Assembly (NCBI RefSeq): GCF_011493005.1
Contig: NZ_CP049156.1
Location: 310,001 to 374,000, forward strand
Reading direction: 5' to 3'
Length of the DNA: 64,000 bases
Source of the DNA: Caballeronia sp. SBC1
Lineage (GTDB): Bacteria; Pseudomonadota; Gammaproteobacteria; Burkholderiales; Burkholderiaceae
Positions 1-64,000 of the stretch are shown in pieces. How positions within the stretch are numbered: the stretch's first letter is position 1; each line of letters opens with the position of its first letter. Under the pieces are notes generated by a model. It was not told the origin of the DNA. It saw only the letters and a list, made by a program, of their open reading frames with translations, and ran no database searches. A program made the translations under genes and the position numbers.

Positions 1-3000
1 GCCGTTGCCTTTGAAGCTGCAATGCTGGAGGCTCCCAACGGCGAGGAACGCTCGCGCCTGGTGGGCGACCTGATTACGCAGTTCTTCTCGGCCTACAGGT
101 CCCTGGCAGGTAGTGGCGAGTCGTTCGTGTCGCTCGACGATGGCTTGGCCATTATGAGCCGTCATGCCAAAGCCTTGGGCTACGACGCCGTCATCCTGTT
201 TCTAGATGAGCTGGTGCTGTGGCTGGCCAGCCATGCCGCCGACATCAACTTCGTTAGCCGCGAGGGCACTAAGCTGGTCAAGCTGGTAGAAGCCACAAAT
301 GCCGACCGGCCGATCCCGCTGATCAGTTTTGTCGCACGACAGCGTGACCTGCGTGACTTGGTGGGTGAGAACCTGGCGGGCTCGGTCCAGGTGCAGTTCA
401 GCGATGTGCTAAAGCACTGGGAGGCACGCTTCCACCGCATCACCCTGGAAGACCGCAACCTGCCGGCTATCGCCGAGAAGCGGGTGCTGCGCCCGATGGA
501 TGAGGCTGCACGGCAGACGCTGCAGAGCACGTTCGACGACGTGCTGAAAATCCGCAAGGACGTGCTGGATACTCTGTTGACCACCACGGCGGACCGGGAG
601 ATGTTCCGCAAGGTGTACCCGTTTTCGCCGGCTTTGGTCCAGACCTTGATTGCCGTATCTGCTGCCCTGCAACGGGAGCGCACGGCGCTCAAGCTAATGC
701 TGCAACTGCTGGTGGATCGTCGAGCAGATCTTGAACTTGGCCAGCTGATTCCCGTGGGCGACCTGTATGACGCCATCGCCGAGGGCGATGAGCCCTTTAG
801 CGAAGGCATGCGCCTGCACTTCGAGAACGCCAAGCGTTTGTACAACCAGCGCCTGTTGCCCATGCTGGAACGGCAGCACAACGTCACCTGGGAGGCCATT
901 AAGCTGGGCCAGGCCGACCCCGCAGCGGCGAAAAACCTGCGCAACGATGCCCGTCTGTTGAAGACGCTGCTACTCAGCGCTCTGGTGCCGGAAGTCGAAG
1001 CATTGAAAGCATTGACCGGCCCTCGATTGGCGGCTCTGAATCACGGTACGTTCAAGTCGCCGATTCAGGGACGTGAGGGTGCAGACATTATTCGCAAGTG
1101 TCGCGATTGGGCCAGCGAGATCGGAGAGATCAAGATCACCGAAGACTTGCAGCCAGTGATCTCGCTGCAGGTGACCGGCGTTGACATCGAGCCGATCCTG
1201 CGCGCGGCCGAGGCGAATGACAATCCGGGCAATCGCCGCAAGCGGATTCGTGAAGCGCTGTTCAAGGAACTGGAGATCGCGGACACGGGTGACCTGTTCA
1301 ACACCTACGAGTTCAACTGGCGCGGCACGCGACGTGAAGTCGAACTGCTGTATGAGAACGTCCGCGAAATGACTGATGAGCGTCTGCGTGGTCGGTCGGG
1401 CACGTGGACGGTGGTGCTGGACTTCCCGTTTGACGATCGGAACTTTGGCCCGGCCGACGATTTGGCGCGACTCACGGAGTATCGGGGAGGGGACACCAAG
1501 ACCTTGTTGTGGATTCCTTCCTTCCTGAGCAACAAGGCATTGGCGGATCTGGGTCGCCTGGTCGTGCTGGACTATATCCTTCAGGGTGAACGCTTCGAGA
1601 CCTATGCCAGTCAACTGTCGTTCGTGGACCGGGTGCAGGCGAAGGCCTTGGCCCGTAACCAGCTTGAGCAGCTACGCATCAAACTGCGTTCGCAGTTGGA
1701 AGTGGCCTATGGTGTCAGCACCGAGCCCCGCGACGCCGTCACCAATCCTTTAACGGCAGACCAGCAGTTCCGTTCGCTGGACCCGACCCTGTCGCCGCGG
1801 CCACCGGTGGGCGCAGACTTCAAGTCGGCGTTTGACAGTCTGCTGGGCCAGTTGTTCGCCCACCAATATCCGGCCCATCCCGAATTCGACACGGAGATCA
1901 AGCCAAACGTTATTCGCAAGATCTGGCCAGAGGTGCAGAAAGCCATCGAAGCACCGGGCCGGCGCGGGCTGGTTCAGGACGCCGGCCTCCGCAAGCTGGT
2001 GCGTGCGGTGGTGAACCCCTGTCATTTGGGGCAGATGGGCGAGACGCACCTTTTGATCGAACCGCATTGGCAATCGCGCTTCTCGCAAAGCCATGCCCGC
2101 GACGGCGGCGGTCCCATCACCGTGGCCAAGCTGCGGCAGTGGATCGACGCTCCAGCGCCTATGGGGTTGCCGCTTGAGTTGCAGAACCTGATAATCCTCG
2201 CCTTCGCCGCTTCAACCAACCGTCGCTTTACGATGCGCGGTGGGCCGTTCGAGCCCTCGGTGGATAGCTTGCCTGATGAGCTGGAGTTGCGGGAGCAATC
2301 GCTGCCCAACGCCGACCACTGGCAGATCGCGCTGCAGCGAGCGTCCAGTTTGTTCGGCCTGACCTTGGGCCAGACGCTCAATGCAGCCAACGTGGGTAAG
2401 CTGGTGGACGAGGTGAAGCAGCAGGCCGGCGAAAAGCGGGATGTGGTGATGCGCTTGGTGGTCGAGCTGCGAGACAGGTTGGCCCGCTACACAGCCGGCG
2501 CCACGGGAGCTCGCAAACAAACCGCTGAGTCTGCTCAGGCGTTGTTAGCCGCGCTGACCCAAGCTAGTGAGGCTGACATTGTTGCATCGCTTGCGACGGC
2601 AGATCTGCAAACATCAGAGGCCGCGATCGGCCGTACCTTGGGGCAGGCGAAGCCCTGTGCTGATGCACTGACTTCGGGCAATTGGCAGCTCTTCGATGGG
2701 GTGCGAAATCTGCAAGACCATCGGGCTGAGGCAGCGCAGATTATCGCGAAGCGCCTAGCCGAAGTGCTGACCAGCGACGAGCACGTGATCGCCTTGAAAG
2801 GCCGGCTCGATGAACTGGGGCGCGATGCCATGCAACTGCTGACTGCTCCCGCCCCTGCGCCGACCCCAGTACCTGCCCCCAGTCCCACGCCGGGTGTGCC
2901 GGCAACCACAACGGCATTTGTAACGATCTCACCGCTATCAGGCAATTTGGAAGAGCAAGTGGTGGATGAGAAGCAGGAGTTGCACTTGAGCGGCGCGGAT

Positions 3001-3102
3001 GCAGTGGCTGCGCTGGAAGAACTGAAAACCCGCGTGGCCAACGAACGTGACCTTGAGTTGACACTTAGCTGGCGCCTGCTGCGCAAGGGAACTCAGCTAT
3101 GA
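1..3102 (+). CDS. pglY: BREX ATPase, PglY/BrxC-like (5' end missing)
   Basis: The frame is open from the first base, so the N-terminus lies upstream; 1,033 residues are visible. The hydrophobic stretch ending in ILFLDE near the visible N-terminus reads as a Walker B motif, so the matching P-loop should lie in the missing part. The C-terminal region has an Ala/Pro-rich linker (about residues 955-985) before a short final domain. The next genes are pglZ, brxD and a brxHI-type helicase. In type 2 BREX, the ATPase PglY precedes PglZ directly, whereas in type 6 PglX lies between BrxC and PglZ. The order here therefore favours PglY. In BREX these large ATPases act with the methylase PglX and PglZ to block phage replication. 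Its stop overlaps the next start (ATGA). Symbol assigned from context and general resemblance. Confidence 0.7.
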   Translation, partial: AVAFEAAMLEAPNGEERSRLVGDLITQFFSAYRSLAGSGESFVSLDDGLAIMSRHAKALGYDAVILFLDELVLWLASHAADINFVSREGTKLVKLVEATNADRPIPLISFVARQRDLRDLVGENLAGSVQVQFSDVLKHWEARFHRITLEDRNLPAIAEKRVLRPMDEAARQTLQSTFDDVLKIRKDVLDTLLTTTADREMFRKVYPFSPALVQTLIAVSAALQRERTALKLMLQLLVDRRADLELGQLIPVGDLYDAIAEGDEPFSEGMRLHFENAKRLYNQRLLPMLERQHNVTWEAIKLGQADPAAAKNLRNDARLLKTLLLSALVPEVEALKALTGPRLAALNHGTFKSPIQGREGADIIRKCRDWASEIGEIKITEDLQPVISLQVTGVDIEPILRAAEANDNPGNRRKRIREALFKELEIADTGDLFNTYEFNWRGTRREVELLYENVREMTDERLRGRSGTWTVVLDFPFDDRNFGPADDLARLTEYRGGDTKTLLWIPSFLSNKALADLGRLVVLDYILQGERFETYASQLSFVDRVQAKALARNQLEQLRIKLRSQLEVAYGVSTEPRDAVTNPLTADQQFRSLDPTLSPRPPVGADFKSAFDSLLGQLFAHQYPAHPEFDTEIKPNVIRKIWPEVQKAIEAPGRRGLVQDAGLRKLVRAVVNPCHLGQMGETHLLIEPHWQSRFSQSHARDGGGPITVAKLRQWIDAPAPMGLPLELQNLIILAFAASTNRRFTMRGGPFEPSVDSLPDELELREQSLPNADHWQIALQRASSLFGLTLGQTLNAANVGKLVDEVKQQAGEKRDVVMRLVVELRDRLARYTAGATGARKQTAESAQALLAALTQASEADIVASLATADLQTSEAAIGRTLGQAKPCADALTSGNWQLFDGVRNLQDHRAEAAQIIAKRLAEVLTSDEHVIALKGRLDELGRDAMQLLTAPAPAPTPVPAPSPTPGVPATTTAFVTISPLSGNLEEQVVDEKQELHLSGADAVAALEELKTRVANERDLELTLSWRLLRKGTQL

Positions 3103-5798
3103 GTTTATCAACGCCGCAGATCACGGCACAGCTCGAACGGGTATTGGCGAGCGATCCGACGGCCCAGGCCATCGCGATTCGCGCGGAGGCGAGGCAAGTT
3201 TGGCCCGATGTTGTCTCCCATCATGGCCGGCAATTTCAGCTGCGTTGGTGCGAGTCGTCGTTGGCCATCCGCGAAGCTCTGTGCAAATTCGAGCTTCAGG
3301 ATTCGGTCGCCTTTGGTATGGTCGTCATCACACCTTTGTCGACGCACGAAGTTGGTGAAGACATCGCTGCGCGGCTGGCCCGAGCCCGGGTTTTCCAGCC
3401 GGAAGGATGGGACATCGTTCGATCGATGTTCGAGGCCAAGGATACCGATGCCCGGCTAGGCAGATTTGCGTGGATGCCGCAAGCATTGATCGATGGTGCG
3501 TCACAGGGGGCCTATCAGCCTGTAGCCAATGGATTCCTCGATCTGGAGACGGCTTGGCGAGAGGTGCTCACGCGGTTTCTCGGGATCGAGTCGGCACGGC
3601 CTGACGCCGTGGCTTTGCTCCGGTGGTCGATTACCCCGGACGCGGATCCGCGGCTGGATCCCTTGCCCGTATCGATGCGATCGGACATCGTTTCCTGGCT
3701 CGCAGAAACTGCCGGCGTGGCGGGCGCCATGGTGCTAGGTTGCGTTGAAGCGGCCCGCACAAGCGATGCGCTGCCTTTGGGACTAGTAAGTGGCGTCATC
3801 TTCGCCGCCGATGGTGAAGGACAGGCCGCACTTGGCCAGGCCGCGATCCGCCTTGAGCGCTTCGTCAACGACAGGCACGTTGGCGTCGCTGAAGGCCGGG
3901 CGTGGGCTGCCGCAGCGGAACAATCGGTTCGGAGCTTGGGCTTGGAGGCCTGTCGGGCCACGCTGGATCGTGCAGATGCCTTGTTGCGTGATCTTCGCAT
4001 TTCCGAGTTTGCACAGCTGAGCGATGTGCTTCCGTCGGCGCTTGATCAGCGCCTGACGGACTTCGCTCTGGCGTTGAGCGCTCACGCGGTCGAGCCCAGT
4101 GAGGCGAATCTCCAGCAAGTGGAGGTTCAGGCCGATCGAGCGCTCAAGCATGCACAGATGAACGACCAGAAGACGCGCATGGAGCGCGTCGAGATGGCGC
4201 GACGCCTGGCGCGTTGGCTGCTCAGCCCGATGGCCTCTGGAAAAACACTGCCCGACTCGATCGAATGGCAAGCCGACCAGGGCGCCTATGTCGACTGGGC
4301 CAGGTTCAGGCTCTTGGGCGGCGACGAGCTGACTGAACTGTCTGACGCCTATGCTGCATGCCGCAAGGCGGTCATCGCGCGACGCGACGCGTTCGCCAAG
4401 CCATTTGCCCACGCTTTGGTGCAATGGAATACACATACGTCGACGGACAGTGGGCGCGTCGTTCCGCTTGAGCGAGTTCTGGACAGCGTGCTGGCACCGA
4501 TCGCGGCAGCGCAGCCGACGCTATTACTGGTGATGGACGGCTTAAGCAACAGCATTTTTCGCGAGCTGTTCTCGCGGGTGGCCGGGCAAGGCTGGACAGA
4601 GCTGGTGCCGACGGCACTGGGCAAACCTTTGGTTGGCGTCGCAGCGGTCCCGACCGTCACCGAGGTGAGCCGCGCCAGCTTGTTGTGTGGTCGGTTGACG
4701 ATTGGCACGCAAGGGCAGGAGAAACCGGGATTCGCAGCTCACGCGGCCTTGCTGGCACACAGTCGAGCTGAACAGCCACCGAAGCTCTTTCACAAGGGAG
4801 ACCTCGCTGATGCTGGCAATCTGTCTCCAGAAGTCCGGGCCGCCATCTCGAATCAGCGCCAGCGCATTGTGGGCGTGGTCTACAACGCAGTCGACGACCA
4901 CCTCAGCGGTCCCGACCAACTTAACCAGCGCTGGGCTCTGGAAGACCTTCGGCACTTACTACCCTTGTTGCGGGAAGCCCGGGAAGCCAGGCGCGTGGTG
5001 GTGATCACAGCGGATCACGGCCACCTGCTGGAGGATGGGACTACGCTAGTTCCTGGCGGTGAGAGTGACCGTTGGCGTCCGGGCAAGACCGCCGCGTCAT
5101 CACAGGAAGTTGCTGTCAGCGGCGGACGGGTAGTCACCAGCGACGGTTCCCACGCGGTGGTCTGCCTGTGGGGAGAAAGCAGCCGCTATGCGGGTCGCAA
5201 GAATGGCTACCACGGCGGGTTGTCGCCGCAAGAGGTTACGGTCCCGCTGAGCGTGTTTGTGCCTGTGGGGGCCAGCCTTGCGGGTTGGAGCCCTGCGTCA
5301 CCGAACCAGCCAGAGTGGTGGGAGCTTCCGCCCATCCTACAGCCCAGGAAGCCCGCAACTGCGGTGCAGCAGCCGAGACCTACACGAAAGAAGCCGGCGG
5401 AGATCGAGGCGCAGCCTGGACTGTTCGCACTGGTCGATTTGCTGCCGCCAGCGACGCTGGAAGCTGCCGCCTATGACTGGATCGGCGGGTTGTTGTCCAG
5501 CCCGATCTATGCGTCGCAACGGCAACTGGCAGCACGTGTGGCTTTGCCGGACGACAAGATGAGACTGCTGCTAGAGGCGCTCGCCGAACGTGGCGGGAAG
5601 CTATCCCGGACGGCATTGGCGAATCGGCTTTCGCTTGCCGAGGTGCGCATCGGCGGGCTGTTGAGCGCAGTTCGGCGCATGCTGAACGTAGACCAGGCAG
5701 TGGTACTCACCGTCGACGAGACTGCTGGCTCGGTCGAACTCAACATTGCCCTGCTGCAGCAGCAATTCAAGTTGCCCCGTCAAGGAGTCGCCCGATGA
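3099..5798 (+). CDS. pglZ: BREX phosphatase-fold protein PglZ
   Basis: This is an 899-residue protein with the signature of the PglZ family, an alkaline-phosphatase-superfamily domain that defines BREX systems. Visible metal-site elements are LLLVMDGLS (about residue 475), ITADHGHLLEDG (about 635) and the PglZ-typical YHGGLSPQEVTVPL (about 703). The N-terminal 400 residues are mostly helical, and the last 120 residues look like a winged-helix or helical tail (KLSRTALANRLSLAEV). Length agrees with type 2 PglZ proteins. The start codon overlaps the upstream stop by four bases (ATGA) and the stop overlaps the next start in the same way, so it is translationally coupled within the operon. Its biochemical role in BREX is not settled in the family. 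Confidence 0.9.
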   Translation: MSLSTPQITAQLERVLASDPTAQAIAIRAEARQVWPDVVSHHGRQFQLRWCESSLAIREALCKFELQDSVAFGMVVITPLSTHEVGEDIAARLARARVFQPEGWDIVRSMFEAKDTDARLGRFAWMPQALIDGASQGAYQPVANGFLDLETAWREVLTRFLGIESARPDAVALLRWSITPDADPRLDPLPVSMRSDIVSWLAETAGVAGAMVLGCVEAARTSDALPLGLVSGVIFAADGEGQAALGQAAIRLERFVNDRHVGVAEGRAWAAAAEQSVRSLGLEACRATLDRADALLRDLRISEFAQLSDVLPSALDQRLTDFALALSAHAVEPSEANLQQVEVQADRALKHAQMNDQKTRMERVEMARRLARWLLSPMASGKTLPDSIEWQADQGAYVDWARFRLLGGDELTELSDAYAACRKAVIARRDAFAKPFAHALVQWNTHTSTDSGRVVPLERVLDSVLAPIAAAQPTLLLVMDGLSNSIFRELFSRVAGQGWTELVPTALGKPLVGVAAVPTVTEVSRASLLCGRLTIGTQGQEKPGFAAHAALLAHSRAEQPPKLFHKGDLADAGNLSPEVRAAISNQRQRIVGVVYNAVDDHLSGPDQLNQRWALEDLRHLLPLLREAREARRVVVITADHGHLLEDGTTLVPGGESDRWRPGKTAASSQEVAVSGGRVVTSDGSHAVVCLWGESSRYAGRKNGYHGGLSPQEVTVPLSVFVPVGASLAGWSPASPNQPEWWELPPILQPRKPATAVQQPRPTRKKPAEIEAQPGLFALVDLLPPATLEAAAYDWIGGLLSSPIYASQRQLAARVALPDDKMRLLLEALAERGGKLSRTALANRLSLAEVRIGGLLSAVRRMLNVDQAVVLTVDETAGSVELNIALLQQQFKLPRQGVAR

Positions 5799-7105
5799 TC
5801 AGTGATGCACGCAGAGAGGATATTGTCAGCGCGCTACGCCGCGGTACTGTGCCAAGCAGCGGCCTGGATGCCCTGGCCGTAGGCATTGAAACCTTTGGGC
5901 CAACGCTGACCGAAGAGCTTGAATCGGTGGCTTCCGGGCGCGGTGGGTTCAAGGCAGTGCGTGGCGAATACGGCACCGGCAAGACGTTCTTTGGCCGCTG
6001 GCTGCAAGAGCGCGCCCGCTCGCGAGGCTTCGCGGCGACCGAAGTTCAGATCAACGAAAGCGAGACGCCGCTTCATCGGCTAGAGACCGTCTACCGGCGC
6101 TTGGTGGAACACCTCGGCACTGCTGACATGGCCAGCGGCGCATTCAGAGGCGTGATCGACGGATGGTTCTACGCCCTGGAGCAAGATGTCCTGGCTGACT
6201 TAGAAGTGGACCCGGAGGATGCCCAAGGCTTGCTGCAGCGCACGGATGCGCTGATGGAAGCGCGACTCAACGTTATCAGCAAGACGGCGCCGGCATTCTC
6301 GGCAGTGCTGCGCACTTACCGGCAGGCATTGGCCAACAACGACGGCATGCTAGCCGACGGCCTTATCAGTTGGCTGGCCGGCCAGCCCAACGTGGCGGCC
6401 AGCGTGAAGCGCGCAGCCGGCATCAAGGGCGACTTGGATCACTTTGGCGCAAGCAATTTCCTCGTTGGCCTGCTCACCATCTTGCGGGACAGCGGCTTTG
6501 CCGGGCTTGTGATGGTACTTGATGAGGTGGAAACGCTTCAGCGAATGCGCACCGATACGCGCGAAAAGGGTCTTAATGCGCTGAGGCAATGGATCGACGA
6601 GATCGATGCAGGCCGCTACCCAGGTCTATATCTAATCATCACCGGAACCCCTGCTTTTTTTGATGGCCCGCAAGGGGTCCAGCGGCTTGCGCCGCTCGCC
6701 CAACGGTTGCATGTGGACTTCGGTACGGACCGCAGATTCGACAATCCTAGAGCGGTTCAGATCCGGTTGGCGCCTTTCGACCACAGCGCACTGCTGTCAG
6801 TGGGACGTCGCGTGCGTGACATTTACGCGGAAGCGCGCGAACACGAGCAGCGCCTTCGAGCCGTTGTCGATGATAGCTACCTGGATGCCTTGGCGCGAGC
6901 TGTGGCGGGTGGTCTTGGGGGGAAGGTGGGCGTGGCGCCGCGCCTGTTTCTGAAGAAGCTCGTCGCAGATGTCCTTGATCGCGTGGACCTGCATGCCGAC
7001 TTCGACCCGCGCCAGCACTATTCGCTGACCTTAGCCGAATCTGAGATGTCTGCCATCGAGCGTGCGGCGGCGAGCGCCAGCTCCGTGGATGACATTGAGC
7101 TGTGA
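5795..7105 (+). CDS. brxD: BREX ATP-binding protein BrxD
   Basis: A 436-residue P-loop ATPase. The Walker A motif GEYGTGKT is at residues 57-64, Walker B GLVMVLDEVETL at about 236-247, and a sensor-like stretch LIITGTP follows at about 275. The small AAA protein between pglZ and a helicase is diagnostic of BREX types 2 and 6, where it is named BrxD (DUF2791-type ATPase). Both ends overlap the neighbouring genes by four bases (ATGA before, GTGA after). The role within BREX is thought to be ATP-dependent remodelling or DNA transaction, but no substrate is known. The family call is firm because of both motif pattern and position. Confidence 0.88.
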   Translation: MISDARREDIVSALRRGTVPSSGLDALAVGIETFGPTLTEELESVASGRGGFKAVRGEYGTGKTFFGRWLQERARSRGFAATEVQINESETPLHRLETVYRRLVEHLGTADMASGAFRGVIDGWFYALEQDVLADLEVDPEDAQGLLQRTDALMEARLNVISKTAPAFSAVLRTYRQALANNDGMLADGLISWLAGQPNVAASVKRAAGIKGDLDHFGASNFLVGLLTILRDSGFAGLVMVLDEVETLQRMRTDTREKGLNALRQWIDEIDAGRYPGLYLIITGTPAFFDGPQGVQRLAPLAQRLHVDFGTDRRFDNPRAVQIRLAPFDHSALLSVGRRVRDIYAEAREHEQRLRAVVDDSYLDALARAVAGGLGGKVGVAPRLFLKKLVADVLDRVDLHADFDPRQHYSLTLAESEMSAIERAAASASSVDDIEL

Positions 7106-9144
7106 GCGAATTCGAGCAATTGCACCCATCCCTCCAGTACCACGTGGTAAACACCTTGGGCTGGAGCACGCTGCGCCCCACGCAGTTGGCTGCAATCCCG
7201 CCGATACAAGCCGGTTTGCATTGCCTGCTATTAGCACCGACAGCCGGTGGTAAGACAGAAGCGGCCGCCATCCCCATCCTGTCACGGATGCTGAAGGAGT
7301 CCTGGCCTGGTACGAGTGTCCTCTACATCTGCCCTATCAAGGCCCTACTGAACAACCTTGAGCATCGGCTGACCCACTACGCAGGACTCGTCGGTCGCAC
7401 GGTGGAGGTCTGGCACGGCGACGTGTCGCAGTCACGCAAGAAGAAAGCGCTGAAAGAGGCCCCGGACATCTTGCTGACAACGCCGGAATCGCTCGAGGCG
7501 ATGCTGATTTCCGTCAGAGTGGACCGCCCCAAATGGTTCGGCAATCTGCGTGTCGTGATTGTCGATGAGTTGCACGCCTTCGCCGCTGATGACCGTGGCT
7601 GGCACATGCGTTCGGTGCTGCATCGGCTAGAGCACTACATGGAACAACCGCTCCAGCGAGTCGGCTTGTCCGCGACCGTCAGCAACCCAGCCGAGTTGCT
7701 GGACTGGTTCGCACCCGTTGGTGAAAGGCGTGTGGTCGGTAGCGCCTCGGTAAGCACCGATGCCGATGTCACCATTGACCACGTGGGCACGCTTGAAAAC
7801 GCCGCGACGGTGATTTCACGCTTGCACCGCGGCGAAAAGCGCCTGGTGTTCTGTGACTCACGCAGCAGCGCGGAGCAACTGAGCAGCATGCTGCGAGCGA
7901 AGCAGGTGCGAACCTTTGTTAGCCATGCGTCGCTCAGCGCGTCCGAGCGCAAGCAGGCCGAAGCTGCATTCGGTGAAGAAAAGGACTGCGTAATTGTTGC
8001 GACATCGACGCTGGAACTCGGCATCGATGTCGGTGATTTAGACCGCGTTATTCAGATCGACTCTCCCTCGACCGTGTCGTCGTTCCTGCAGCGAATGGGT
8101 CGCACGGGTAGACGAGCAGGCGGCCGGCGCAATTGCCTGTTCTTGACGACTAGCCGAGATGCCTTCATGTTGGCGCTGGGCATCACGCACCGCTGGTCTC
8201 AGGCGTGGGTCGAGGCCGCGAGGCCGCCAGAAGAGCCTTGGCACATCGCTGCGCAGCAGATTCTCGTGGCCACATTAGAACGAGGCGAATGGCCCGTTAA
8301 TGAAATGATCGCGCTTTTGGCGCATTGTTTCCCTGAGCTGCCGCCAGATGGAATCAGATTGCTCGTCCATCACATGATCCACGAGGTTTATCTGGATAGT
8401 GCGCAGGGCCTTGTCCGCATTGGATCGCGTACTGAACGCGAGTTCGGCCGAGGCCATTATCGAGACTTGCTGGCCTCATTCAGCGGCGCCCAACTTTTGA
8501 CCGGGCGGTTCGGCAGTGCGGAGGTCGGCTATATCGACCCGACGGTGCTGATAAGTGAGGCTCGTCCCCGCCTGCTCTTGTTGGCCGGTCGCAGCTGGCT
8601 TGTCAATGAAATTGACTGGGGCAAACGTACAGTCTGGCTGGAGCCCGCGAAAGAGGGTGGCAAAGCTCGGTGGATGGGCAGTGCGCGCAGCTTAAGCCAG
8701 ATGGTTTGCCAAGGCATTCGCGCCGCACTTGCCAATGGCGCACCGCCTGCCGTGGTTTTATCTCAGCGGGCAAAGATCGAGTTCGCAGCCTTGGAGGAAG
8801 AACTGGCAATTTCGCCGGATGCGCATTTCATGTCAAGGCTTGAGGAAGGACAGGCGCGCACTTGGACGTTTGCAGGCACGAAAATAAACCGGACCTATGC
8901 CCGGGCTGCTGGTAATGGCGGAGCGCGCATCAAGTTTGATGCACTGAGTGTTCAAGCGCCAGTGGCGGCTTTGCAGCTTGGTCTCAGTCGGGACGCGGCC
9001 TTACCACTGACAGGTGAAGAGCAAAAAGCTTTTGCCGACGCGATCAAATTCGCCTCCGCTGTCCCATCCGACTTACTTCGCCGGACTATTCTTGCGCGAA
9101 ATTTTACGATACCCGTTGCCGAACGACCAAGCGTGGAGGATTAG
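7102..9144 (+). CDS. brxHI: BREX-associated DEAD/DEAH helicase (BrxHI type)
   Basis: A 680-residue superfamily 2 helicase. Motif I is APTAGGKTEA (about residues 43-52), motif II is VIVDELHAF (about 152-160), motif III-like SATVSNP follows, and motif VI is QRMGRTGRRAG (about 328-338). The accessory C-terminal half resembles Lhr-like helicases. Translation starts at a GTG that overlaps the brxD stop (GTGA). Position directly after brxD matches the brxHI gene of type 2 and type 6 BREX. It probably unwinds or translocates on DNA during defence. All catalytic motifs are present, so the gene looks intact. Confidence 0.87.
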   Translation: MSEFEQLHPSLQYHVVNTLGWSTLRPTQLAAIPPIQAGLHCLLLAPTAGGKTEAAAIPILSRMLKESWPGTSVLYICPIKALLNNLEHRLTHYAGLVGRTVEVWHGDVSQSRKKKALKEAPDILLTTPESLEAMLISVRVDRPKWFGNLRVVIVDELHAFAADDRGWHMRSVLHRLEHYMEQPLQRVGLSATVSNPAELLDWFAPVGERRVVGSASVSTDADVTIDHVGTLENAATVISRLHRGEKRLVFCDSRSSAEQLSSMLRAKQVRTFVSHASLSASERKQAEAAFGEEKDCVIVATSTLELGIDVGDLDRVIQIDSPSTVSSFLQRMGRTGRRAGGRRNCLFLTTSRDAFMLALGITHRWSQAWVEAARPPEEPWHIAAQQILVATLERGEWPVNEMIALLAHCFPELPPDGIRLLVHHMIHEVYLDSAQGLVRIGSRTEREFGRGHYRDLLASFSGAQLLTGRFGSAEVGYIDPTVLISEARPRLLLLAGRSWLVNEIDWGKRTVWLEPAKEGGKARWMGSARSLSQMVCQGIRAALANGAPPAVVLSQRAKIEFAALEEELAISPDAHFMSRLEEGQARTWTFAGTKINRTYARAAGNGGARIKFDALSVQAPVAALQLGLSRDAALPLTGEEQKAFADAIKFASAVPSDLLRRTILARNFTIPVAERPSVED

Positions 9145-9159
9145 TCACAGGAGCCAGTC

Positions 9160-10482
9160 ATGGGTTATGTATTCACGAGGAAGCAGTTGTACGAGCTAGT
9201 CTGGACCGGTCCAATCACAACGCTAGCAAAAACGCTTCTTATCTCCGACGTGGGTCTTGCGAAGGCGTGCCGGCGCGGCGACATTCCACTACCCCCGCGT
9301 GGTTACTGGGCGAAGCTGACCGCCGGCAAGTGCGTTGCACGCCCTCTGCTACCGCTGCGTGCGCCGGGCGCCTCCGATCGAGTGGAGGTGGGGTCTGGAC
9401 AGCCTCGGTTGTTCCGGCCGGATAACACCGATGGCAACGATGACGGTGTGGAACGTGACGACCCGCCGCCCGAGCCCCCGGTCTACGACGAGGCCCTAGA
9501 CGCAGTCGAGGCGCGGATCCGTCATGCACTGCCCGCTAAATTCAAGTTTGCGCGTGGCCTCGACAACGCACACCCGCAGATCGCGCGGCTGCTCCGCGAA
9601 GATGACGAACGCCGCGAGGCGATGACCAAAACCAGATACGCGTTTGACAAGCCGCGCTTTGAGAGCTACTTCGAGCAGCGCCGGCTGGCGTTTCTGAGCA
9701 ATCTGTTCCTGCTGCTGGCCCGGGTCGATGTGCAGGGATTGGTTCGGGGACGGGAAGCCCGCGAGCTAAGCGCCCATGTCGGTGACCAGCACGTCAAGCT
9801 GAAGGTGGAGACGCTGGCAAGCCTGCGACCCCGCAAAAGCCACGCTCATGAAAAGAAGAATGAACCGATGGCGATCGAGGTCGAAGTCGCTCGCTGGCAG
9901 CATGGTGAGCGGGAAGAACGGCTGTTCTGGAGTGACGGCGAAGACGGCAAACTAGAAAACCGGCTGCAAGAGATCAGTATTGCGATCGTACTGGTCGGCG
10001 AGCGGCAGTACCGCAAGGCGCGGCAGTTCTCCTACGAATGGGACAGGCGCAGCTTTGAGGAAAAGATCGAACGGGCCCGGACAGCCCGGGAAGAGGCCGA
10101 GCGGCAGCAGCAAGAAGCGCGTCAGCAGGCCGAAAAAGACGCAATTTCCAGCTTGCTATCCAAAGTCAGCGCACATCACCAAGCGCAGCAGATTCGCGCG
10201 TATGTTGTTGCGACTACCACATCACCGCACGCAGTCCAAGGTCGGGCGTTTGACGGAGAGCGTGAAGCATGGGCGCGCTGGGCGCTGGCTGTGGCGGACC
10301 ATCTCGATCCCTTGGCGCTAGCATTGCCTGTAGATTCCGGCGGCCGTGCGGGATCACTGGAATCGGACAATCCAGAGCACCAGACTCACGCGTCAGATGG
10401 TTCGGCTCCGAACGAGTGCGAGTGTCACTCAAGTAATCGAGCCGATACTGATCGGACCAAAACCGACTCTCGCAACCGATGA
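9160..10482 (+). CDS. BREX-linked protein with N-terminal HTH-like domain and coiled coil
   Basis: Unrecognised 440-residue protein. It starts 15 bases after the helicase stop behind a good ribosome site (AGGAG), so it is very probably the last gene of the BREX operon. The N-terminus (YVFTRKQLYELVW, then DVGLAKACRRGDIPLPPRGYW) has the pattern of a sequence-reading HTH and is a motif I recall from uncharacterised proteobacterial accessory genes. Residues 95-115 are acidic and proline-rich. Residues 300-330 form a strongly charged coiled coil (repeated EEAERQQQEARQQ type). The last 50 residues are polar and probably disordered. It is not one of the named BREX proteins known to me. It could be a regulator, an anti-defence sensor or a separate defence gene carried as cargo. 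Confidence 0.75.
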   Translation: MGYVFTRKQLYELVWTGPITTLAKTLLISDVGLAKACRRGDIPLPPRGYWAKLTAGKCVARPLLPLRAPGASDRVEVGSGQPRLFRPDNTDGNDDGVERDDPPPEPPVYDEALDAVEARIRHALPAKFKFARGLDNAHPQIARLLREDDERREAMTKTRYAFDKPRFESYFEQRRLAFLSNLFLLLARVDVQGLVRGREARELSAHVGDQHVKLKVETLASLRPRKSHAHEKKNEPMAIEVEVARWQHGEREERLFWSDGEDGKLENRLQEISIAIVLVGERQYRKARQFSYEWDRRSFEEKIERARTAREEAERQQQEARQQAEKDAISSLLSKVSAHHQAQQIRAYVVATTTSPHAVQGRAFDGEREAWARWALAVADHLDPLALALPVDSGGRAGSLESDNPEHQTHASDGSAPNECECHSSNRADTDRTKTDSRNR

Positions 10483-10587
10483 GAATTGTGCGTTCCATTC
10501 CAACTTTGAAAACGCTTGCCAACTACAAAGCCGCAGCTCAGAGTCCTAGAAAAAACCTAGCTAAGCAACACGGATATGGTGTCTAGC

Positions 10588-11934
10588 TCAAGGGAACACA
10601 ATGGCAGCTAGGTGCGAGGATGAGTGTTTGGCGGTGAATTCGGTCAGATTTTCCTGCAGCCAAGGAGCGAGCCGGTTCGGTACGTCTCGGGTTGATTTCA
10701 GTACCCCCGTTCCGTCGTTATAGATGAAGTCCTTGTGGTTGCGGATCAGCCGACCTGAGCGAATGAGGTCCACGATGAACGTATCTCCAAACCAGCAACT
10801 GAGCAAGTGTTCCCGTGGCACGTCATAGACATCGATGTACGTCTTCTTGTGCGTCATGATCTCGTAAATCTCCGCCGCCATGAAGAGGAGGAAAATGCCG
10901 TCACGGCATTTGCGGTAGCTCAGCGGATCGCTGATGACCAAACGAAAGCAATCGACCTCGAAGTCATTCACCTTCGAGGCAACCAGAAAGAAGTGCTCGT
11001 AGTTGCGCCTTTTGTGGTCCACGACGTCGTCGATGGCGTCCAGCTCGCGCAGGCTGCGCCCGGCCGGAATGATTATGCTGAGCTTCTCTCCGCTCGCGTT
11101 GGCCCGCTTGACGAGTTCATAGGCTCCTCTCAGACTTCGGCGCCATTCGGTTCCCATCTCCGCACCCGGTCCGTTGTTATAGATGTGCGCGCAGGACCCG
11201 TCAATCCACTCGCCACTGACCCAGAACTGTTCGGCGACGTATCGAATCAATTCCTTGTCGGCGAACTCGGCAAGGCTCAAACTGTTCGAATAGATCGCGC
11301 GGCTCATGCCGAAAGGCTTGAGTGCCTGCACTGCATCGGTATTCCTCACGTCGTGCTCGGAGAAAAGACTACGTAGGTGCTGCCCTGGAACATCGGCGTC
11401 CAGCAGATAGGGCCGGATAGACGATCCAATTTCACTTTCTAGTCTCCTATAAAAAGCCTCAATCTTGGCGGAATCGGCCGCCGCAACAAGGATCTTGAAC
11501 AGATCGCCTAGGTCATAAATGTCCTGATCAGGATCGAAGCTGAAAGCACCTTGTGTGCGGATAATTCGATGGCTATCGTAGGTGCCTTGCTTGTCGCCGA
11601 GGATGATGAATTTCAATTTGGAGTAGGTGCGTTCCAAGCCGTGCGCAAAGAACTTCTGCTGCGTCTCGACGATTTTTGTCGTGTGCGACGAGATCGTGAC
11701 TTGAATGGCGCAATCCGCCCCCGACGAAGCGAGGTCGACGGCGGGAAAGCTGGTCTCCAAATTCAAATTGACGAGGTCCTTGTAGCCGAAGACGATCTCC
11801 GCGAGATCTCTTGCTAAGGGCTCACCAAAGATTGCGACATCCAAGAGACGAGCCTTCGACTTGAGCTCGATGTAATGTTTATAAGCGGCCAAATAGATCG
11901 CAAGGCGATCGGCAAGAGCTTGCGTGGAGTTCAT
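10588..11934 (-). CDS. SMEK domain-containing protein
   Basis: A 448-residue protein, starting at the methionine before NSTQALADRLAIYLAAYKHYI. Residues 1-140 match the SMEK domain: a helix followed by ETSFPAVDL (about residues 60-68), AIQVT (76-80) and KIVETQQKF. This is the layout of a restriction-endonuclease-like core with an acidic residue and a QxT strand. SMEK domains are found in bacterial conflict systems. Residues 170-448 are not recognised. The gene lies 208 bases downstream of a large ATPase on the same strand, so the two are probably co-transcribed. No strong ribosome site is visible at the chosen start; an in-frame upstream start at 12,048 would add 38 residues. It is convergent with the BREX operon. 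Confidence 0.7.
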   Translation of the reverse strand: MNSTQALADRLAIYLAAYKHYIELKSKARLLDVAIFGEPLARDLAEIVFGYKDLVNLNLETSFPAVDLASSGADCAIQVTISSHTTKIVETQQKFFAHGLERTYSKLKFIILGDKQGTYDSHRIIRTQGAFSFDPDQDIYDLGDLFKILVAAADSAKIEAFYRRLESEIGSSIRPYLLDADVPGQHLRSLFSEHDVRNTDAVQALKPFGMSRAIYSNSLSLAEFADKELIRYVAEQFWVSGEWIDGSCAHIYNNGPGAEMGTEWRRSLRGAYELVKRANASGEKLSIIIPAGRSLRELDAIDDVVDHKRRNYEHFFLVASKVNDFEVDCFRLVISDPLSYRKCRDGIFLLFMAAEIYEIMTHKKTYIDVYDVPREHLLSCWFGDTFIVDLIRSGRLIRNHKDFIYNDGTGVLKSTRDVPNRLAPWLQENLTEFTAKHSSSHLAAIVFP

Positions 11935-12142
11935 CGGTGTAAAGGTGCTGATAAATGAAGCCTCGCCGAAGCGCTTCGATTCTTGATTGCTGAACAGGAT
12001 CAAGCAGGACGTTCGACCTCGCAGACCCAACGGATTTTGACGCGGCAATTGTCCCTACGCCATTGCCTGATTGTAGGAAACTCCACGGGCCACCGCGTCA
12101 CCGTCGCCTTCCCGGCTCTATGGCAAGCGTCTTCTGGCTAAC

Positions 12143-14779
12143 TCATGCATTCAGACCTTCTTTTCTTCGGCGGTCGCCTACCTCTTTCAATCTAGCTGCC
12201 AGTCGGTCAACCGTCTTTCCTAGTGTCTCGATGTCCGCAACAAAATCGTCGGGCTCGGGCAACGGCGGCGGAGCCTCAGCGCCCCCCTCATGCGTGAAAG
12301 ATGAGCAGCGCGACATCCCTTGGGATACGGCCTGAACATCCTCGTCGGCGACAAGGACGGAATTCAAACGTTGGGTCTCCACTGAACGACGGAAACGCTT
12401 CACCGCTTCGTTAAACAGAAGGTCCTCGACGACAAGCTCCCATGTGTCCCGCATTCGGCGGTACCCCTGTCTGACCAAACTGTTGTAAGCCTCGTGATCG
12501 TGATCTTTCTCAAGAGCCCTTCGGGCTTTTGCACCCAAAGCACGAAGGTCGTTAACCCTCGCGTCAAGCTTCTTTGCTTCAAACGGAAGGCTGTTGCTAC
12601 TATGACCTTTGCTTTCGCCTGCAGCAAATACATGACGCTCAGAATACTTCGCGCCGTACTTTTTGGCGAAATCACGCAACGACCAGGCGAACGCGAGGTC
12701 GTGGGTAAAAACAATAACCTGTCGTGCTTTGGCCTCTTTTGCGAGACGTATTGCGATCCGATCTCTGCGGACGTGGTCGAGGGAAGAGACGGGGTCGTCA
12801 AAAACGATTCCTGAACTCTCTCCTTCAATACCTATCTCCGCCAAGAATGAAGCCAAGGCAATTGTTCGTTGCTCACCCTCGCTCAGAACCACAGAGGGTT
12901 TGAGCTTCGCAAAAGCCGCCGGCGCGGCGAGCTTAAGTTTTTGCATTCGCGCGCCGCGTTGCCCGGACATTTCAAGGCCAACCAGTGCGACGGGCAGTCC
13001 GAGCGCCTTGAATTCCTCCGCGAGACCAGCCTGCAACTCAGCAGTCACCGTCTTCTCGTAAAGCTCGTTCATCTTTTTTGTGACGCCAGCGGTTCCACAT
13101 GCTCTGATGGTTTCGCTATAGGCGTGATCCCGCTTCATCGCAGCTATGCAATCAAGCACGTCGTCGAGAAGCTCCTGTAGTTTCTGACGGGCTTCAAGAT
13201 CGGCAAGTCGAGCAGACTTTGACTTCCGCTCCTCCGGCGTAATAGCCTTCTCAAGCTTCACCGCCTGCTCAATCTTATTTTCCCGGAGAATTTTCACCGC
13301 GGCCAAAGGCGAAGGAGCAAGCGCAACGAGCGGGCTGAGCACGCGTTTGGGCGCCATTTCGATGACAGACTGCTTCCTGATAGCGAGGTCGGCAACCCAT
13401 GTCCGTATAGCCGATGCCAGCTCAGGCACATCTTCCGTCAACTCATCGAGGAGCGCTGCGTCAGATGGGAATGCATCGAAATTGGTGGCCGCAATAGACT
13501 TATATAACGCAGCAGCTACTTGCCGGTGATCGCTATACTGCTTCTGTGAATCTGCCTCCAGAAACTGCACAAATCCTTTCAGACGCTCACTTGCTTCTGC
13601 AGAAAGCGACTGCTGACATAGCACACACTTCGCATCGTAGTGGGGGCCTGGAAATTCATGTCCCGGATACGCGGAATCGGCTGCGAATTTGATTGCGCTC
13701 CGGACCAAGACTTCCCACGGATCGGTGCCCGTCCCAGCGAGTGCGGCACCTCCCTCAGCGAGCGATGCCGAAGCAAGCTTCGAGGCTGTTTCCGCAGCGA
13801 TGAGCTGCTCGAAAGCGAGACCGAGCTTGGCTAAGTGTCCATCCGAAAGAGTCCCCTGCAAAGCAGCGACCTCGTTCTCCAGCGTTTGCAGGCGGACTGC
13901 GAACCGGCGCAGTGCGACCGCTTGCTTTGCCGGGTCTTCATCGAGCAGGAGCTTTACGAGTAGTTGCCGCTCCAGTTCCTCTTCGGCATTGATGCCTGCT
14001 TGGTCCTCAACTGTTTTCACCGCGGTCGAGTGCTTGAGTGATGCGATTAGCTTTCCGACTACCGTGTCGCCTTGAAGGGTAGCGAGTCTTCGCATATCAA
14101 ATTTTTCTCTCTGAGCCTCATCTTCAAGAAGTCTTTGAACGCGCTGAAGTCCTAATGCTAGGTCGCGTAAGACGTCGAGGCCATAGGGAATAAACGAAAC
14201 CGCCGCCTGATCATCCACGAAAACGCGAGCGCAATGACTATCGAACACTGCAATTCTTGATAGAGCAGCCGGCGCCGGCCGCCCGTCGTCCACCCAGTCA
14301 CCGAACTCCATCTTCCCGTTAATCTCCCACTCAAATTCCGCCTGAGCTGGGCCCGCTTTCCCTCCGGAGGAGAAAACATTGGGATGGATGCCCTCAGTGT
14401 TTCGGGCGCGACATGCCTTTTTCAAAGCACGGGCATATCCCGACTTCCCGGCGCCGTTGTAACCATAGACGATGGTTAAACCTAACGGCTCAAAACTTAT
14501 TCCATCAGGCGATCCAATGGCGTTCAGATTCGTTGGCGAACGAATGGCGGTTAGGCTAACGGTCAATTCGTCCTTTGCTACCGCCGGCAGCGAATCTGGC
14601 TTGAGCGGTTGCGCCACACGCCCATGCGGATCTTTGAAGCCGTGCTTGGTTTTCAGTAGTGCAGCAAGGTCTGCGATGTCTTCGTCGCCAAGCGTTCCGT
14701 GAGCGAAGAGTCGACCTATCGCGTCCGACATCCAACCCGGCTGCTCGCTCGCCCACGCTGCAATTTCACCAATTATCAA
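12143..14779 (-). CDS. ABC/SMC-type ATPase with CxxC hook, RloC/PrrC-like candidate
   Basis: About 878 residues from a TTG start preceded by GGGGGC; a TTG 51 bases further up is an alternative. The N-terminal 60 residues form a helical domain (AAWASEQPGWMSDAIGRLF). Walker A is GYNGAGKS. The ABC signature is LSEGEQ and Walker B is IVFDDPVSSLDH, followed by the H-loop FTHD. Between the two halves lie long helices with a CVLC motif at about residues 384-387, resembling the zinc hook of Rad50 and RloC. After the ATPase there is RDTWE (777-781) and a histidine at 830 in CSSFTHEGG. This fits the R-x3-E...H arrangement of PrrC/RloC anticodon nucleases, but the residue assignment is my inference. A SMEK gene follows on the same strand. 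Confidence 0.7.
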   Translation of the reverse strand: MIIGEIAAWASEQPGWMSDAIGRLFAHGTLGDEDIADLAALLKTKHGFKDPHGRVAQPLKPDSLPAVAKDELTVSLTAIRSPTNLNAIGSPDGISFEPLGLTIVYGYNGAGKSGYARALKKACRARNTEGIHPNVFSSGGKAGPAQAEFEWEINGKMEFGDWVDDGRPAPAALSRIAVFDSHCARVFVDDQAAVSFIPYGLDVLRDLALGLQRVQRLLEDEAQREKFDMRRLATLQGDTVVGKLIASLKHSTAVKTVEDQAGINAEEELERQLLVKLLLDEDPAKQAVALRRFAVRLQTLENEVAALQGTLSDGHLAKLGLAFEQLIAAETASKLASASLAEGGAALAGTGTDPWEVLVRSAIKFAADSAYPGHEFPGPHYDAKCVLCQQSLSAEASERLKGFVQFLEADSQKQYSDHRQVAAALYKSIAATNFDAFPSDAALLDELTEDVPELASAIRTWVADLAIRKQSVIEMAPKRVLSPLVALAPSPLAAVKILRENKIEQAVKLEKAITPEERKSKSARLADLEARQKLQELLDDVLDCIAAMKRDHAYSETIRACGTAGVTKKMNELYEKTVTAELQAGLAEEFKALGLPVALVGLEMSGQRGARMQKLKLAAPAAFAKLKPSVVLSEGEQRTIALASFLAEIGIEGESSGIVFDDPVSSLDHVRRDRIAIRLAKEAKARQVIVFTHDLAFAWSLRDFAKKYGAKYSERHVFAAGESKGHSSNSLPFEAKKLDARVNDLRALGAKARRALEKDHDHEAYNSLVRQGYRRMRDTWELVVEDLLFNEAVKRFRRSVETQRLNSVLVADEDVQAVSQGMSRCSSFTHEGGAEAPPPLPEPDDFVADIETLGKTVDRLAARLKEVGDRRRKEGLNA

Positions 14780-15049
14780 AATTTGCCCCCGGATCTGTAG
14801 TTTTTTCTTATGACGATTCTGCCACAGCAAAGGGTAAGGAAAACGTACCTCTCAATCGGTGCGCACGGAGTTAAACATATGTATATGCCGATCGAGAACG
14901 AAGCCGCATCGATAGTCCGATGACTAACGTCCGCACGACCAGAGCGAAAAGGTAAGCGCAGACGTCACAGCCTAAGCTCGCCGCGAAGCTAACCACAACA
15001 AGAAAATGCGCGACCACCGGCCGCGCATCGAGAGAATTGAAACCTGTCC
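14780..15049. other. Intergenic region upstream of the ATPase gene
   Basis: A 270-base gap separating the start of the minus-strand ATPase gene from the displaced 3' end of the IS-interrupted gene. It should carry the promoter of the ATPase/SMEK pair. I see no clear -35/-10 pair, repeat or RNA gene. Confidence 0.4.
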
Positions 15050-15084
15050 TCAGTGAATGATTGTCTGCCGGAAGACCGGTTGTA
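15050..15084 (-). pseudogene. Displaced 3' end of the IS-interrupted gene
   Basis: These 35 bases, read on the minus strand, encode the final residues VFRQTIIH and the stop codon of the gene whose main part is at 17,719-18,353. Removing the IS and one copy of the 7-base duplication joins the two parts in frame (635 + 28 = 663 bases, 220 residues), which shows they were one gene before insertion. Confidence 0.85.
15078..15084. repeat. Target-site duplication of the IS21 element, left copy
   Basis: The sequence GGTTGTA directly precedes the TG at the left end of the element and recurs directly after its right end at 17,719-17,725. IS21 elements typically duplicate 4-8 bases. Confidence 0.88.
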
Positions 15085-15089
15085 TGAAT

Positions 15090-15215
15090 ATTCCACGCCA
15101 AAGTGAACAGGGATTCCACGGCAAAAAGAACACGAATTCCACGGCAAAGTTAATGCCGATTCCACGGCAAAAAGAACAGGGTTTCCACGCCATCGCGAAC
15201 AGGAATTTGAGGTGG
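15090..15215. repeat. IS21 left multiple terminal repeats
   Basis: Five degenerate copies of a roughly 22-25 base unit beginning TTCCACG(C/G)CAAA are arranged head to tail (near 15,090, 15,114, 15,138, 15,160 and 15,184). They are probable transposase-binding sites. Inverted copies are at the right end of the element. Confidence 0.8.
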
Positions 15216-15267
15216 CGGCGACGCGGGTCAACGGTGGCACGATCGACAGTTTTGTCGGGAGTGCCGA

Positions 15268-16815
15268 ATGGCAAATGTCAGGTTGACCATGCGCAAAATC
15301 AGGGAAGTGCTGCGGTTGCATTTCGAGTGTGACCGCAATCAGAGGGAAATCGCCGACGCGGTGGGTGCCTCGACGACGACGGTGTGGCATTACCTGCGCC
15401 GCACGCGGCTGGCAGGGCTGAGCTGGCCGCTGCCACCGGAACTGCTGACAGACGACGCGGCGCTCGAGGCAAGGCTGTATCCGCCGCCGGCGCGGCGCGA
15501 GCCAACGCGCGGCATGCCGGACTGGCCGACGGTGCATCGCGAGATCGGCAGGAAAGGCGTCACGCTCGATCTGCTGTGGCAGGAATACAAGGCGCAGCAT
15601 CCGGACGGCTGCGGCTACAGTTGGTTCTGCAAGGCTTACCAGGAATGGGCACAGCGGCTTCCGGTCACGATGCGGCAAACGCACGTGCCGGGCCAGAAGC
15701 TGTTCGTCGACTACTCGGGCAAGAAGCTGGGCATCATCAACCCGGACACCGGTGAAATCCGCGAGGCCGAGTTGTTTGTCGCTGCGCTCGGCGTGTCCGG
15801 CTTCACCTTCGCGGAACTCACGTGGACCCAGCAGTTGCCAGACTGGATCGGCTCGCACGTGCGCGCCTTCGCGTTCTATAACGGTCTGGTCGAGATACTG
15901 GTCCCTGACAATCTAAAATCGGGCGTGCACAAGCCGGGGTTTTACGATCCGGACATCAATCCAACCTACCAGGAAATGGCTAGGCATTACTCCGTGGCCG
16001 TCATCCCGGCTCGCAGTAAAAAACCGAGGGACAAGCCGAAAGCGGAGCTGTCCGTCCTCCTGGTGCAGAGATGGGTCCTCGCCCGCCTGCGCAACCAGCG
16101 CTTCTTCAGCCTGGGCGAGGCTAACCGGGCGATCGCCGCGTTGCTGAGTGATCTGAACAACCGGCCCTTCAAGAAGCTGCCTGGCTCACGCCGTAGCGTC
16201 TTCGACGAAATCGATCGCCCGGCACTCAGGCCGTTGCCCGAGCAGCCCTATCAGTACGCGGAGTGGAAGGTCGCGCGTATCGGCCCGGACTATCACGTCG
16301 AGCTAAATCAGCACTATTACTCGGTGCCGTATCGCTACGCGCGCGAACAGGTTGACGTGCGCCACACGATCAACACCGTCGAGATCTTCCATCGCGGCCA
16401 ACGCATTGCCGCTCACGGCAAAAGCGCTCGCCGTCGTTACCACACCACGATCGACGCGCACATGCCGCCGGAGCACTTGGCTGTTGCCAAGGGCTGGGAT
16501 CCGGAGCGGCTGCGCAACTGGGCCGCCGACATCGGCCCGCATACGGCAGCCGTCATCCAGCACCTGCTGGGTGCCCGCAAGCATCCCCAGCAGTCGTATC
16601 GCACCTGCCTGGGTGTGCTGCGCATGGGCAAGGACTACGGGCGCGACCGGCTCGAAGCTGCTTGCCGCCGCGCCATCGATCTGAAAGCGCCGAACTACAA
16701 GTTCATTGACTCGACGCTAAAGAACGGCCTGGACCGGGAGCCCGAACCCACTACCGTGCAGGCCGACCTGCCGCTTGTGCATGCCAATGTGCGCGGGCCT
16801 TCGTACTATCACTGA
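15268..16815 (+). CDS. istA: IS21 transposase IstA
   Basis: A 515-residue transposase. An N-terminal HTH (REIADAVGASTTTVWHYLRR, about residues 26-45) is followed by a DDE integrase core: the first Asp in LFVDYSGKKLG (about 150), the second in LVPDNLKSGV (about 212) and the Glu in KPKAELSV (about 258). The C-terminal beta-rich region (YHVELNQHYYSVPYRY) is typical of IstA. The length is normal for the family. istB follows 18 bases later with its own ribosome site. It works together with the ATPase IstB to cut and join element ends. Confidence 0.95.
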   Translation: MANVRLTMRKIREVLRLHFECDRNQREIADAVGASTTTVWHYLRRTRLAGLSWPLPPELLTDDAALEARLYPPPARREPTRGMPDWPTVHREIGRKGVTLDLLWQEYKAQHPDGCGYSWFCKAYQEWAQRLPVTMRQTHVPGQKLFVDYSGKKLGIINPDTGEIREAELFVAALGVSGFTFAELTWTQQLPDWIGSHVRAFAFYNGLVEILVPDNLKSGVHKPGFYDPDINPTYQEMARHYSVAVIPARSKKPRDKPKAELSVLLVQRWVLARLRNQRFFSLGEANRAIAALLSDLNNRPFKKLPGSRRSVFDEIDRPALRPLPEQPYQYAEWKVARIGPDYHVELNQHYYSVPYRYAREQVDVRHTINTVEIFHRGQRIAAHGKSARRRYHTTIDAHMPPEHLAVAKGWDPERLRNWAADIGPHTAAVIQHLLGARKHPQQSYRTCLGVLRMGKDYGRDRLEAACRRAIDLKAPNYKFIDSTLKNGLDREPEPTTVQADLPLVHANVRGPSYYH

Positions 16816-16833
16816 AGCTGAAAGGGAGTCTAT

Positions 16834-17592
16834 ATGCTGCATCATCCCACTGTCGACAAACTACACGCGCTGCGCCTGCCCGGCATGGCGGCGGCGCTTG
16901 CCGAGCAACAGTCCCAGGACGGCATTGACCGGCTGGGCTTTGAAGAACGTCTGGGGCTGCTGGTCGAGCGTGAATCCAGTGAACGTGACTCGCGACAAAC
17001 GGCGGCCCGGCTGCGTCGGGCCAGACTGAAGGTCCCCGACGCGTCGCCCGAGGACATCGACTATCGCACCCCTCGCGGCCTGGACCGGGCGCTCACCGCC
17101 CGGCTGCTGACCGGTGAGTGGCTTCGGGAGAGGCAGAACCTTATCCTGGTTGGTCCGACTGGTCTCGGCAAGAGTTGGTTGGGCTGCGCCTTCGCCATCC
17201 AGGCGTGCCGCCAGGGGTTCTCCGCCTGCTATCTGCGCGTGCCGAAACTAAACGACGAACTGGCGATTGCACACGGCAGCGGGCGCTATGCGCGATGGCT
17301 CGCACAACTTGCCAAGACGGATCTCGTGATTCTCGACGATCTGGCAATGGCGCCGCTGACCGATTCCGCGCGGCGCGACCTGCTGGAGGTGCTCGATGAC
17401 CGGCACGGACACCGATCCACGCTGGCCACCAGCCAAATTCCAGTGGAGCACTGGCATGAGGCAATCGGCGAACCCACCGTCGCCGACGCGATCCTTGACC
17501 GACTCGTGCACAACGCTCATCGCATCACGCTCGCGGGCGAATCGCTACGCAAGACGCGCAGTCGATTGACCGCAAAGCCGCAGTCCGAGTAA
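16834..17592 (+). CDS. istB: IS21 helper ATPase IstB
   Basis: A 252-residue AAA+ ATPase related to DnaC. Walker A is GPTGLGKSW (about residues 107-115) and Walker B is LVILDDLAMAP (about 165-175), with an arginine-finger-type stretch near the end (DRLVHNAHRITL). The start is preceded by AAAGGGAG. IstB loads on target DNA and stimulates IstA; its presence with IstA and intact motifs indicates a complete element. Confidence 0.95.
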   Translation: MLHHPTVDKLHALRLPGMAAALAEQQSQDGIDRLGFEERLGLLVERESSERDSRQTAARLRRARLKVPDASPEDIDYRTPRGLDRALTARLLTGEWLRERQNLILVGPTGLGKSWLGCAFAIQACRQGFSACYLRVPKLNDELAIAHGSGRYARWLAQLAKTDLVILDDLAMAPLTDSARRDLLEVLDDRHGHRSTLATSQIPVEHWHEAIGEPTVADAILDRLVHNAHRITLAGESLRKTRSRLTAKPQSE

Positions 17593-17629
17593 AAAGGTAA
17601 AGGTCCCGCGTCGCTACGCTCCGCTTGTT

Positions 17630-17712
17630 CGCGATGGCGTGGAATCCTTGTTCACTTTGCCGTGGAATCACGATTCACTTTGCCCTGGAATGGCTGTTCA
17701 CTTTGCGTGGAA
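17630..17712. repeat. IS21 right multiple terminal repeats (inverted)
   Basis: Four copies of the unit GTTCACTTTGCCGTGGAA or close variants, one of them the GCGATGGCGTGGAA variant, run to the right end. They are inverted relative to the left array; the innermost copy on each side shares the GCGATGGCG variant. Confidence 0.8.
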
Positions 17713-18353
17713 TACGCAGGTTGTACGCGCATCGGCATTTCCACCAAGTTATCGGCGTCGACGCAAAGCTTGAAGCGCGCCGTGAGCAATAGATTCACGA
17801 ATACCCGATGCAAAGGGACTCCCTCAATGTCGGTTTCCGCTTGTCGCTCAAGAATCCCGCTCTGAGCCAAAGCTGCCATACCATCCCAAAGAGTCTCGCT
17901 TGACGGAGCTGCCGCATCCCGGAATTCCTCGTTGCGATAAGCGCCTTGCGGCACTCCTGGTTTGAGAAATACCGAGTGCCCCGGCTCCCCGGGCTGACCT
18001 CGAACGTTGAACTGAACCAAAGCTTGCTTTGCCTTTCTCCATTTCTCTATCGCAGCCCACACTTCCGGGTCCGTCATGTCAGTGAGCCAGTAAATCTGCA
18101 CATCGTTCACTTGCACGCGGATGCTCTGTACCAAGCCTTGTCGTAGCCGGATGGTCCCGAATCCAAAGTTTCCTCGCCCCTCTTTCGTTGCGAAGCAATC
18201 CGCATCGGAGGATGCGACCGGGCACATCAGCACTGGCATGTCGCCGGGCAGACCGATTGCCTGGTTCGGTCTGGACTCGAACGATTGGAGGAGTTCCAAG
18301 CGTCCAATCGCGATGAGGCTGGGATTCATATCGAATACTTCGATGCCGTTCAT
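17652..18353 (-). CDS. Unrecognised protein, 3' end replaced by the IS21 end
   Basis: The minus-strand frame starts at the methionine of NGIEVFDMNPSLIAIG and runs 212 native residues to RVQP. It then enters the IS21 right end, where it picks up 21 element-encoded residues before a stop at 17,652, giving 233 residues. Without the insertion the protein would be 220 residues ending VFRQTIIH. Only the last 8 residues are lost, so the product may still work. I recognise no domain; it is soluble, with no membrane segments. The ribosome site is weak. Its nearest neighbour on the same strand is the ATPase gene beyond the IS, and a shared function is possible but unsupported. Confidence 0.6.
   Translation of the reverse strand: MNGIEVFDMNPSLIAIGRLELLQSFESRPNQAIGLPGDMPVLMCPVASSDADCFATKEGRGNFGFGTIRLRQGLVQSIRVQVNDVQIYWLTDMTDPEVWAAIEKWRKAKQALVQFNVRGQPGEPGHSVFLKPGVPQGAYRNEEFRDAAAPSSETLWDGMAALAQSGILERQAETDIEGVPLHRVFVNLLLTARFKLCVDADNLVEMPMRVQPAYSTQSEQPFQGKVNRDSTAK
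17719..17725. repeat. Target-site duplication of the IS21 element, right copy
   Basis: GGTTGTA directly after the CA end of the element, identical to the copy at 15,078-15,084. Confidence 0.88.
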
Positions 18354-18960
18354 TATGTGTTGCCTACCGTGTTTGATTAGCCTGTGGCACGACCGTCGTG
18401 CCTCCACTGCATGTCCGCCGCCCGCGAGTTCGGTCCTTTGGGACCTGCCGCGTTGACAGCTGATTGCTTACTCGTATAACGCGCACAAGCGTGGATGAAA
18501 TCGCTCGGAAGCATGGCAGCACTACGAGAACCGCTGTTCAGACCAAAATTTGCTGTCTGACTAGAGAGATTTTATTTCTCGATGAGCGGCTGCGACCTTC
18601 AAGTTTTTGCTGCCCTTGGTGCGCGTGCGCTGCAATCGATACGGCGCGACACCAACAATCGACATACATAAAACGATCTGTGACCTCGGCGTACTTCCAT
18701 GCGCGCATTTCAGAAGGCTCCGTTGCGTCAAGCCTAAATTTATTGTGAAAGTCAAGCGGAAATTAAAACTCAAGGCTAAAAGGCTTTGCCGCCAAAAGTT
18801 TTGTATATCAAGGAATGAATCTTTTGATTCGGTCCGGTTTGCAAGATGTGATTTCTATCTTATAAATTCCAACTCGATTTTAAATGACGGCAGATTTTTT
18901 TAATGAATGATTAAGGCGTACATCATTGTTTTTTATCGAATTTCGAGTTTAAAAATTTTT

Positions 18961-19127
18961 CGACGCCTATTACACATCGAACCTAACTAGCCATTGCTTG
19001 ATATACGTTGTTTCAAAGACACGTCGGTCGAAAATATTGAAAAAATAGATTACTGTGTCTTTGAGGGTGGTGCATTGGGCGTTGCCGGTGGAAATGCTCT
19101 AAACTATTTTTAATGTAATAGGTGTCG
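18961..19127. repeat. Inverted repeat pair upstream of the recombinase operon
   Basis: CGACGCCTATTACAC at 18,961-18,975 is the near-perfect complement of TGTAATAGGTGTCG at 19,114-19,127 (13 of 14 bases pair), with 138 bases between. It could be recombinase or regulator binding sites, or the internal end of a nested element. Confidence 0.5.
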
Positions 19128-19143
19128 AATTGAGAGGAAGTCA

Positions 19144-19440
19144 ATGATGAAAAAACAAGCGAGATCTCGTTTCCCTGCTTCAAAGCGCTTTCGCGGCTTG
19201 TGCTTCGCGACGCTCAAGATGACAGCTGGGAAATTTCCAAGGAACCTGCCCTCGAATCAATGCATCGCCTTAGCACGGCCACTCCTACTTTCGTATGACA
19301 TCGCGGGCATCGGTGAACGGGTTTGTGGATACCCAATTGCCTTCGGATCATGCGCGCCAGCCGCACTGCTCCGGGCACGACGTCTGAATACGAGTCGGTT
19401 GAAAGGAAACTCGGATTTGCTTGATACCACTGTGCGATGA
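19144..19440 (+). CDS. Doubtful small open frame (98 residues)
   Basis: The frame has a good ribosome site (AGAGGAAG) six bases before ATGATGAAAAAA, and it ends 34 bases before the first recombinase gene. However, the residue composition (many Arg, Cys, Leu, Ser) and the lack of any recognisable domain argue against a real protein. It may be a leader peptide or chance. Confidence 0.22.
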   Translation: MMKKQARSRFPASKRFRGLCFATLKMTAGKFPRNLPSNQCIALARPLLLSYDIAGIGERVCGYPIAFGSCAPAALLRARRLNTSRLKGNSDLLDTTVR

Positions 19441-19474
19441 TTGACCAAAAAAATCGATATATAGAAAGATCCTA

Positions 19475-20749
19475 ATGGCTCGTGTTATCTACATCAAGTA
19501 TCAGCAGCAATGCGTTGCAGGCGTAACAGAGACAGACATCGATTGGCAAGACCTGAAGGAAGCGGCGGTCGACGATTTTCCTCAAATCTGTTGGGCAGAT
19601 GGGGCGGTGTGGGCGGAAGCCAATCTTTGGGCTCTTCATATGGCTGCTCTCCAACGGAAGTTGAGGACAATTGTTAGCGCAATGACTAATTTGCTTACTT
19701 TTGCTAATTGGCTCGAGTCAACTAATCTTTCATGGTGGCACTTCCCAGACCTCGAAAAAGAGCGTTGCATTTTTAGGTACCGTAAGGCACTGACGGACAT
19801 GCGTGATGACGGGCAATTCGCTCCAAGCACAGCGACTCAGCGGATGAATACAGCGCTTCGGTTTTATCTATGGATCTACAAGGTCGGTCTGATTTCCGAA
19901 TCTGCACCTATGTCCGAGGTACCAGTCGTTGGCGTTCAGGTGGCCGATCGATTCGGCTTTGATGATTCGATGAAGCCCGATGTCGTTGCTGAGCTCGCGA
20001 TTAAGAATAGGGGTGTCGTCGGTGGCGTCAAACTTGAGGACGGAGTGCTTCCTGTTAGCGCTGCTGACATGGCCGTTATATTGAAATGGGCAAAAAAGCA
20101 TGCGTCAGAGGAGCTGTACCTAATCTTGTGGATTGGTTTCTGGACTGGACTCCGAATTGGGTCAATTCTCGATCTAAAAAAGCAAACTATTGAAAATGCA
20201 ATCTTTGACCGCGAAATGGGTATCTATCAACTTTCAGTTGGGCCGAGAGCTCTCCCCCGCGTCGACACGAAGAATGATGCGGACGGACAAGTCCTCATTC
20301 CTCACGACTTGCTGCGAGCGCTACGAGCTTACATGTGGAGTGGTCGTCGTTTGTTGAGGGAGGGAAAGGCGAGTGAACAGGTCCGAAATCATCTATTTAT
20401 TACTCGTTGCGGAAATGCCTACAACCAAGAAGCTTCCAAAGCAATCTGGGTAGAAATGCATCGACTGCGAAAGCTAGCTGACGCACAAAATTTTGTTCCG
20501 TTTTTTGGGTTTCACATCCATCGGACAAGGGCGACCTTCGCGACCGAACTTATGAGACTTGCTCTGAAACACATGGAGGTGGCAGATGCCGTGCAGTTTG
20601 TAAGAAATGCGCTGCTACACGTTGACGAAAAGACTACGTTTGATTACATCAATTTCATCCACACGCAAGGAGAGTTAGTCCACGTTTTTGACGAATTTAA
20701 CCAGCAGTTTATGGGATGTTGGGGCGGTGCAAAAGATGCGGAAAGGTGA
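19475..20749 (+). CDS. Tyrosine recombinase 1 of the island trio
   Basis: A 424-residue phage-integrase-family protein. The C-terminal catalytic domain shows Arg227 in TGLRIGSILDL, the box II pattern HIHRTRATFATEL at residues 347-359, LLHVDEKTTF with a histidine in the position before the nucleophile, and Tyr391 in FDYINF. All catalytic residues therefore seem present. The N-terminal 180 residues form the core-binding region. Base composition is AT-richer than the chromosome. The next recombinase starts within its last 14 bases, so expression is coupled. Three consecutive recombinases plus a small protein resemble the Tn554 (tnpA, tnpB, tnpC) type of organisation, with three enzymes instead of two. 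Confidence 0.85.
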   Translation: MARVIYIKYQQQCVAGVTETDIDWQDLKEAAVDDFPQICWADGAVWAEANLWALHMAALQRKLRTIVSAMTNLLTFANWLESTNLSWWHFPDLEKERCIFRYRKALTDMRDDGQFAPSTATQRMNTALRFYLWIYKVGLISESAPMSEVPVVGVQVADRFGFDDSMKPDVVAELAIKNRGVVGGVKLEDGVLPVSAADMAVILKWAKKHASEELYLILWIGFWTGLRIGSILDLKKQTIENAIFDREMGIYQLSVGPRALPRVDTKNDADGQVLIPHDLLRALRAYMWSGRRLLREGKASEQVRNHLFITRCGNAYNQEASKAIWVEMHRLRKLADAQNFVPFFGFHIHRTRATFATELMRLALKHMEVADAVQFVRNALLHVDEKTTFDYINFIHTQGELVHVFDEFNQQFMGCWGGAKDAER

Positions 20750-22475
20750 AGAAATTCAGAGTTTGGTTGTTCCGCTTCCGTTGGGCACGCACGGCGTACC
20801 ATGGAACTTGCATGTCCTCTTATACATGGGAGCAGCAAAGCTGAAGAGAATGAAGGCAGAGGAATTTATCGAGTGCGCCGACGTCGGGCAGTTTCGCGTT
20901 AATCGAATGCCAATGGTTCGAGATTTTTACAGCGTGATCTTGGCCAAGATTCTTTTAAAATCCACCTCGACGGTCATAAAGTATCTAGAAGTGCTTTGGC
21001 ACTTCTACGCTTGGTGTGATTCGGGCAACCAGGACGTGATATTTGATAATGTCATTCAATTATATCGCGAATACGCGGAAAAACTCTGGCATCGCCTGCA
21101 CGTGAAAAAGGAAATTTCCGCTGGAGTGGCTTATGCGCACGCTCGGATGATGGCGGAGCTAATTGTTAGAGCTAGAAAAAATGACGACTATGAAAAGGGT
21201 CGTGATTTACTGCGTCGGACCAGGATAACGCCGCCAAAAGGAAATAAATGGGTCCTCGGTACCGAGGCACAGAAACAAAACCCATCAGAGGTGAACAAGT
21301 TTGGGCATGTGATAGCGACCATCGCACGTGCTTTGGATGTGCAAAAAATTCGGGGCGCCCTGCCATTGGAAATTACTTTGGAGGATGGCCGCCGGCTCAC
21401 AATTAGGGGCGGTTTAAAGGACGACGACATAAATTGGAAATCGCGAGAGTCCAAAGGCGCGCGCCATCACGAACGATTTTCTGATAGGCGTGACGAGCTT
21501 GAGGACGGAATTCTTTTGACAGATGCTCGAGGAAGGGCATCAATCCTGAATCTCAGGGTTGATGTGGAACTTCTGATATTCATCTCACAGACCAGAATGC
21601 CGAAGAAGCAAGCCTCGATGCTGAGGCAGGAAGATTATCGATGGAAAAAATCGGCAGATGGGTTCGACGTCTACAGAACTTTCAAGGGCCGACGCCATGG
21701 CGAAGCCATTTTCCACTGCTATGGTGAATACCGTAGCCATTTTCAAACGTACATTAATTGGCTCAACGAGTCTGGCCTAAGTGAGGTAAGCGATCGGCTA
21801 TTCCCCTATCTATACGACGGGAAAATCCCTTCTTCAGTAAAAGCGCCAAGCCTTGAATCAATTAAAAGCCTTCTTCGGCGGTACGGGATTCCGATGTTTG
21901 GGACGACCGTCTTGAAAACACACATTAATAACTGCCTTCTCCGCAAGAACGTACCGAGAAAGGTTGTCGCGTCTGGAGGTGCTCATTCGTTGCCTACCAA
22001 TCTTCGTCACTATTCGAAGCCGAATCATCAAGAAGCTGCTGTTCAAATCAGTCGCTACTTTAAAAAAACAGATCCGTCGATAGTGTCACCCGCAGGTGCT
22101 CCATGCGAAAAAAATAAACATCTGCCGAAATCTATTCCTGACGTTGACCATGGTGCTATTGAAAGTGATTGCGTGAGTGCAGATGGTTGCTTATTTTGCT
22201 TTTACCATCGAGATATCCTAAACGCCGATTATTGCTGGAAACTTGCATCGCACGCAAAGTTGAAGAGTTTGGAGTTGAGTCTGTCAAAGGTCGCTGCGAA
22301 AGGAGTGGTACATCCCGCCGAGAGGGTAATTGAGCGCATTAATAAAAAGATACAGGAAATAAGTGACGCCTCGGAGGATGGCGCGCGCTGGGTAATTTCC
22401 GCACGCGATTCCATTCGTGCTGGTCGTTATCATCCATTTTGGAGTGGTTCAATTATTTTGGCGGAGACTTTATGA
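20736..22475 (+). CDS. Tyrosine recombinase 2 of the island trio (divergent)
   Basis: A 579-residue protein starting at the ATG of RKGEEIQSL, 14 bases inside the previous gene, behind GGGGCGG. Recombinase features are weaker: an arginine in SQTRMPKKQASML (box I position), KTHINNCLLRK and, at the end of the domain, NLRHYSKPNHQEA, whose tyrosine is the probable nucleophile. After the catalytic domain there is a cysteine-rich stretch, SDCVSADGCLFCFYHRD, which could bind zinc. The stop overlaps the next start (ATGA). The product probably acts jointly with the other two recombinases. Assignment rests on operon context plus partial motifs. Confidence 0.72.
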   Translation: MRKGEEIQSLVVPLPLGTHGVPWNLHVLLYMGAAKLKRMKAEEFIECADVGQFRVNRMPMVRDFYSVILAKILLKSTSTVIKYLEVLWHFYAWCDSGNQDVIFDNVIQLYREYAEKLWHRLHVKKEISAGVAYAHARMMAELIVRARKNDDYEKGRDLLRRTRITPPKGNKWVLGTEAQKQNPSEVNKFGHVIATIARALDVQKIRGALPLEITLEDGRRLTIRGGLKDDDINWKSRESKGARHHERFSDRRDELEDGILLTDARGRASILNLRVDVELLIFISQTRMPKKQASMLRQEDYRWKKSADGFDVYRTFKGRRHGEAIFHCYGEYRSHFQTYINWLNESGLSEVSDRLFPYLYDGKIPSSVKAPSLESIKSLLRRYGIPMFGTTVLKTHINNCLLRKNVPRKVVASGGAHSLPTNLRHYSKPNHQEAAVQISRYFKKTDPSIVSPAGAPCEKNKHLPKSIPDVDHGAIESDCVSADGCLFCFYHRDILNADYCWKLASHAKLKSLELSLSKVAAKGVVHPAERVIERINKKIQEISDASEDGARWVISARDSIRAGRYHPFWSGSIILAETL

Positions 22476-24493
22476 AAAGCGTCCCGGTATTGAGTGGTTT
22501 GAAAATAGAGTCGCTAATAGTTAAGGCGGATTCCGCAAATTTTTGCCCTCCCTCGTGGCCGATTTCCGACGACTTTCCTGTGATAATCGATAAAGACGAG
22601 AATGTGATCACTCGCTTTCGGGACCTCGTGTGGAATCTGACGCCTTGGACGGGTATAACAAAGACATTGAATTTTGGACCGGCATCCCGGTCCGGCAAGG
22701 GTGATGGAATTAATGCTAGAAATTCGAGAATCTTTCAGGACGTGGCCGGGTGGTGGCTATGGGGAGACAACCCGGTTCAAACTGGAAAGACCTTGGTTTA
22801 CAGATTTGATCTAATTAAGCCGATTTTCGTGGGTTGCAGCAAAGCTGGAATTGACGCTACAGACCTATGGAAATACCCACTGGTTGTAAGAAAAATTGCA
22901 AAAAATCTGCCAGAAGCGGCGGTTCAGATTTTGATCCAAATTTGGCTGGCCCGAGAAAACTTGGGTTTCTCGATTGTTGATGATGATAGTCTAGCGGTTT
23001 TTGTTGAATTGGCGAAGCCGAGAGATTCTAGCCAAACTCCGTATATCCCGCCTCGGATTTGGGAATACCAAAATTTGCGCGTTCGGCAATGCTTGGATGA
23101 GTACCTCGAAAACAGGATCGCGATAGAAAAATGTTATGAATTTTGCTTGCGCGCATACTTGAGGAACTCAGATGGGTCGTTTTCAAACAAGATTTCGACG
23201 CATAATCTTCCTTTTCTTTCTGATAACCATGGAAAGAAGTCAAAATCGGGTTTTAAGTTTTTTGGTTCTTTTCGACGAGTGGCAAGAAAGTTTGGGATTT
23301 CGGATGTTCTCGATAAATGGGTGAACACAAGTGATAAGAACGGTGTTAAGTCGTTGGCGTCCTACCTTAGTTTGGTTAATGAAGTCGGTCTTATTTATGT
23401 GATGGATTCTTCATTTATGCGGTCGTATGAAGCGGAATTCCTTCGCACCGACTGTTATTCAGTTGAAACGGATGAGTTGGGGGACGAGGTGCATCTCTTG
23501 GGAGGAATTACCACGAAGACGGTCAATGATCCGAATGCAAAATGGATCGCTTCGCCGAGCGTGGCTATTGCCGTCGAGGCCTTGACTAGCGTAGCCAGGC
23601 TGCATATGTCTGGCGTGAAGCACTTTCCAAGCGTTCGAATCAATCAAACACTTATCGACAATCCTTATTTATTGTCGCCAGCGTATGCTCCGTGGTCGCC
23701 TTCTACGTTCAAAAGAAATTCTGCACGAAAGCAGTGTGTTGGTTATGAGCAAGTGATGAAGCGTTGGCCAAAACTTCTTGCGAAGGAACAGCTTAAAATT
23801 TCAAAGGAAGATTTTGAATGGGCTCGCAAGATGACTTTAAAATTAGATTCAAGGAAAATTGCGCTTGGTAAAACATGGCCTTTGGCGGATCATCAGCTTC
23901 GGCGTACCGGGGCAGTCAATATGTTGGCATCAGATATTGTTATGGAATCTTCCATTCAGTATCAGCTAAAGCATTCCTGTCGAATAATGACAAGATATTA
24001 TTGTCAAAATCATTTCAAATTAAAATCATTGCTTGTTGATGAAGCGAAAGCGTTTTTTATGCAGGCGAGCCTGCAATCTCTCGTTCAGGAATTTCAGAAG
24101 CTTTCTTCAAATAATTTTATTTCGCCTTACGGTGAGAAACGGAAAGAGCAGATTTTATTGCCTCTCACTGAAAAGGATGCGATCGCGCTTATGAGAGACG
24201 CGAAAGCCGGAAAGATCAGCTTCCGAACGACATTCTTTGGTGGGTGCGCCAAAACGGGAGAGCCTTGTCCGATGGGGGGAGTAAGCAACGTTAGTTTGTG
24301 TATGGGATATGGCGATAAAAAGCCATGCAGCGACGTTTTGTTGGACAAACAAAAGACGCAGCGGATAGAAGAATTACTACGCAGCTTGCGTTCACGTAAG
24401 GCTGTCGCTGTGGAAGGGTCGGATCTGCACGCCGCTATCTCTTACAACATTGAGTCGACACGGAGAGCCCTCGATGCCATCGCCGCCAGTTGA
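22472..24493 (+). CDS. Tyrosine recombinase 3 of the island trio (large)
   Basis: A 673-residue protein starting at ATG overlapping the previous stop (ATGA), with GGAG five bases upstream. The catalytic part shows His474-x-x-Arg477 in HQLRRTGAVN, His501 in LKHSCR and tyrosines 509/510 in RYYCQNH. An obvious box I arginine is not evident to me. A cysteine cluster follows (GGCAKTGEPCPMGG, then CMGYGDKKPC), again suggesting a metal-binding tail. It is the largest of the three enzymes and among the most AT-rich genes in the window. It is probably needed with the other two for excision and integration. Confidence 0.75.
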   Translation: MKSVPVLSGLKIESLIVKADSANFCPPSWPISDDFPVIIDKDENVITRFRDLVWNLTPWTGITKTLNFGPASRSGKGDGINARNSRIFQDVAGWWLWGDNPVQTGKTLVYRFDLIKPIFVGCSKAGIDATDLWKYPLVVRKIAKNLPEAAVQILIQIWLARENLGFSIVDDDSLAVFVELAKPRDSSQTPYIPPRIWEYQNLRVRQCLDEYLENRIAIEKCYEFCLRAYLRNSDGSFSNKISTHNLPFLSDNHGKKSKSGFKFFGSFRRVARKFGISDVLDKWVNTSDKNGVKSLASYLSLVNEVGLIYVMDSSFMRSYEAEFLRTDCYSVETDELGDEVHLLGGITTKTVNDPNAKWIASPSVAIAVEALTSVARLHMSGVKHFPSVRINQTLIDNPYLLSPAYAPWSPSTFKRNSARKQCVGYEQVMKRWPKLLAKEQLKISKEDFEWARKMTLKLDSRKIALGKTWPLADHQLRRTGAVNMLASDIVMESSIQYQLKHSCRIMTRYYCQNHFKLKSLLVDEAKAFFMQASLQSLVQEFQKLSSNNFISPYGEKRKEQILLPLTEKDAIALMRDAKAGKISFRTTFFGGCAKTGEPCPMGGVSNVSLCMGYGDKKPCSDVLLDKQKTQRIEELLRSLRSRKAVAVEGSDLHAAISYNIESTRRALDAIAAS

Positions 24494-24947
24494 TGAAGGA
24501 GCAGCTAAGAAAGTCCCGAGCAAGGCTGAGACGCGCTTCCGGCAGGCTTTTGTGCGATTGCAAACAGGAAGCCCTGTCATCCTTCCAAAGGGTTCTCGGG
24601 TTTCACAAAACAACGTGGCGCGGGAGGCTGGGCTTGACTCCACGGCACTGCGTCGCAGCCGCTTCCCTGGCCTGGTCGATGACATCCAGGAATGGATTGA
24701 CGCAAATTCCGATAAGCAGGCGGCAACATCGGTTCGTCAGCAGACCGTCGAACGCAGGGGGCGGAACAAATCGTTGAAAATTCAACTTAAGGAACGAACT
24801 GATGAGCGAGATCAAGCAGTTTCGAAGCTCGTTGACGCTCACCGCCACATTCTGACGCTCTTGATGAAGATCCAACGGTCGGCTGGAGAACTGCCTGACG
24901 AGGCTTCCGTTATTGAGTTGCGGTCTCGGCGGAAAAAGCGTTCCTGA
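24474..24947 (+). CDS. Small HTH/coiled-coil accessory protein of the recombinase operon
   Basis: A 157-residue protein whose ATG lies 20 bases inside the third recombinase gene, behind GGAGA. The segment VSQNNVAREAGLDSTALRRS (about residues 44-63) reads as a helix-turn-helix. It is followed by a charged coiled coil (LKIQLKERTDERDQAVSKLVD). The arrangement resembles TnpC of Tn554 (DUF6262-like), a small helper encoded after the recombinases. It probably directs or regulates recombination. Last gene before the island end. Confidence 0.7.
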   Translation: MPSPPVDEGAAKKVPSKAETRFRQAFVRLQTGSPVILPKGSRVSQNNVAREAGLDSTALRRSRFPGLVDDIQEWIDANSDKQAATSVRQQTVERRGRNKSLKIQLKERTDERDQAVSKLVDAHRHILTLLMKIQRSAGELPDEASVIELRSRRKKRS

Positions 24948-25048
24948 AGTCCTGCCAATAAACCTGCGTTCTATTTTTAGCGCGTCAATAAGGAATTGAA
25001 GGCTAGTCGATTGACTGCGTTGAACCACTGGAATGTCATCGGTGATCC

Positions 25049-25088
25049 ATGTAAACCGTGCTGTCTCAGATGCTTATGTAAACCGTAC
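25049..25088. repeat. Direct repeats at the island end (candidate recombinase sites)
   Basis: ATGTAAACCGTGC at 25,049-25,061 recurs as ATGTAAACCGTAC at 25,076-25,088 (12 of 13 bases, 27 bases apart). The second copy abuts the broken comM frame. Position and direct orientation suggest recombinase binding sites at the attachment end. Confidence 0.65.
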
Positions 25089-26214
25089 AGCCGCACGGGC
25101 AGGGATTCATGGCTGCGACCAATTGACACGCTGCCGGAAAATCGGCCTGATGCGCAGCGCGCGAAATAGTGATGCGGCCAGCCTCTAGCGGTTCGCGCAG
25201 CGTTTCGAGCACTTTTCGGTCGAATTCGGGCAGTTCATCGAGGAACAGCACGCCGAGATGCGCCAGCGTGATCTCGCCGGGTTGCGGCGGATTGCGTCCA
25301 CCTACCAGCGCAACAGAACTCGACGAATGATGCGGCGCGCGAAACGGGCGCTGGCGCCATTGCGAGGGCGAAAATCCGAGCATGCTGGCGGAGAGAATGG
25401 CCGCGGACGACAACGCTTCGTCATCGGTCATGGGCGGTAGAAGGCTGGGCAGCCGCGCGGCGAGCATTGACTTGCCCGCGCCGGGCGGCCCGACCATCAG
25501 CAGATGATGCCCACCCGCCGCCGCAACCTCGAGCGCGCGGCGTGCGCCGGGATGGCCGATCACATCGACGAGATCGGGCAACGGCGCACGCCTGCGCAGC
25601 GGGGAATCGGGCGCCGCGCCGCGGATAGGCGTAAGACGGCCGTCGACCGAACCACTGAGGTGTGCGCACAAAGCGGGCAGATCAGCAGCCCCGAATACAT
25701 CGATACCCGGTACCAGCGCCGCTTCCGCCGCGCTCCCCAGAGGCAGATAGATTTCGGGCATGCGGGGATCGTTATCGCGGATGGATCCGCCCTCGAGCGC
25801 CGACCCGGCGCGCGCATATTGCCGTGCCGCGCCGCAGGCCATGGCGAACGCGCCGCGCATTGGCCGCAGCGCACCGGTCAACGACAACTCCCCGGCGAAT
25901 TCGCGATGCAGCAGCGCTTCAGCGGGAATCTGGCCGCTCGCCGCAAGAATGCCCAATGCGATCGGCAGGTCGAAGCGACCGGATTCCTTCGGCAGGTCGG
26001 CGGGAGCGAGATTGACGGTAATGCGGCGAACCGGGAAATCGAAGCCGCAATTCTGGAGTGCGGCGCGCACCCGATCGCGGCTTTCGCGAACTTCTAGATC
26101 GGGCAAGCCGACGATTGAAAACGAAGGTAATCCATTGGCGAGATGAACCTCTACGGTCACCTCGGGCGCGCGCCCAGGGGCGGGCGCGCGGCTGCGCACC
26201 ACGGCAAGCGACAT
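25066..26214 (-). pseudogene. comM: comM, 5' part; interrupted by the island
   Basis: Mg-chelatase-like AAA helicase ComM (YifB), which promotes branch migration during natural transformation. Visible are the N-terminal Lon-like domain ([19 protein letters not shown], then [21 protein letters not shown]), Walker [13 protein letters not shown] (about residue 220) and Walker [11 protein letters not shown]. The conserved sequence AAMNPCPCG is followed by CTVYISI and a stop, instead of the usual YHGH... continuation. About 375 of roughly 510 residues remain, and the missing piece includes the C-terminal part of the AAA domain. The break at NPCPCG is also a known comM hotspot region for islands. 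The start is preceded by GGGGAAA. The product is presumably inactive. Confidence 0.93.
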
Positions 26215-26316
26215 GATTTTTCCCCGCTGCCCTTGCCTCGCTGATTCGAGGCGCCGGCTTAATAATCCAACATCACGGCTCGCTTAGCCGATGACACGCT
26301 TTAGAACATATGGACG

Positions 26317-26592
26317 TCAGTCCTGGGCACTTGACGAACCGGACGACGGTCCGCCGCCCAGCTTCGCTTCAAGTTGCGCGACGCGTTGTTCCAGTTCCTC
26401 GAGCCGGGCGCGCGTACGCACGAGCACTTGCGTCTGGGTATCGAATTCTTCACGCGTCACCAGGTCCAGCTTCGAAAAACCCTGGGACAGCATGGCTTTC
26501 ATATTCCGTTCAATGTCCTTCGCCGGCGAATTCTTGAGCAGCTCGCTCATTTTGGCCTGGAAGTCATTGAATACATCGTTCGGTTGTTTCAT
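26317..26592 (-). CDS. ubiK: Ubiquinone biosynthesis accessory factor UbiK
   Basis: A 91-residue protein starting at the methionine of KQPNDVFNDFQAKM, with GAGGA upstream. It matches the BMFP/UbiK family (formerly YqiC): an amphipathic N-terminal helix, then a coiled coil ending in EELEQRVAQLEAKL that trimerises. UbiK supports the soluble Ubi complex that makes ubiquinone under aerobic conditions. The short Gly/Ser-rich tail is unremarkable. It lies in the usual place between glnK-amtB and comM in burkholderias. Confidence 0.9.
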   Translation of the reverse strand: MKQPNDVFNDFQAKMSELLKNSPAKDIERNMKAMLSQGFSKLDLVTREEFDTQTQVLVRTRARLEELEQRVAQLEAKLGGGPSSGSSSAQD

Positions 26593-26708
26593 GCGGATTT
26601 CCTCTTGCGCACCATAAAAGTGCATTCATTGTTAGCTCAGTGCCCCGGCAAACCGGATGATCCATTTTGGTGCGCATCCTGACGCACCGCGAGAACCGCG
26701 ACACATCC

Positions 26709-26727
26709 GCGCAGCATGATGCTGCGC
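26709..26727. promoter_or_regulatory. Perfect dyad upstream of the glnK promoter
   Basis: Eight-base arms GCGCAGCA and TGCTGCGC around TGA, centred about 160 bases upstream of the sigma-54 promoter. Enhancer-binding activators such as NtrC act at that distance, but the bases do not match the NtrC consensus well. Confidence 0.35.
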
Positions 26728-26876
26728 TTTGAAACACACCTGCTTGCCTGAACCTTGCATGCACTCTAGCAACGTTCAACGGTGCGCGCCAGCGAACGCA
26801 GCCGTTGCTGGCCATCCGGTCTACGCTCGCGCATTGCATGCCCTGCGAGCCCGTCGACAGGTCGTGAACACGCGCA

Positions 26877-26892
26877 TGGCACACGAGTTGCA
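26877..26892 (+). promoter_or_regulatory. Sigma-54 (RpoN) promoter of glnK-amtB
   Basis: TGGCACACGAGTTGCA matches the sigma-54 consensus TGGCAC-N5-TTGCA with the required GG-N10-GC spacing. Transcription would start about 26,903, leaving a leader of about 150 bases. Nitrogen-limitation control of glnK-amtB by NtrC and sigma-54 is well established. Confidence 0.75.
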
Positions 26893-26957
26893 TATGTGCC
26901 CCGGGCCTTGTCCGTGCGCGCTTTTCCGGGCGGTCGGTAACGCGGCGTGGCGCATGA

Positions 26958-27395
<438 letters not shown>

Positions 27396-27427
27396 GAAAA
27401 GACACGGCGATAAGAGGAAACAGCAGA

Positions 27428-28897
27428 ATGCGTAAATTATTGATGTCCTTGTTGATAGCGGGGTCGCTGCTGGGAGTAAGCGCCGGCACCGTGATGGCGC
27501 AGGATGCATCCGCGCCGGCGGCTGCATCCGCCGCGGCTTCAGACACGACCGCAGCAGCGCCTGCAAGCGCACCCGATACAGCCAGCGCGGCAATGGCAGC
27601 ATCGGCGGCCGCTCCGGCTTCCGGCGCATCCGAGGCTGCACCCGCTGCACCGACGGAACCGTTCTCTGTTGACTCGTCGAAGATCAATTCCGGCGATACC
27701 GCCTGGATGCTGACTTCCACCGCGCTCGTGCTGTTCATGACGATCCCGGGCCTCGCGCTCTTCTACGCGGGCATGGTCCGCAAGAAGAACGTGCTCGCGA
27801 CCGTGATGCAGAGCTTCGCAATCTGCTGCCTGGTCACGATCCTCTGGACCGTGGTGGGCTACAGCCTTGCGTTCACGCCGGGTAACGCGTTCATCGGCGG
27901 CTTCTCGCGGGTGTTCCTGCACGGCATGAACTACATCCACGGCGACAAGGCGACCACCCTGACCGTCAGCCATCTGGCTCCGACGATCCCGGAATCGGTC
28001 TACTTCGTCTACCAGATGACGTTCGCGATCATCACGCCGGCGCTCATCGCTGGCGCGTTCGCCGACCGGATGAAGTTCTCGGCCATGCTGGTATTCATGG
28101 GACTCTGGACAATCATCGTCTACTCGCCGATCGCGCACATGGTCTGGGAACCGACGGGCTGGCTGTCGGCTGCTGGCATCCTCGACTTCGCAGGCGGCAC
28201 GGTGGTTCACATCAACGCCGGTATTGCAGGTCTGGTGTGCTGTCTGGTGCTCGGCAAGCGGGTTGGTTACGGCCGCGAAGTCATGGCGCCGCATAACCTC
28301 GTGCTCTCGCTGATCGGTGCTTCAATGCTGTGGGTCGGCTGGTTCGGCTTCAACGCGGGTTCGGCAGTGGCGGCTGACGGCCGTGCCGGTTTCGCGATGC
28401 TCACGACGCAAATCGCTACCGCGTTTGCCGCATTCGGATGGATGTTCGCCGAATGGCTGGCCAAGGGTAAGCCTTCGGTGCTCGGTATTATCTCGGGCGC
28501 GGTTGCAGGTCTGGTGGCCATTACGCCGGCTTCGGGTTACGTCGGCGTGACGGGTGCAATCGTGATCGGTATTGCGGCTGGCGTGGTCTGCTTCTGGTCG
28601 GCAACGTGGCTCAAGACGAAGCTCGGCTACGACGACTCGCTCGACGCGTTCGGCGTCCACGGCGTGGGCGGTATTCTCGGCGCGCTTTTGACTGGCATCT
28701 TCGCGGTCAAGGACATTGGCGGCTCGGACGGCAGCATCCTGCTGCAAGCCAAGGGCGTGCTCACCACCCTGGTCTACAGCGGCGTGGTCAGCTTCGTCCT
28801 GTTGAAGGTTATCGACATGGTCATGGGTCTGCGTGTCACAGAAGAAGAGGAACGTGAAGGCCTCGACGTGACGTTGCATGGCGAACACGTCGAATAA
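27428..28897 (+). CDS. amtB: Ammonium transporter AmtB
   Basis: A 489-residue inner-membrane channel. There is a signal peptide (LLIAGSLLGVSAGTVMAQDA) and an unusually long Ala/Ser/Pro-rich linker (about residues 25-80) before the first transmembrane helix at WMLTSTALVLFMTIPGLALFY. Eleven hydrophobic segments follow, with the signatures FNAGSAVAADGRAG and DAFGVHGVGGILGALLTG; the latter carries a conserved pore histidine. It conducts ammonia/ammonium and is inhibited by GlnK. It is co-transcribed with glnK and followed by a strong terminator. Confidence 0.95.
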   Translation: MRKLLMSLLIAGSLLGVSAGTVMAQDASAPAAASAAASDTTAAAPASAPDTASAAMAASAAAPASGASEAAPAAPTEPFSVDSSKINSGDTAWMLTSTALVLFMTIPGLALFYAGMVRKKNVLATVMQSFAICCLVTILWTVVGYSLAFTPGNAFIGGFSRVFLHGMNYIHGDKATTLTVSHLAPTIPESVYFVYQMTFAIITPALIAGAFADRMKFSAMLVFMGLWTIIVYSPIAHMVWEPTGWLSAAGILDFAGGTVVHINAGIAGLVCCLVLGKRVGYGREVMAPHNLVLSLIGASMLWVGWFGFNAGSAVAADGRAGFAMLTTQIATAFAAFGWMFAEWLAKGKPSVLGIISGAVAGLVAITPASGYVGVTGAIVIGIAAGVVCFWSATWLKTKLGYDDSLDAFGVHGVGGILGALLTGIFAVKDIGGSDGSILLQAKGVLTTLVYSGVVSFVLLKVIDMVMGLRVTEEEEREGLDVTLHGEHVE

Positions 28898-29198
28898 GAA
28901 GTTTTTTCGATGGGGTGACGCCCGGCGCGAGAGGTCGCGGCGTCGTCCCCATAACCGAGCGCAAGCTATAGCAGCAAGGCTCCGAGACAAGCGCAGCGTT
29001 TTGCCCGCCCACTTACCGGCGGGCATTTTTTTGTCCCGTGTTTCGTCCCATTTTTGTGTGAGGTAACTGTTTCTGGTCGGCAGGATAGGTGCAAACAGCG
29101 GCACGAACCGTGCGAATAGGCTTGGGAAAAGGGAGTTCATACCCAAATACGTGGGGCGTTTGTTCTACAATCTTTCCTCTTAAGTCCGCGAGTCATCA
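28898..29198. other. Intergenic region amtB-gshA
   Basis: A 301-base gap holding the amtB terminator (29,003-29,032) and, further right, the promoter region of gshA. A TACAAT at 29,166-29,171 could be its -10 box, but no good -35 is spaced correctly. Confidence 0.45.
29003..29032 (+). terminator. Rho-independent terminator after amtB
   Basis: Seven-base stem GCCCGCC/GGCGGGC with an eight-base loop, followed by a run of seven T. Confidence 0.9.
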
Positions 29199-30488
29199 AT
29201 GGTTCCGCACCTCGTTACGGCTTTAAACGGCCCCTTGCTCGATCTCGAGCGGAAGATACTCGACGCGACGCCGTCCATCGAACGCTGGTTTCGGCTGGAG
29301 TGGCAAGAACACACCCCGCCTTTCTATTGCTCGGTCGACCTGCGCAACGCCGGTTTCAAGCTCGCTCCCGTCGATACCAACCTGTTCCCCGGCGGCTTCA
29401 ACAACCTGCCGGTGGAAGTGTTGCCGCTTGCCGTGCAGGCCGCAATGGCGTCGATCGAAAAGATCTGCCCCGACGCGAAGAACCTGCTCGTGATCCCCGA
29501 GCGCCATACACGCAACGCGTTTTATCTTGAGAACGTCGCGCGGCTCGCCACGATCATGCGTCAGGCCGGGCTGAATATCCGCTTCGGCACGCTCGATGAA
29601 AACATTCACGGACCGGTCACCATCGCGCTCGCCGACGGGCAGAAGATCGTCCTGGAACCGCTTGAACGCACGCCGCGCCGGCTGGGCTTGAAAAACTTCG
29701 ATCCCTGCTCGATCCTGCTGAACAACGACTTGTCCGGCGGCATTCCGCCCGTGCTGGAAAACCTCCACGAGCAATATCTGCTGCCGCCGCTGCATGCGGG
29801 CTGGGCCGTGCGCCGCAAGTCGAATCACTTCTCCTGCTACGACGACGTCGCGAAGAAGTTTTCGAAGCTCGTCGAGATCGATCCGTGGATGATCAACCCG
29901 TATTTCGCGCACGTTGAAGGCGTGGACTACGAGGCGCGTACCGGCGAGGAAGCGCTGGCGGATGCGATCGACGGCGTGTTGAAGAAGATTGCGAAGAAGT
30001 ATAGGGAGTATGGGATCAGCGAGAAGCCGTATGTGGTGATCAAGGCCGATGCCGGCACCTATGGCAAGGGCGTCATGACGGTACATGATGCATCCGAGGT
30101 CGCCGCGCTGACCAAGCGCGAGCGCGTGAAGATGAACGACGCGAAGGATGGCCTCGAAGTCCACGACGTGATCGTGCAGGAGGGTGTGCATACGTTCGAG
30201 CGCGTGGAAAATGCAGTCGCCGAGCCGGTGGTCTATATGATCGACCGGTATGTGGTGGGCGGGTTTTATCGTGTGCACGATTCTCGTGAACGTGACCAGA
30301 ATCTCAATGCGCCCGGCATGCATTTCGTGCCGCTCGGCTTCGAGCATACGGTCTTGCCCGACGCCCACGCGAAGCCCGGCGCTGCGCCGCCGAACCGCTT
30401 TTATATGTATGGCGTGGTGGCGCGGCTGGGGTTGCTTGCGGCGTCGGTGGAACTGGAAAAAACCGATCCCGAAGCCATTCAGGTCTAA
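29199..30488 (+). CDS. gshA: Glutamate-cysteine ligase (proteobacterial GshA)
   Basis: A 429-residue enzyme of the type first described in Acidithiobacillus and common in Burkholderiales, not the E. coli GshA type. Characteristic stretches are FYCSVDLRNAGFKLAPVDTN, LFPGGFNNLP and VIKADAGTYGKGVMT. It joins glutamate and cysteine, the first step of glutathione synthesis. gshB, the second enzyme, is 150 bases downstream, with a possible attenuating hairpin between. Length is normal for the family. Confidence 0.93.
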   Translation: MVPHLVTALNGPLLDLERKILDATPSIERWFRLEWQEHTPPFYCSVDLRNAGFKLAPVDTNLFPGGFNNLPVEVLPLAVQAAMASIEKICPDAKNLLVIPERHTRNAFYLENVARLATIMRQAGLNIRFGTLDENIHGPVTIALADGQKIVLEPLERTPRRLGLKNFDPCSILLNNDLSGGIPPVLENLHEQYLLPPLHAGWAVRRKSNHFSCYDDVAKKFSKLVEIDPWMINPYFAHVEGVDYEARTGEEALADAIDGVLKKIAKKYREYGISEKPYVVIKADAGTYGKGVMTVHDASEVAALTKRERVKMNDAKDGLEVHDVIVQEGVHTFERVENAVAEPVVYMIDRYVVGGFYRVHDSRERDQNLNAPGMHFVPLGFEHTVLPDAHAKPGAAPPNRFYMYGVVARLGLLAASVELEKTDPEAIQV

Positions 30489-30504
30489 GCTTCACCCCAT
30501 CACG

Positions 30505-30530
30505 ACGGCCGCACGAAATTGCGGCCGTTT
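30505..30530 (+). terminator. Hairpin between gshA and gshB
   Basis: Nine-base perfect stem ACGGCCGCA/TGCGGCCGT with a six-base loop, followed by only TTT-like sequence (GTTTG). It may partly terminate transcription or stabilise the gshA message. Confidence 0.55.
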
Positions 30531-30638
30531 GCACTTCAGGCGCGAACGCGCGCGACGTGTTAAAAATCGCGTATTGCAGACCGCTGTCTGCCGCCGCCTA
30601 TTGAATAAACCAAGGCCGAACGGCCGCTCTGGACGCTT

Positions 30639-31604
30639 ATGGATATCCTTTTTATCGCCGATCCGCTCGGTCATTTCAAGATCTACAAAGACACGACCTA
30701 CGCGATGATGGCCGAAGCCGCGCGTCGTGGACACACGATCTACGCGTGCGAGCCGCAGCATCTGGCCTGGATTGGCGGCAAGGTGGAAGGGACTGTGCAG
30801 CGCGTGACAATCGTCGGCGACGAAGCTGATTCCGCGCGCTCGCCGTGGTACGAAGCCGCCGCGCCGGAGATCCTCGATCTCAGGCATTTCGGCGCGGTCG
30901 TGATGCGCAAGGACCCTCCGTTCGACATGGAATACGTCACGTCCACGTGGCTCCTCGAACTGGCGGAGCGTACCGGCGCACGTATCTTCAACAAGCCGAG
31001 CGCGATCCGCGATCACTCCGAGAAGCTGGCGATTGGCGAGTGGCCGGAGTTTGTCGTGCCCACGCTGGTTACCCGCGATGCCGCGCGTCTGCGATCTTTC
31101 CACGCAGAACACGGCGACGTGATCCTGAAGCCGCTCGACGGCATGGGCGGCATGGGCGTGTTTCGCGTGAAGGCTGACGGAATGAACCTCGGCACGATCG
31201 TGGAAATGCTCAGCGACAATGGCGCGCGTAGCGTCATGGCGCAAAAGTTCATCCCGCAAATTGCCGATGGCGACAAACGCATCCTGATCATCGGCGGCCA
31301 AGCCGTGCCGTATTCGCTTGCCCGGATTCCGCAAGGCAACGAAGTCCGCGGCAATCTGGCCGCGGGTGGATTGGGCCGCGCACAACCGCTCACGGAAAAC
31401 GATCGCCGAATCGCAGAAACGCTGGGACAGACGCTCTTCGATCGGGGCTTGCTGCTGGTCGGCCTGGATGCCATCGGCGACTATCTGACGGAAGTGAACG
31501 TGACCAGTCCGACGTGCTTCCGCGAAATCATGGACCAGACAGGTTTCGATGTAGCCGGCATGTTTATCGATGCCTTGGAACGAGCGGCCGCAGCTCAGCA
31601 ATAA
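30639..31604 (+). CDS. gshB: Glutathione synthetase
   Basis: A 321-residue ATP-grasp enzyme that adds glycine to gamma-glutamylcysteine. The N-terminal domain begins MDILFIADPLGHFKIYKD. The ATP-grasp signature DVILKPLDGMGGMGVFRV is at about residues 160-177 and LTEVNVTSPTCFREI, the C-terminal metal and ATP site, at about 285-300. It lies in the usual gshA-gshB order. The stop codon is embedded in a short direct repeat (31,598-31,620). Confidence 0.96.
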   Translation: MDILFIADPLGHFKIYKDTTYAMMAEAARRGHTIYACEPQHLAWIGGKVEGTVQRVTIVGDEADSARSPWYEAAAPEILDLRHFGAVVMRKDPPFDMEYVTSTWLLELAERTGARIFNKPSAIRDHSEKLAIGEWPEFVVPTLVTRDAARLRSFHAEHGDVILKPLDGMGGMGVFRVKADGMNLGTIVEMLSDNGARSVMAQKFIPQIADGDKRILIIGGQAVPYSLARIPQGNEVRGNLAAGGLGRAQPLTENDRRIAETLGQTLFDRGLLLVGLDAIGDYLTEVNVTSPTCFREIMDQTGFDVAGMFIDALERAAAAQQ

Positions 31605-31620
31605 GCTTGGCAATAAGCTT
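31598..31620. repeat. Short direct repeat at the gshB stop
   Basis: GCAATAAGCTT occurs twice, at 31,598-31,608 and 31,610-31,620; the first copy contains the gshB stop codon. It probably arose by local slippage. Confidence 0.6.
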
Positions 31621-31970
31621 AGTAGGTGAGCGGGAAGCGAGAAATTAGAGGCGGCTGTCGAAGAAGGCAGTCCGGCCGTTGATTTCTCCCGGACTGTTAC
31701 AATCTCCCCCTCATGAGATTCGTTTCGTGGTGCGATCCGGCCCCGAAATTGAAAGTGGAAACTTGCTGCAGTGCATAACGCTGCACATAGCGTGCGAAAT
31801 CCGACTAAGCTTAGGTAGTGGCGTTTGTTGATATTTCTGCATACGGATCGATGTTGCTGTCGCGTTTTGCAGTGCGTTTTACAATGTTTGACATCGCAAT
31901 TTGGCACATATAACAGCAAGTTCCCACAATTTCCGACGCATCTCGTCGTTTTGGGGCAGCACACTCTGAC
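31605..31970. other. Intergenic region gshB-EIIA
   Basis: A 366-base gap. Apart from the end of the small repeat and a candidate promoter at 31,888-31,914, I see nothing in it; no terminator follows gshB clearly. Confidence 0.4.
31888..31914 (+). promoter_or_regulatory. Candidate sigma-70 promoter of the PTS genes
   Basis: TTGACA at 31,888-31,893 and TATAAC at 31,909-31,914 with a 15-base spacer, slightly short. The -10 lies 57 bases before the EIIA start codon. Confidence 0.45.
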
Positions 31971-32465
31971 ATGGCTGGCATTCTAATCATTGCGCACGCT
32001 CCGTTCGCTTCGGCGTTACGTGAGTGCATTACCCACATTTACGGCGGTTTGCCCGCACGCATTGGCGCGATCGATGTGAAGCCGGATTGCGACCCCGTCG
32101 AGGTCCGTGCGTTTGCACGCTCCGAAATCGACCGTCTGAAGGAAGAAAACGGTGCGATCGTCCTCACGGACGTGTTCGGCGCAACGCCTGCGAATATTGC
32201 GCAAAGCCTGGCAAGCGGCAGCGTTCGCGTGCTCGCCGGCGTCAACTTGCCCATGCTGGTGCGCGCGGTCTGTTACAGGACCACGCCACTGGACACGCTG
32301 GCTGAAAAGTCGCTGCAAGGCGGATCGAAGGGCATTCAGGAACTGGACGCCTCTACGCCCGCCAACCCTTGCGCAATGGCTAGCGCCGCAGCTGCTGCCG
32401 TGGCTAATTGCGCTGCGGGCGCCGCGGCGACCAGTTGCATGCCCGCCAAGGTGGCAAGTCACTAA
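31971..32465 (+). CDS. PTS EIIA component, mannose-family type
   Basis: A 164-residue protein. The N-terminal 130 residues form the EIIA-Man fold: the phosphorylated His9 lies in GILIIAHAPFASAL and the conserved LTDVFGATPANIA follows at about residues 63-75. The last 30 residues are Ala-rich and probably flexible. No EIIB, EIIC or EIID gene is nearby; instead HPr and EI follow. In many beta-proteobacteria this EIIA-HPr-EI set is a regulatory rather than transporting phosphorelay. Its target here cannot be read from the sequence. Confidence 0.88.
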   Translation: MAGILIIAHAPFASALRECITHIYGGLPARIGAIDVKPDCDPVEVRAFARSEIDRLKEENGAIVLTDVFGATPANIAQSLASGSVRVLAGVNLPMLVRAVCYRTTPLDTLAEKSLQGGSKGIQELDASTPANPCAMASAAAAAVANCAAGAAATSCMPAKVASH

Positions 32466-32587
32466 GTCGCGGCTGGGGTGAGTTGCGTTGCCCCGCTGGC
32501 AGCACCGCTGCCGCACGTTAAGAAAACCGTTAAAAGCTTTGACCCAGCTGCATCGCGTCAGCCCTTTCATTTAGCGCCCGGAGCATC

Positions 32588-32857
32588 ATGCTGCAACAGG
32601 AAACAACTATCGTGAACAAGCTGGGGCTGCACGCGCGTGCTTCGGCCAAGCTCACACAACTGGCAGGAAACTTTCAATGCGAGATCTGGATGAGCCGCAA
32701 CGGCCGCCGGATCAATGCGAAAAGCATCATGGGCGTGATGATGCTCGCGGCGGGAATCGGCAGCACGGTGACAATCGAAACCGAAGGCTCCGACGAAGCC
32801 GAAGCAATGAAGGCCATCCTTGCACTCATCGCAGATAAATTTGGCGAAGGACAATGA
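32588..32857 (+). CDS. ptsH: PTS phosphocarrier protein HPr
   Basis: An 89-residue HPr. His15 in KLGLHARASAKL is the site phosphorylated by EI, and Ser46 in RINAKSIMG is the regulatory serine; both are in canonical positions. In beta-proteobacteria Ser46 can be phosphorylated by HprK, whose gene is not in this window. It passes phosphate from EI to EIIA proteins such as the one encoded just upstream. Confidence 0.95.
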   Translation: MLQQETTIVNKLGLHARASAKLTQLAGNFQCEIWMSRNGRRINAKSIMGVMMLAAGIGSTVTIETEGSDEAEAMKAILALIADKFGEGQ

Positions 32858-32885
32858 CGTTGTCCTGCCAGCAGCACTGAAAAGA

Positions 32886-32910
32886 AGCCGCGCATCGACG
32901 CGGCTTTTTT
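32886..32910 (+). terminator. Rho-independent terminator after ptsH
   Basis: Stem AGCCGCG/CGCGGCT with a six-base loop, then six T. It separates ptsH from ptsI transcriptionally, at least in part. Confidence 0.85.
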
Positions 32911-33127
32911 GTGCCTGCAGTCATGGCGCTGACATGGGTAACGCCGATACATCACGCCGGTACATCACGCTGACATACGGCGCAATAAATTGGGTCATTT
33001 TGTGACGAAAACTTGCTGCACCGCAAAGGGTGCCAAATCGCGTTCGAATTTATAATGGTGCGCGGATCGAATCGCCAGCCGGTGGTCGAGAAAACCGTGA
33101 ACCACCCATAACTACAGAGAGGTGCGC

Positions 33128-34888
33128 GTGTCGTTCACGCTGCATGGAATTCCCGTTTCGCGCGGTATCGCCATTGGCCGCGCGTATCTGATCGCGGCGG
33201 CTGCACTCGATGTCGATCACTATCTGGTCGAACCGGATCGCATCGACAGTGAAATTGAACGCTTTCACGCAGCGCAAGCGCAGGTGCACGCGGAGCTGGA
33301 CGCTCTGCGCGACGATCTGGCTGCAGATGCCCCCAGCGAGATGGGCGCGTTTATCAACGTCCACTCCATGATCCTGAACGACGCCATGCTCGTTCATGAA
33401 ACCATCGACCTCATTCGCACGCGCCGCTACAACGTGGAATGGGCGCTGACCGAGCAGCTGGAAATCCTGAGCCGCCATTTCGACGATATCGAAGACGAGT
33501 ATTTGCGCGAGCGCAAGGCCGATATCCAGCAAGTGGTGGAGCGCGTGCTGAAGGCGCTGGCCGGTGCACCGTCCACTGCCACGCTCGTAGTAGACGGCGC
33601 GGCGACCAATGGCCACAACGACATGATCGTGGTCGCCCATGACATAGCGCCCGCCGACATGCTGCAGTTCAAGACCCAGGCGTTCAAGGGTTTCGTGACG
33701 GATCTCGGCGGCCGTACCTCGCACACGGCTATCGTGGCACGCAGCCTCGGTATTCCGGCGTCGGTTGGCGTGCAGCAGGCGAGTACGTTGATCCGGCAGA
33801 ACGACTTGATCATCGTGGATGGGGATCACGGCATTGTCATCGTCGACCCGGCGCCTATCGTGCTGGAAGAGTATTCGTATCGGCAAAGTGAAAAGGTGCT
33901 TGAGCAGCGCAAGCTGCAGCGCCTCAAGTTCTCGCCGACGCAAACGTTGGACGGCACCAAGATCGACTTGTGCGCGAACATCGAATTGCCTGACGACGCC
34001 AAGACGGCGCTGGACGCCGGCGCAATGGGCGTGGGCCTGTTCCGCAGCGAATTCCTGTTCATGAATCACAAGGACGAGTTGCCGGAAGAGGAAGAGCAGT
34101 TCGCAGCGTACCGGCGCGCGATCGAGCTGATGAAGGGCCGGCCGGTGACTATTCGCACGATCGACGTGGGTGCGGACAAACCGCTTGAATCCATGAGCAG
34201 TGGCGACGGTTACGAGACGGCGCAGAACCCGGCGCTGGGTTTGCGGGCGATCCGCTGGAGCCTCTCCGAGCCGCAGATGTTCATGACGCAATTGCGGGCT
34301 ATCTTGCGGGCGTCGGCGTTCGGCCGCGCGAAGATCCTGATCCCCATGCTCGCGCATGCGCAGGAAATCGACCAGACGCTCGACCTGATTCACGAAGCGA
34401 AGCGGCAGCTTGACGACGCCGGTATTGACTACGATCGCAACGTGCAAGTCGGCGCGATGATCGAGATTCCGGCGGCGGCGATTGCCGTGCGTTTGTTCCT
34501 GAAGCGGCTGGATTTCCTGTCGATCGGGACCAACGACCTGATCCAGTACACGCTTGCAATCGATCGCGCCGACAACGCCGTCGCGCATCTCTATGATCCG
34601 CTGCATCCCGCGGTTTTGCACTTGATCGCGTTCACGCTGCGTGAAGCGAAAGCGGCGGGTGTTCCAGTCTCCGTATGCGGTGAAATGGCCGGCGATCCGT
34701 CCGTGACACGGCTGCTGCTCGGCATGGGTCTCACCGAGTTTTCGATGCACCCAAGCCAGCTGCTCGTGGTCAAGCAGGAGATCCTGCGGGCGGACTTGAA
34801 GGCGTTGCAAAAGCCGGTCGCGGACGTGCTCGCCGCGTATGAACCCGCGGAGTTGCTCGCCGCACTGGCGGTGCTTCAGAAGGTCTGA
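33128..34888 (+). CDS. ptsI: PTS enzyme I
   Basis: A 586-residue phosphoenolpyruvate-protein phosphotransferase that takes phosphate from PEP and gives it to HPr. The phosphohistidine is about residue 199 in GGRTSHTAIVAR. The C-terminal PEP-binding domain shows GLFRSEFLFM, DFLSIGTNDLIQYTLAIDR and the conserved cysteine in VCGEMAGDP. I chose the second GTG (33,128) because AGAGAGG is then six bases away; the GTG at 33,122 overlaps that site. A TATAAT at 33,046-33,051 may belong to its own promoter. The 3' end overlaps the convergent heptosyltransferase gene by 13 bases. A second EI is present at 60,920. Confidence 0.95.
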   Translation: MSFTLHGIPVSRGIAIGRAYLIAAAALDVDHYLVEPDRIDSEIERFHAAQAQVHAELDALRDDLAADAPSEMGAFINVHSMILNDAMLVHETIDLIRTRRYNVEWALTEQLEILSRHFDDIEDEYLRERKADIQQVVERVLKALAGAPSTATLVVDGAATNGHNDMIVVAHDIAPADMLQFKTQAFKGFVTDLGGRTSHTAIVARSLGIPASVGVQQASTLIRQNDLIIVDGDHGIVIVDPAPIVLEEYSYRQSEKVLEQRKLQRLKFSPTQTLDGTKIDLCANIELPDDAKTALDAGAMGVGLFRSEFLFMNHKDELPEEEEQFAAYRRAIELMKGRPVTIRTIDVGADKPLESMSSGDGYETAQNPALGLRAIRWSLSEPQMFMTQLRAILRASAFGRAKILIPMLAHAQEIDQTLDLIHEAKRQLDDAGIDYDRNVQVGAMIEIPAAAIAVRLFLKRLDFLSIGTNDLIQYTLAIDRADNAVAHLYDPLHPAVLHLIAFTLREAKAAGVPVSVCGEMAGDPSVTRLLLGMGLTEFSMHPSQLLVVKQEILRADLKALQKPVADVLAAYEPAELLAALAVLQKV

Positions 34889-36099
34889 GCGAGGCCGCGC
34901 TCGGCGATGAGTTTATCGACGACGCGCATCACAAACTCAGGGGTGATCACCGCCGTACATTGAAACGGTTGTGTCTTGTCGAAGCGGCGGGGGCACCACC
35001 CGAAATTCTGGGCATCGAACTCGGTGGTCATGTCGTTGAAGCAGCTGTTGCAGCCGTGAAAGTTGATCACGCGATACGGCGTGCGGAACTCGGTCGACGG
35101 ATGCGAAAAGCCGCTGATCATGACCACGGGCGTGCCTGCGGCCCATGCGAGCCACGATAGTCCACTTCCCAATCCGATAAAAAAATCCGCGTGATGCAAC
35201 AGGCTCATGCGTTCCTGCAGCGGGCGGTTGCCGGTGAAATCCTCGGCGCCTTCCGGCATCAGGTTCATGTAGTCGGCGTTGCCGTATTGCTTGTCGCGGT
35301 CAATGCATAGCACTCTGTAACCGAGCGTTTTCAGATGCTCGATCAGCGTCGGCCAGCCGCGCGGATTGTTCCAGTACTTGCATTGCGCGGTGGACTGAGT
35401 CGCGATGCACACATAGCGCTCGGCAATCGTGCGCGTCTTGTCCGCGATGACCACATTCGGCCGGCGTTCCTCACACGGCACGCCCAGCAGATACGCCATC
35501 ATGTCCTGCATGTTGCTCACGCGCGGATCGGTAGGCTGATGATCGCGTTCAGAGAATGGCTTTAGCAGGCCGAGGTAATACGTCGCGTAGTACGTGTCGT
35601 TCCGGCTATCGAGTTCGGCGTCTGTTGCAATATGCAAATGCGGATAACCGTCGCGATAAAGCGGCTGCAAATGCTGGCCCAGCGGCATATATAGTTCGCA
35701 CTTGTGTTGTTCGCGGAATGCATCAATGACCGGCAGCCATGCGAGCGAATCGCCCAGCGCGAGTGGTTGCATGCGCAATCGAACTTTCTGGTTTGTTGCA
35801 TCGAACGCGTGAGAGAACACGAGCCGATGGCCGTCGAATACTTCCAGCAGGAAACGCACGAAATACTTGCGCCGGCTGGTGATCACCTCGTTGGCTTCCG
35901 CGGCTTCGTCCAACAGGACATTGAACGTGTCCAGGTCGGTCATCCTGACGCGCCAGCCGTCTACAGGCACTTGCACGCGGCAGCCGTAATTGAAATCGTA
36001 GAGGATGCCTGCGGGTCCCGCGAGCACGGGGAGGCCGGGCCGAGCGAATTCGGTTTCGGTCCTGCCGCGTTGCGTGTGCCGGGTTTCGGTCTCGTTCAT
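34876..36099 (-). CDS. Autotransporter O-heptosyltransferase-like glycosyltransferase
   Basis: A 407-residue protein from the ATG of NETETRHTQRGR, with GGAGAG upstream. It resembles TibC/BAHT enzymes, which attach heptose to autotransporter passenger domains in the cytoplasm. Visible are an N-terminal jelly-roll-like domain (GPAGILYDFNYGCRVQVP), a GT-B glycosyltransferase body (GLGSGLSWLAWAAGTPVVMISGF without the later residues) and four cysteines at 350, 353, 369 and 381 (GCNSCFND, GWCPRR, FQCTA). The spacing is that of the iron-binding finger known in TibC. No autotransporter gene is adjacent, so the substrate must be encoded elsewhere. Other glycan substrates are possible. Confidence 0.8.
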   Translation of the reverse strand: MNETETRHTQRGRTETEFARPGLPVLAGPAGILYDFNYGCRVQVPVDGWRVRMTDLDTFNVLLDEAAEANEVITSRRKYFVRFLLEVFDGHRLVFSHAFDATNQKVRLRMQPLALGDSLAWLPVIDAFREQHKCELYMPLGQHLQPLYRDGYPHLHIATDAELDSRNDTYYATYYLGLLKPFSERDHQPTDPRVSNMQDMMAYLLGVPCEERRPNVVIADKTRTIAERYVCIATQSTAQCKYWNNPRGWPTLIEHLKTLGYRVLCIDRDKQYGNADYMNLMPEGAEDFTGNRPLQERMSLLHHADFFIGLGSGLSWLAWAAGTPVVMISGFSHPSTEFRTPYRVINFHGCNSCFNDMTTEFDAQNFGWCPRRFDKTQPFQCTAVITPEFVMRVVDKLIAERGLAQTF

Positions 36100-36259
36100 T
36101 CGTCTCTCCAATGGCGTCAAAAGCGTAGAGGCCAAGATAGGCTGGCCCGGTGCTTAGGAAAATTGGAGAACTCTTAAATTTGAGACGGCGGCGCGGATGG
36201 ATCTTCGCGGTGTAAGTGGATGGGGCTTTTGGCATGGTCTGCCATCGACCTTGAACAGA

Positions 36260-37021
36260 CTATTTCTGTGCGTGCGTTCCGCACACCGGGCACGTTGCCT
36301 GTCGTGCGATGCGCATCGTGTTCCATTCCATGCGCAACGAGTCGAGCATCATGAGACGGCCCTCGAGCGTCGTACCGAACCCGCCGATCACGCGTAGCGC
36401 CTCGGCCGCCTGCATGGTGCCGATGATCCCGACCGTCGGCGAGAAGACGCCCATTGTCGAGCACGCGACTTCCTCGAACGCTTCATCCGGCGGGAACACG
36501 CATGCGTAGCAAGGGGATTGCGGCGAGCGGAAGTCGAAGGTGCTGATCTGGCCGTCGAAGCGCAGCGCGGCGCCTGACACGAGCGGCACGCCGTGGGCGA
36601 AGCACGCGGCGTTGATCGCGTGGCGAGTGGCGAAGTTATCGGTGCAATCGAGTACGACGGTGGCATGTGGGACGTGGGCGTCGAGCCACGCTGCGTCGGC
36701 ACGAACTGCGGCTGTAGTGACCTTCACGCCGGGATTCAGCGCGGCGAGTGTATGGCGGGCGGAATCCACCTTCGGTTCACCAACCGATGCGCTCACGTGC
36801 AGGATCTGGCGCTGGAGATTGGTGAGATCGACGGAATCGGCATCGACCAGCGTGATCTCGCCAACGCCCGCCGCCGCCAGATACATCGCAGCCGGAGACC
36901 CGAGCCCACCCGCACCGATGATGATGGCGTGTGCATCGAGAAAGCGCTGTTGCGCTTCAATGCCGATTTCATCGACGAGGATGTGTCGGGAATAGCGGAG
37001 AAGCTGATCGTCGTTCATCAA
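36260..37021 (-). CDS. moeB: MoeB/ThiF-family sulfur-carrier adenylyltransferase
   Basis: A 253-residue E1-like enzyme. The ATP site is IIGAGGLGSPAAMYLAAAG with VDADSVDLTNLQRQ after it, and the arginine-containing and aspartate motifs DCTDNFATRHAIN follow. Zinc cysteines occur as CYAC (mid) and CPVC near the end. It adenylates the C-terminal glycine of a small sulfur carrier (MoaD or ThiS) for molybdopterin or thiazole synthesis; which one cannot be decided from sequence alone. ctpA lies upstream on the same strand, as is usual in burkholderias. Confidence 0.88.
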   Translation of the reverse strand: MMNDDQLLRYSRHILVDEIGIEAQQRFLDAHAIIIGAGGLGSPAAMYLAAAGVGEITLVDADSVDLTNLQRQILHVSASVGEPKVDSARHTLAALNPGVKVTTAAVRADAAWLDAHVPHATVVLDCTDNFATRHAINAACFAHGVPLVSGAALRFDGQISTFDFRSPQSPCYACVFPPDEAFEEVACSTMGVFSPTVGIIGTMQAAEALRVIGGFGTTLEGRLMMLDSLRMEWNTMRIARQATCPVCGTHAQK

Positions 37022-37381
37022 GCGCTCAAGTAGGCTACGACCGCAGCGCGTGACAGCATTGGGCCGGCACAGTCGCGCGGTCGCGAAGCCACTATTTTAA
37101 TCGTGTGTCGAGAGGCGTTGGCGCTTTGCTGTCGATCAGGGTTCACGTGTTGGGTGGAGTTAGCGCTTACTCCAGCTCCATAACGCGCTGCTCCGGTCCC
37201 ATGCAATCACAGGATGGTGGGGTCAGGCCGAGGGCGGAAGTGTGACGCGAGGGGGACGGGGGAGTACGACTGGCGGGGCACCTATGTTGTGCCGGAAGAC
37301 GGTAACGAAAATTCCTTGCTACTTGCTACTGAATCAGTCGGCGCAGACTTAAGCCCGCGCCGACTGAAACCGAGACAAAAC
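37022..37381. other. Intergenic region moeB-ctpA
   Basis: A 360-base gap containing one strong hairpin (37,335-37,366) just after the ctpA stop on the minus strand. I see no gene or clear promoter in the rest. Confidence 0.45.
37335..37366. terminator. Strong hairpin downstream of ctpA
   Basis: Ten-base perfect stem CAGTCGGCGC/GCGCCGACTG with a 12-base loop, 15 bases beyond the ctpA stop. No T-run follows on the minus strand, so it may be a Rho-dependent or mRNA-stabilising structure rather than a classic terminator. Confidence 0.5.
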
Positions 37382-38995
37382 TTACTGTGTAGCCGAAGCG
37401 GGTACCGGTGCAGATGCCGGCGCCGGCGTAGCGTCGGCACCCGGCACACCTGACGCAGGCGTTGCATCCGCCCCGGGTGTAGCCGGCAACGCTGGCTTGA
37501 CAACAATAGGGGCCGAAGCCGACGGAGCCGGTTTTTCCTCCGCCAGCTTCCTTTCGGAATAAGACTTCGATTCCTGCACTGGCTTGCCTTCGAGCTTGTT
37601 CAGCGCTTGCGTGAGCATGAAGTCATCGGCCGTGCCGAACTCGACAGGCTTGCGCTCGCGATCCTTACGGCGTTGCTCCGGCGTCTTCTTGTCGTTTTGC
37701 TCTTCAAGAATCCGCAGTTGCTCGAGCCGGTCCGCTTCGCGCGCCTCCTGTTCCTTCTTCTCGTTCGGGTCCTGCGTATTGGCCAAGTGGTTCGAATAAT
37801 CCACTTCGCGTGTGACGAGCGCGTCGTCCGGATCACCCTCTGCGTATTGATCGACCGGAACATCCGGGCGGATGCCCTTGTTCTGGATCGACTTGCCGCT
37901 CGGCGTGTAGTAATACGCGGTGGTCAGGCGCAACGCGGTGTCTGCAGTCATTGGCCGGACGGTCTGAACCGAGCCCTTGCCGAACGTGGTTTTGCCGACA
38001 ATCAACGCGCGATGATGATCCTGCAGCGCGCCCGCGACGATCTCGGACGCCGACGCGGAGTACGCATTGGTCAACACGACCATGGGCACCTTCTTGAAGA
38101 TTTCCGGGAGGTTCTTCAGCGGATCGGAGTCGAAGGAGGGCAGGCGATAGTTGTCGTAGGTATCGCGGAAGGTCTGCTTCGCGTCCGCGATTTGTCCATT
38201 CGTCGACACCACCACGGCGTTATCCGGCAGGAACGCACCGGCTACGCCGACCGCGCTCTGCAGCAAACCGCCGCCGTTGTTACGCAGGTCGAGCACGAGA
38301 CCCTTCAGGTCCGGCTGCTGGCGCGCGAGATCCTGCAGCTTCGCGGCGAGATCCGGCACGGTGCGTTCCTGGAAGCTCGTGATCCGGATGTAGCCGTAAC
38401 CCGGCGCCGGAACCTTCATCTTCACGCTCTGCACGCGGATGATTGCGCGCGTGACCGTGACCGGGAAGGTCCGGTCGTCGGTCTTGCGGAAGATGGTCAG
38501 CGTGACCTTCGTGCCAGGATCGCCACGCATTTGCTTGACGGCGTTATCCAGCGTCATGCCGCGTACCGGCTTGTCGTTGATGCGCGTGATCAGGTCGCCC
38601 GGACGAATGCCGGCATGAAACGCCGGCGTATCTTCAATAGGCGAAATCACCTTGATCAAGCCATCTTCCGACGAAATCTCGATACCAAGGCCCGCGAAGC
38701 GACCCTTGGTCTGCTCCTGAAGCTCTTCGTAATCGGTTTTGTCGAGGTATGACGAATGCGGATCGAGGCTCGACACCATGCCCTTGATAGCCGCGGTGAG
38801 AAGCTTTTTATCGTCGACCGGCTCGACGTATTCATGCTTGATTTGCCCGAATACTTCGGCAAACAACCGCAATTGATCGAGCGGGAGAGGCGCGGTGGCG
38901 GCTTGCTGGGCGGATGCGGAGAGTTGCAGCGTTGCAAATACGCCGGTAGCAAGGCCCGCGGCGATCAGGCCGATGTTTTTCAGGTTCTTTCGCAT
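37382..38995 (-). CDS. ctpA: Carboxy-terminal processing protease CtpA (S41 family)
   Basis: A 537-residue periplasmic serine protease. It has an N-terminal signal/anchor (IGLIAAGLATGVFATLQLSASA), a PDZ domain (about residues 85-170; GLGIEISSEDGLIKV, GIRPGDLITRI) and the S41 catalytic core with the Ser in NAYSASASEIVAGAL and the Lys in VGKTTFGKGSVQT (Ser/Lys dyad). The C-terminal 130 residues are a charged coiled segment and an Ala/Pro repeat tail. It trims C-termini of envelope proteins. It probably forms a transcription unit with moeB, 360 bases downstream on the same strand, although a hairpin separates them. Confidence 0.94.
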   Translation of the reverse strand: MRKNLKNIGLIAAGLATGVFATLQLSASAQQAATAPLPLDQLRLFAEVFGQIKHEYVEPVDDKKLLTAAIKGMVSSLDPHSSYLDKTDYEELQEQTKGRFAGLGIEISSEDGLIKVISPIEDTPAFHAGIRPGDLITRINDKPVRGMTLDNAVKQMRGDPGTKVTLTIFRKTDDRTFPVTVTRAIIRVQSVKMKVPAPGYGYIRITSFQERTVPDLAAKLQDLARQQPDLKGLVLDLRNNGGGLLQSAVGVAGAFLPDNAVVVSTNGQIADAKQTFRDTYDNYRLPSFDSDPLKNLPEIFKKVPMVVLTNAYSASASEIVAGALQDHHRALIVGKTTFGKGSVQTVRPMTADTALRLTTAYYYTPSGKSIQNKGIRPDVPVDQYAEGDPDDALVTREVDYSNHLANTQDPNEKKEQEAREADRLEQLRILEEQNDKKTPEQRRKDRERKPVEFGTADDFMLTQALNKLEGKPVQESKSYSERKLAEEKPAPSASAPIVVKPALPATPGADATPASGVPGADATPAPASAPVPASATQ

Positions 38996-39542
38996 AGAGT
39001 CTGTTGCGGTCGGAAGCGGATTAGGCTGCGTCGTGGTTGACTGGGCAGTATAACTGCAAGCCCCGGACCACGACTTAAACGCAGCTTAAAGGGCTTCGCA
39101 GGAAAATGAATGGGCGGGTTCTTTTTGTGTGCGGCGGTTTCCAAACCACTATTATCCGCCCGCAAATGTCGGGCCCAGTTTAAAGGTAATTCGCAAAGGG
39201 CGAAATCGGACGGCTTATTTTCGCGCGTTCGGACGATAAATGCTGGTGAGCCGGAGGAATCGAGAGTGCGCGCTCGCTTGGCCGGATGCCGGCCAAAACC
39301 TGGACTGTGCCGGCTGAGAGCGTGAAGTTGAGCGTTGCCACCGCGTTAAAGCCGCGCCGCGAGGCGCTCAAATCAACGGTACTGCAAGCGAACGGGCACG
39401 GCTAATCCCACTGTGCGATCCATCCGGTGAGCGCCACGAGCGACGTGTCAGCGAGGAAAACACCGGGCGCTGCGTCAAGCCAACGGTCATGAGTGCTGGA
39501 TCAGCGCACCCGCAACCGTCGGTCATTCTCGAAATAAAGCCC
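38996..39542. other. Intergenic region ctpA-gpmA
   Basis: A 547-base stretch upstream of ctpA and downstream of gpmA, both on the minus strand. It must hold the ctpA promoter. Short open frames in it have no ribosome site or recognisable character, and I see no tRNA, repeat or strong hairpin. Confidence 0.45.
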
Positions 39543-40289
39543 TTAGCCTGCCTTCCCTTGTTTCGCCACCGCCGCTTGCGCCTTGGCGATTGCCTCAGGG
39601 TCGCCGAGATAATAGTGCTTGATCGGCTTCAGGTTTTCGTCGAGTTCATACACAAGCGGCACGCCGTTCGGGACGTTCAGGCCAACGATGTCGTTGTCGG
39701 AAATACCGTCAAGATACTTGATCAGCGCACGCATGGAGTTGCCGTGAGCGGCAATCAGCACACGCTTGCCCGACTTGATGGCCGGCGCGATGGACTCGTT
39801 CCAGATGGGCATTACGCGGGCGACCGTATCCTTCAGGCATTCGGTCAACGGCAACTGCTCGCGCGGTACTTTTGCATAGCGAGGGTCGTTGAACGAGGTG
39901 CGTTCGTCCGACGGATCGAGTGCAGGCGGCGGCGTGTCGTAGCTTCTGCGCCAGATCAGCACTTGCTCGTCGCCGTACTTCTTCGCGGTCTCAGCCTTGT
40001 TCAGACCGGAGAGTGCACCATAATGCCGCTCGTTCAGCCGCCACGAATGGACGACCGGCAAGTACATTTCGTCCATCTGGTCCTGCACGTGCCAGAGCGT
40101 GCGGATCGCGCGCTTGAGCACTGACGTGTACGCCAGGTCAAAGCTGAAGCCGGCTTCCTTCAGCAGCAGGCCAGCCTGTTGGGCCTCACGGTTGCCTTGT
40201 TCTGTCAGGTCGACGTCGACCCAGCCTGTGAATCGGTTTTCCTTGTTCCACGTGGATTCGCCGTGGCGGATGAGCACTAGCTTGTACAT
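39543..40289 (-). CDS. gpmA: 2,3-bisphosphoglycerate-dependent phosphoglycerate mutase
   Basis: A 248-residue enzyme of glycolysis and gluconeogenesis that interconverts 3- and 2-phosphoglycerate. The phosphohistidine His9 is in [10 protein letters not shown], followed by [13 protein letters not shown]. The second histidine is in [16 protein letters not shown]. The length is standard for the dPGM family. It is divergently placed to the rhodanese gene, with a 200-base shared upstream region. Confidence 0.97.
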
Positions 40290-40489
40290 GATGTCCGTTG
40301 AAAGGTCGGTTAGTTAGGAAGCGGCAAAAAAGCTGGAAACTGGCATCGATTCTGTGCGGCAACGCGTTCTGGCGCAACTCGGCCGATTGGCCGAGGCCAT
40401 CGCGGAGGATGGTTATTTTATAATGGCTGGATTGTCCCGATTTTTTTCGACCTTTCATTTTTCCACACTCCCAATCCGGCGGTCCCGAC

Positions 40490-40915
40490 GTGAAGTTTTT
40501 CACCGATTACACCAACCTTGTTCTTATCGCCGTCGCCCTCATTTCTGGTGGGTTGCTGCTTTGGCCGACGATTGCCCGGCGCGGCCGCGGAAGTGTTTCC
40601 GCACCCGAGGCCATTCAGCTGATCAATCGGCGTAACGCTGCCGTGATCGACGTGCGGCCGGCCGCCGAGTATTCGAAAGGGCACCTGCCGGCGGCGCGAA
40701 ACTTCGAGATTTCGGAGCTTCAAGCAAAAATTGGCCAGATCGCGAAGAATAAGAGCAATCCGGTCTTGCTCGTGTGTCAGACCGGCCAACAGTCCCAGAA
40801 GGCGAGCCAGATCGTGAGCGCCGCCGGCTATGCCGAAGTCCACGTATTGCAGGGCGGACTGGATGCCTGGCAAAAAGCCGGCATGCCGGTCGTGAAACAA
40901 GGAGCGGTAAAGTGA
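40490..40915 (+). CDS. Rhodanese-like domain protein, membrane anchored
   Basis: A 141-residue protein. Residues 8-27 form one transmembrane helix (NLVLIAVALISGGLLLWP), followed by a rhodanese domain with DVRPAAEYSKGHLPAARN and the active-site loop CQTGQQS, whose Cys96 carries persulfide or binds substrate. The stop overlaps the GTG start of grxC, so the two are translationally coupled. In beta-proteobacteria this rhodanese-grxC-secB order is conserved, which suggests a thiol-redox or envelope role. The substrate is unknown. Confidence 0.88.
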   Translation: MKFFTDYTNLVLIAVALISGGLLLWPTIARRGRGSVSAPEAIQLINRRNAAVIDVRPAAEYSKGHLPAARNFEISELQAKIGQIAKNKSNPVLLVCQTGQQSQKASQIVSAAGYAEVHVLQGGLDAWQKAGMPVVKQGAVK

Positions 40916-41172
40916 ATAAAGTGATCATGTACAGCACGCAGGTGTGCCCGTATTGCCAGATGGCCGAACGTCTACTAAAGTCGCGCGGCGTGGAAAACGT
41001 CGAGAAGGTGCTGATCGACCGTGATCCGGCGCGGCGTGAAGAAATGATGACGCGTACGGGGCGCCGTACGGTGCCGCAAGTGTTCATCGGCGAGACGCAT
41101 GTTGGCGGTTACGACGATCTGTCCGCGCTCGATCGCAAAGGCGGCCTGGTGCCGCTGCTCGAGGCCGCCTGA
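40912..41172 (+). CDS. grxC: Glutaredoxin 3
   Basis: An 86-residue glutaredoxin. The redox centre is C12-P-Y-C15 in STQVCPYCQMAE, and the glutathione-binding TVPQVFIGETHVGGYDDL follows. It starts at GTG within the rhodanese stop (GTGA). It reduces disulfides with glutathione, which is made by the gshA/gshB products encoded in the same window. secB lies 134 bases downstream. Confidence 0.95.
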   Translation: MNKVIMYSTQVCPYCQMAERLLKSRGVENVEKVLIDRDPARREEMMTRTGRRTVPQVFIGETHVGGYDDLSALDRKGGLVPLLEAA

Positions 41173-41189
41173 ATACACGTTGCGGACGG

Positions 41190-41212
41190 TCGGGCCGGGC
41201 GCGTCGGCCCGA
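41190..41212 (+). terminator. Weak hairpin after grxC
   Basis: Stem TCGGGCC/GGCCCGA with a nine-base loop and no T-run. It may reduce read-through into secB. Confidence 0.35.
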
Positions 41213-41306
41213 GTGCGTTCGCAGCACAATTAAGCAGCCCGCTGCTTTTAGCCGGAAAAACCGGAAAAGCCACAGGCAGCACATTAAATAATCAAGGGAA
41301 ACAACC

Positions 41307-41780
41307 ATGTCTGACGACAACAACCAACCGTTCTTCAACATCCAGCGCATCTACTTGAAGGACATGTCGCTCGAGCAGCCCAATTCGCCGGGCATCTTCC
41401 TCGAGCAGGAAATGCCGTCGGTGGAAGTGGAAGTGGACGTGAAGGCCGAGCGCCTGGCGGAGAGCGTGTTCGAAGTGCTGGTAACGGGCACCGTGACCGC
41501 GAAGGTGGCTGACAAGGTCGCGTTCCTGATCGAAGCCAAGCAAGCCGGTATTTTCGATATCCGCAACATTCCCGCTGATCAAATCGATCCGCTGGTCGGC
41601 ATTGCGTGCCCGACCATCCTGTTCCCGTACCTGCGCTCGAACATTGCCGACGCCATCACCCGCGCCGGTTTCCCGCCGATCCACCTCGCCGAGATCAATT
41701 TCCAGGCGCTGTACGAACAACGTATTTCGCAGTTGTCGGCAGCCCAGGAAGGCGTGGCCAACGGCGCGACGCTGAACTAA
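41307..41780 (+). CDS. secB: Protein-export chaperone SecB
   Basis: A 157-residue cytosolic chaperone that holds preproteins unfolded and delivers them to SecA. Family features are [19 protein letters not shown], the PSVEVEVDV strand and the conserved [24 protein letters not shown]. The length is normal. gpsA starts 24 bases after its stop, the same order as in E. coli (grxC-secB-gpsA). Confidence 0.97.
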
Positions 41781-41804
41781 ATCCCGCATATTCCGGAGCC
41801 GGGC

Positions 41805-42803
41805 ATGCAAGTAGCCGTTCTCGGCGCCGGTGCGTGGGGCACCGCACTGGCTGGCCATCTGGCCACTCGCCACTCTACGGTGCTCTGGGCGCGCGATCGC
41901 GCGCTCATCGAGTCACTGTCCCAAACGCACGAAAACGAGCGCTATTTGCGCGGCATAACGCTGCCCGCAGCGCTTCAGTACGACCCTGATCTCGCTTCGG
42001 CCCTGGCCCACGGCGCAGCCGAAGATGCTCTGTGCGTGGTTGCAGCACCGGTCGCGGGTTTGCGCGCGTTATGCCGCAACATGCGCGAACAGGGTATTGT
42101 TCCGGCGCATATCGTCTGGTTGTGCAAAGGCTTCGAAGCTGACACGCAATGTCTGCCGAACGAGGTGGTAGCGGCCGAATTGCCGCAGCACGCGAGCAAC
42201 GGCACGCTTTCCGGGCCGAGCTTCGCGCGCGAAGTCGGGCTGGGTTTGCCGGTGGCGCTGACAATCGCGAGCACGTCGACAACCCTTGGTGAGCGGACCG
42301 TTGCCGCGTTTCACCACGGCGCCATGCGCATTTATACGGGCGACGACGTAATTGGCGTGGAAGTGGGCGGCGCGGTAAAGAACGTGCTGGCCATTGCAAC
42401 CGGCATTGCCGACGGCCTTGGCCTGGGCCTGAACGCCCGGGCCGCGTTGATTACGCGCGGACTGGCCGAGATGTCACGCCTCGGCGTGGCTTTAGGCGGC
42501 CGTGCGGAAACCTTCACGGGCCTGACCGGGCTCGGCGACCTGATTCTCACCGCTACGGGCGATTTGTCGCGTAATCGCACGGTCGGCATGCAGTTGGCAA
42601 CAGGCCGTTCGCTCACCGACATTCTCGCGGCCCTCGGCCATGTGGCCGAGGGCGTGCGATGCGCGCGTGCCGTGCTGGCGCTGGCGGAGTCTCACGGCAT
42701 AGAAATGCCGATCACGCACGCGGTGTGTCACGTCTTATTCGAAAACGTGGCCCCGCGTGACGCGGTTCACGCGCTGTTGAGCCGTGACGCAAAAGCGGAG
42801 TGA
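41805..42803 (+). CDS. gpsA: Glycerol-3-phosphate dehydrogenase [NAD(P)+]
   Basis: A 332-residue enzyme making sn-glycerol 3-phosphate from dihydroxyacetone phosphate for phospholipid synthesis. The Rossmann motif is [16 protein letters not shown] at the N-terminus. [15 protein letters not shown] and the catalytic lysine segment [22 protein letters not shown] (given here in parts: [13 protein letters not shown]) follow. It closes the rhodanese-grxC-secB-gpsA cluster. Confidence 0.97.
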
Positions 42804-42845
42804 CGTTCTCCGGCGCGCGAAGACGGCACGAATGCGGCGCCAAGA

Positions 42846-43316
42846 CTATTCACCGCCCTCGAACCCTGTCTGACGCCATGCTTCGAACGTCACGATCGCC
42901 ACCGTATTCGATAAATTTAAACTCCTGTTCCCCGGTCGCATAGGCAAGCGCACGCGCCGGTCATTCGTGAACTGCGTGAGCACTGCATCCGACAGACCTC
43001 GGGTTTCGGCACCGAAGACAAACCAATCGCCTGCCTGGAATGTATGCCCGAAAAATGGCGTTGAGCCGCGCGTGGTGAACGCAAACATGCGACTCACGTC
43101 GGGCGCTTCCGTTTTGAGGAACGCTTCCCAGTTCGCATGCACATGCATCTGCGCGTACTCGTGGTAATCCAGACCGGCGCGGCGCATCTTGGCGTTGTCG
43201 AGGGGGAAACCGAGCGGTTCGATCAAATGCAGGCGGGCGCCGGTATTGGCGCACAGCCGGATCACGTTGCCGGTATTCGGCGGAATTTCAGGTTCGACCA
43301 GTACGACATTGAACAT
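42846..43316 (-). CDS. trmL: tRNA (cytidine/uridine-2'-O-)-methyltransferase TrmL
   Basis: A 156-residue SPOUT methyltransferase that methylates the wobble ribose of tRNA-Leu. Visible motifs are VEPEIPPNTGNVIRLCANTG, FGAETRGLSDAVL and the knot-forming PMRPGNRSLNLSNTVAI. The gene is convergent with gpsA and lies 19 bases downstream of comF on the same strand, so they probably share a transcript. Confidence 0.94.
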   Translation of the reverse strand: MFNVVLVEPEIPPNTGNVIRLCANTGARLHLIEPLGFPLDNAKMRRAGLDYHEYAQMHVHANWEAFLKTEAPDVSRMFAFTTRGSTPFFGHTFQAGDWFVFGAETRGLSDAVLTQFTNDRRVRLPMRPGNRSLNLSNTVAIVTFEAWRQTGFEGGE

Positions 43317-43335
43317 TAGCGATAACTCGTGAAAA

Positions 43336-44175
43336 TTAGTCTTGCGGCGTGCGCAGCGCGACGAAGTTGGTGACGCGCCGCGCGCCAGCGGCTTTCAGCG
43401 CAAAGGCCAGCGCGTCGAGCGTGGCGCCGGAGGTCATGACGTCGTCGACGATTCCCACGTGCTGGCCGCGAATCTCTCGCAGCACCGTGAACGCATTGCC
43501 GACGTTTCTGCGCCGCGTATCAAGATCGAGCTTTGCTTGCGGTGCCGTGTCTCTAATACGCTCGATCAGCGTTGCGTCAGCCCGCGAGCCGAGCCGGCGC
43601 GCAAGCGGATTCCCGATCGACCACGCCTGGTTGTAACCGCGCGTCCTCAAGCGCCGTGGCGAGAGCGGCACCGGCGCGACGACATCCGGTGCTGCTGCGT
43701 CAGTGCTCTCAAATGCGGCCTGCAACTGGCGCGCAAACTCGTCGGCCGTTGCCAGCCGCGCGTGGAACTTGAGATCGAGCGCGAGTGTATCGAGTGGCGC
43801 GTGATAATCGGCCAGCGCGATGGTCGCGTCAAAATGCGGGGGCTCCGCAATACACCGCCTGCAAGGCAAATGCGCACCACTCGCTCCACGCTTAGCGCCA
43901 GTGGATGCGGCCGACGCCGCAGCAAGCACCGGCACGGGCAAAGCACAAATCGGGCACCGTGTGCGCGTCTGGTTCCAATACTGTTCATCGCAGCCGGCAC
44001 ACAACACTTTCTGCGACAAATTGCCACACAATGCGCACTGACTGGGCAACGCGATGTCGCGCATCTGGCCAAGCCGCCGCAGCGCCGTGGCAGAAGCCGC
44101 GCGTAGCGAGCCTGGACCGCACGATACGACACCAAACCGTAGCTTCATACGTTCGATCCAAAGAATGCGTGGCAT
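43336..44175 (-). CDS. comF: ComF-family phosphoribosyltransferase-like protein
   Basis: About 279 residues. The N-terminal zinc-ribbon region has CALCGN, CAGC, CPIC and CRRC cysteine pairs, and the C-terminal phosphoribosyltransferase fold ends in VGIVDDVMTSGATLDALA. ComF proteins support DNA uptake in natural transformation. I chose the ATG at 44,175 because GGGTGG precedes it; starts at 44,148 or 44,064 are also possible. Note that comM, another transformation gene, is broken elsewhere in this window. Confidence 0.88.
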   Translation of the reverse strand: MPRILWIERMKLRFGVVSCGPGSLRAASATALRRLGQMRDIALPSQCALCGNLSQKVLCAGCDEQYWNQTRTRCPICALPVPVLAAASAASTGAKRGASGAHLPCRRCIAEPPHFDATIALADYHAPLDTLALDLKFHARLATADEFARQLQAAFESTDAAAPDVVAPVPLSPRRLRTRGYNQAWSIGNPLARRLGSRADATLIERIRDTAPQAKLDLDTRRRNVGNAFTVLREIRGQHVGIVDDVMTSGATLDALAFALKAAGARRVTNFVALRTPQD

Positions 44176-44314
44176 CGTAAAAATCCACCCTGAGTGAGCG
44201 GACGAAGCGGACGACCGCGCAGAAGAACCGGCGGGAACCGTTGCGCTGCCTGGTTTGGCTGAACGTTTCAGGAATCGACCGAGTATACTTCGCACTCTTA
44301 GAAAGTAGGTTGTC

Positions 44315-45286
44315 ATGTCCCCAACTCCCGCCAATGCTGGCCGTCCAGCCTACGATTCGCGCCGTTTGCAGCGAATTTTCGACCGTCGCGCCGCGACGTT
44401 CGATGACGTCGCGTTCCTGCCCCGCGAGATCGCGCAGCGCATGCGCGAGCGGCTCGACTACATCAAGGTAACGCCCGTGCGCGTGCTCGACGCGGGCTGC
44501 GGCATGGGCGCCGACCTGCCAGGCTTGCGCGAGCGTTTCGCCGACGCGTCGGTGCTCGGCATGGATTTGTCGGCAGCTATGCTGGCCCGGGCGAACCAGG
44601 CCGAGACGGCCGAATCCGAGGCCAACGCTGGCTGGCGGCGGTTTCTTCCCGCCACGCTGGGCAAGGCGTTCGGCGCGCGCGGCCCGCAACTGGCGCAGGG
44701 CGACTTCGCTCACCTGCCATTTGCTGCAAGCGCGTTCGAGATGCTCTGGTCGAATCTCGCGCTGCACTGGCACGCGCGGCCCGACCTCGTATTTCCCGAG
44801 TGGGCAAGGGTACTCAAGGTGAACGGCCTGCTGATGTTCAGCACCCTCGGTCCCGACACGCTGAAAGAGCTCAGCGGCGCGTACGCGCAGGCGGAAAAAT
44901 CACTGGGCCTGGCGCCGCAGCGCCACACCATTGAATTCGTCGATATGCACGATCTCGGAGACATGCTGGTCGAGAGCGGTTTCGAGATTCCGGTGATGGA
45001 TCAGGAGGTGCTGACGATCACGTACAAGTCGCCGGAATCGCTGCTGAAGGACGTGCGCCGCTGGGGTGCTTATCCGCGTGACGCTGCGCCGCAAACGCAT
45101 GCTCGCGCGTTGCGCGACGCGCTTCACGCGGCGCTCGAAGCGCGCCGGCGCGAAGACGGCACGATCCCGCTGACCTTTGAAGTGATCTATGGTCACGCAT
45201 GGAAGGCGGCGCCCCGAATGACGGCGGAAGGGTACGGTATTGTGAGGCTCGAAGACATAGGACGAGGCTCAAAACGGAGCAAGTAA
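44315..45286 (+). CDS. bioC: BioC-like SAM-dependent methyltransferase
   Basis: A 323-residue methyltransferase. Motif I VLDAGCGMGADLPGL is at about residues 57-71, then VLGMDLSAAMLARA and LWSNLALHWHARPD, typical of BioC and related (NDUFAF5-like) enzymes. BioC methylates malonyl-ACP to start pimelate synthesis for biotin. Divergent from comF, a common neighbour. Because no other bio genes are present, the biotin role is likely but not proven; the symbol is tentative. Confidence 0.72.
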   Translation: MSPTPANAGRPAYDSRRLQRIFDRRAATFDDVAFLPREIAQRMRERLDYIKVTPVRVLDAGCGMGADLPGLRERFADASVLGMDLSAAMLARANQAETAESEANAGWRRFLPATLGKAFGARGPQLAQGDFAHLPFAASAFEMLWSNLALHWHARPDLVFPEWARVLKVNGLLMFSTLGPDTLKELSGAYAQAEKSLGLAPQRHTIEFVDMHDLGDMLVESGFEIPVMDQEVLTITYKSPESLLKDVRRWGAYPRDAAPQTHARALRDALHAALEARRREDGTIPLTFEVIYGHAWKAAPRMTAEGYGIVRLEDIGRGSKRSK

Positions 45287-45632
45287 ACCAGTCAAAAAGG
45301 CCTTTCTCACCCCTCGAATACGCGCGTTGACAAGCATCCAAAAGGATGCGGCAAAAGGGCGCAGAGGCTTGTGCGGCTTGGCTTTGCGCGCGCGCCACCT
45401 TGCTTGTGGATGCTGGGCAACGCGCCTATAATGCGTCAGTTTGTCGCCGGGCTGGCATGAATTTGGGCGCATTCCTAGTGATTGGCAGCGGCAATAGGTG
45501 TACAGGCAGCGAGCAAGAAACTAGTTGGAAGCGGTCAATAAGCAGGCAATAAGCAGGCAATAAGCAAAGCAGGTGAAGAGCGGGTAAGCAGCACGCGGCG
45601 CGGGTGAGACAAATCTGACGCGGGAGACGGCG
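45287..45632. other. Intergenic region before the DUF2244 gene
   Basis: A 346-base gap with an 11-base tandem repeat at 45,536-45,566 and general AAGCAGG-rich sequence; otherwise nothing recognisable. It may contain the promoter of the cytochrome oxidase cluster. Confidence 0.4.
45536..45566. repeat. Tandem repeat CAATAAGCAGG
   Basis: Two exact 11-base copies (45,536-45,546 and 45,547-45,557) and a partial third copy. Similar AAGCAGGAAGC sequence lies at about 46,205-46,255 on the other side of the DUF2244 gene. Confidence 0.75.
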
Positions 45633-46109
45633 ATGCAAGCAACGGATCTGCCGATGGACACCGAACCGGTCGTCAAGGACTGGTTGATCAAACGGAACTG
45701 TTCTGTCTCGCCACGGCAATTTGTGGCCTTCTACGTGTCGCTTGCACTGTTTTCGTTGCTGATCGCGAGTTTGCTGGTTTGGGCGGGCGCTTGGCTGGTG
45801 CTGCCTTTTACAGGTATCGAGTTGCTGGCGGTTGGTATCGCGTTCGTCATTTATGCGCGGCATGCTGTCGACTACGAGCGGATTCTGCTGTTTCACGACC
45901 GGCTGCTGGTCGAGCGGATGGATGCCGAAACGCTCACGCAGATGGAGTTCAATCCGCGCTGGGTGAGAGTCGAGCCGGGGGCAACGCCGAGAGATCCGGT
46001 GAGGCTGGTGTGGTGCGGGGAGTCGGTGCCGGTCGGGATACATCTGGCGCAGCATCGTCGCAAGCAGTTCGCCGCTGAGTTGCGCATGTGGCTGAGGCGC
46101 TGCGGCTGA
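45633..46109 (+). CDS. DUF2244 membrane protein
   Basis: A 158-residue protein with two transmembrane segments (FYVSLALFSLLIASLLVWAG and the following IELLAVGIAFVIYA) and a soluble tail with QMEFNPRWVRVE. It matches the DUF2244 family, which in proteobacteria commonly precedes the cytochrome c oxidase genes. The function is unknown; an accessory role in oxidase biogenesis is inferred from position only. Confidence 0.85.
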   Translation: MQATDLPMDTEPVVKDWLIKRNCSVSPRQFVAFYVSLALFSLLIASLLVWAGAWLVLPFTGIELLAVGIAFVIYARHAVDYERILLFHDRLLVERMDAETLTQMEFNPRWVRVEPGATPRDPVRLVWCGESVPVGIHLAQHRRKQFAAELRMWLRRCG

Positions 46110-46368
46110 CGGTCTGAAAATGCGCCGTCTGAGCGCATTTCCGAGGTCCAGACTGCAGCGCTGCGCAAAAAAGCACGGAATCGGGAAGTACCCGGAAACT
46201 ATGTAACGCAGGAAGCAAGCTGGAAATAAGCAGGAAGCGGCACGTAGCAAGCGGCACACGCATCGACACGCGCCGCCGAGTAGATCGTTTCCAGAGGAGG
46301 CGATGCATGCGTCGGACGGGTGCATACGGGGGTCGAGGGTCTGAATGGAAATTTTGGGTAAGGAAGCT

Positions 46369-48012
46369 ATGAAAACAATCAAGCGAGCCCTGTCGGGCGT
46401 GCTGGCGTTAAGCGGACTCCTGTTCGCCGGCGCAGCCCTGGCGGTCAACGACAGTCCCGGCGGTCCTGGAGTGAACGAACTCAACTTCCAGACGCCGGTG
46501 ACGAAGATCGCCGAAGAGCTCTACGGCCTCCATACGTTCATGCTGATCATCTGCACGGTGATTTTCCTCGGCGTGTTCGGCGTGATGTTCTATTCGGTCC
46601 TGATGCACCGGAAGTCGAAAGGACACAAGGCTTCGAATTTCCACGAAAGCACCACCGTCGAAATCATCTGGACGATCGTCCCGTTCGTGATCGTCGTGCT
46701 AATGGCGCTGCCGGCCACGAAAGCCGTCGTCGCGATGAAAGACACCACGAACGCCGACTTGACCGTGAAGGTCACCGGTTATCAGTGGAAGTGGGGCTAC
46801 GACTACGTGAAGGGGCAGGGCGAAGGCATCAACTTCCTGTCCACGCTCTCCACCCCGCGTAGCGAAGTGAACGGCCAGACGCCGATCACCGACCTGTATC
46901 TGCAGGAAGTCGACAACCCGCTCGTGGTTCCGGTCGACAAGAAAATCCGCATCATCACCACCGCCAACGACGTCGTCCACTCGTGGTACGTCCCGGCGTT
47001 CGGCGTGAAGCAGGACGCGATCCCCGGCTTCGTGCGCGATACGTGGTTCAAGGCCGAGAAGACTGGCACGTTCCGCGGCTTCTGCACCGAGTTGTGCGGC
47101 AAGGAGCATGCGTACATGCCGGTCGTGGTCGAAGTGTTGTCGGCTGACGACTACACGGCGTGGGTCGATGGCCAGAAGAAGAAAATGGCCGCCAGCGCCG
47201 ACGATCCGAACAAGACCTACACGATGGACGAGCTGAAGGCGCGCGGCGCGCAGGTCTATACGTCGAATTGCGCGGTTTGCCACCAGCCGACCGGCAAGGG
47301 CGCAGGCCAGTTCCCGGCGCTCGATGGCAGCAAGATCGCCAATGGCCCGATCGCGGACCACGTGAGCATTGTGCTGAAGGGCAAGGGCGCGATGCCGAAT
47401 TGGGGCGCGACGTTGAATGACGTCGAGATCGCTTCGGTGATCACGTACGAACGCAATACCTGGGGCAACCATACGGGCGACATCCTGCAACCTCTGCAAG
47501 TCGCCGATGCACGTAACGGCAAGATGCCCGCAGGCGGTGATCATCTGGCGGGCGCAGGCGCTGCGGCCGCTTCGGATGTCGCGGCGAGCGGTGCGGCGGC
47601 TGGTGCGACGAGCGGTTCTGAAGCAGCAAGTGCGGCTCCGGCGGCCTCTGCTGCGCCGGCGTCGGCTGCGGCGTCGGACGCTTCGGCGCCAGCGGCTTCG
47701 CTGCCGGCGAGCGTGTATTTCGAGACGGGCAAGAATGCATTGCCAGCGGACGCCGCCAGCGCGATCCAGGCTGCAGCCGATTACGCGAAGGCGCATCCGG
47801 ACGCAAAGCTGACGCTGTCAGGTTTCACCGACGCAACCGGCTCCGCCACGAAGAACGCCGAACTGGCGAAGACGCGTGCGCAGGCCGTTCGCGACGCGCT
47901 GAAGGCTGCGGGCGTAGCGGAAGACCGCATTATTTTGAAGAAGCCGGAAACGATCACGGGCGGTGCTGACGCGAGAGAAGCACGGCGTGTAGAGATCAGT
48001 CCGGCCGCCTGA
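46369..48012 (+). CDS. ctaC: Cytochrome c oxidase subunit II fused to cytochrome c and OmpA-like domains
   Basis: About 547 residues, starting at the ATG of KTIKRALSGV behind GGAAG. After a signal peptide there are two transmembrane helices, then the CuA domain with CTELCGKEHAYM (about residues 235-246) holding the binuclear copper ligands. A class I cytochrome c domain follows with CAVCH (about 301-305), then an Ala/Ser-rich linker (about 395-445) and a C-terminal OmpA-like domain (VYFETGKNALP, LSGFTDATGS, NAELAKTRAQAVRDAL) of about 100 residues. It accepts electrons from cytochrome c. The OmpA-like domain, which normally binds peptidoglycan, is an addition to the standard caa3 subunit II. 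A 9-base hairpin follows the gene. Confidence 0.93.
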   Translation: MKTIKRALSGVLALSGLLFAGAALAVNDSPGGPGVNELNFQTPVTKIAEELYGLHTFMLIICTVIFLGVFGVMFYSVLMHRKSKGHKASNFHESTTVEIIWTIVPFVIVVLMALPATKAVVAMKDTTNADLTVKVTGYQWKWGYDYVKGQGEGINFLSTLSTPRSEVNGQTPITDLYLQEVDNPLVVPVDKKIRIITTANDVVHSWYVPAFGVKQDAIPGFVRDTWFKAEKTGTFRGFCTELCGKEHAYMPVVVEVLSADDYTAWVDGQKKKMAASADDPNKTYTMDELKARGAQVYTSNCAVCHQPTGKGAGQFPALDGSKIANGPIADHVSIVLKGKGAMPNWGATLNDVEIASVITYERNTWGNHTGDILQPLQVADARNGKMPAGGDHLAGAGAAAASDVAASGAAAGATSGSEAASAAPAASAAPASAAASDASAPAASLPASVYFETGKNALPADAASAIQAAADYAKAHPDAKLTLSGFTDATGSATKNAELAKTRAQAVRDALKAAGVAEDRIILKKPETITGGADAREARRVEISPAA

Positions 48013-48028
48013 CGGTCGTACCCATTCG

Positions 48029-48056
48029 GCCAGCTTCTTTCTGAAAGGAAGCTGGC
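48029..48056 (+). other. Intercistronic hairpin ctaC-ctaD
   Basis: Perfect nine-base stem GCCAGCTTC/GAAGCTGGC with a ten-base loop and no T-run. It probably tunes ctaC against ctaD expression by mRNA processing or stabilisation. Confidence 0.6.
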
Positions 48057-48102
48057 GTAGCGTAACGCCCAAGTGCCGCAGTATTCGCTTTAGGAGATTG
48101 TC

Positions 48103-49728
48103 ATGTCTAGCATCGGACACGATGTAACCGCGGGCCACGAACATGGCCACGCTCATGATCACGATGAGCACGCGCACGAACTGCCGTACGGCTGGCGTCG
48201 CTGGCTATTCGCGACGAACCACAAGGACATCGGTACCTTGTACCTGTTGTTCTCGTTCATCATGTTCCTGTCGGGGGGCGTGATGGCGCTGATGATCCGC
48301 GCCGAGCTCTTCGAGCCTGGCCTGCAGATCATGCGTCCCGAGTTTTTCAACCAGTTGACCACCATGCACGGCCTGATCATGGTGTTCGGCGCGATCATGC
48401 CGGCGTTCGTCGGCTTCGCGAACTGGCAGATTCCGCTGCAGATTGGCGCGTCTGACATGGCCTTCGCGCGGATGAACAACTTCAGCTTCTGGCTGCTGCC
48501 GGTGGCCGCCATCCTGCTGATCACGTCGTTCTTCGTTCCCGGCGGCGCGACTGCTGCTGGCTGGACGTTGTATGCACCGCTCTCCACGCAGATGGGCCCG
48601 GGCATGGACTTCGCCATTTTCGCGATCCACTTGATGGGTGCGTCGTCGATCATGGGCGGTATCAATATCGTCGTGACGATCCTGAATTTGCGCGCGCCCG
48701 GCATGACGCTGATGAAGATGCCGATGTTCTGCTGGACCTGGCTGATCACCGCCTACCTGTTGATTGCCGTGATGCCGGTGCTGGCAGGCGCGATCACCAT
48801 GGTGCTGTTCGATCGCCACTTCGGCACGTCGTTCTTCAATGCAGCGGGCGGCGGCGATCCGGTGATGTACCAGCATATCTTCTGGTTCTTCGGGCATCCC
48901 GAGGTGTACATCATGATCTTGCCGGCGTTCGGGATCGTGTCGCAGGTGATCCCGGCGTTCTCGCGCAAGCCGCTGTTCGGCTATAGCTCGATGGTGTACG
49001 CAACGGCATCCATCGCGATCCTCTCGTTCATGGTCTGGGCGCACCACATGTTCGCCACCGGCATGCCGGTGACGGGCCAGCTCTTCTTCATGTACGCGAC
49101 CATGCTGATCGCGGTGCCGACGGGCGTTAAGGTGTTCAACTGGGTCGCCACCATGTGGCGCGGTTCGTTGACCTTCGAATCCCCGATGCTGTTCGCTATC
49201 GGCTTCCTGTTCGTGTTCACCATGGGCGGTTTCACGGGCCTGATCCTCTCCATGGCGCCGCTTGATATCCAGATGCACGGGACTTATTACGTGGTGGCCC
49301 ACTTCCACTACGTGCTGGTGGCGGGTTCGCTGTTCGCGCTCTTCTCCGGGTGGTACTACTGGTCGCCGAAGTGGACCGGCTGGATGTACAACGAGACGCG
49401 CGGCAAGATCCACTTCTGGGCGTCGATGATCTTCTTCAACATCACCTTCTTCCCGATGCACTTCCTGGGCCTCGCCGGCATGCCGCGTCGTTATGCGGAT
49501 TACCCGGCGCAGTTCACGGACTTCAACCAGGTTGCGACCATCGGCGCGTTTGGTTTCGGTCTGGCGCAGGTGTACTTCCTGTTCGCGGTGGCATTGCCGG
49601 CGTATCGAGGCGGTGGTGAGCTGGAGAAAGCCGAAGACAAGCCATGGGATGGCGCCGAAGGTCTGGAATGGACCATACCGAGCCCGGCTCCTTTCCACAC
49701 GTTCGAGCAGCCGCCGCACGTAGAGTGA
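48103..49728 (+). CDS. ctaD: Cytochrome c oxidase subunit I
   Basis: A 541-residue subunit with 12 transmembrane segments that binds heme a, heme a3 and CuB and reduces oxygen. Key parts are TTMHGLIMVFG (heme a ligand), WFFGHPEVYIMILPAFG with the cross-linked His-Glu/Tyr CuB site, HHMFATGMP and VAHFHYVLV. A ribosome site (TTAGGAGA) precedes the start. The His-rich N-terminal tail (GHEHGHAHDHDEHAHE) could bind metal. Confidence 0.98.
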   Translation: MSSIGHDVTAGHEHGHAHDHDEHAHELPYGWRRWLFATNHKDIGTLYLLFSFIMFLSGGVMALMIRAELFEPGLQIMRPEFFNQLTTMHGLIMVFGAIMPAFVGFANWQIPLQIGASDMAFARMNNFSFWLLPVAAILLITSFFVPGGATAAGWTLYAPLSTQMGPGMDFAIFAIHLMGASSIMGGINIVVTILNLRAPGMTLMKMPMFCWTWLITAYLLIAVMPVLAGAITMVLFDRHFGTSFFNAAGGGDPVMYQHIFWFFGHPEVYIMILPAFGIVSQVIPAFSRKPLFGYSSMVYATASIAILSFMVWAHHMFATGMPVTGQLFFMYATMLIAVPTGVKVFNWVATMWRGSLTFESPMLFAIGFLFVFTMGGFTGLILSMAPLDIQMHGTYYVVAHFHYVLVAGSLFALFSGWYYWSPKWTGWMYNETRGKIHFWASMIFFNITFFPMHFLGLAGMPRRYADYPAQFTDFNQVATIGAFGFGLAQVYFLFAVALPAYRGGGELEKAEDKPWDGAEGLEWTIPSPAPFHTFEQPPHVE

Positions 49729-49793
49729 AATACCGGCAGCGTGTCCCGTTGCGTTGATATTGAAGCAAAACGGGACGCGCGCCACGCAGGACA

Positions 49794-49976
49794 ATGACAG
49801 CGAAGCGCATGACTAGCGGAATAAAGCCTGAACGGATGACCCGGAATTCACAGAAGCAACGCACGCCCGAGCAAATTCGGGCGAGCAACAAGCGGCTCGG
49901 CCTGATCCTGATGGCAGTGGCCGCGGCGTTTTGCCTGGCCGCGATCATCGATCAGTACGTGCGTTCGAGAGGTTAA
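49794..49976 (+). CDS. Small cytochrome oxidase assembly protein
   Basis: A 60-residue protein with a basic N-terminus and one transmembrane helix (LGLILMAVAAAFCLAAIIDQYV). Such small open frames between ctaD and ctaG are recurrent in beta-proteobacteria. ATG codons at 49,809 and 49,836 are alternative starts. ctaG starts five bases after its stop. Confidence 0.8.
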   Translation: MTAKRMTSGIKPERMTRNSQKQRTPEQIRASNKRLGLILMAVAAAFCLAAIIDQYVRSRG

Positions 49977-49981
49977 GGAAC

Positions 49982-50554
49982 GTGGCGACGCCTGAGGAAA
50001 CCAAGGAAGACCGCGCGTTCAACCGTTCGATGATGGTCAAGCTGATTGTGGTGGCGGTCGCCATGTTCGGTTTTGGTTTTGCGCTGGTGCCCATGTATCG
50101 CGCGATCTGCTCGATTACCGGCATCAACAATCTTGTGCAGCGCGACGTGGGCGCACGGGAAGCGAAGAATACGCAGGTGGACATGAGCCGCAAGATTTCC
50201 ATCGAATTCGATGCAAACGCGCGCGGCCCATTGCAGTTCAAGCCGGAACAGAACACGCTGGACGTACATCCGGGTGAAGTCATGACGGTGATGTACGAGG
50301 TGACCAACCAGCAGGCACGTACGGTTCAGGCGCAAGCCATTCCGAGCTACGCGCCCATGCAGGCCACCGAGTACTTCAAGAAGATAGAGTGCTTTTGCTT
50401 CACGCAGCAGACGTTGAAGCCGAACGAGACCCGGCGCATGCCCGTGGTGTTCGTGGTGGACCCGAAGCTGCCCAAGGATGTGAAGACGATCACGTTGTCG
50501 TACACGTTCTTTGAATTGACCGCGCCTGAGTCGGTGTCGCGAAGCGGTACTTAG
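49982..50554 (+). CDS. ctaG: Cytochrome c oxidase assembly protein CtaG (Cox11)
   Basis: A 190-residue copper chaperone that inserts CuB into subunit I. It starts at GTG behind AAGGA. A single N-terminal transmembrane helix (LIVVAVAMFGFGFALVPMY) is followed by a periplasmic immunoglobulin-like domain with the copper-binding CFCF motif in KKIECFCFTQQ and the conserved MPVVFVVDP. The position between ctaD and ctaE is standard. Confidence 0.95.
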   Translation: MATPEETKEDRAFNRSMMVKLIVVAVAMFGFGFALVPMYRAICSITGINNLVQRDVGAREAKNTQVDMSRKISIEFDANARGPLQFKPEQNTLDVHPGEVMTVMYEVTNQQARTVQAQAIPSYAPMQATEYFKKIECFCFTQQTLKPNETRRMPVVFVVDPKLPKDVKTITLSYTFFELTAPESVSRSGT

Positions 50555-50626
50555 CCAAGGGCTGCGCTTCCGGCAAGCACGCGCGGCAGGTTGTGCATGA
50601 GCCGCGCCAAGCGGCGGAGATGTGAG

Positions 50627-50833
50627 ATGGTTGAAACACAAAAGCAGGCGCCGAAGAACAGCTTTCTCCGGTTGCTGAAGGCGGTTTTCTGGTCGTTCTT
50701 TGGCGTGCGCCGTCGCCGCGACCTGGAAAGCGATGCCTCGCTGAATCCGCTGCATCTGATTGCAGCCGGGGTTATCGGGGCGGTGCTGTTTATCGTCGTG
50801 TTGCTGGTGGTGGTGCGGGCGGTGGTGGGATAA
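50627..50833 (+). CDS. DUF2970 membrane protein
   Basis: A 68-residue protein starting at the ATG of VETQKQAPK. It has the DUF2970 pattern LLKAVFWSFFGVRRRRDLE followed by one transmembrane helix near the C-terminus. It occurs regularly between ctaG and ctaE in Burkholderiales. Probably an oxidase assembly or small accessory subunit; the function has not been shown to my knowledge. Confidence 0.85.
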   Translation: MVETQKQAPKNSFLRLLKAVFWSFFGVRRRRDLESDASLNPLHLIAAGVIGAVLFIVVLLVVVRAVVG

Positions 50834-50919
50834 ACGCCAGTGGCGTTGCTGCGGAAGGATCAAGCGGCGGCAGTGGCCGTAAAAAATTCAAGCAACTGGA
50901 TCGAAGTGGAGAATCAATA

Positions 50920-51777
50920 ATGAGCGGTCAAAACGAAAGCCCGTACTATTTCGTCCCGCAGCCGTCGAGGCATCCGATCATGGCCGCCACCGGCCTGCTG
51001 ATCGCGATGGCTTCGCTGGCGTCGTGGGTCAATGGTGAATCATGGGCGCCGATCACGTTTGTCATCGGCCTGCTTTGGCTGCTGTACACGCTGTGGCACT
51101 GGTTTGGAGACTCCATCGGGGAATCCGAAGGCGGGATGTACGGCAAGAACGTCGATTTGTCGTACCGATGGAGCATGAGCTGGTTCATCTTCTCCGAAGT
51201 GATGTTCTTCGGGGCGTTCTTCGGCGCGCTGTTCTATGCGCGCGAGATTGCGCTGCACCAACTCGGCAGCCTCGATTACAAGCTGATCTGGCCGGATTTC
51301 ACCGCCGTGTGGCCGAACAGAGGCCCGGCCGGACTGGTGTCGCACTTCCGTTCCATGACGCCGTGGCCGCTGCCGACGATCAACACTGCGCTGCTGCTGA
51401 GTTCAGGCGCGACGCTGACCGTTGCTCACCATGCGCTGCGCGAAAATCATCGGAACAAAACGATCATCTGGCTGGGCGCGACCATTCTGCTCGGTATGTG
51501 CTTCCTGTTCTGCCAGGGTTACGAGTATTTCCACGCGTACAACGAACTGAACCTGACGCTGACTTCAGGCGTGTACGGCTCCACGTTCTTCCTGCTGACG
51601 GGCTTCCACGGTTTCCACGTGTTTCTCGGTGGCACCATGCTCACCGTGGTTCTCGTGCGGGTGATCCGCGGGCACTTCACAGCGGAGCATCACTTCGCGT
51701 TTGAAGGGGCCGCGTGGTACTGGCACTTCGTGGATGTGGTGTGGCTCGGGCTGTACGTGGTCGTGTACTGGTTGTGA
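50920..51777 (+). CDS. ctaE: Cytochrome c oxidase subunit III
   Basis: A 285-residue subunit with seven transmembrane segments. Characteristic are MSWFIFSEVMFFGAFFGALF and the C-terminal FEGAAWYWHFVDVVWLGLYV (conserved WHFVDVVW). It stabilises the oxidase core and proton uptake. A good terminator follows, ending the structural part of the cluster. Confidence 0.97.
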   Translation: MSGQNESPYYFVPQPSRHPIMAATGLLIAMASLASWVNGESWAPITFVIGLLWLLYTLWHWFGDSIGESEGGMYGKNVDLSYRWSMSWFIFSEVMFFGAFFGALFYAREIALHQLGSLDYKLIWPDFTAVWPNRGPAGLVSHFRSMTPWPLPTINTALLLSSGATLTVAHHALRENHRNKTIIWLGATILLGMCFLFCQGYEYFHAYNELNLTLTSGVYGSTFFLLTGFHGFHVFLGGTMLTVVLVRVIRGHFTAEHHFAFEGAAWYWHFVDVVWLGLYVVVYWL

Positions 51778-51869
51778 GTGTTCAGGCGGGACGGATGCGG
51801 CGGATTGATCCAGCCGTGTCCGGTCTGGCAGGATGGTTTGAAGTCGATTGAAAAAGATGCTTTGCAAAG

Positions 51870-51906
51870 CGCCGCCTCGACCTGACTCGGGCGGCGTTTT
51901 GTTTTT
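51870..51906 (+). terminator. Rho-independent terminator after ctaE
   Basis: Stem CGCCGCC/GGCGGCG with a 13-base loop, followed by TTTTGTTTTT. Confidence 0.85.
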
Positions 51907-52064
51907 GAATGCGGCTTGGCGGAATGTTGAGGAAGGAGTTTCCTGCGCGGTTTTGTCGCAGCGTTGAGTGCAACGGCCCGCTAGTATTCCGCGATCGAGG
52001 GCGAACCTTCGCTCTGCCGGAAGGCCCAACCTACGCGTAGCCTCAGACGTCATCGAGACCTTAC

Positions 52065-52274
52065 TTAGCGTCCGAGCGGAATTCCGGTGGACTGGATCCA
52101 GCCCATCCAGTGTGCGAACAGGATGAAGAGGAACAGCGAGATCGACAGCCCGACCCGCATGGCAAGCGACCACACCATGCGCTTGGTCTTGCCCTTGTCG
52201 GTCATCATGAAGTACAGCGCCGAACCCAGGCTCGCGATGATGAGAATGAATGCAATGGCGACGAATATGTGCAT
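52065..52274 (-). CDS. DUF2909 twin-transmembrane protein
   Basis: A 69-residue protein with two helices (AIAFILIIASLGSALYFMM and VGLSISLFLFILFAHWMGW) matching the twin-transmembrane DUF2909 family. It is in the opposite direction to the surrounding cta genes, its usual arrangement beside surf1 in this group. The role is unknown. Confidence 0.85.
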   Translation of the reverse strand: MHIFVAIAFILIIASLGSALYFMMTDKGKTKRMVWSLAMRVGLSISLFLFILFAHWMGWIQSTGIPLGR

Positions 52275-52373
52275 GAAAACAGCCAGTTGGCCTATGAAGT
52301 TCGATCTGTCAATTATCGCACCGCAGGTAACATGCCGCGTGGGCGTTCAGGTTTTCATCGGTGGAAACGCGGT

Positions 52374-53159
52374 ATGAAAATTCGTTTCTGGCCGACGCTG
52401 ATCATCCTGATCGTCATGGCGGTCACCGTGCGCCTCGGCTTCTGGCAGCGCGACCGCGCGCATCAGAAAGAGCAGTTGAACGCGCGGATTGTGGCGTTTG
52501 AAAACGCGCCCGTGCAGCGCGTGGGGGCGACGCCGGTGGCGTTGAAGGACATCGAGTTTCATCGTGTGCTGGCGCGTGGCACGTTCATGCCCGATCGGGT
52601 CGTTTATCTCGACAACCGGCCCTACAACGACCAGCCGGGCTTTTATGTCGTGATGCCGCTCAAGCTCGATGGCGGCGGGGTGGTCCTCGTGAACCGCGGC
52701 TGGTTGCCACGGAATCTGGCGGACCGCACGGGCATTGAGCCGTATGACACACCGTCCGGTGAAGTCGAAATTGAAGGCATTGCGCGGGCGAATGCGTCGC
52801 AGGCTTTCGAATTGGGGCACGGCGGCTCCGCTGCGCAGCAACAAATTCGGCAGAATCTTGACGTCGCTGCGTACGCCGCCGAAACAGGTTTACCGCTGCA
52901 ACCGTTCGTGATCCAGCAATTGAACAATAGCGGTGACAAGCTGGTGCGTGACTGGCCGGCGCCGACCATGGGCGTAGATACCAACTACGGCTATATGTTG
53001 CAGTGGTGGGGCATGGCGCTTGCCGCGCTCGGGTTCGGGCTTTACGCGGCGCGGCGTGCGGCGAAGAATGAAGGGAAGAAGGACGAAGAAAAGAAGGACG
53101 AAGAAAAGAAGGACGGCGACGGGCAGAGCGCACCGGAAACGCTGGATGGGAAGGCTTGA
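52374..53159 (+). CDS. SURF1-family oxidase assembly protein
   Basis: A 261-residue protein with transmembrane helices at both ends (FWPTLIILIVMAVTVRLGFW and YMLQWWGMALAALGFGLYAA) and a periplasmic middle. Signatures are GFWQRDRAHQKEQLN, YLDNRPYNDQPGFYVVMPL and LVNRGWLPR. SURF1 proteins help insert heme a into subunit I. The tail after the last helix is a short charged repeat (EEKKD units) encoded by a 15-base DNA repeat. Confidence 0.93.
   Translation: MKIRFWPTLIILIVMAVTVRLGFWQRDRAHQKEQLNARIVAFENAPVQRVGATPVALKDIEFHRVLARGTFMPDRVVYLDNRPYNDQPGFYVVMPLKLDGGGVVLVNRGWLPRNLADRTGIEPYDTPSGEVEIEGIARANASQAFELGHGGSAAQQQIRQNLDVAAYAAETGLPLQPFVIQQLNNSGDKLVRDWPAPTMGVDTNYGYMLQWWGMALAALGFGLYAARRAAKNEGKKDEEKKDEEKKDGDGQSAPETLDGKA
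53076..53114. repeat. 15-base tandem repeat at the surf1 3' end
   Basis: The unit GAAGAAAAGAAGGAC is repeated twice after a shortened first copy and encodes the EEKKD repeats of the C-terminal tail. Copy number probably varies between strains. Confidence 0.75.
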
Positions 53160-53395
53160 TCCGAAGGCTTGATCCACTAACCTAACAACCTCGAGCACGA
53201 CGGACTGGGCCGGGAACGGACTGCCGTGTGTTCGCGTCAGGTGGGTTTAACCGAAAGTGACAGGCAGGTGCGCGCTCGGCCTGAGACCGGGTCCGGTCGC
53301 CAGCCACGAAGCAGGCGCCCCGCGCTTGAACGAACGCATCGCGCGAAAAGAAGTACGCGATGCCGCAAACGAATAGAGGCAACATTTTGTCCATG

Positions 53396-54049
53396 CAAAC
53401 TCCCCGACCGTCCGCGTCTGCCATTCACAAGGCGCGTGCCCAGCAGCAGGACCGCACGCCCGGTTCATGGAACAAGGGGCGCTGGATGCTGATCCTGCTC
53501 GCGGCCGTCTGCGCGGCGCCGGTCCTCGCGTCCTACTTTATGTACTACGTGGTCAAGCCGACCGGCGGCACCACAAGCTATGGTGCGCTGATCGAGCCGC
53601 AACGGCCGATTCCCGACCAACTCGTCGTCACCGACGAACAAGGCAAACCAATGCCGCTCACCGCTTTGCGCGGCAAATGGCTAATGGTCACGGTCAACGG
53701 CGGTGACTGCAACGAGCAGTGCGTCACGCGCCTCTTCTTCATGCGGCAGGTGCGCGCACTGCAATCGGGGGAACGTGAACGGGTGGTCAACGTCTGGCTT
53801 CGTACCGATGACAAACCGGTCTCGAGCGTGATCCGCACGGCTTATCCACAGCCGGACACCCGCATGCTGGTCGCCGACCCCAAAGCCGTGGCGGCGTGGC
53901 TGCCGGCGGGCGCGGATTCGCAACTCACCGATCACATCTTCCTGGTCGATCCCAATGGCAATCTCATGATGCGGTTCCCGAAGAATCCCGAGCCGGAGAA
54001 GATCAAGGCGGATCTGGCGAAGCTGCTGAAGTGGTCGCGGATCGGTTGA
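53396..54049 (+). CDS. Sco-like thioredoxin-fold membrane protein
   Basis: A 217-residue protein with one N-terminal transmembrane helix (WMLILLAAVCAAPVLASYFM) and a thioredoxin-like domain. It has a CxxxC motif in GGDCNEQCVTR (about residues 102-112) and a histidine in TDHIFLVDPNG, the three ligands that Sco proteins use to hold copper. It lies between surf1 and ctaA, so a role in copper delivery or thiol reduction for the oxidase is likely. An ATG 36 bases upstream is an alternative start. Confidence 0.78.
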   Translation, partial: QTPRPSASAIHKARAQQQDRTPGSWNKGRWMLILLAAVCAAPVLASYFMYYVVKPTGGTTSYGALIEPQRPIPDQLVVTDEQGKPMPLTALRGKWLMVTVNGGDCNEQCVTRLFFMRQVRALQSGERERVVNVWLRTDDKPVSSVIRTAYPQPDTRMLVADPKAVAAWLPAGADSQLTDHIFLVDPNGNLMMRFPKNPEPEKIKADLAKLLKWSRIG

Positions 54050-54084
54050 GGACGAACTAAGGACGAGTTGAGGACAGTGCACGC

Positions 54085-55230
54085 ATGACTTACGTTTTAC
54101 AACTTGGATTGATCGGCATCTGCATTGCGTTGTTGCCGCTTTCGTACGTGTGGGTGAAAGCCGACGACAACAAATTTCGCAAGCTCGTCTGGCTCACCAC
54201 ATTCCTGACGCTCGATCTCGTGATGTTCGGCGGTTTTACGCGACTGACCGATTCGGGCCTCGGTTGCCCCGACTGGCCGGGTTGTTATGGCACGTCGTCG
54301 CCGTTTATTGCGCATGCGGCCATTAGCGCTGCCTACCAGGCGATGCCGACGGGACCGGTGAGCATCGGTAAGGCGTGGATCGAAATGATCCACCGTTATT
54401 TCGCCATGGCGATCGGCGTGTTGATCATCGCGCAGGTTCTGATTGCATGGACGGCGCGTTTCAAGCGCCGGCCGCTGCACGTGTCGCCCTGGTGGCCGAC
54501 CGGGATCCTGATGCTGATTGTGGTGCAGGGCGCGTTTGGCGCCTGGACGGTCACCATGAAGCTGCAGCCGGTCATTGTGACCACGCATCTGTTGCTCGGG
54601 CTGGCGTTGCTCGGCTCGCTCGGCTGGTTGGCCGCACGCCTGACGCCGATTCCTGCCATCGATCCCGCCGCCGCTCGCTGGCTACCCGCCGCGCTCATCG
54701 GATTGGTGCTGCTGGTGGTTCAGATCGCGTTAGGCGGCTGGGTCAGCACGAACTACGCGGTGCTCGCCTGCACGGACTTCCCGCTATGCAACGGCGCCTG
54801 GATTCCGCCGATGAACTTCGAGCACGGCTTCCACCTGTGGCGCGCGCTCGGGATGACTGGCGACGGCGATGTCATCTCGCAGGACGCGCTCGTCGCGATT
54901 CACTGGACCCACAGGACCTTTGCGGTTGTCGTCGTGCTGTACACGTTGTGGCTCGCGGCGAAACTGCGGCGATTTGAGTCGTTGAGAAAACCCGCCAACG
55001 GCATCATGATCGTGATCGTCGTGCAGTTCCTGACGGGATTGTCGAACATCCTGCTGCAGTGGCCGCTGCCTATTGCCGTGGCCCACAACGGCGGGGCGGC
55101 CATCCTTTTGCTGCTGCTCGTTATGGTAAACTTTCGAATCTCTTCCAGCCGTCCCGGCCACGTTGTGGGGTCGTCTGCCACCGCTGTGCGCGACGCCGTT
55201 CCCGCATCACTCCCGCGCCAAGCTCCGTGA
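54085..55230 (+). CDS. ctaA: Heme A synthase (Cox15/CtaA)
   Basis: A 381-residue membrane enzyme with eight helices that oxidises heme O to heme A. The heme-ligand histidines sit in EMIHRYFAMA, TTHLLLGLALLG, IHWTHRTFAVVV and VAHNGGAAILL. The loop cysteines are in DSGLGCPDWPGCYG and ACTDFPLCNGAW. ctaB, the previous enzyme in the pathway, follows six bases later. Confidence 0.95.
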   Translation: MTYVLQLGLIGICIALLPLSYVWVKADDNKFRKLVWLTTFLTLDLVMFGGFTRLTDSGLGCPDWPGCYGTSSPFIAHAAISAAYQAMPTGPVSIGKAWIEMIHRYFAMAIGVLIIAQVLIAWTARFKRRPLHVSPWWPTGILMLIVVQGAFGAWTVTMKLQPVIVTTHLLLGLALLGSLGWLAARLTPIPAIDPAAARWLPAALIGLVLLVVQIALGGWVSTNYAVLACTDFPLCNGAWIPPMNFEHGFHLWRALGMTGDGDVISQDALVAIHWTHRTFAVVVVLYTLWLAAKLRRFESLRKPANGIMIVIVVQFLTGLSNILLQWPLPIAVAHNGGAAILLLLLVMVNFRISSSRPGHVVGSSATAVRDAVPASLPRQAP

Positions 55231-55236
55231 GTTTCT

Positions 55237-56142
55237 ATGGACAGCACCACACTGATTTCCCCTTCCGGTAGCCGCCTCTCGCAGTACATCGCGTTGACCA
55301 AACCGCGTGTGACGCAACTCGCGGTTTTCTGCGCGGTCATCGGCATGTTCCTGGCCACGCCAGGCATGGTGCCTTGGACTGTGTTGATCGGGGGAACCGT
55401 GGGTATCTGGTTGCTGGCTGGGGCCGCGTTCGCCATCAACTGCCTGATGGAACAAAAGATCGATGCAATGATGCGCCGCACCGCATGGCGTCCATCGGCA
55501 CGCGGTGAAATCACGCCCGCGCAGATCCTGCTGTTTTCGGCGGTGCTCGGCGGCGCGGGCATGTGGACGCTCTACACGTTCACGAATGCGCTGACCATGT
55601 GGCTGACAATCGCGACGTTTGTTGGCTACGCGGTGATTTATACGTGCTTGCTGAAACCTGCGACGCCGCAGAACATCGTGATCGGCGGTGCGTCGGGTGC
55701 CATGCCGCCAGCGCTTGGCTGGGCCGCTGTCACGGGTCATGTACCCGGAGACGCGTGGATTCTTGTCCTGATCATCTTCGTGTGGACGCCGCCGCATTTT
55801 TGGGCGCTGGCGTTGTATCGGCGCAAGGACTACGAGAACGCCGGCTTGCCAATGCTGCCGAACACGCACGGCGAGAAATACACGCGCCTGCATATCCTTC
55901 TGTACACGGTGATCCTGTTTGCCGTGACCATGATGCCGTTTATCTCCGGCATGAGCGGTCTGCTCTATCTCGCGTCCGCCGTCGTGCTTGGCGGCATTTT
56001 CCTGGGTTATGCGTGGAAGATTTATCGTGAATATTCCGATGCTCTCGCGCGCAAGACCTTTCGGTTCTCCATCGTGTATTTGTCGCTGCTGTTCGGCGCG
56101 CTGCTCGTGGATCATTACGTGCGGACGGTGATCGGTTTATGA
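55237..56142 (+). CDS. ctaB: Protoheme IX farnesyltransferase (heme O synthase)
   Basis: A 301-residue UbiA-family prenyltransferase with nine transmembrane segments. It starts with the family-typical [20 protein letters not shown]. The active-site motif [19 protein letters not shown] and the second acidic loop [15 protein letters not shown] are present. It farnesylates heme B to heme O, the substrate of CtaA. The stop overlaps the sco start (ATGA). Confidence 0.97.
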
Positions 56143-56738
56143 CGTTTTCAGTTCGGGGAATCGTTTTCTGGTTGGGATTGGTTTTGGCCGCCGCGCTGCT
56201 CGCAGGATGCGACAGCAAACCGGCGTTCACGAATCTCGACATCACGGGCAATACGCAGTTCGGCAGCGAATTTTCGTTGCCTGACACCAGCGGCAAAACG
56301 CGCACGCTGGGTGACTTCAAGGGCAAGGCCGTCGTGCTGTTCTTCGGCTATACGCATTGTCCGGATGTCTGCCCGACCACGCTCGCCGAACTTTCGCAGG
56401 CGCTGCAAAAACTCGGCGATGACGCCAAGCGCGTTCAAGTGCTGATGGTCACCGTTGATCCCGCACGCGATACCGCGCCGTTGCTGGGTGAATATGTGTC
56501 CGCGTTTAGCCCGACGTTCATCGGCTTGCGTCCCGCTGACACAGCCGAACTCGTCAAGATCACCAAGGATTTTCGCGTTTATTACGCGCAAGTTCCGGGC
56601 AAGACAGCCGGCGAATACACCATGGACCACACGGCTGCGAGTTATGTCTTTGACCCGCAAGGTCGGCTCAGGTTGTTCGCACGCGATGGGCAGGGCGTGG
56701 ACACGTGGGTACACGATCTGAAGTTGTTGCTCGATTAA
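56139..56738 (+). CDS. Sco-family copper chaperone (lipoprotein)
   Basis: A 199-residue protein with a lipoprotein signal ([10 protein letters not shown], so Cys at about residue 24 is lipidated). The thioredoxin-like domain has CxxxC in [16 protein letters not shown] and the copper-ligand histidine in [14 protein letters not shown]. Sco proteins (PrrC/SenC) deliver copper to the CuA site of subunit II. It is translationally coupled to ctaB, and a strong terminator follows. Confidence 0.95.
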
Positions 56739-56763
56739 GCGGACGCTTGCTACCAGTGTTGCC

Positions 56764-56798
56764 AAGGCCGTTTCAACTCACGTTGAAACGGCCTTTCT
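56764..56798. terminator. Bidirectional terminator between sco and the YCII gene
   Basis: Thirteen-base perfect stem AAGGCCGTTTCAA/TTGAAACGGCCTT with a six-base loop. It ends in TTT on the plus strand and, read on the minus strand, serves the convergent YCII gene. Confidence 0.9.
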
Positions 56799-56856
56799 CA
56801 TGGTTGATTCCAGCTTCGAACCTTTCTGGAAGGCCGGCGGAGGATAGCGGCCCCGC

Positions 56857-57147
56857 TCACGGCGATGGCGGCAAATTCAGACCCGGTGCGAGCCGTGTGG
56901 CCTTGAACTCGATGATGTCGTAGTGCACGAGCCGCTGCTGCGAGAATGGGTCTTCCGCAATGATCGCGTCAAGCCGGTCACGCTCCATGGCCGCCGCCAG
57001 GATAACGCCGCCGTCGCGCGGCACTTGGGGTCCCGCGATAATAAACGCCCCTGCGTCGAACTGCCGTTCGAGATAGAGGCGATGAGCGTCGAGCGCGTCG
57101 TCGATTTCAGCGAGCGCGCCGGTGTAGCGTAGATGAATGACGTACAT
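56857..57147 (-). CDS. YCII-related protein
   Basis: A 96-residue protein starting at MYVIHLRYTGAL. It matches the YciI-like ferredoxin-fold family: an early strand, AHRLYLERQFDAGAFIIAGP and FSQQRLVHYDIIEF. The functions of such proteins are mostly unknown; some are degradative enzymes. It is downstream of the MarR-GNAT gene on the same strand, with 68 bases between. Confidence 0.85.
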   Translation of the reverse strand: MYVIHLRYTGALAEIDDALDAHRLYLERQFDAGAFIIAGPQVPRDGGVILAAAMERDRLDAIIAEDPFSQQRLVHYDIIEFKATRLAPGLNLPPSP

Positions 57148-57215
57148 GGGCGATTTCAACCGATAGAGAACGGCCCTCAATCTTAATCCCACGCGGTCGG
57201 CCCAGTGCGCAGGCT

Positions 57216-58127
57216 TTAGAAGGCGCAGGGTTCTTTCAAGCATTTTCCCCATTCCCCTTGGCCACTCAATTCCTCGAAACCAAACGGTTTCAGAAGAGGT
57301 GCAATCGGAGCCGGGTTCAATTCGGTCGCGCAGACGATGCGGTCATACCCGGACTCTGTCGCAAAGCTTACGCACGCGCTGACCAAACGGCGAACGGCAC
57401 CACGGCTGCTCACACCTGGTTCCACGAACAACGCCGCCAGCCGCGCGCTCCCGGCTGGCATCCCTATCAGCAGGCTCGCGCCTACGCCGACCCCGTCGCG
57501 CTCGGCGATCCAGCAGGCGTTGCGCAGCGGATCGGGTGCGGTCAGGTAATCCGCTACGACCATCGCGATGCGCGTTTCCCGCTCACGTTGCGCTTGTATT
57601 CCACCGGGAGCGAGCTGCGCCTCACGCTCGACAATCCAGCCAAAATCACCGGGCCGCGGACCGCGCAACCGGACGCGCGGTGCGTCGCCAGGAGGGGAGA
57701 GCAGGCGCTGGACGCATCCCATCGATTCGATCAGTTGCGCGCGTTCTTCCAGTGTCATTGCGTCCAGCGTGGCCGATACGTCGTCGCGCACGTGCGTACT
57801 TCCCGCAGCCAGCGCCGTCTCTCCGGTCGGGGTCAATGAAACCTGGTGACGGCGGGCATCGCCAGAAAATGGCTGCCGTTCGATTAATCCGGCGCACTCG
57901 AATTGCGTCAGCATCCGACTCAGATGACCGGTATCGAGCCCGAGCGTGCGCGAGATATCCGCCGCCGTGCACGTGCCGGCATGCATGACAGCAAACAGCA
58001 CACGCATTTCTGTCAGCGACAGCGCGCTGTTTTCCACTAACTCATGTGGTGCCCTCACGTGGCACGCGTAAAACCATTGGAAGCGGCGTACCGCATCCGT
58101 CAGGCCGTCGCTCATGGAACTGCCCAT
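57216..58127 (-). CDS. MarR-family regulator fused to a GNAT acetyltransferase
   Basis: About 303 residues, from an ATG behind GAGGTG; a GTG six bases upstream is possible. Residues 1-145 are a MarR winged helix (LSLTEMRVLFAVMH, CTAADISRTLGLDTGHLSRML). Residues 150-300 are a GNAT domain (VRLRGPRPGDFGWIVEREAQL, AALFVEPGVSSRGAVRRLVSAC). Such fusions are common in proteobacteria; the effector and acetylation target are unknown. It may control its own promoter and the downstream YCII gene. Confidence 0.87.
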   Translation of the reverse strand: MGSSMSDGLTDAVRRFQWFYACHVRAPHELVENSALSLTEMRVLFAVMHAGTCTAADISRTLGLDTGHLSRMLTQFECAGLIERQPFSGDARRHQVSLTPTGETALAAGSTHVRDDVSATLDAMTLEERAQLIESMGCVQRLLSPPGDAPRVRLRGPRPGDFGWIVEREAQLAPGGIQAQRERETRIAMVVADYLTAPDPLRNACWIAERDGVGVGASLLIGMPAGSARLAALFVEPGVSSRGAVRRLVSACVSFATESGYDRIVCATELNPAPIAPLLKPFGFEELSGQGEWGKCLKEPCAF

Positions 58128-58801
58128 ATCCACCTCGCTCTCTCGTTTTTATGTCGTCCGCCGTTTCCCCCGGCGAATCGATCAAGACTATTGTGCCGAT
58201 AAAAAGCATGATCGTGCCAAATAGGACGAACGACATCTCTTGCAGCGGACGAAGGGCGTCTATAGTGTGTAGACCAGTCGCGTCAAAGTGGGCTGTATTC
58301 AAGGGTAATCACTAATACGAACGAGCTCGCGAAATAAATTTGAGATGCGTTCAACCTATTGATAATTAACAAGTTTGTTCGATGTCAGGCAATTGATTTC
58401 TGAAATTGACTGGTATTATTTTGGTTATATAATGGGCTCGCCAAAGACATCAACTTTGTGACCATTCTTATGCACAATCGGTTAGCTGAACGATCGTAAA
58501 AATTGGTCGCAAAGTGTCAATCAAGGTGTCCGGCGGGCATCCTGTTCCAGTGCTGTTCGTGCGGTAAGCATCGCGCCAGAGTCCGGCCACTATCGGATCG
58601 GCGAGACGTCGAAACAGGCGTCGCAAAACAATTCCAGGGGCGAAAAGCGCCATCGCGGGGAATCGCTGAGGATTATTTCACCGGCGAATTCCGGCCTGCT
58701 CGCAGCGGGTGCGACGGTTGATTGAGCCTCATCACGCGCGCAGCGCGCGCCGCCAGACGCGCCTAATGCACGCTAAGCCGTACGTTTCACGAGAGAGATT
58801 C
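58128..58801. other. Long leader/control region of the nag operon
   Basis: A 674-base gap between the divergent MarR-GNAT gene and nagA. It contains an AT-rich patch (58,315-58,435) with a strong promoter, leaving a predicted untranslated leader of about 360 bases before nagA. No convincing gene is present; in particular, no GntR regulator is encoded here. Confidence 0.5.
58406..58433 (+). promoter_or_regulatory. Sigma-70 promoter, probably of the nag operon
   Basis: TTGACT at 58,406-58,411 and a perfect TATAAT at 58,428-58,433, with 16 bases between. The spacer has two related units, GGTATTAT and GGTTATAT, which look like operator half-sites for a GntR-type regulator. Confidence 0.65.
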
Positions 58802-59905
58802 ATGCTGAAAGGAAACATCCTGACGACCGACGGCTGGATATACGGCTCGGTCGCGTTTGCGAACGGACGGGTGACCGCGCTCGAAGGCGCGCGCGTGGAC
58901 CCGAAGACTAATGACGCGCCGTATATCCTGCCCGGTTTCGTCGACTGCCACGTGCATGGAGGCGGCGGCGCGGACATCATGGAAGGCGGCGACGCTGCAA
59001 GCACGGTCGCGCGCGAGCACGCGAAGCACGGCACGACCAGCATGCTCGCCACCACCATGACCGCTCCACGCGACGAACTGATGGCGGTTGTCGCCGGTCT
59101 CGGTGAACAATCCATCCGCCGCGCGTCCGGTGGCGCCAGGGTGCTCGGCGTGCATCTGGAAGGTCCGTATATCAATCCCGGCAAGCTCGGCGCGCAGCCG
59201 GATGCCGCAGCGGTTGCCGTGCGTGACGAAGTGCTGAAGTACTTGTCGCTTGCGCCCATCCGCGTGGTCACAATTGCGCCGGAAATCTCCGGGCATATGG
59301 AAGTAATCCAGGAAATGGCGGCGCGCGGCGTACGCGTGCAAGTGGGCCATTCGCTCGCCACCTACGAAGACGCCGTCAATGCGCTAAAACACGGCGCTCG
59401 CGGCTTCACGCACTTGTTCAACGCCATGTCGCCGCTACATCACCGCAATCCCGGCGTAGTGGGCGCGGCGCTCGCGCATGCCGAATATGCTGAACTGATC
59501 CCCGACCTCCTGCACGTGCATCCCGGCGCAATCCGCGCTGCGTTGCGCGCCATTCCGCGCCTGTATGTGGTCACCGACAGCACCTCGGCTTCCGGCATGC
59601 CCGACGGCGAATATCGCCTGGGCAGCCAGCACGTCACGAAGTGCATGGGCGGCGTGCGTCTTGCCGACGGCACGCTCGCGGGCAGCACGCTGACCATGGA
59701 TCAGGCGTTGCGCAATCTTGTCTCTATCGGCTTGCCGATGGCGGATGTTTCCAATCGCCTGTCACGTTACGCCGCCGATTATCTCGGCCTTGAAGACAGA
59801 GGCCGGATCGCGCGTGGCGCGTGGGCGGACCTCGTTGTATTCGATCGCGAACTTGCGTTGACAGCAACTTATGTAGAGGGTGAATCAATTGTCGAATATG
59901 CTTGA
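58802..59905 (+). CDS. nagA: N-acetylglucosamine-6-phosphate deacetylase
   Basis: A 367-residue amidohydrolase that removes acetate from GlcNAc-6-phosphate. The start is the ATG of LKGNILTTDGW, with GAGAGA upstream. The metal site is VDCHVHGGGGADIMEG (HxH), followed by GVHLEGPYINP, GHSLAT, HLFNAMSPLHHRNPG and the catalytic Asp in VTDSTSASGMPDG. It is the first gene of an operon with a SIS-type deaminase, a PTS phosphoryl-transfer fusion and the transporter NagE. It overlaps the next gene. Confidence 0.95.
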   Translation: MLKGNILTTDGWIYGSVAFANGRVTALEGARVDPKTNDAPYILPGFVDCHVHGGGGADIMEGGDAASTVAREHAKHGTTSMLATTMTAPRDELMAVVAGLGEQSIRRASGGARVLGVHLEGPYINPGKLGAQPDAAAVAVRDEVLKYLSLAPIRVVTIAPEISGHMEVIQEMAARGVRVQVGHSLATYEDAVNALKHGARGFTHLFNAMSPLHHRNPGVVGAALAHAEYAELIPDLLHVHPGAIRAALRAIPRLYVVTDSTSASGMPDGEYRLGSQHVTKCMGGVRLADGTLAGSTLTMDQALRNLVSIGLPMADVSNRLSRYAADYLGLEDRGRIARGAWADLVVFDRELALTATYVEGESIVEYA

Positions 59906-60905
59906 TGAGGCGCTGGCTTCCGCCGACGTGGTGGTTGCCCAGCTAGCCGATACTTCCCACATTGAAGCACTCGCCGCACGGCTCGCCGAAGAGCCGCGCC
60001 ACGTTGCATTGACCGTTGCGCGCGGTTCATCGGATCACGCCGCCAGTTACTTCGCAGGCCTGACCATGAGCCGCATTGGCGTGCCGGTCGCTTCGTTGCC
60101 CATGTCGGTTGCGACCTTGCAGCAAGCGCCTTTGCGCGTGAAAGGCCAACTGGCCGTGGCGTTCTCGCAGTCGGGCAAGAGTCCCGACCTGATCGGCACC
60201 ATGCAGGCGTTGCGTGCCGCCGGCGCGCTGACCGTGGCTGCCGTTAACGCGCCCGGTTCGCCGCTCGCCGAAGCGTGTGAGTGGAATCTGCCGCTGCTGG
60301 CCGGGCCGGAATTATCGGTGGCCGCGACTAAAAGCTACATCGCAATGTTGTCGCTTTCGGCGATCGTGATTGCGCATGTGCAGAAAGACATTGAATTGCT
60401 GAGTGCCTTGAAAACGCTGCCCGACGCGTTGCGCGCGGCGGGCAAGCTCGACTGGTCGTACGCTGTCGATGAACTGAAAAACGTCGACCGCATGATCGTG
60501 ATCGGCCGTGGACTCGGCCTCGCGATTGCCCAGGAAGCCGCGCTGAAGTTAAAGGAAACATCGGGCATTCAGGCCGAGGCGTTCTCCAGCGCGGAAGTGC
60601 GGCATGGACCAATGGAGCTTATCGGCGAGGACTATCCGTTGCTCGTTTTTGCACCGCGCGGTCCGGAGCAGGCTGGGTTGATCCAGCTTGCCCGCGACAT
60701 GCGCGCGCGTGGCGCACGCGTGCTGCTCGCCGCGCCCGCCGATGTGCCCGAAGCCACGTTGCCGCTGGTCGAGACTGCCCATTTCGCGCTTGATCCAATC
60801 GCTGCAATCCTGTCCTTCTATGTGATGGCCGATGCCCTGGCGGCCGCGCGCGGGCGTAATCCCGACGCGCCGCGCCATCTGGCCAAAGTCACCGAAACCC
60901 GTTAA
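59889..60905 (+). CDS. SIS-domain glucosamine-6-phosphate deaminase (NagB-II type)
   Basis: A 338-residue protein with two SIS domains, homologous to the isomerase half of GlmS. Visible are VARGSSDHAASYFAG, FSQSGKSPDLIG, ELSVAATKSYIAML and EAFSSAEVRHGPMELIGE. Within a nag operon that lacks a classical nagB, such proteins convert glucosamine-6-phosphate to fructose-6-phosphate and ammonia. The start is uncertain: TTG at 59,889 has AGAGGG at the right distance, GTG at 59,880 is too close to it, and ATG at 59,898 is too far. Confidence 0.88.
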   Translation: MSNMLDEALASADVVVAQLADTSHIEALAARLAEEPRHVALTVARGSSDHAASYFAGLTMSRIGVPVASLPMSVATLQQAPLRVKGQLAVAFSQSGKSPDLIGTMQALRAAGALTVAAVNAPGSPLAEACEWNLPLLAGPELSVAATKSYIAMLSLSAIVIAHVQKDIELLSALKTLPDALRAAGKLDWSYAVDELKNVDRMIVIGRGLGLAIAQEAALKLKETSGIQAEAFSSAEVRHGPMELIGEDYPLLVFAPRGPEQAGLIQLARDMRARGARVLLAAPADVPEATLPLVETAHFALDPIAAILSFYVMADALAAARGRNPDAPRHLAKVTETR

Positions 60906-60919
60906 TAGAGAGTCATCCG

Positions 60920-63511
60920 ATGCGCCGTGCCGAGGAGTCCCTGTTGAATCATTCCCCTGAAAACCCGAACGATTTCGTGTTGCTCGCGCCCTTCACCGGC
61001 CCGATGGTGCCGCTCGCCGACGTCCCCGATCCTGTGTTTGCGGACGGCATGTTCGGCGATGGCATTGGTATCGATCCGCTGTCAGGCGAGCTGCTCGCGC
61101 CGTGCGATGGCGTCATCACGCATCTCGCGCGCACCCATCACGCGGTGACTCTGCGCACGCCGCAAGGCGCGGAAATCCTGGTGCACATTGGTATTGATAC
61201 GGTCGAGCTTGCGGGTAAAGGTTTTACGCCGAAGGTCGAGCAGGGCGCCAGCGTGCGCACCGGCCAGGTGCTGATCGAGTTCGACGCCGACTACGTCGCG
61301 CAGAACGCACCAAGCCTCGTTTCCGTGATCGCGGTCGCCAATGGCGACGCGTTCGAGGTGGTCGACCGCGCTGGCCGCGGCATGCTGAAAGCGGGCGAAA
61401 GCCAGTTGCTCGTGCTGCGCGGCAAGGGCGGCGTGAAGGCAGACGCGGCCCGCAGCGACTCGAATTTTACCGACGAAGCGCGCCGCAACGTGACGCTCGC
61501 GCACGCCGGTGGTTTGCACGCGCGGCCCGCTGCGCGCGCCCGCGAAGCGGCGCGTGGTTTCGACGCCAAGGTGGAAGTGCGTTTCAACGGCCGCAAGGCG
61601 CCGATTGAAAGCGTGGTCGGTTTGCTCGGCCTCGGCGCAGGCGAAGGCGCGACCGTTGAATTGCTCGGTGTAGGCGCGCAAGCCGCGGCGGCGGTCGAAG
61701 CCGTCGCAGCGGAATTGCTGCGTGAAGCGCATGGCGAAGTGGAAGAGAAGCCGGCGCGTACGCAGTCTCCCGCGCCGCTCGCGGTCGCACGCGATCCCGG
61801 CAAGCCGCTCGATCCGAATACGATCGCGGGCGTGTGCGCATCGCCGGGAATTGCGGTCGGCAAGCTCGTGCGTTGGGACGACAACGACATCACGCCGCCC
61901 GAGCAGGCAACCGGAACATCGGCAGCGGAAAGCCGCTTGCTGGACAAGGCGATTGCGACCATCGACGCCGAACTGGATGAAACCGTCCGTACTGCTTCGC
62001 AACGCGGTGCGGTCGGCGAAGCGGGCATTTTCGCCGTGCATCGCGTATTGCTGGAAGATCCCACGCTGCTCGACGCCGCGCGCGACCTGATCAGCCTGGG
62101 CAAGAGCGCCGGGTTTGCGTGGCGTGAAGCGATTCGCGCGCAGATCGTGTTGCTGTCGACTATCGAAGACACGCTGCTGGCTGAGCGTGCCGCCGATCTC
62201 CGCGATATCGAAAAGCGCGTACTGCGCGCGCTCGGCTATACGAACACGGCAGCGCGCGAATTGCCTGACGAAGCGGTGCTCGCCGCCGATGAATTCACCC
62301 CCTCCGACCTGTCATCGCTTGATCGTACACGCGTCACGGCGCTGGTGATGGCACGCGGCGGCGCGACGTCGCATGCAGCGATCATCGCGCGCCAGATCGG
62401 CATCCCGGCATTGGTCGCGGTCGGCGACGCACTGCATGCGATTCCCGACGGCACGCAAGTCGTGGTCGATGCATCCGCCGGTCGGCTGGAGCACGCACCG
62501 ACCCAACTCGATGTGGAACGCGCGCGCCTTGAGCGCCAGCGTCTCGCGGGCGTGCGGGAGGTGAACCGCCGCACGTCGCAGGAAGCGGCAGCAACACGCG
62601 ACGGCCGCACGATCGAAGTGGCGGCGAACATCGCGACACTTGATGACGCAAAAACTGCTGTCGACAACGGCGCAGACGCGGTCGGCCTCTTGCGCACCGA
62701 GCTGCTGTTTATCCATCGCAAGTCGGCCCCCACGGCAGATGAGCACAAGGAAAGCTATCAATCGATTGTCGGCGCATTGAACGGACGTACGGCGATTATC
62801 CGCACGCTCGACGTGGGCGCGGACAAGGAAGTCGATTACCTCACGCTGCCGCCCGAAACGAACCCGGCGCTGGGCTTGCGCGGCATTCGCCTGGCGCAAG
62901 TGCGCCCTGATCTCCTCGACGACCAGTTGCGTGGTCTGCTCGCGGTGAAACCGTTCGGCACGGTACGCATTCTTCTGCCTATGGTCACCGACTCGGGCGA
63001 ACTCGTGCGCTTGAGAAAGCGCATCGATGAACTCGCGGCGGAAATTGGCCGCACCGATCCCATTCAGGTGGGCGTGATGATCGAAGTGCCGTCGGCGGCG
63101 CTGCTGGCCGACCAGCTCGCTCAACATGCGGATTTCCTGTCGATCGGCACGAACGATCTCACGCAATACACGCTCGCAATGGACCGTTGCCAGGCCGATC
63201 TCGCCGCTCAAGCCGACGGTTTGCATCCGGCTGTGCTGCGCCTCATCAAGGCAGCCACAGACGGAGCAGCCAAACACGGCAAATGGGTTGGCGTATGCGG
63301 CGCGCTCGGCGGCGACCCGGTCGCGGTGCCCTTGCTCGTGGGACTGGGCGTGACGGAATTGTCGGTGGATCCGGTTTCGGTTCCCGGCATCAAGGCGCTT
63401 GTGCGCAAACTCGATTACCCACTGTGCCGTCAGCGCGCTGAGGACGCCTTGGCGCTCGAATCAGCACAGGCAGTAAGAGCAGCAAGCCGCGAAATCTGGC
63501 CGCTGGACTAA
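60920..63511 (+). CDS. PTS EIIA-HPr-EI fusion protein
   Basis: An 863-residue multidomain phosphotransferase. An EIIA-Glc-type domain occupies about residues 15-165 (phosphohistidine in EILVHIGIDTV, about residue 92). An HPr domain follows at about 190-280 (His in HAGGLHARPAARA, about 199). Enzyme I is at about 305-860 (His in GGATSHAAIIARQIG, about 481; LSIGTNDLTQYTLAMDR; Cys in VGVCGALGGDP). It provides a complete private phosphate chain from PEP to the NagE transporter encoded next. The HPr domain lacks an obvious regulatory serine motif like KSIMG. This is the second EI in the window. Confidence 0.94.
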   Translation: MRRAEESLLNHSPENPNDFVLLAPFTGPMVPLADVPDPVFADGMFGDGIGIDPLSGELLAPCDGVITHLARTHHAVTLRTPQGAEILVHIGIDTVELAGKGFTPKVEQGASVRTGQVLIEFDADYVAQNAPSLVSVIAVANGDAFEVVDRAGRGMLKAGESQLLVLRGKGGVKADAARSDSNFTDEARRNVTLAHAGGLHARPAARAREAARGFDAKVEVRFNGRKAPIESVVGLLGLGAGEGATVELLGVGAQAAAAVEAVAAELLREAHGEVEEKPARTQSPAPLAVARDPGKPLDPNTIAGVCASPGIAVGKLVRWDDNDITPPEQATGTSAAESRLLDKAIATIDAELDETVRTASQRGAVGEAGIFAVHRVLLEDPTLLDAARDLISLGKSAGFAWREAIRAQIVLLSTIEDTLLAERAADLRDIEKRVLRALGYTNTAARELPDEAVLAADEFTPSDLSSLDRTRVTALVMARGGATSHAAIIARQIGIPALVAVGDALHAIPDGTQVVVDASAGRLEHAPTQLDVERARLERQRLAGVREVNRRTSQEAAATRDGRTIEVAANIATLDDAKTAVDNGADAVGLLRTELLFIHRKSAPTADEHKESYQSIVGALNGRTAIIRTLDVGADKEVDYLTLPPETNPALGLRGIRLAQVRPDLLDDQLRGLLAVKPFGTVRILLPMVTDSGELVRLRKRIDELAAEIGRTDPIQVGVMIEVPSAALLADQLAQHADFLSIGTNDLTQYTLAMDRCQADLAAQADGLHPAVLRLIKAATDGAAKHGKWVGVCGALGGDPVAVPLLVGLGVTELSVDPVSVPGIKALVRKLDYPLCRQRAEDALALESAQAVRAASREIWPLD

Positions 63512-63628
63512 CACGTCCGTCCGGCAGCCGGTCGTTGCGGTTATCGCGTTTATTAGTAAAAAAGCTTCGATCGACAACATGTTGTATCAACACGATCAAC
63601 GACAAGACACTTATCTCTGGAGAACCTG

Positions 63629-64000
63629 ATGGACGCTAACCTGTTTGCAAAAATGCAGCGTCTCGGCCGCGCGCTGATGCTGCCGATTGCCGTGCTACCG
63701 GTGGCCGGGCTGCTATTGCGCCTCGGCCAGCCGGATGTCTTCAACATCAAGATGATCGCCGACGCTGGCGATACGATCTTTTCGAACCTGCCACTCTTGT
63801 TCGCCATCGGCGTGGCAGTTGGTTTTGCGAAGGACAATAACGGTACGGCCGGTCTGGCGGGTGCGATCGGTTACCTGATCGAAATCGCGGTGATGAAGGA
63901 CATCAACGACAAGCTCAACATGGGCGTGTTGTCGGGGATTCTCGCAGGTTGCGTGGCCGGGTATCTGTATAACCGCTATAAAGACATCAAGCTCCCTGAG
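63629..64000 (+). CDS. nagE: N-acetylglucosamine PTS permease EIIC (5' part)
   Basis: The first 124 residues of a PTS EIIC transporter, cut off by the window edge. It starts at ATG behind TGGAGA and 117 bases after the fusion gene. The sequence MQRLGRALMLPIAVLPVAGLLLRLGQP, shown here only as a description of its first helix (MLPIAVLPVAGLLL), plus LLFAIGVAVGFAKDNNGTAGLAG are typical of glucose/GlcNAc-family EIIC. Since the EIIA domain is supplied by the fusion protein, this permease should have EIIC and EIIB only; the B domain lies outside the window. Confidence 0.9.
   Translation, partial: MDANLFAKMQRLGRALMLPIAVLPVAGLLLRLGQPDVFNIKMIADAGDTIFSNLPLLFAIGVAVGFAKDNNGTAGLAGAIGYLIEIAVMKDINDKLNMGVLSGILAGCVAGYLYNRYKDIKLPE

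Follow-up and report, generated by a model that had tools for sequence, protein, structure and literature searches.

An ABC ATPase gene in the 64,000-nucleotide stretch of Caballeronia sp. SBC1 DNA analysed here (the window) encodes what we consider, with a probability of roughly 0.6, to be a stand-alone, RloC-like sensor-effector and candidate anti-phage protein, with the SMEK-domain protein encoded next to it acting as a separate nuclease. The original prediction had joined the two into a candidate two-gene defence module, a tempting but unsupported reading that our analysis removes. The same analysis splits the PADLOC phage-defence candidate class PDC-S06, which takes in both RloC-type proteins and the long branch that includes the ATPase: the tail of the long branch matches no named domain and carries three invariant residues of catalytic type. 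The features discussed in the following are:

12143..14779, minus strand: PDC-S06-type ABC ATPase, 878 residues, TTG start
14441..14464, minus strand: Walker A, residues 106–113 (G106–S113), invariant or nearly so among homologues
13616..13627, minus strand: CVLC hook, residues 385–388, in a loop between helices 353–370 and 394–407 of the structure model
12869..12886, minus strand: ABC signature LSEGEQ, residues 632–637, assigned by motif and conservation
12791..12808, minus strand: Walker B IVFDDP, residues 658–663; D661, D662 and P663 in 205 of 205 homologues
12701..12703, minus strand: H-loop histidine H693, in 205 of 205 homologues
12437..12451, minus strand: RDTWE, residues 777–781, putative catalytic R-x3-E on helix 762–788 of the model; R and E each in 204 of 205 homologues, the remaining one being a gap
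12290..12292, minus strand: H830, putative catalytic histidine right after helix 812–829 of the model; in 203 of 205 homologues, the other two being gaps
10588..11934, minus strand: SMEK-domain protein, 448 residues, ATG start; judged a neighbour, not a partner
11449..11916, minus strand: Mrr-like domain of the SMEK protein, residues 7–162 approximately, by profile match to the solved Mrr domain 26bh
11674..11736, minus strand: putative nuclease residues D67, Q78-V-T80 and K87 of the SMEK protein, conserved among homologues

The ATPase matches the PADLOC models PDLC04891 (residues 19–878 of the 895-residue frame against model positions 3–854 of 858, E 2.2e-186) and PDLC04893 near full length, and we found no difference from PDC-S06. 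The class is common, being predicted in 38 of the 100 P. aeruginosa strains of one panel (PMC10855318), yet the portions of the literature available to us list or count it only, with no assigned function or activity. The long branch may already be part of an earlier ABC-ATPase classification cited in PMC10853773.

The reading frame of the ATPase is open upstream of its TTG start to 14830. The protein consists of an N-terminal helical extension (residues 1–73), an ABC head (74 to about 731) that is split by coiled coils, and a C-terminal helical domain (about 735–878), and the motifs named in the original prediction (Walker A, CVLC, LSEGEQ, Walker B, RDTWE and H830) all proved to be correctly placed. 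Structure searches and profiles characterize the head as Rad50-like, related to Rad50, SMC and RloC. In the structure model, long helices flank the CxxC hook on both sides; its cysteines, C385 and C388, which putatively bind zinc, are kept in 205 of 205 homologues. These and all other counts out of 205 refer to homologues of at least 600 residues, excluding six locus fragments below that length and the window's own protein (P0001). The best 120 of 765 matches to the ATPase were usable as homologues, and 79 of them, together with 18 loci and the window, constitute set A3.

RloC is a zinc-hook, Rad50-like anticodon nuclease (Pfam AAA_13), which excises the wobble nucleotide from tRNA and is activated by DNA ends. 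The ATPase shares with it an ABC head, coiled coils with a CxxC motif, a C-terminal R-x3-E and H, and the lack of a fixed partner gene. That it is a zinc-hook ABC ATPase related to RloC, as had been proposed, is borne out by profile-profile comparison: the region from hook to H-loop (about residues 380–709) aligns with RloC-type proteins over 301 columns, with a probability of 99.3% and an E-value of 2.9e-20, and the full-length profile alignment ends near residue 709. This comparison used RloC-type proteins rather than the named RloC and PrrC sequences: the best 120 of 256 matches, 13 of which JGI labels 'wobble nucleotide-excising tRNase'. The RloC name is borne by none of the best 120 of the 765 ATPase homologues, whose JGI names are mostly those of ABC transporters. 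In RloC itself, R, E and H residues of the same types are essential, the hook cysteines restrain the nuclease (PMC2610378), and the protein responds to DNA breaks (PMC3874168). Nalidixic acid has served as a trigger in work on RloC.

One possible, if rather doubtful, special case of the stand-alone model is that of a true RloC-type anticodon nuclease, in which the tail would be a diverged RloC HEPN domain that cuts the tRNA anticodon loop. The head is homologous, the tail sits in the same place with the same R-x3-E and H, and the spacings are similar: from hook cysteine to R, we count 392 residues in the ATPase, 394 in the RloC-type protein of locus L101 and 401 in Geobacillus kaustophilus RloC, and from E to H 49, 40 and 41 residues, respectively (G. 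kaustophilus values from PMC2610378). However, the tail profiles do not align, with an hhalign probability below 1% against the RloC nuclease domain in five of five tail-only runs. Moreover, an N-terminal extension of about 73 residues shifts Walker A to residue 106, compared to 31–47 in four RloC-type proteins. The AAA_13 profile points both ways: the ATPase passes its gathering threshold (56.1 against 36 bits), in keeping with a relationship to RloC, but does so in two stretches, the better of which covers just positions 247–590 of 713, whereas in four RloC-type proteins the profile is matched in one stretch of nearly 3–713. Since the tail fails the profile comparison with the RloC nuclease domain, we rejected filing the ATPase as RloC and refer to it as RloC-like.

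The tail nevertheless retains the R-x3-E...H pattern that the original prediction had pointed out. R777, E781 and H830 occur together in 203 of 203 alignable relatives (of 205; the proteins of L046 and L048 are gapped there), and they are the sole invariant residues among 26 diverged tails with 13–35% identity, a set (A6) comprising the window's tail and 25 others drawn from the 40 that diverge most among 84 locus tails. A HEPN-like R-x4-6-H reading (R824-x5-H830) would depend on position 824, where only 160 of the 205 homologues have R, while 37 have K and eight another residue or a gap. The predicted tail helices (738–757, 762–788, 812–829 and 843–873) would fit a four-helix HEPN domain, as judged from the full-length model only. 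In searches against Pfam with E-values up to 10, the 26 tails yielded only scattered, unrelated-looking matches, and the best match of the tails to PDB sequences, at E 0.32, was not convincing. In fold searches of the PDB and of viral structures with the ATPase model, Rad50/SMC-type heads filled the matches listed, which therefore bear on the head only; PrrC and RloC structures were absent among them. Judged by its sequence, the tail looks like an RNA-cutting enzyme with a putative R/E/H centre.

Alternatively, the tail might not be an RNase at all, but bind DNA, cut DNA or serve as a regulatory arm, in which case R777, E781 and H830 would be structural. Buried charged residues do occur in helical domains, and the searches of Pfam and PDB sequences and the hhalign comparisons found no homology to a known nuclease. 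We nonetheless regard this as unlikely, because three residues that alone remain invariant at 13–35% identity are typical of a catalytic site, and because RloC and PrrC show the same pattern (PMC2610378).

A more speculative and less likely reading is that the long PDC-S06 branch forms a class of its own among toxin ATPases with a zinc hook, in which an RloC/Rad50-type sensor is combined with a C-terminal nuclease domain unnamed in Pfam. This domain would have its own R/E/H centre, either of separate origin or diverged beyond recognition from that of RloC, and would cut a different RNA. If so, the same sensor chassis would have carried at least two distinct RNases. PrrC, an anticodon nuclease associated with a type I restriction-modification system, offers a further parallel. 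Like PrrC, the ATPase combines an ABC ATPase with an R-x3-E...H tail (PMC2610378); unlike PrrC, it has a CxxC hook and a BREX neighbour, and the PADLOC PrrC model matches only a 41-residue ABC stretch (E 0.00023). By description only, it can also be likened to the ABC-HEPN fusions APECO1_4465 and ERFG_01251, which feature an ABC head and a C-terminal putative RNase and are found on mobile islands (PMC3710099).

As a stand-alone sensor-effector, the ATPase might work as follows. Two molecules would hook together through zinc, and ATP binding and the state of the DNA, i.e. ends or an abnormal intermediate in phage attack, would switch the head. This switch could free the C-terminal tail, putatively a metal-independent RNase that relies on an R/E/H centre. 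The tail would then cut RNA, with tRNA as the most likely target by analogy, and translation would stop. The ATPase would thereby back up the BREX type 2 system of the island.

Both genes adjoin this BREX type 2 cluster within an apparent island at comM. The BREX core genes lie to the left of the SMEK gene, with one unassigned gene (9160–10482) in between, and the region is indeed as full of defence genes as had been described. Auxiliary genes reported near BREX systems include HEPN RNases (PMC12839542). Neither Rfam (at gathering scores) nor a tRNA scan gave any hit in the whole window. An ORF check placed the ATPase and SMEK genes on the same (minus) strand, again in agreement with the original prediction, with 208 nucleotides between the ATPase stop and the SMEK ATG; the SMEK reading frame is open upstream of this ATG to a TTG at 12048.

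This arrangement is what a two-gene module could build on, in which the ATPase would sense damage and license one or both nucleases. Besides the shared strand and the 208-nucleotide gap, no promoter-like site was found in 10400–15300 (0 sites, compared to a mean of 2.0 in shuffled sequences, in a scan that says little for this organism), and SMEK domains serve as effector nucleases of short Argonaute systems (PMC10810196). The pairing might also be a recent one, confined to a narrow lineage, since the nearest ATPase relatives (61–87% identity, with a group at 61–67% and a protein of Burkholderia sp. GAS332 at 87%) lie outside the loci seen in context. Within these loci, however, adjacency is not conserved, an outcome that the original prediction had named as counting against it: ATPase homologues occur without a SMEK gene in 101 other loci (82 with at least 2 kb downstream) and in 29 further ones (27 with flanks of at most 1.5 kb), and the ATPase is absent from three loci of full-length SMEK homologues. 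Likewise, among 398 Burkholderiaceae genomes, 23 encode a near-full-length ATPase and three a full-length SMEK protein, but only that of the window encodes both; in one further genome (G608), a near-full-length ATPase and a partial SMEK-like match (29% identical) lie on different contigs. Based on the survey of loci and the genome counts of the family, we rejected the module, which we consider highly improbable. As the SMEK gene occurs elsewhere without the ATPase, it is probably a mere neighbour, so that the find looks like a variant of a known defence type, not a new two-gene system.

The designation of the SMEK protein as nuclease-like holds: it matches SMEK_N (PF21941, E 4.7e-32) and has a true Mrr-type domain (26bh, E 2.2e-15), with predicted nuclease activity. 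Among the 60 of 63 aligned homologues with a letter at these positions, D67 and Q78 are each kept in 59 and K87 in all 60. Like the short Argonaute SMEK/Mrr domain (PDB 26bh; PADLOC Aga_REase-PNTD), to which about 155 residues align, it has D, Q and K in register; unlike there, the match is confined to the N-terminal third of the protein. Its C-terminal part is without a recognized fold, as Foldseek with the SMEK model returned nothing at E ≤0.001. A SMEK-APAZ effector would have an APAZ domain and a short Argonaute next to it, whereas Pfam gives SMEK_N only, and no Argonaute domain was found in eight other window proteins scanned. In viral contigs, no SMEK relatives were confirmed. The protein is probably a separate Mrr-type nuclease, which a single island would have gathered as cargo alongside the ATPase.

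A search for a fixed ATPase partner found none across 103 entries, made up of the window, its copy L001 and 101 foreign loci, and none of 50,697 phage records matched the ATPase at E 1e-5. Viral contigs contributed 24 loci with ATPase relatives, some of them RloC-type only. Within 8 kb, the most widespread cluster of neighbouring genes was present in eight loci, all on viral contigs and with phage-like genes, as judged by eye. Many restriction and toxin families are encoded on the same strand near ATPase homologues: in 51 nearby ORFs picked out mechanically, 34 of 34 on the downstream side and 17 of 33 on the upstream side, Pfam detected nSTAND3 in five and Mrr_cat in four, while many families turned up just once or twice (25 of 43 families listed).

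The ATPase, a candidate defence protein of the PDC-S06 type, and the SMEK protein are encoded in the same direction, with a gap of 208 nt between their genes. They lie among the following features:

Features of the region (window coordinates, except where the fetched locus L107, which reaches left of the window start, is named)
1-9144 and L107:9335-18000, plus strand: BREX type 2 core genes PglW, PglX, BrxC/PglY, PglZ, BrxD and BrxHI (PADLOC, NCBIfam for the window genes)
9160-10482: 440-aa protein after brxHI
11934-10588, minus strand: SMEK protein, 448 aa, ATG start
14779-12143, minus strand: ATPase, 878 aa, TTG start
15090-17706: IS21-family element encoding a transposase and IstB; it has inverted ends and 23-nt direct repeats and lies a short way upstream of the ATPase gene
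19475-24947: recombinase-type quartet (a 424-aa tyrosine recombinase and proteins of 595, 684 and 165 aa) adjoining comM
25066-26214, minus strand: comM-like (Mg chelatase) frame that departs from its family just after the NPCPCG motif and adjoins the recombinase set

The ATPase matches Pfam AAA_13 above the cut-off (best stretch residues 390-731 in an 895-aa frame, profile positions 247-590 of 713), and the PADLOC model PDC-S06 spans it almost entirely; no NCBIfam model scored above its cut-off. PDC-S06 appears in four open-licence papers, and passages from two of these give lists or counts only. In an alignment of 98 sequences with 26-87% identity to the window's protein, the invariant positions include G111, K112 and S113 of Walker A, the hook cysteines C385 and C388, S633-E636, D661, D662, H693, and the triad R777, E781 and H830. 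The cysteines are kept in all 205 homologues that are at least 600 aa long, and the triad in 203/203 of this wider set with letters at all three positions. Among 29 later loci, not all of them independent, the 22 that could be aligned at the triad agree without exception, and across a set of 26 diverged tails from the C-terminus, 13-35% identical to that of the window's protein, these three residues are the sole invariant ones. Since the triad is kept in all four comparisons, the doubt attached to the original prediction, that these residues might not be conserved, falls away.

The AlphaFold2 model computed from the 98-sequence alignment (mean pLDDT 85.1, pTM 0.59) places these elements as follows:

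Predicted parts of the ATPase (residues, AlphaFold2 model)
within 2-45: N-terminal helices
from about 74: ABC head
loop between 370 and 394, flanked by long helices: CxxC
738-757, 762-788 (bearing R777 and E781), 812-829 (followed by H830) and 843-873: C-terminal helices

The modelled head finds its structural matches in Rad50 and SMC structures. Residues 1-73 (14561-14779, minus strand) form a helical extension that precedes the ABC head; W9, W16, R23, L30 and D34 are conserved in it, and it has no match in Pfam. In four RloC-type proteins, by contrast, Walker A lies too near the start to accommodate such an extension.

How close the ATPase stands to RloC can be gauged from the proteins of four fetched loci (L101, L103, L104 and L105), which match AAA_13 across almost the full profile length and PDC-S06 as well. 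The L101 protein carries hook cysteine C290 and the triad R684, E688 and H728; the residues published for Geobacillus kaustophilus RloC are C291, R692, E696 and H737 (PMC2610378). As a query, it retrieved 256 relatives, and by our count 13 of the best 120 go under the JGI name ‘wobble nucleotide-excising tRNase’, a name borne by none of the window ATPase's relatives among the 120 matches listed. Both cysteines and the R, E and H are present in 124/124 RloC-type sequences. In profile-profile comparison, the two families align over 301 columns, from the hook to slightly beyond the H-loop (probability 99.3, E 2.9e-20), but their tails gave no alignment in five runs (all under 1%). Therefore, judging by these profiles, the head and hook of the ATPase are homologous to those of RloC, while its tail shares with the RloC tail only the residue pattern, the position and the helical nature. 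The ATPase is a real, conserved and interesting variant of the RloC kind.

The proposal that the ATPase and the SMEK protein form a two-gene defence module was not supported. By tblastn, the sole SMEK match in the first 106 loci was the window's own copy. Apart from its own locus, 101 of these contain an ATPase match (82 with at least 2 kb downstream, 70 with 2 kb on either side), and a SMEK profile run against the neighbouring ORFs found it in the window and its copy alone. SMEK was also absent from 29 further loci, 27 of which have flanks of 1.5 kb or less. In the loci inspected for neighbours, the ATPase shares no more than 60% identity with that of the window, and the 61-87% relatives lie outside this sample. 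The 87% relative, P0002, extends beyond the end of the window's ATPase with, as judged by eye, a different tail, and therefore the DNA immediately behind the gene differs there.

Searches from the SMEK side gave the same picture. Any SMEK match occurs in 4 of 399 genomes of the order, full-length only in the window's own, and in 7 of 398 genomes of the family, full-length in its own, in G560 and, twice, in G697. No ATPase was found around the three foreign full-length copies (68-75% identity; stretches of 13.6-20 kb), and both genomes fall outside the 43 of 398 family genomes with any ATPase match. The two family searches drew 398 genomes each and were taken as one set, their handles agreeing wherever a genome is listed in both. 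Near-full-length ATPases (spanning at least 850 of the 878 query residues) occur, by our count, in 23 of the 43, one with an internal stop, and the window's genome alone holds both proteins at full length. Another genome (G608) has a near-full-length ATPase and, on a different contig, a SMEK-like match that is only partial, covering residues 2-270 at 29%, and G539 has a weak ABC match and a 3' piece of SMEK only. Among plasmid records, the ATPase matched in 265, in 134 of them over 80% of its length, and SMEK in 19, in none over 80%. A literature search within open-licence papers found none on the pair. Most likely, the two genes are neighbours by a coincidence of island cargo.

The SMEK protein itself matches Pfam SMEK_N, an assignment with which NCBIfam is consistent, and its N-terminal part matches the N-terminal part of PADLOC's Argonaute-associated REase model. 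Its first third matches the Mrr domain in the solved structure 26bh, which comes from a short-Argonaute effector (E 2.2e-15, profile of 55 sequences), and its putative nuclease residues are conserved among the 60 of 63 aligned homologues with a letter at the position (D67 59/60, Q78 59/60, K87 60/60). Its structural model is good (pLDDT 87.8) but reached no match at E 0.001 among PDB folds. In L121, another fetched locus, the SMEK gene comes after what appears by eye to be a Tn7-like transposition set.

The apparent island in which both genes lie contains the core gene set of BREX type 2: PglW and PglX are found left of the window start, and the BrxC/PglY frame starts slightly left of it. The 440-aa protein has no PADLOC or NCBIfam family and, in Pfam, one sub-threshold, implausible match. 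In the recombinase quartet, the first three proteins have relatives in the Pseudomonas loci L047, L049 and L055, where a PDC-S06 gene immediately adjoins such a set. This recalls the GInt islands (ginABCD), described as three integrases plus ginD (PMC5385486), although the window's set faces comM instead of cargo and a Pfam integrase match is confined to its first protein. The broken comM-like frame looks like the island's integration site.

RloC cuts tRNA with a nuclease that is switched on by linear DNA and the ATPase and restrained by the hook (PMC2610378, PMC3874168). By analogy, the window's ATPase would sense a DNA state arising from phage attack and would then free its tail, a putative RNase. 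A role as a second line of defence fits, because the ATPase sits behind the BREX type 2 set and its relatives lie near restriction and toxin-type genes. Yet another neighbourhood is seen for a 36% relative carried by a plasmid of P. terrae, where an ATP-binding protein, a DUF4365 protein and a HEPN protein come next. In four Rhodobacteraceae loci (L063, L064, L065 and L069), a 758-aa ORF at 7615-9891 immediately precedes the ATPase gene, in the same orientation and at a distance of 52-109 nt; from its sequence and family tally, it is most likely an Mrr_cat protein.
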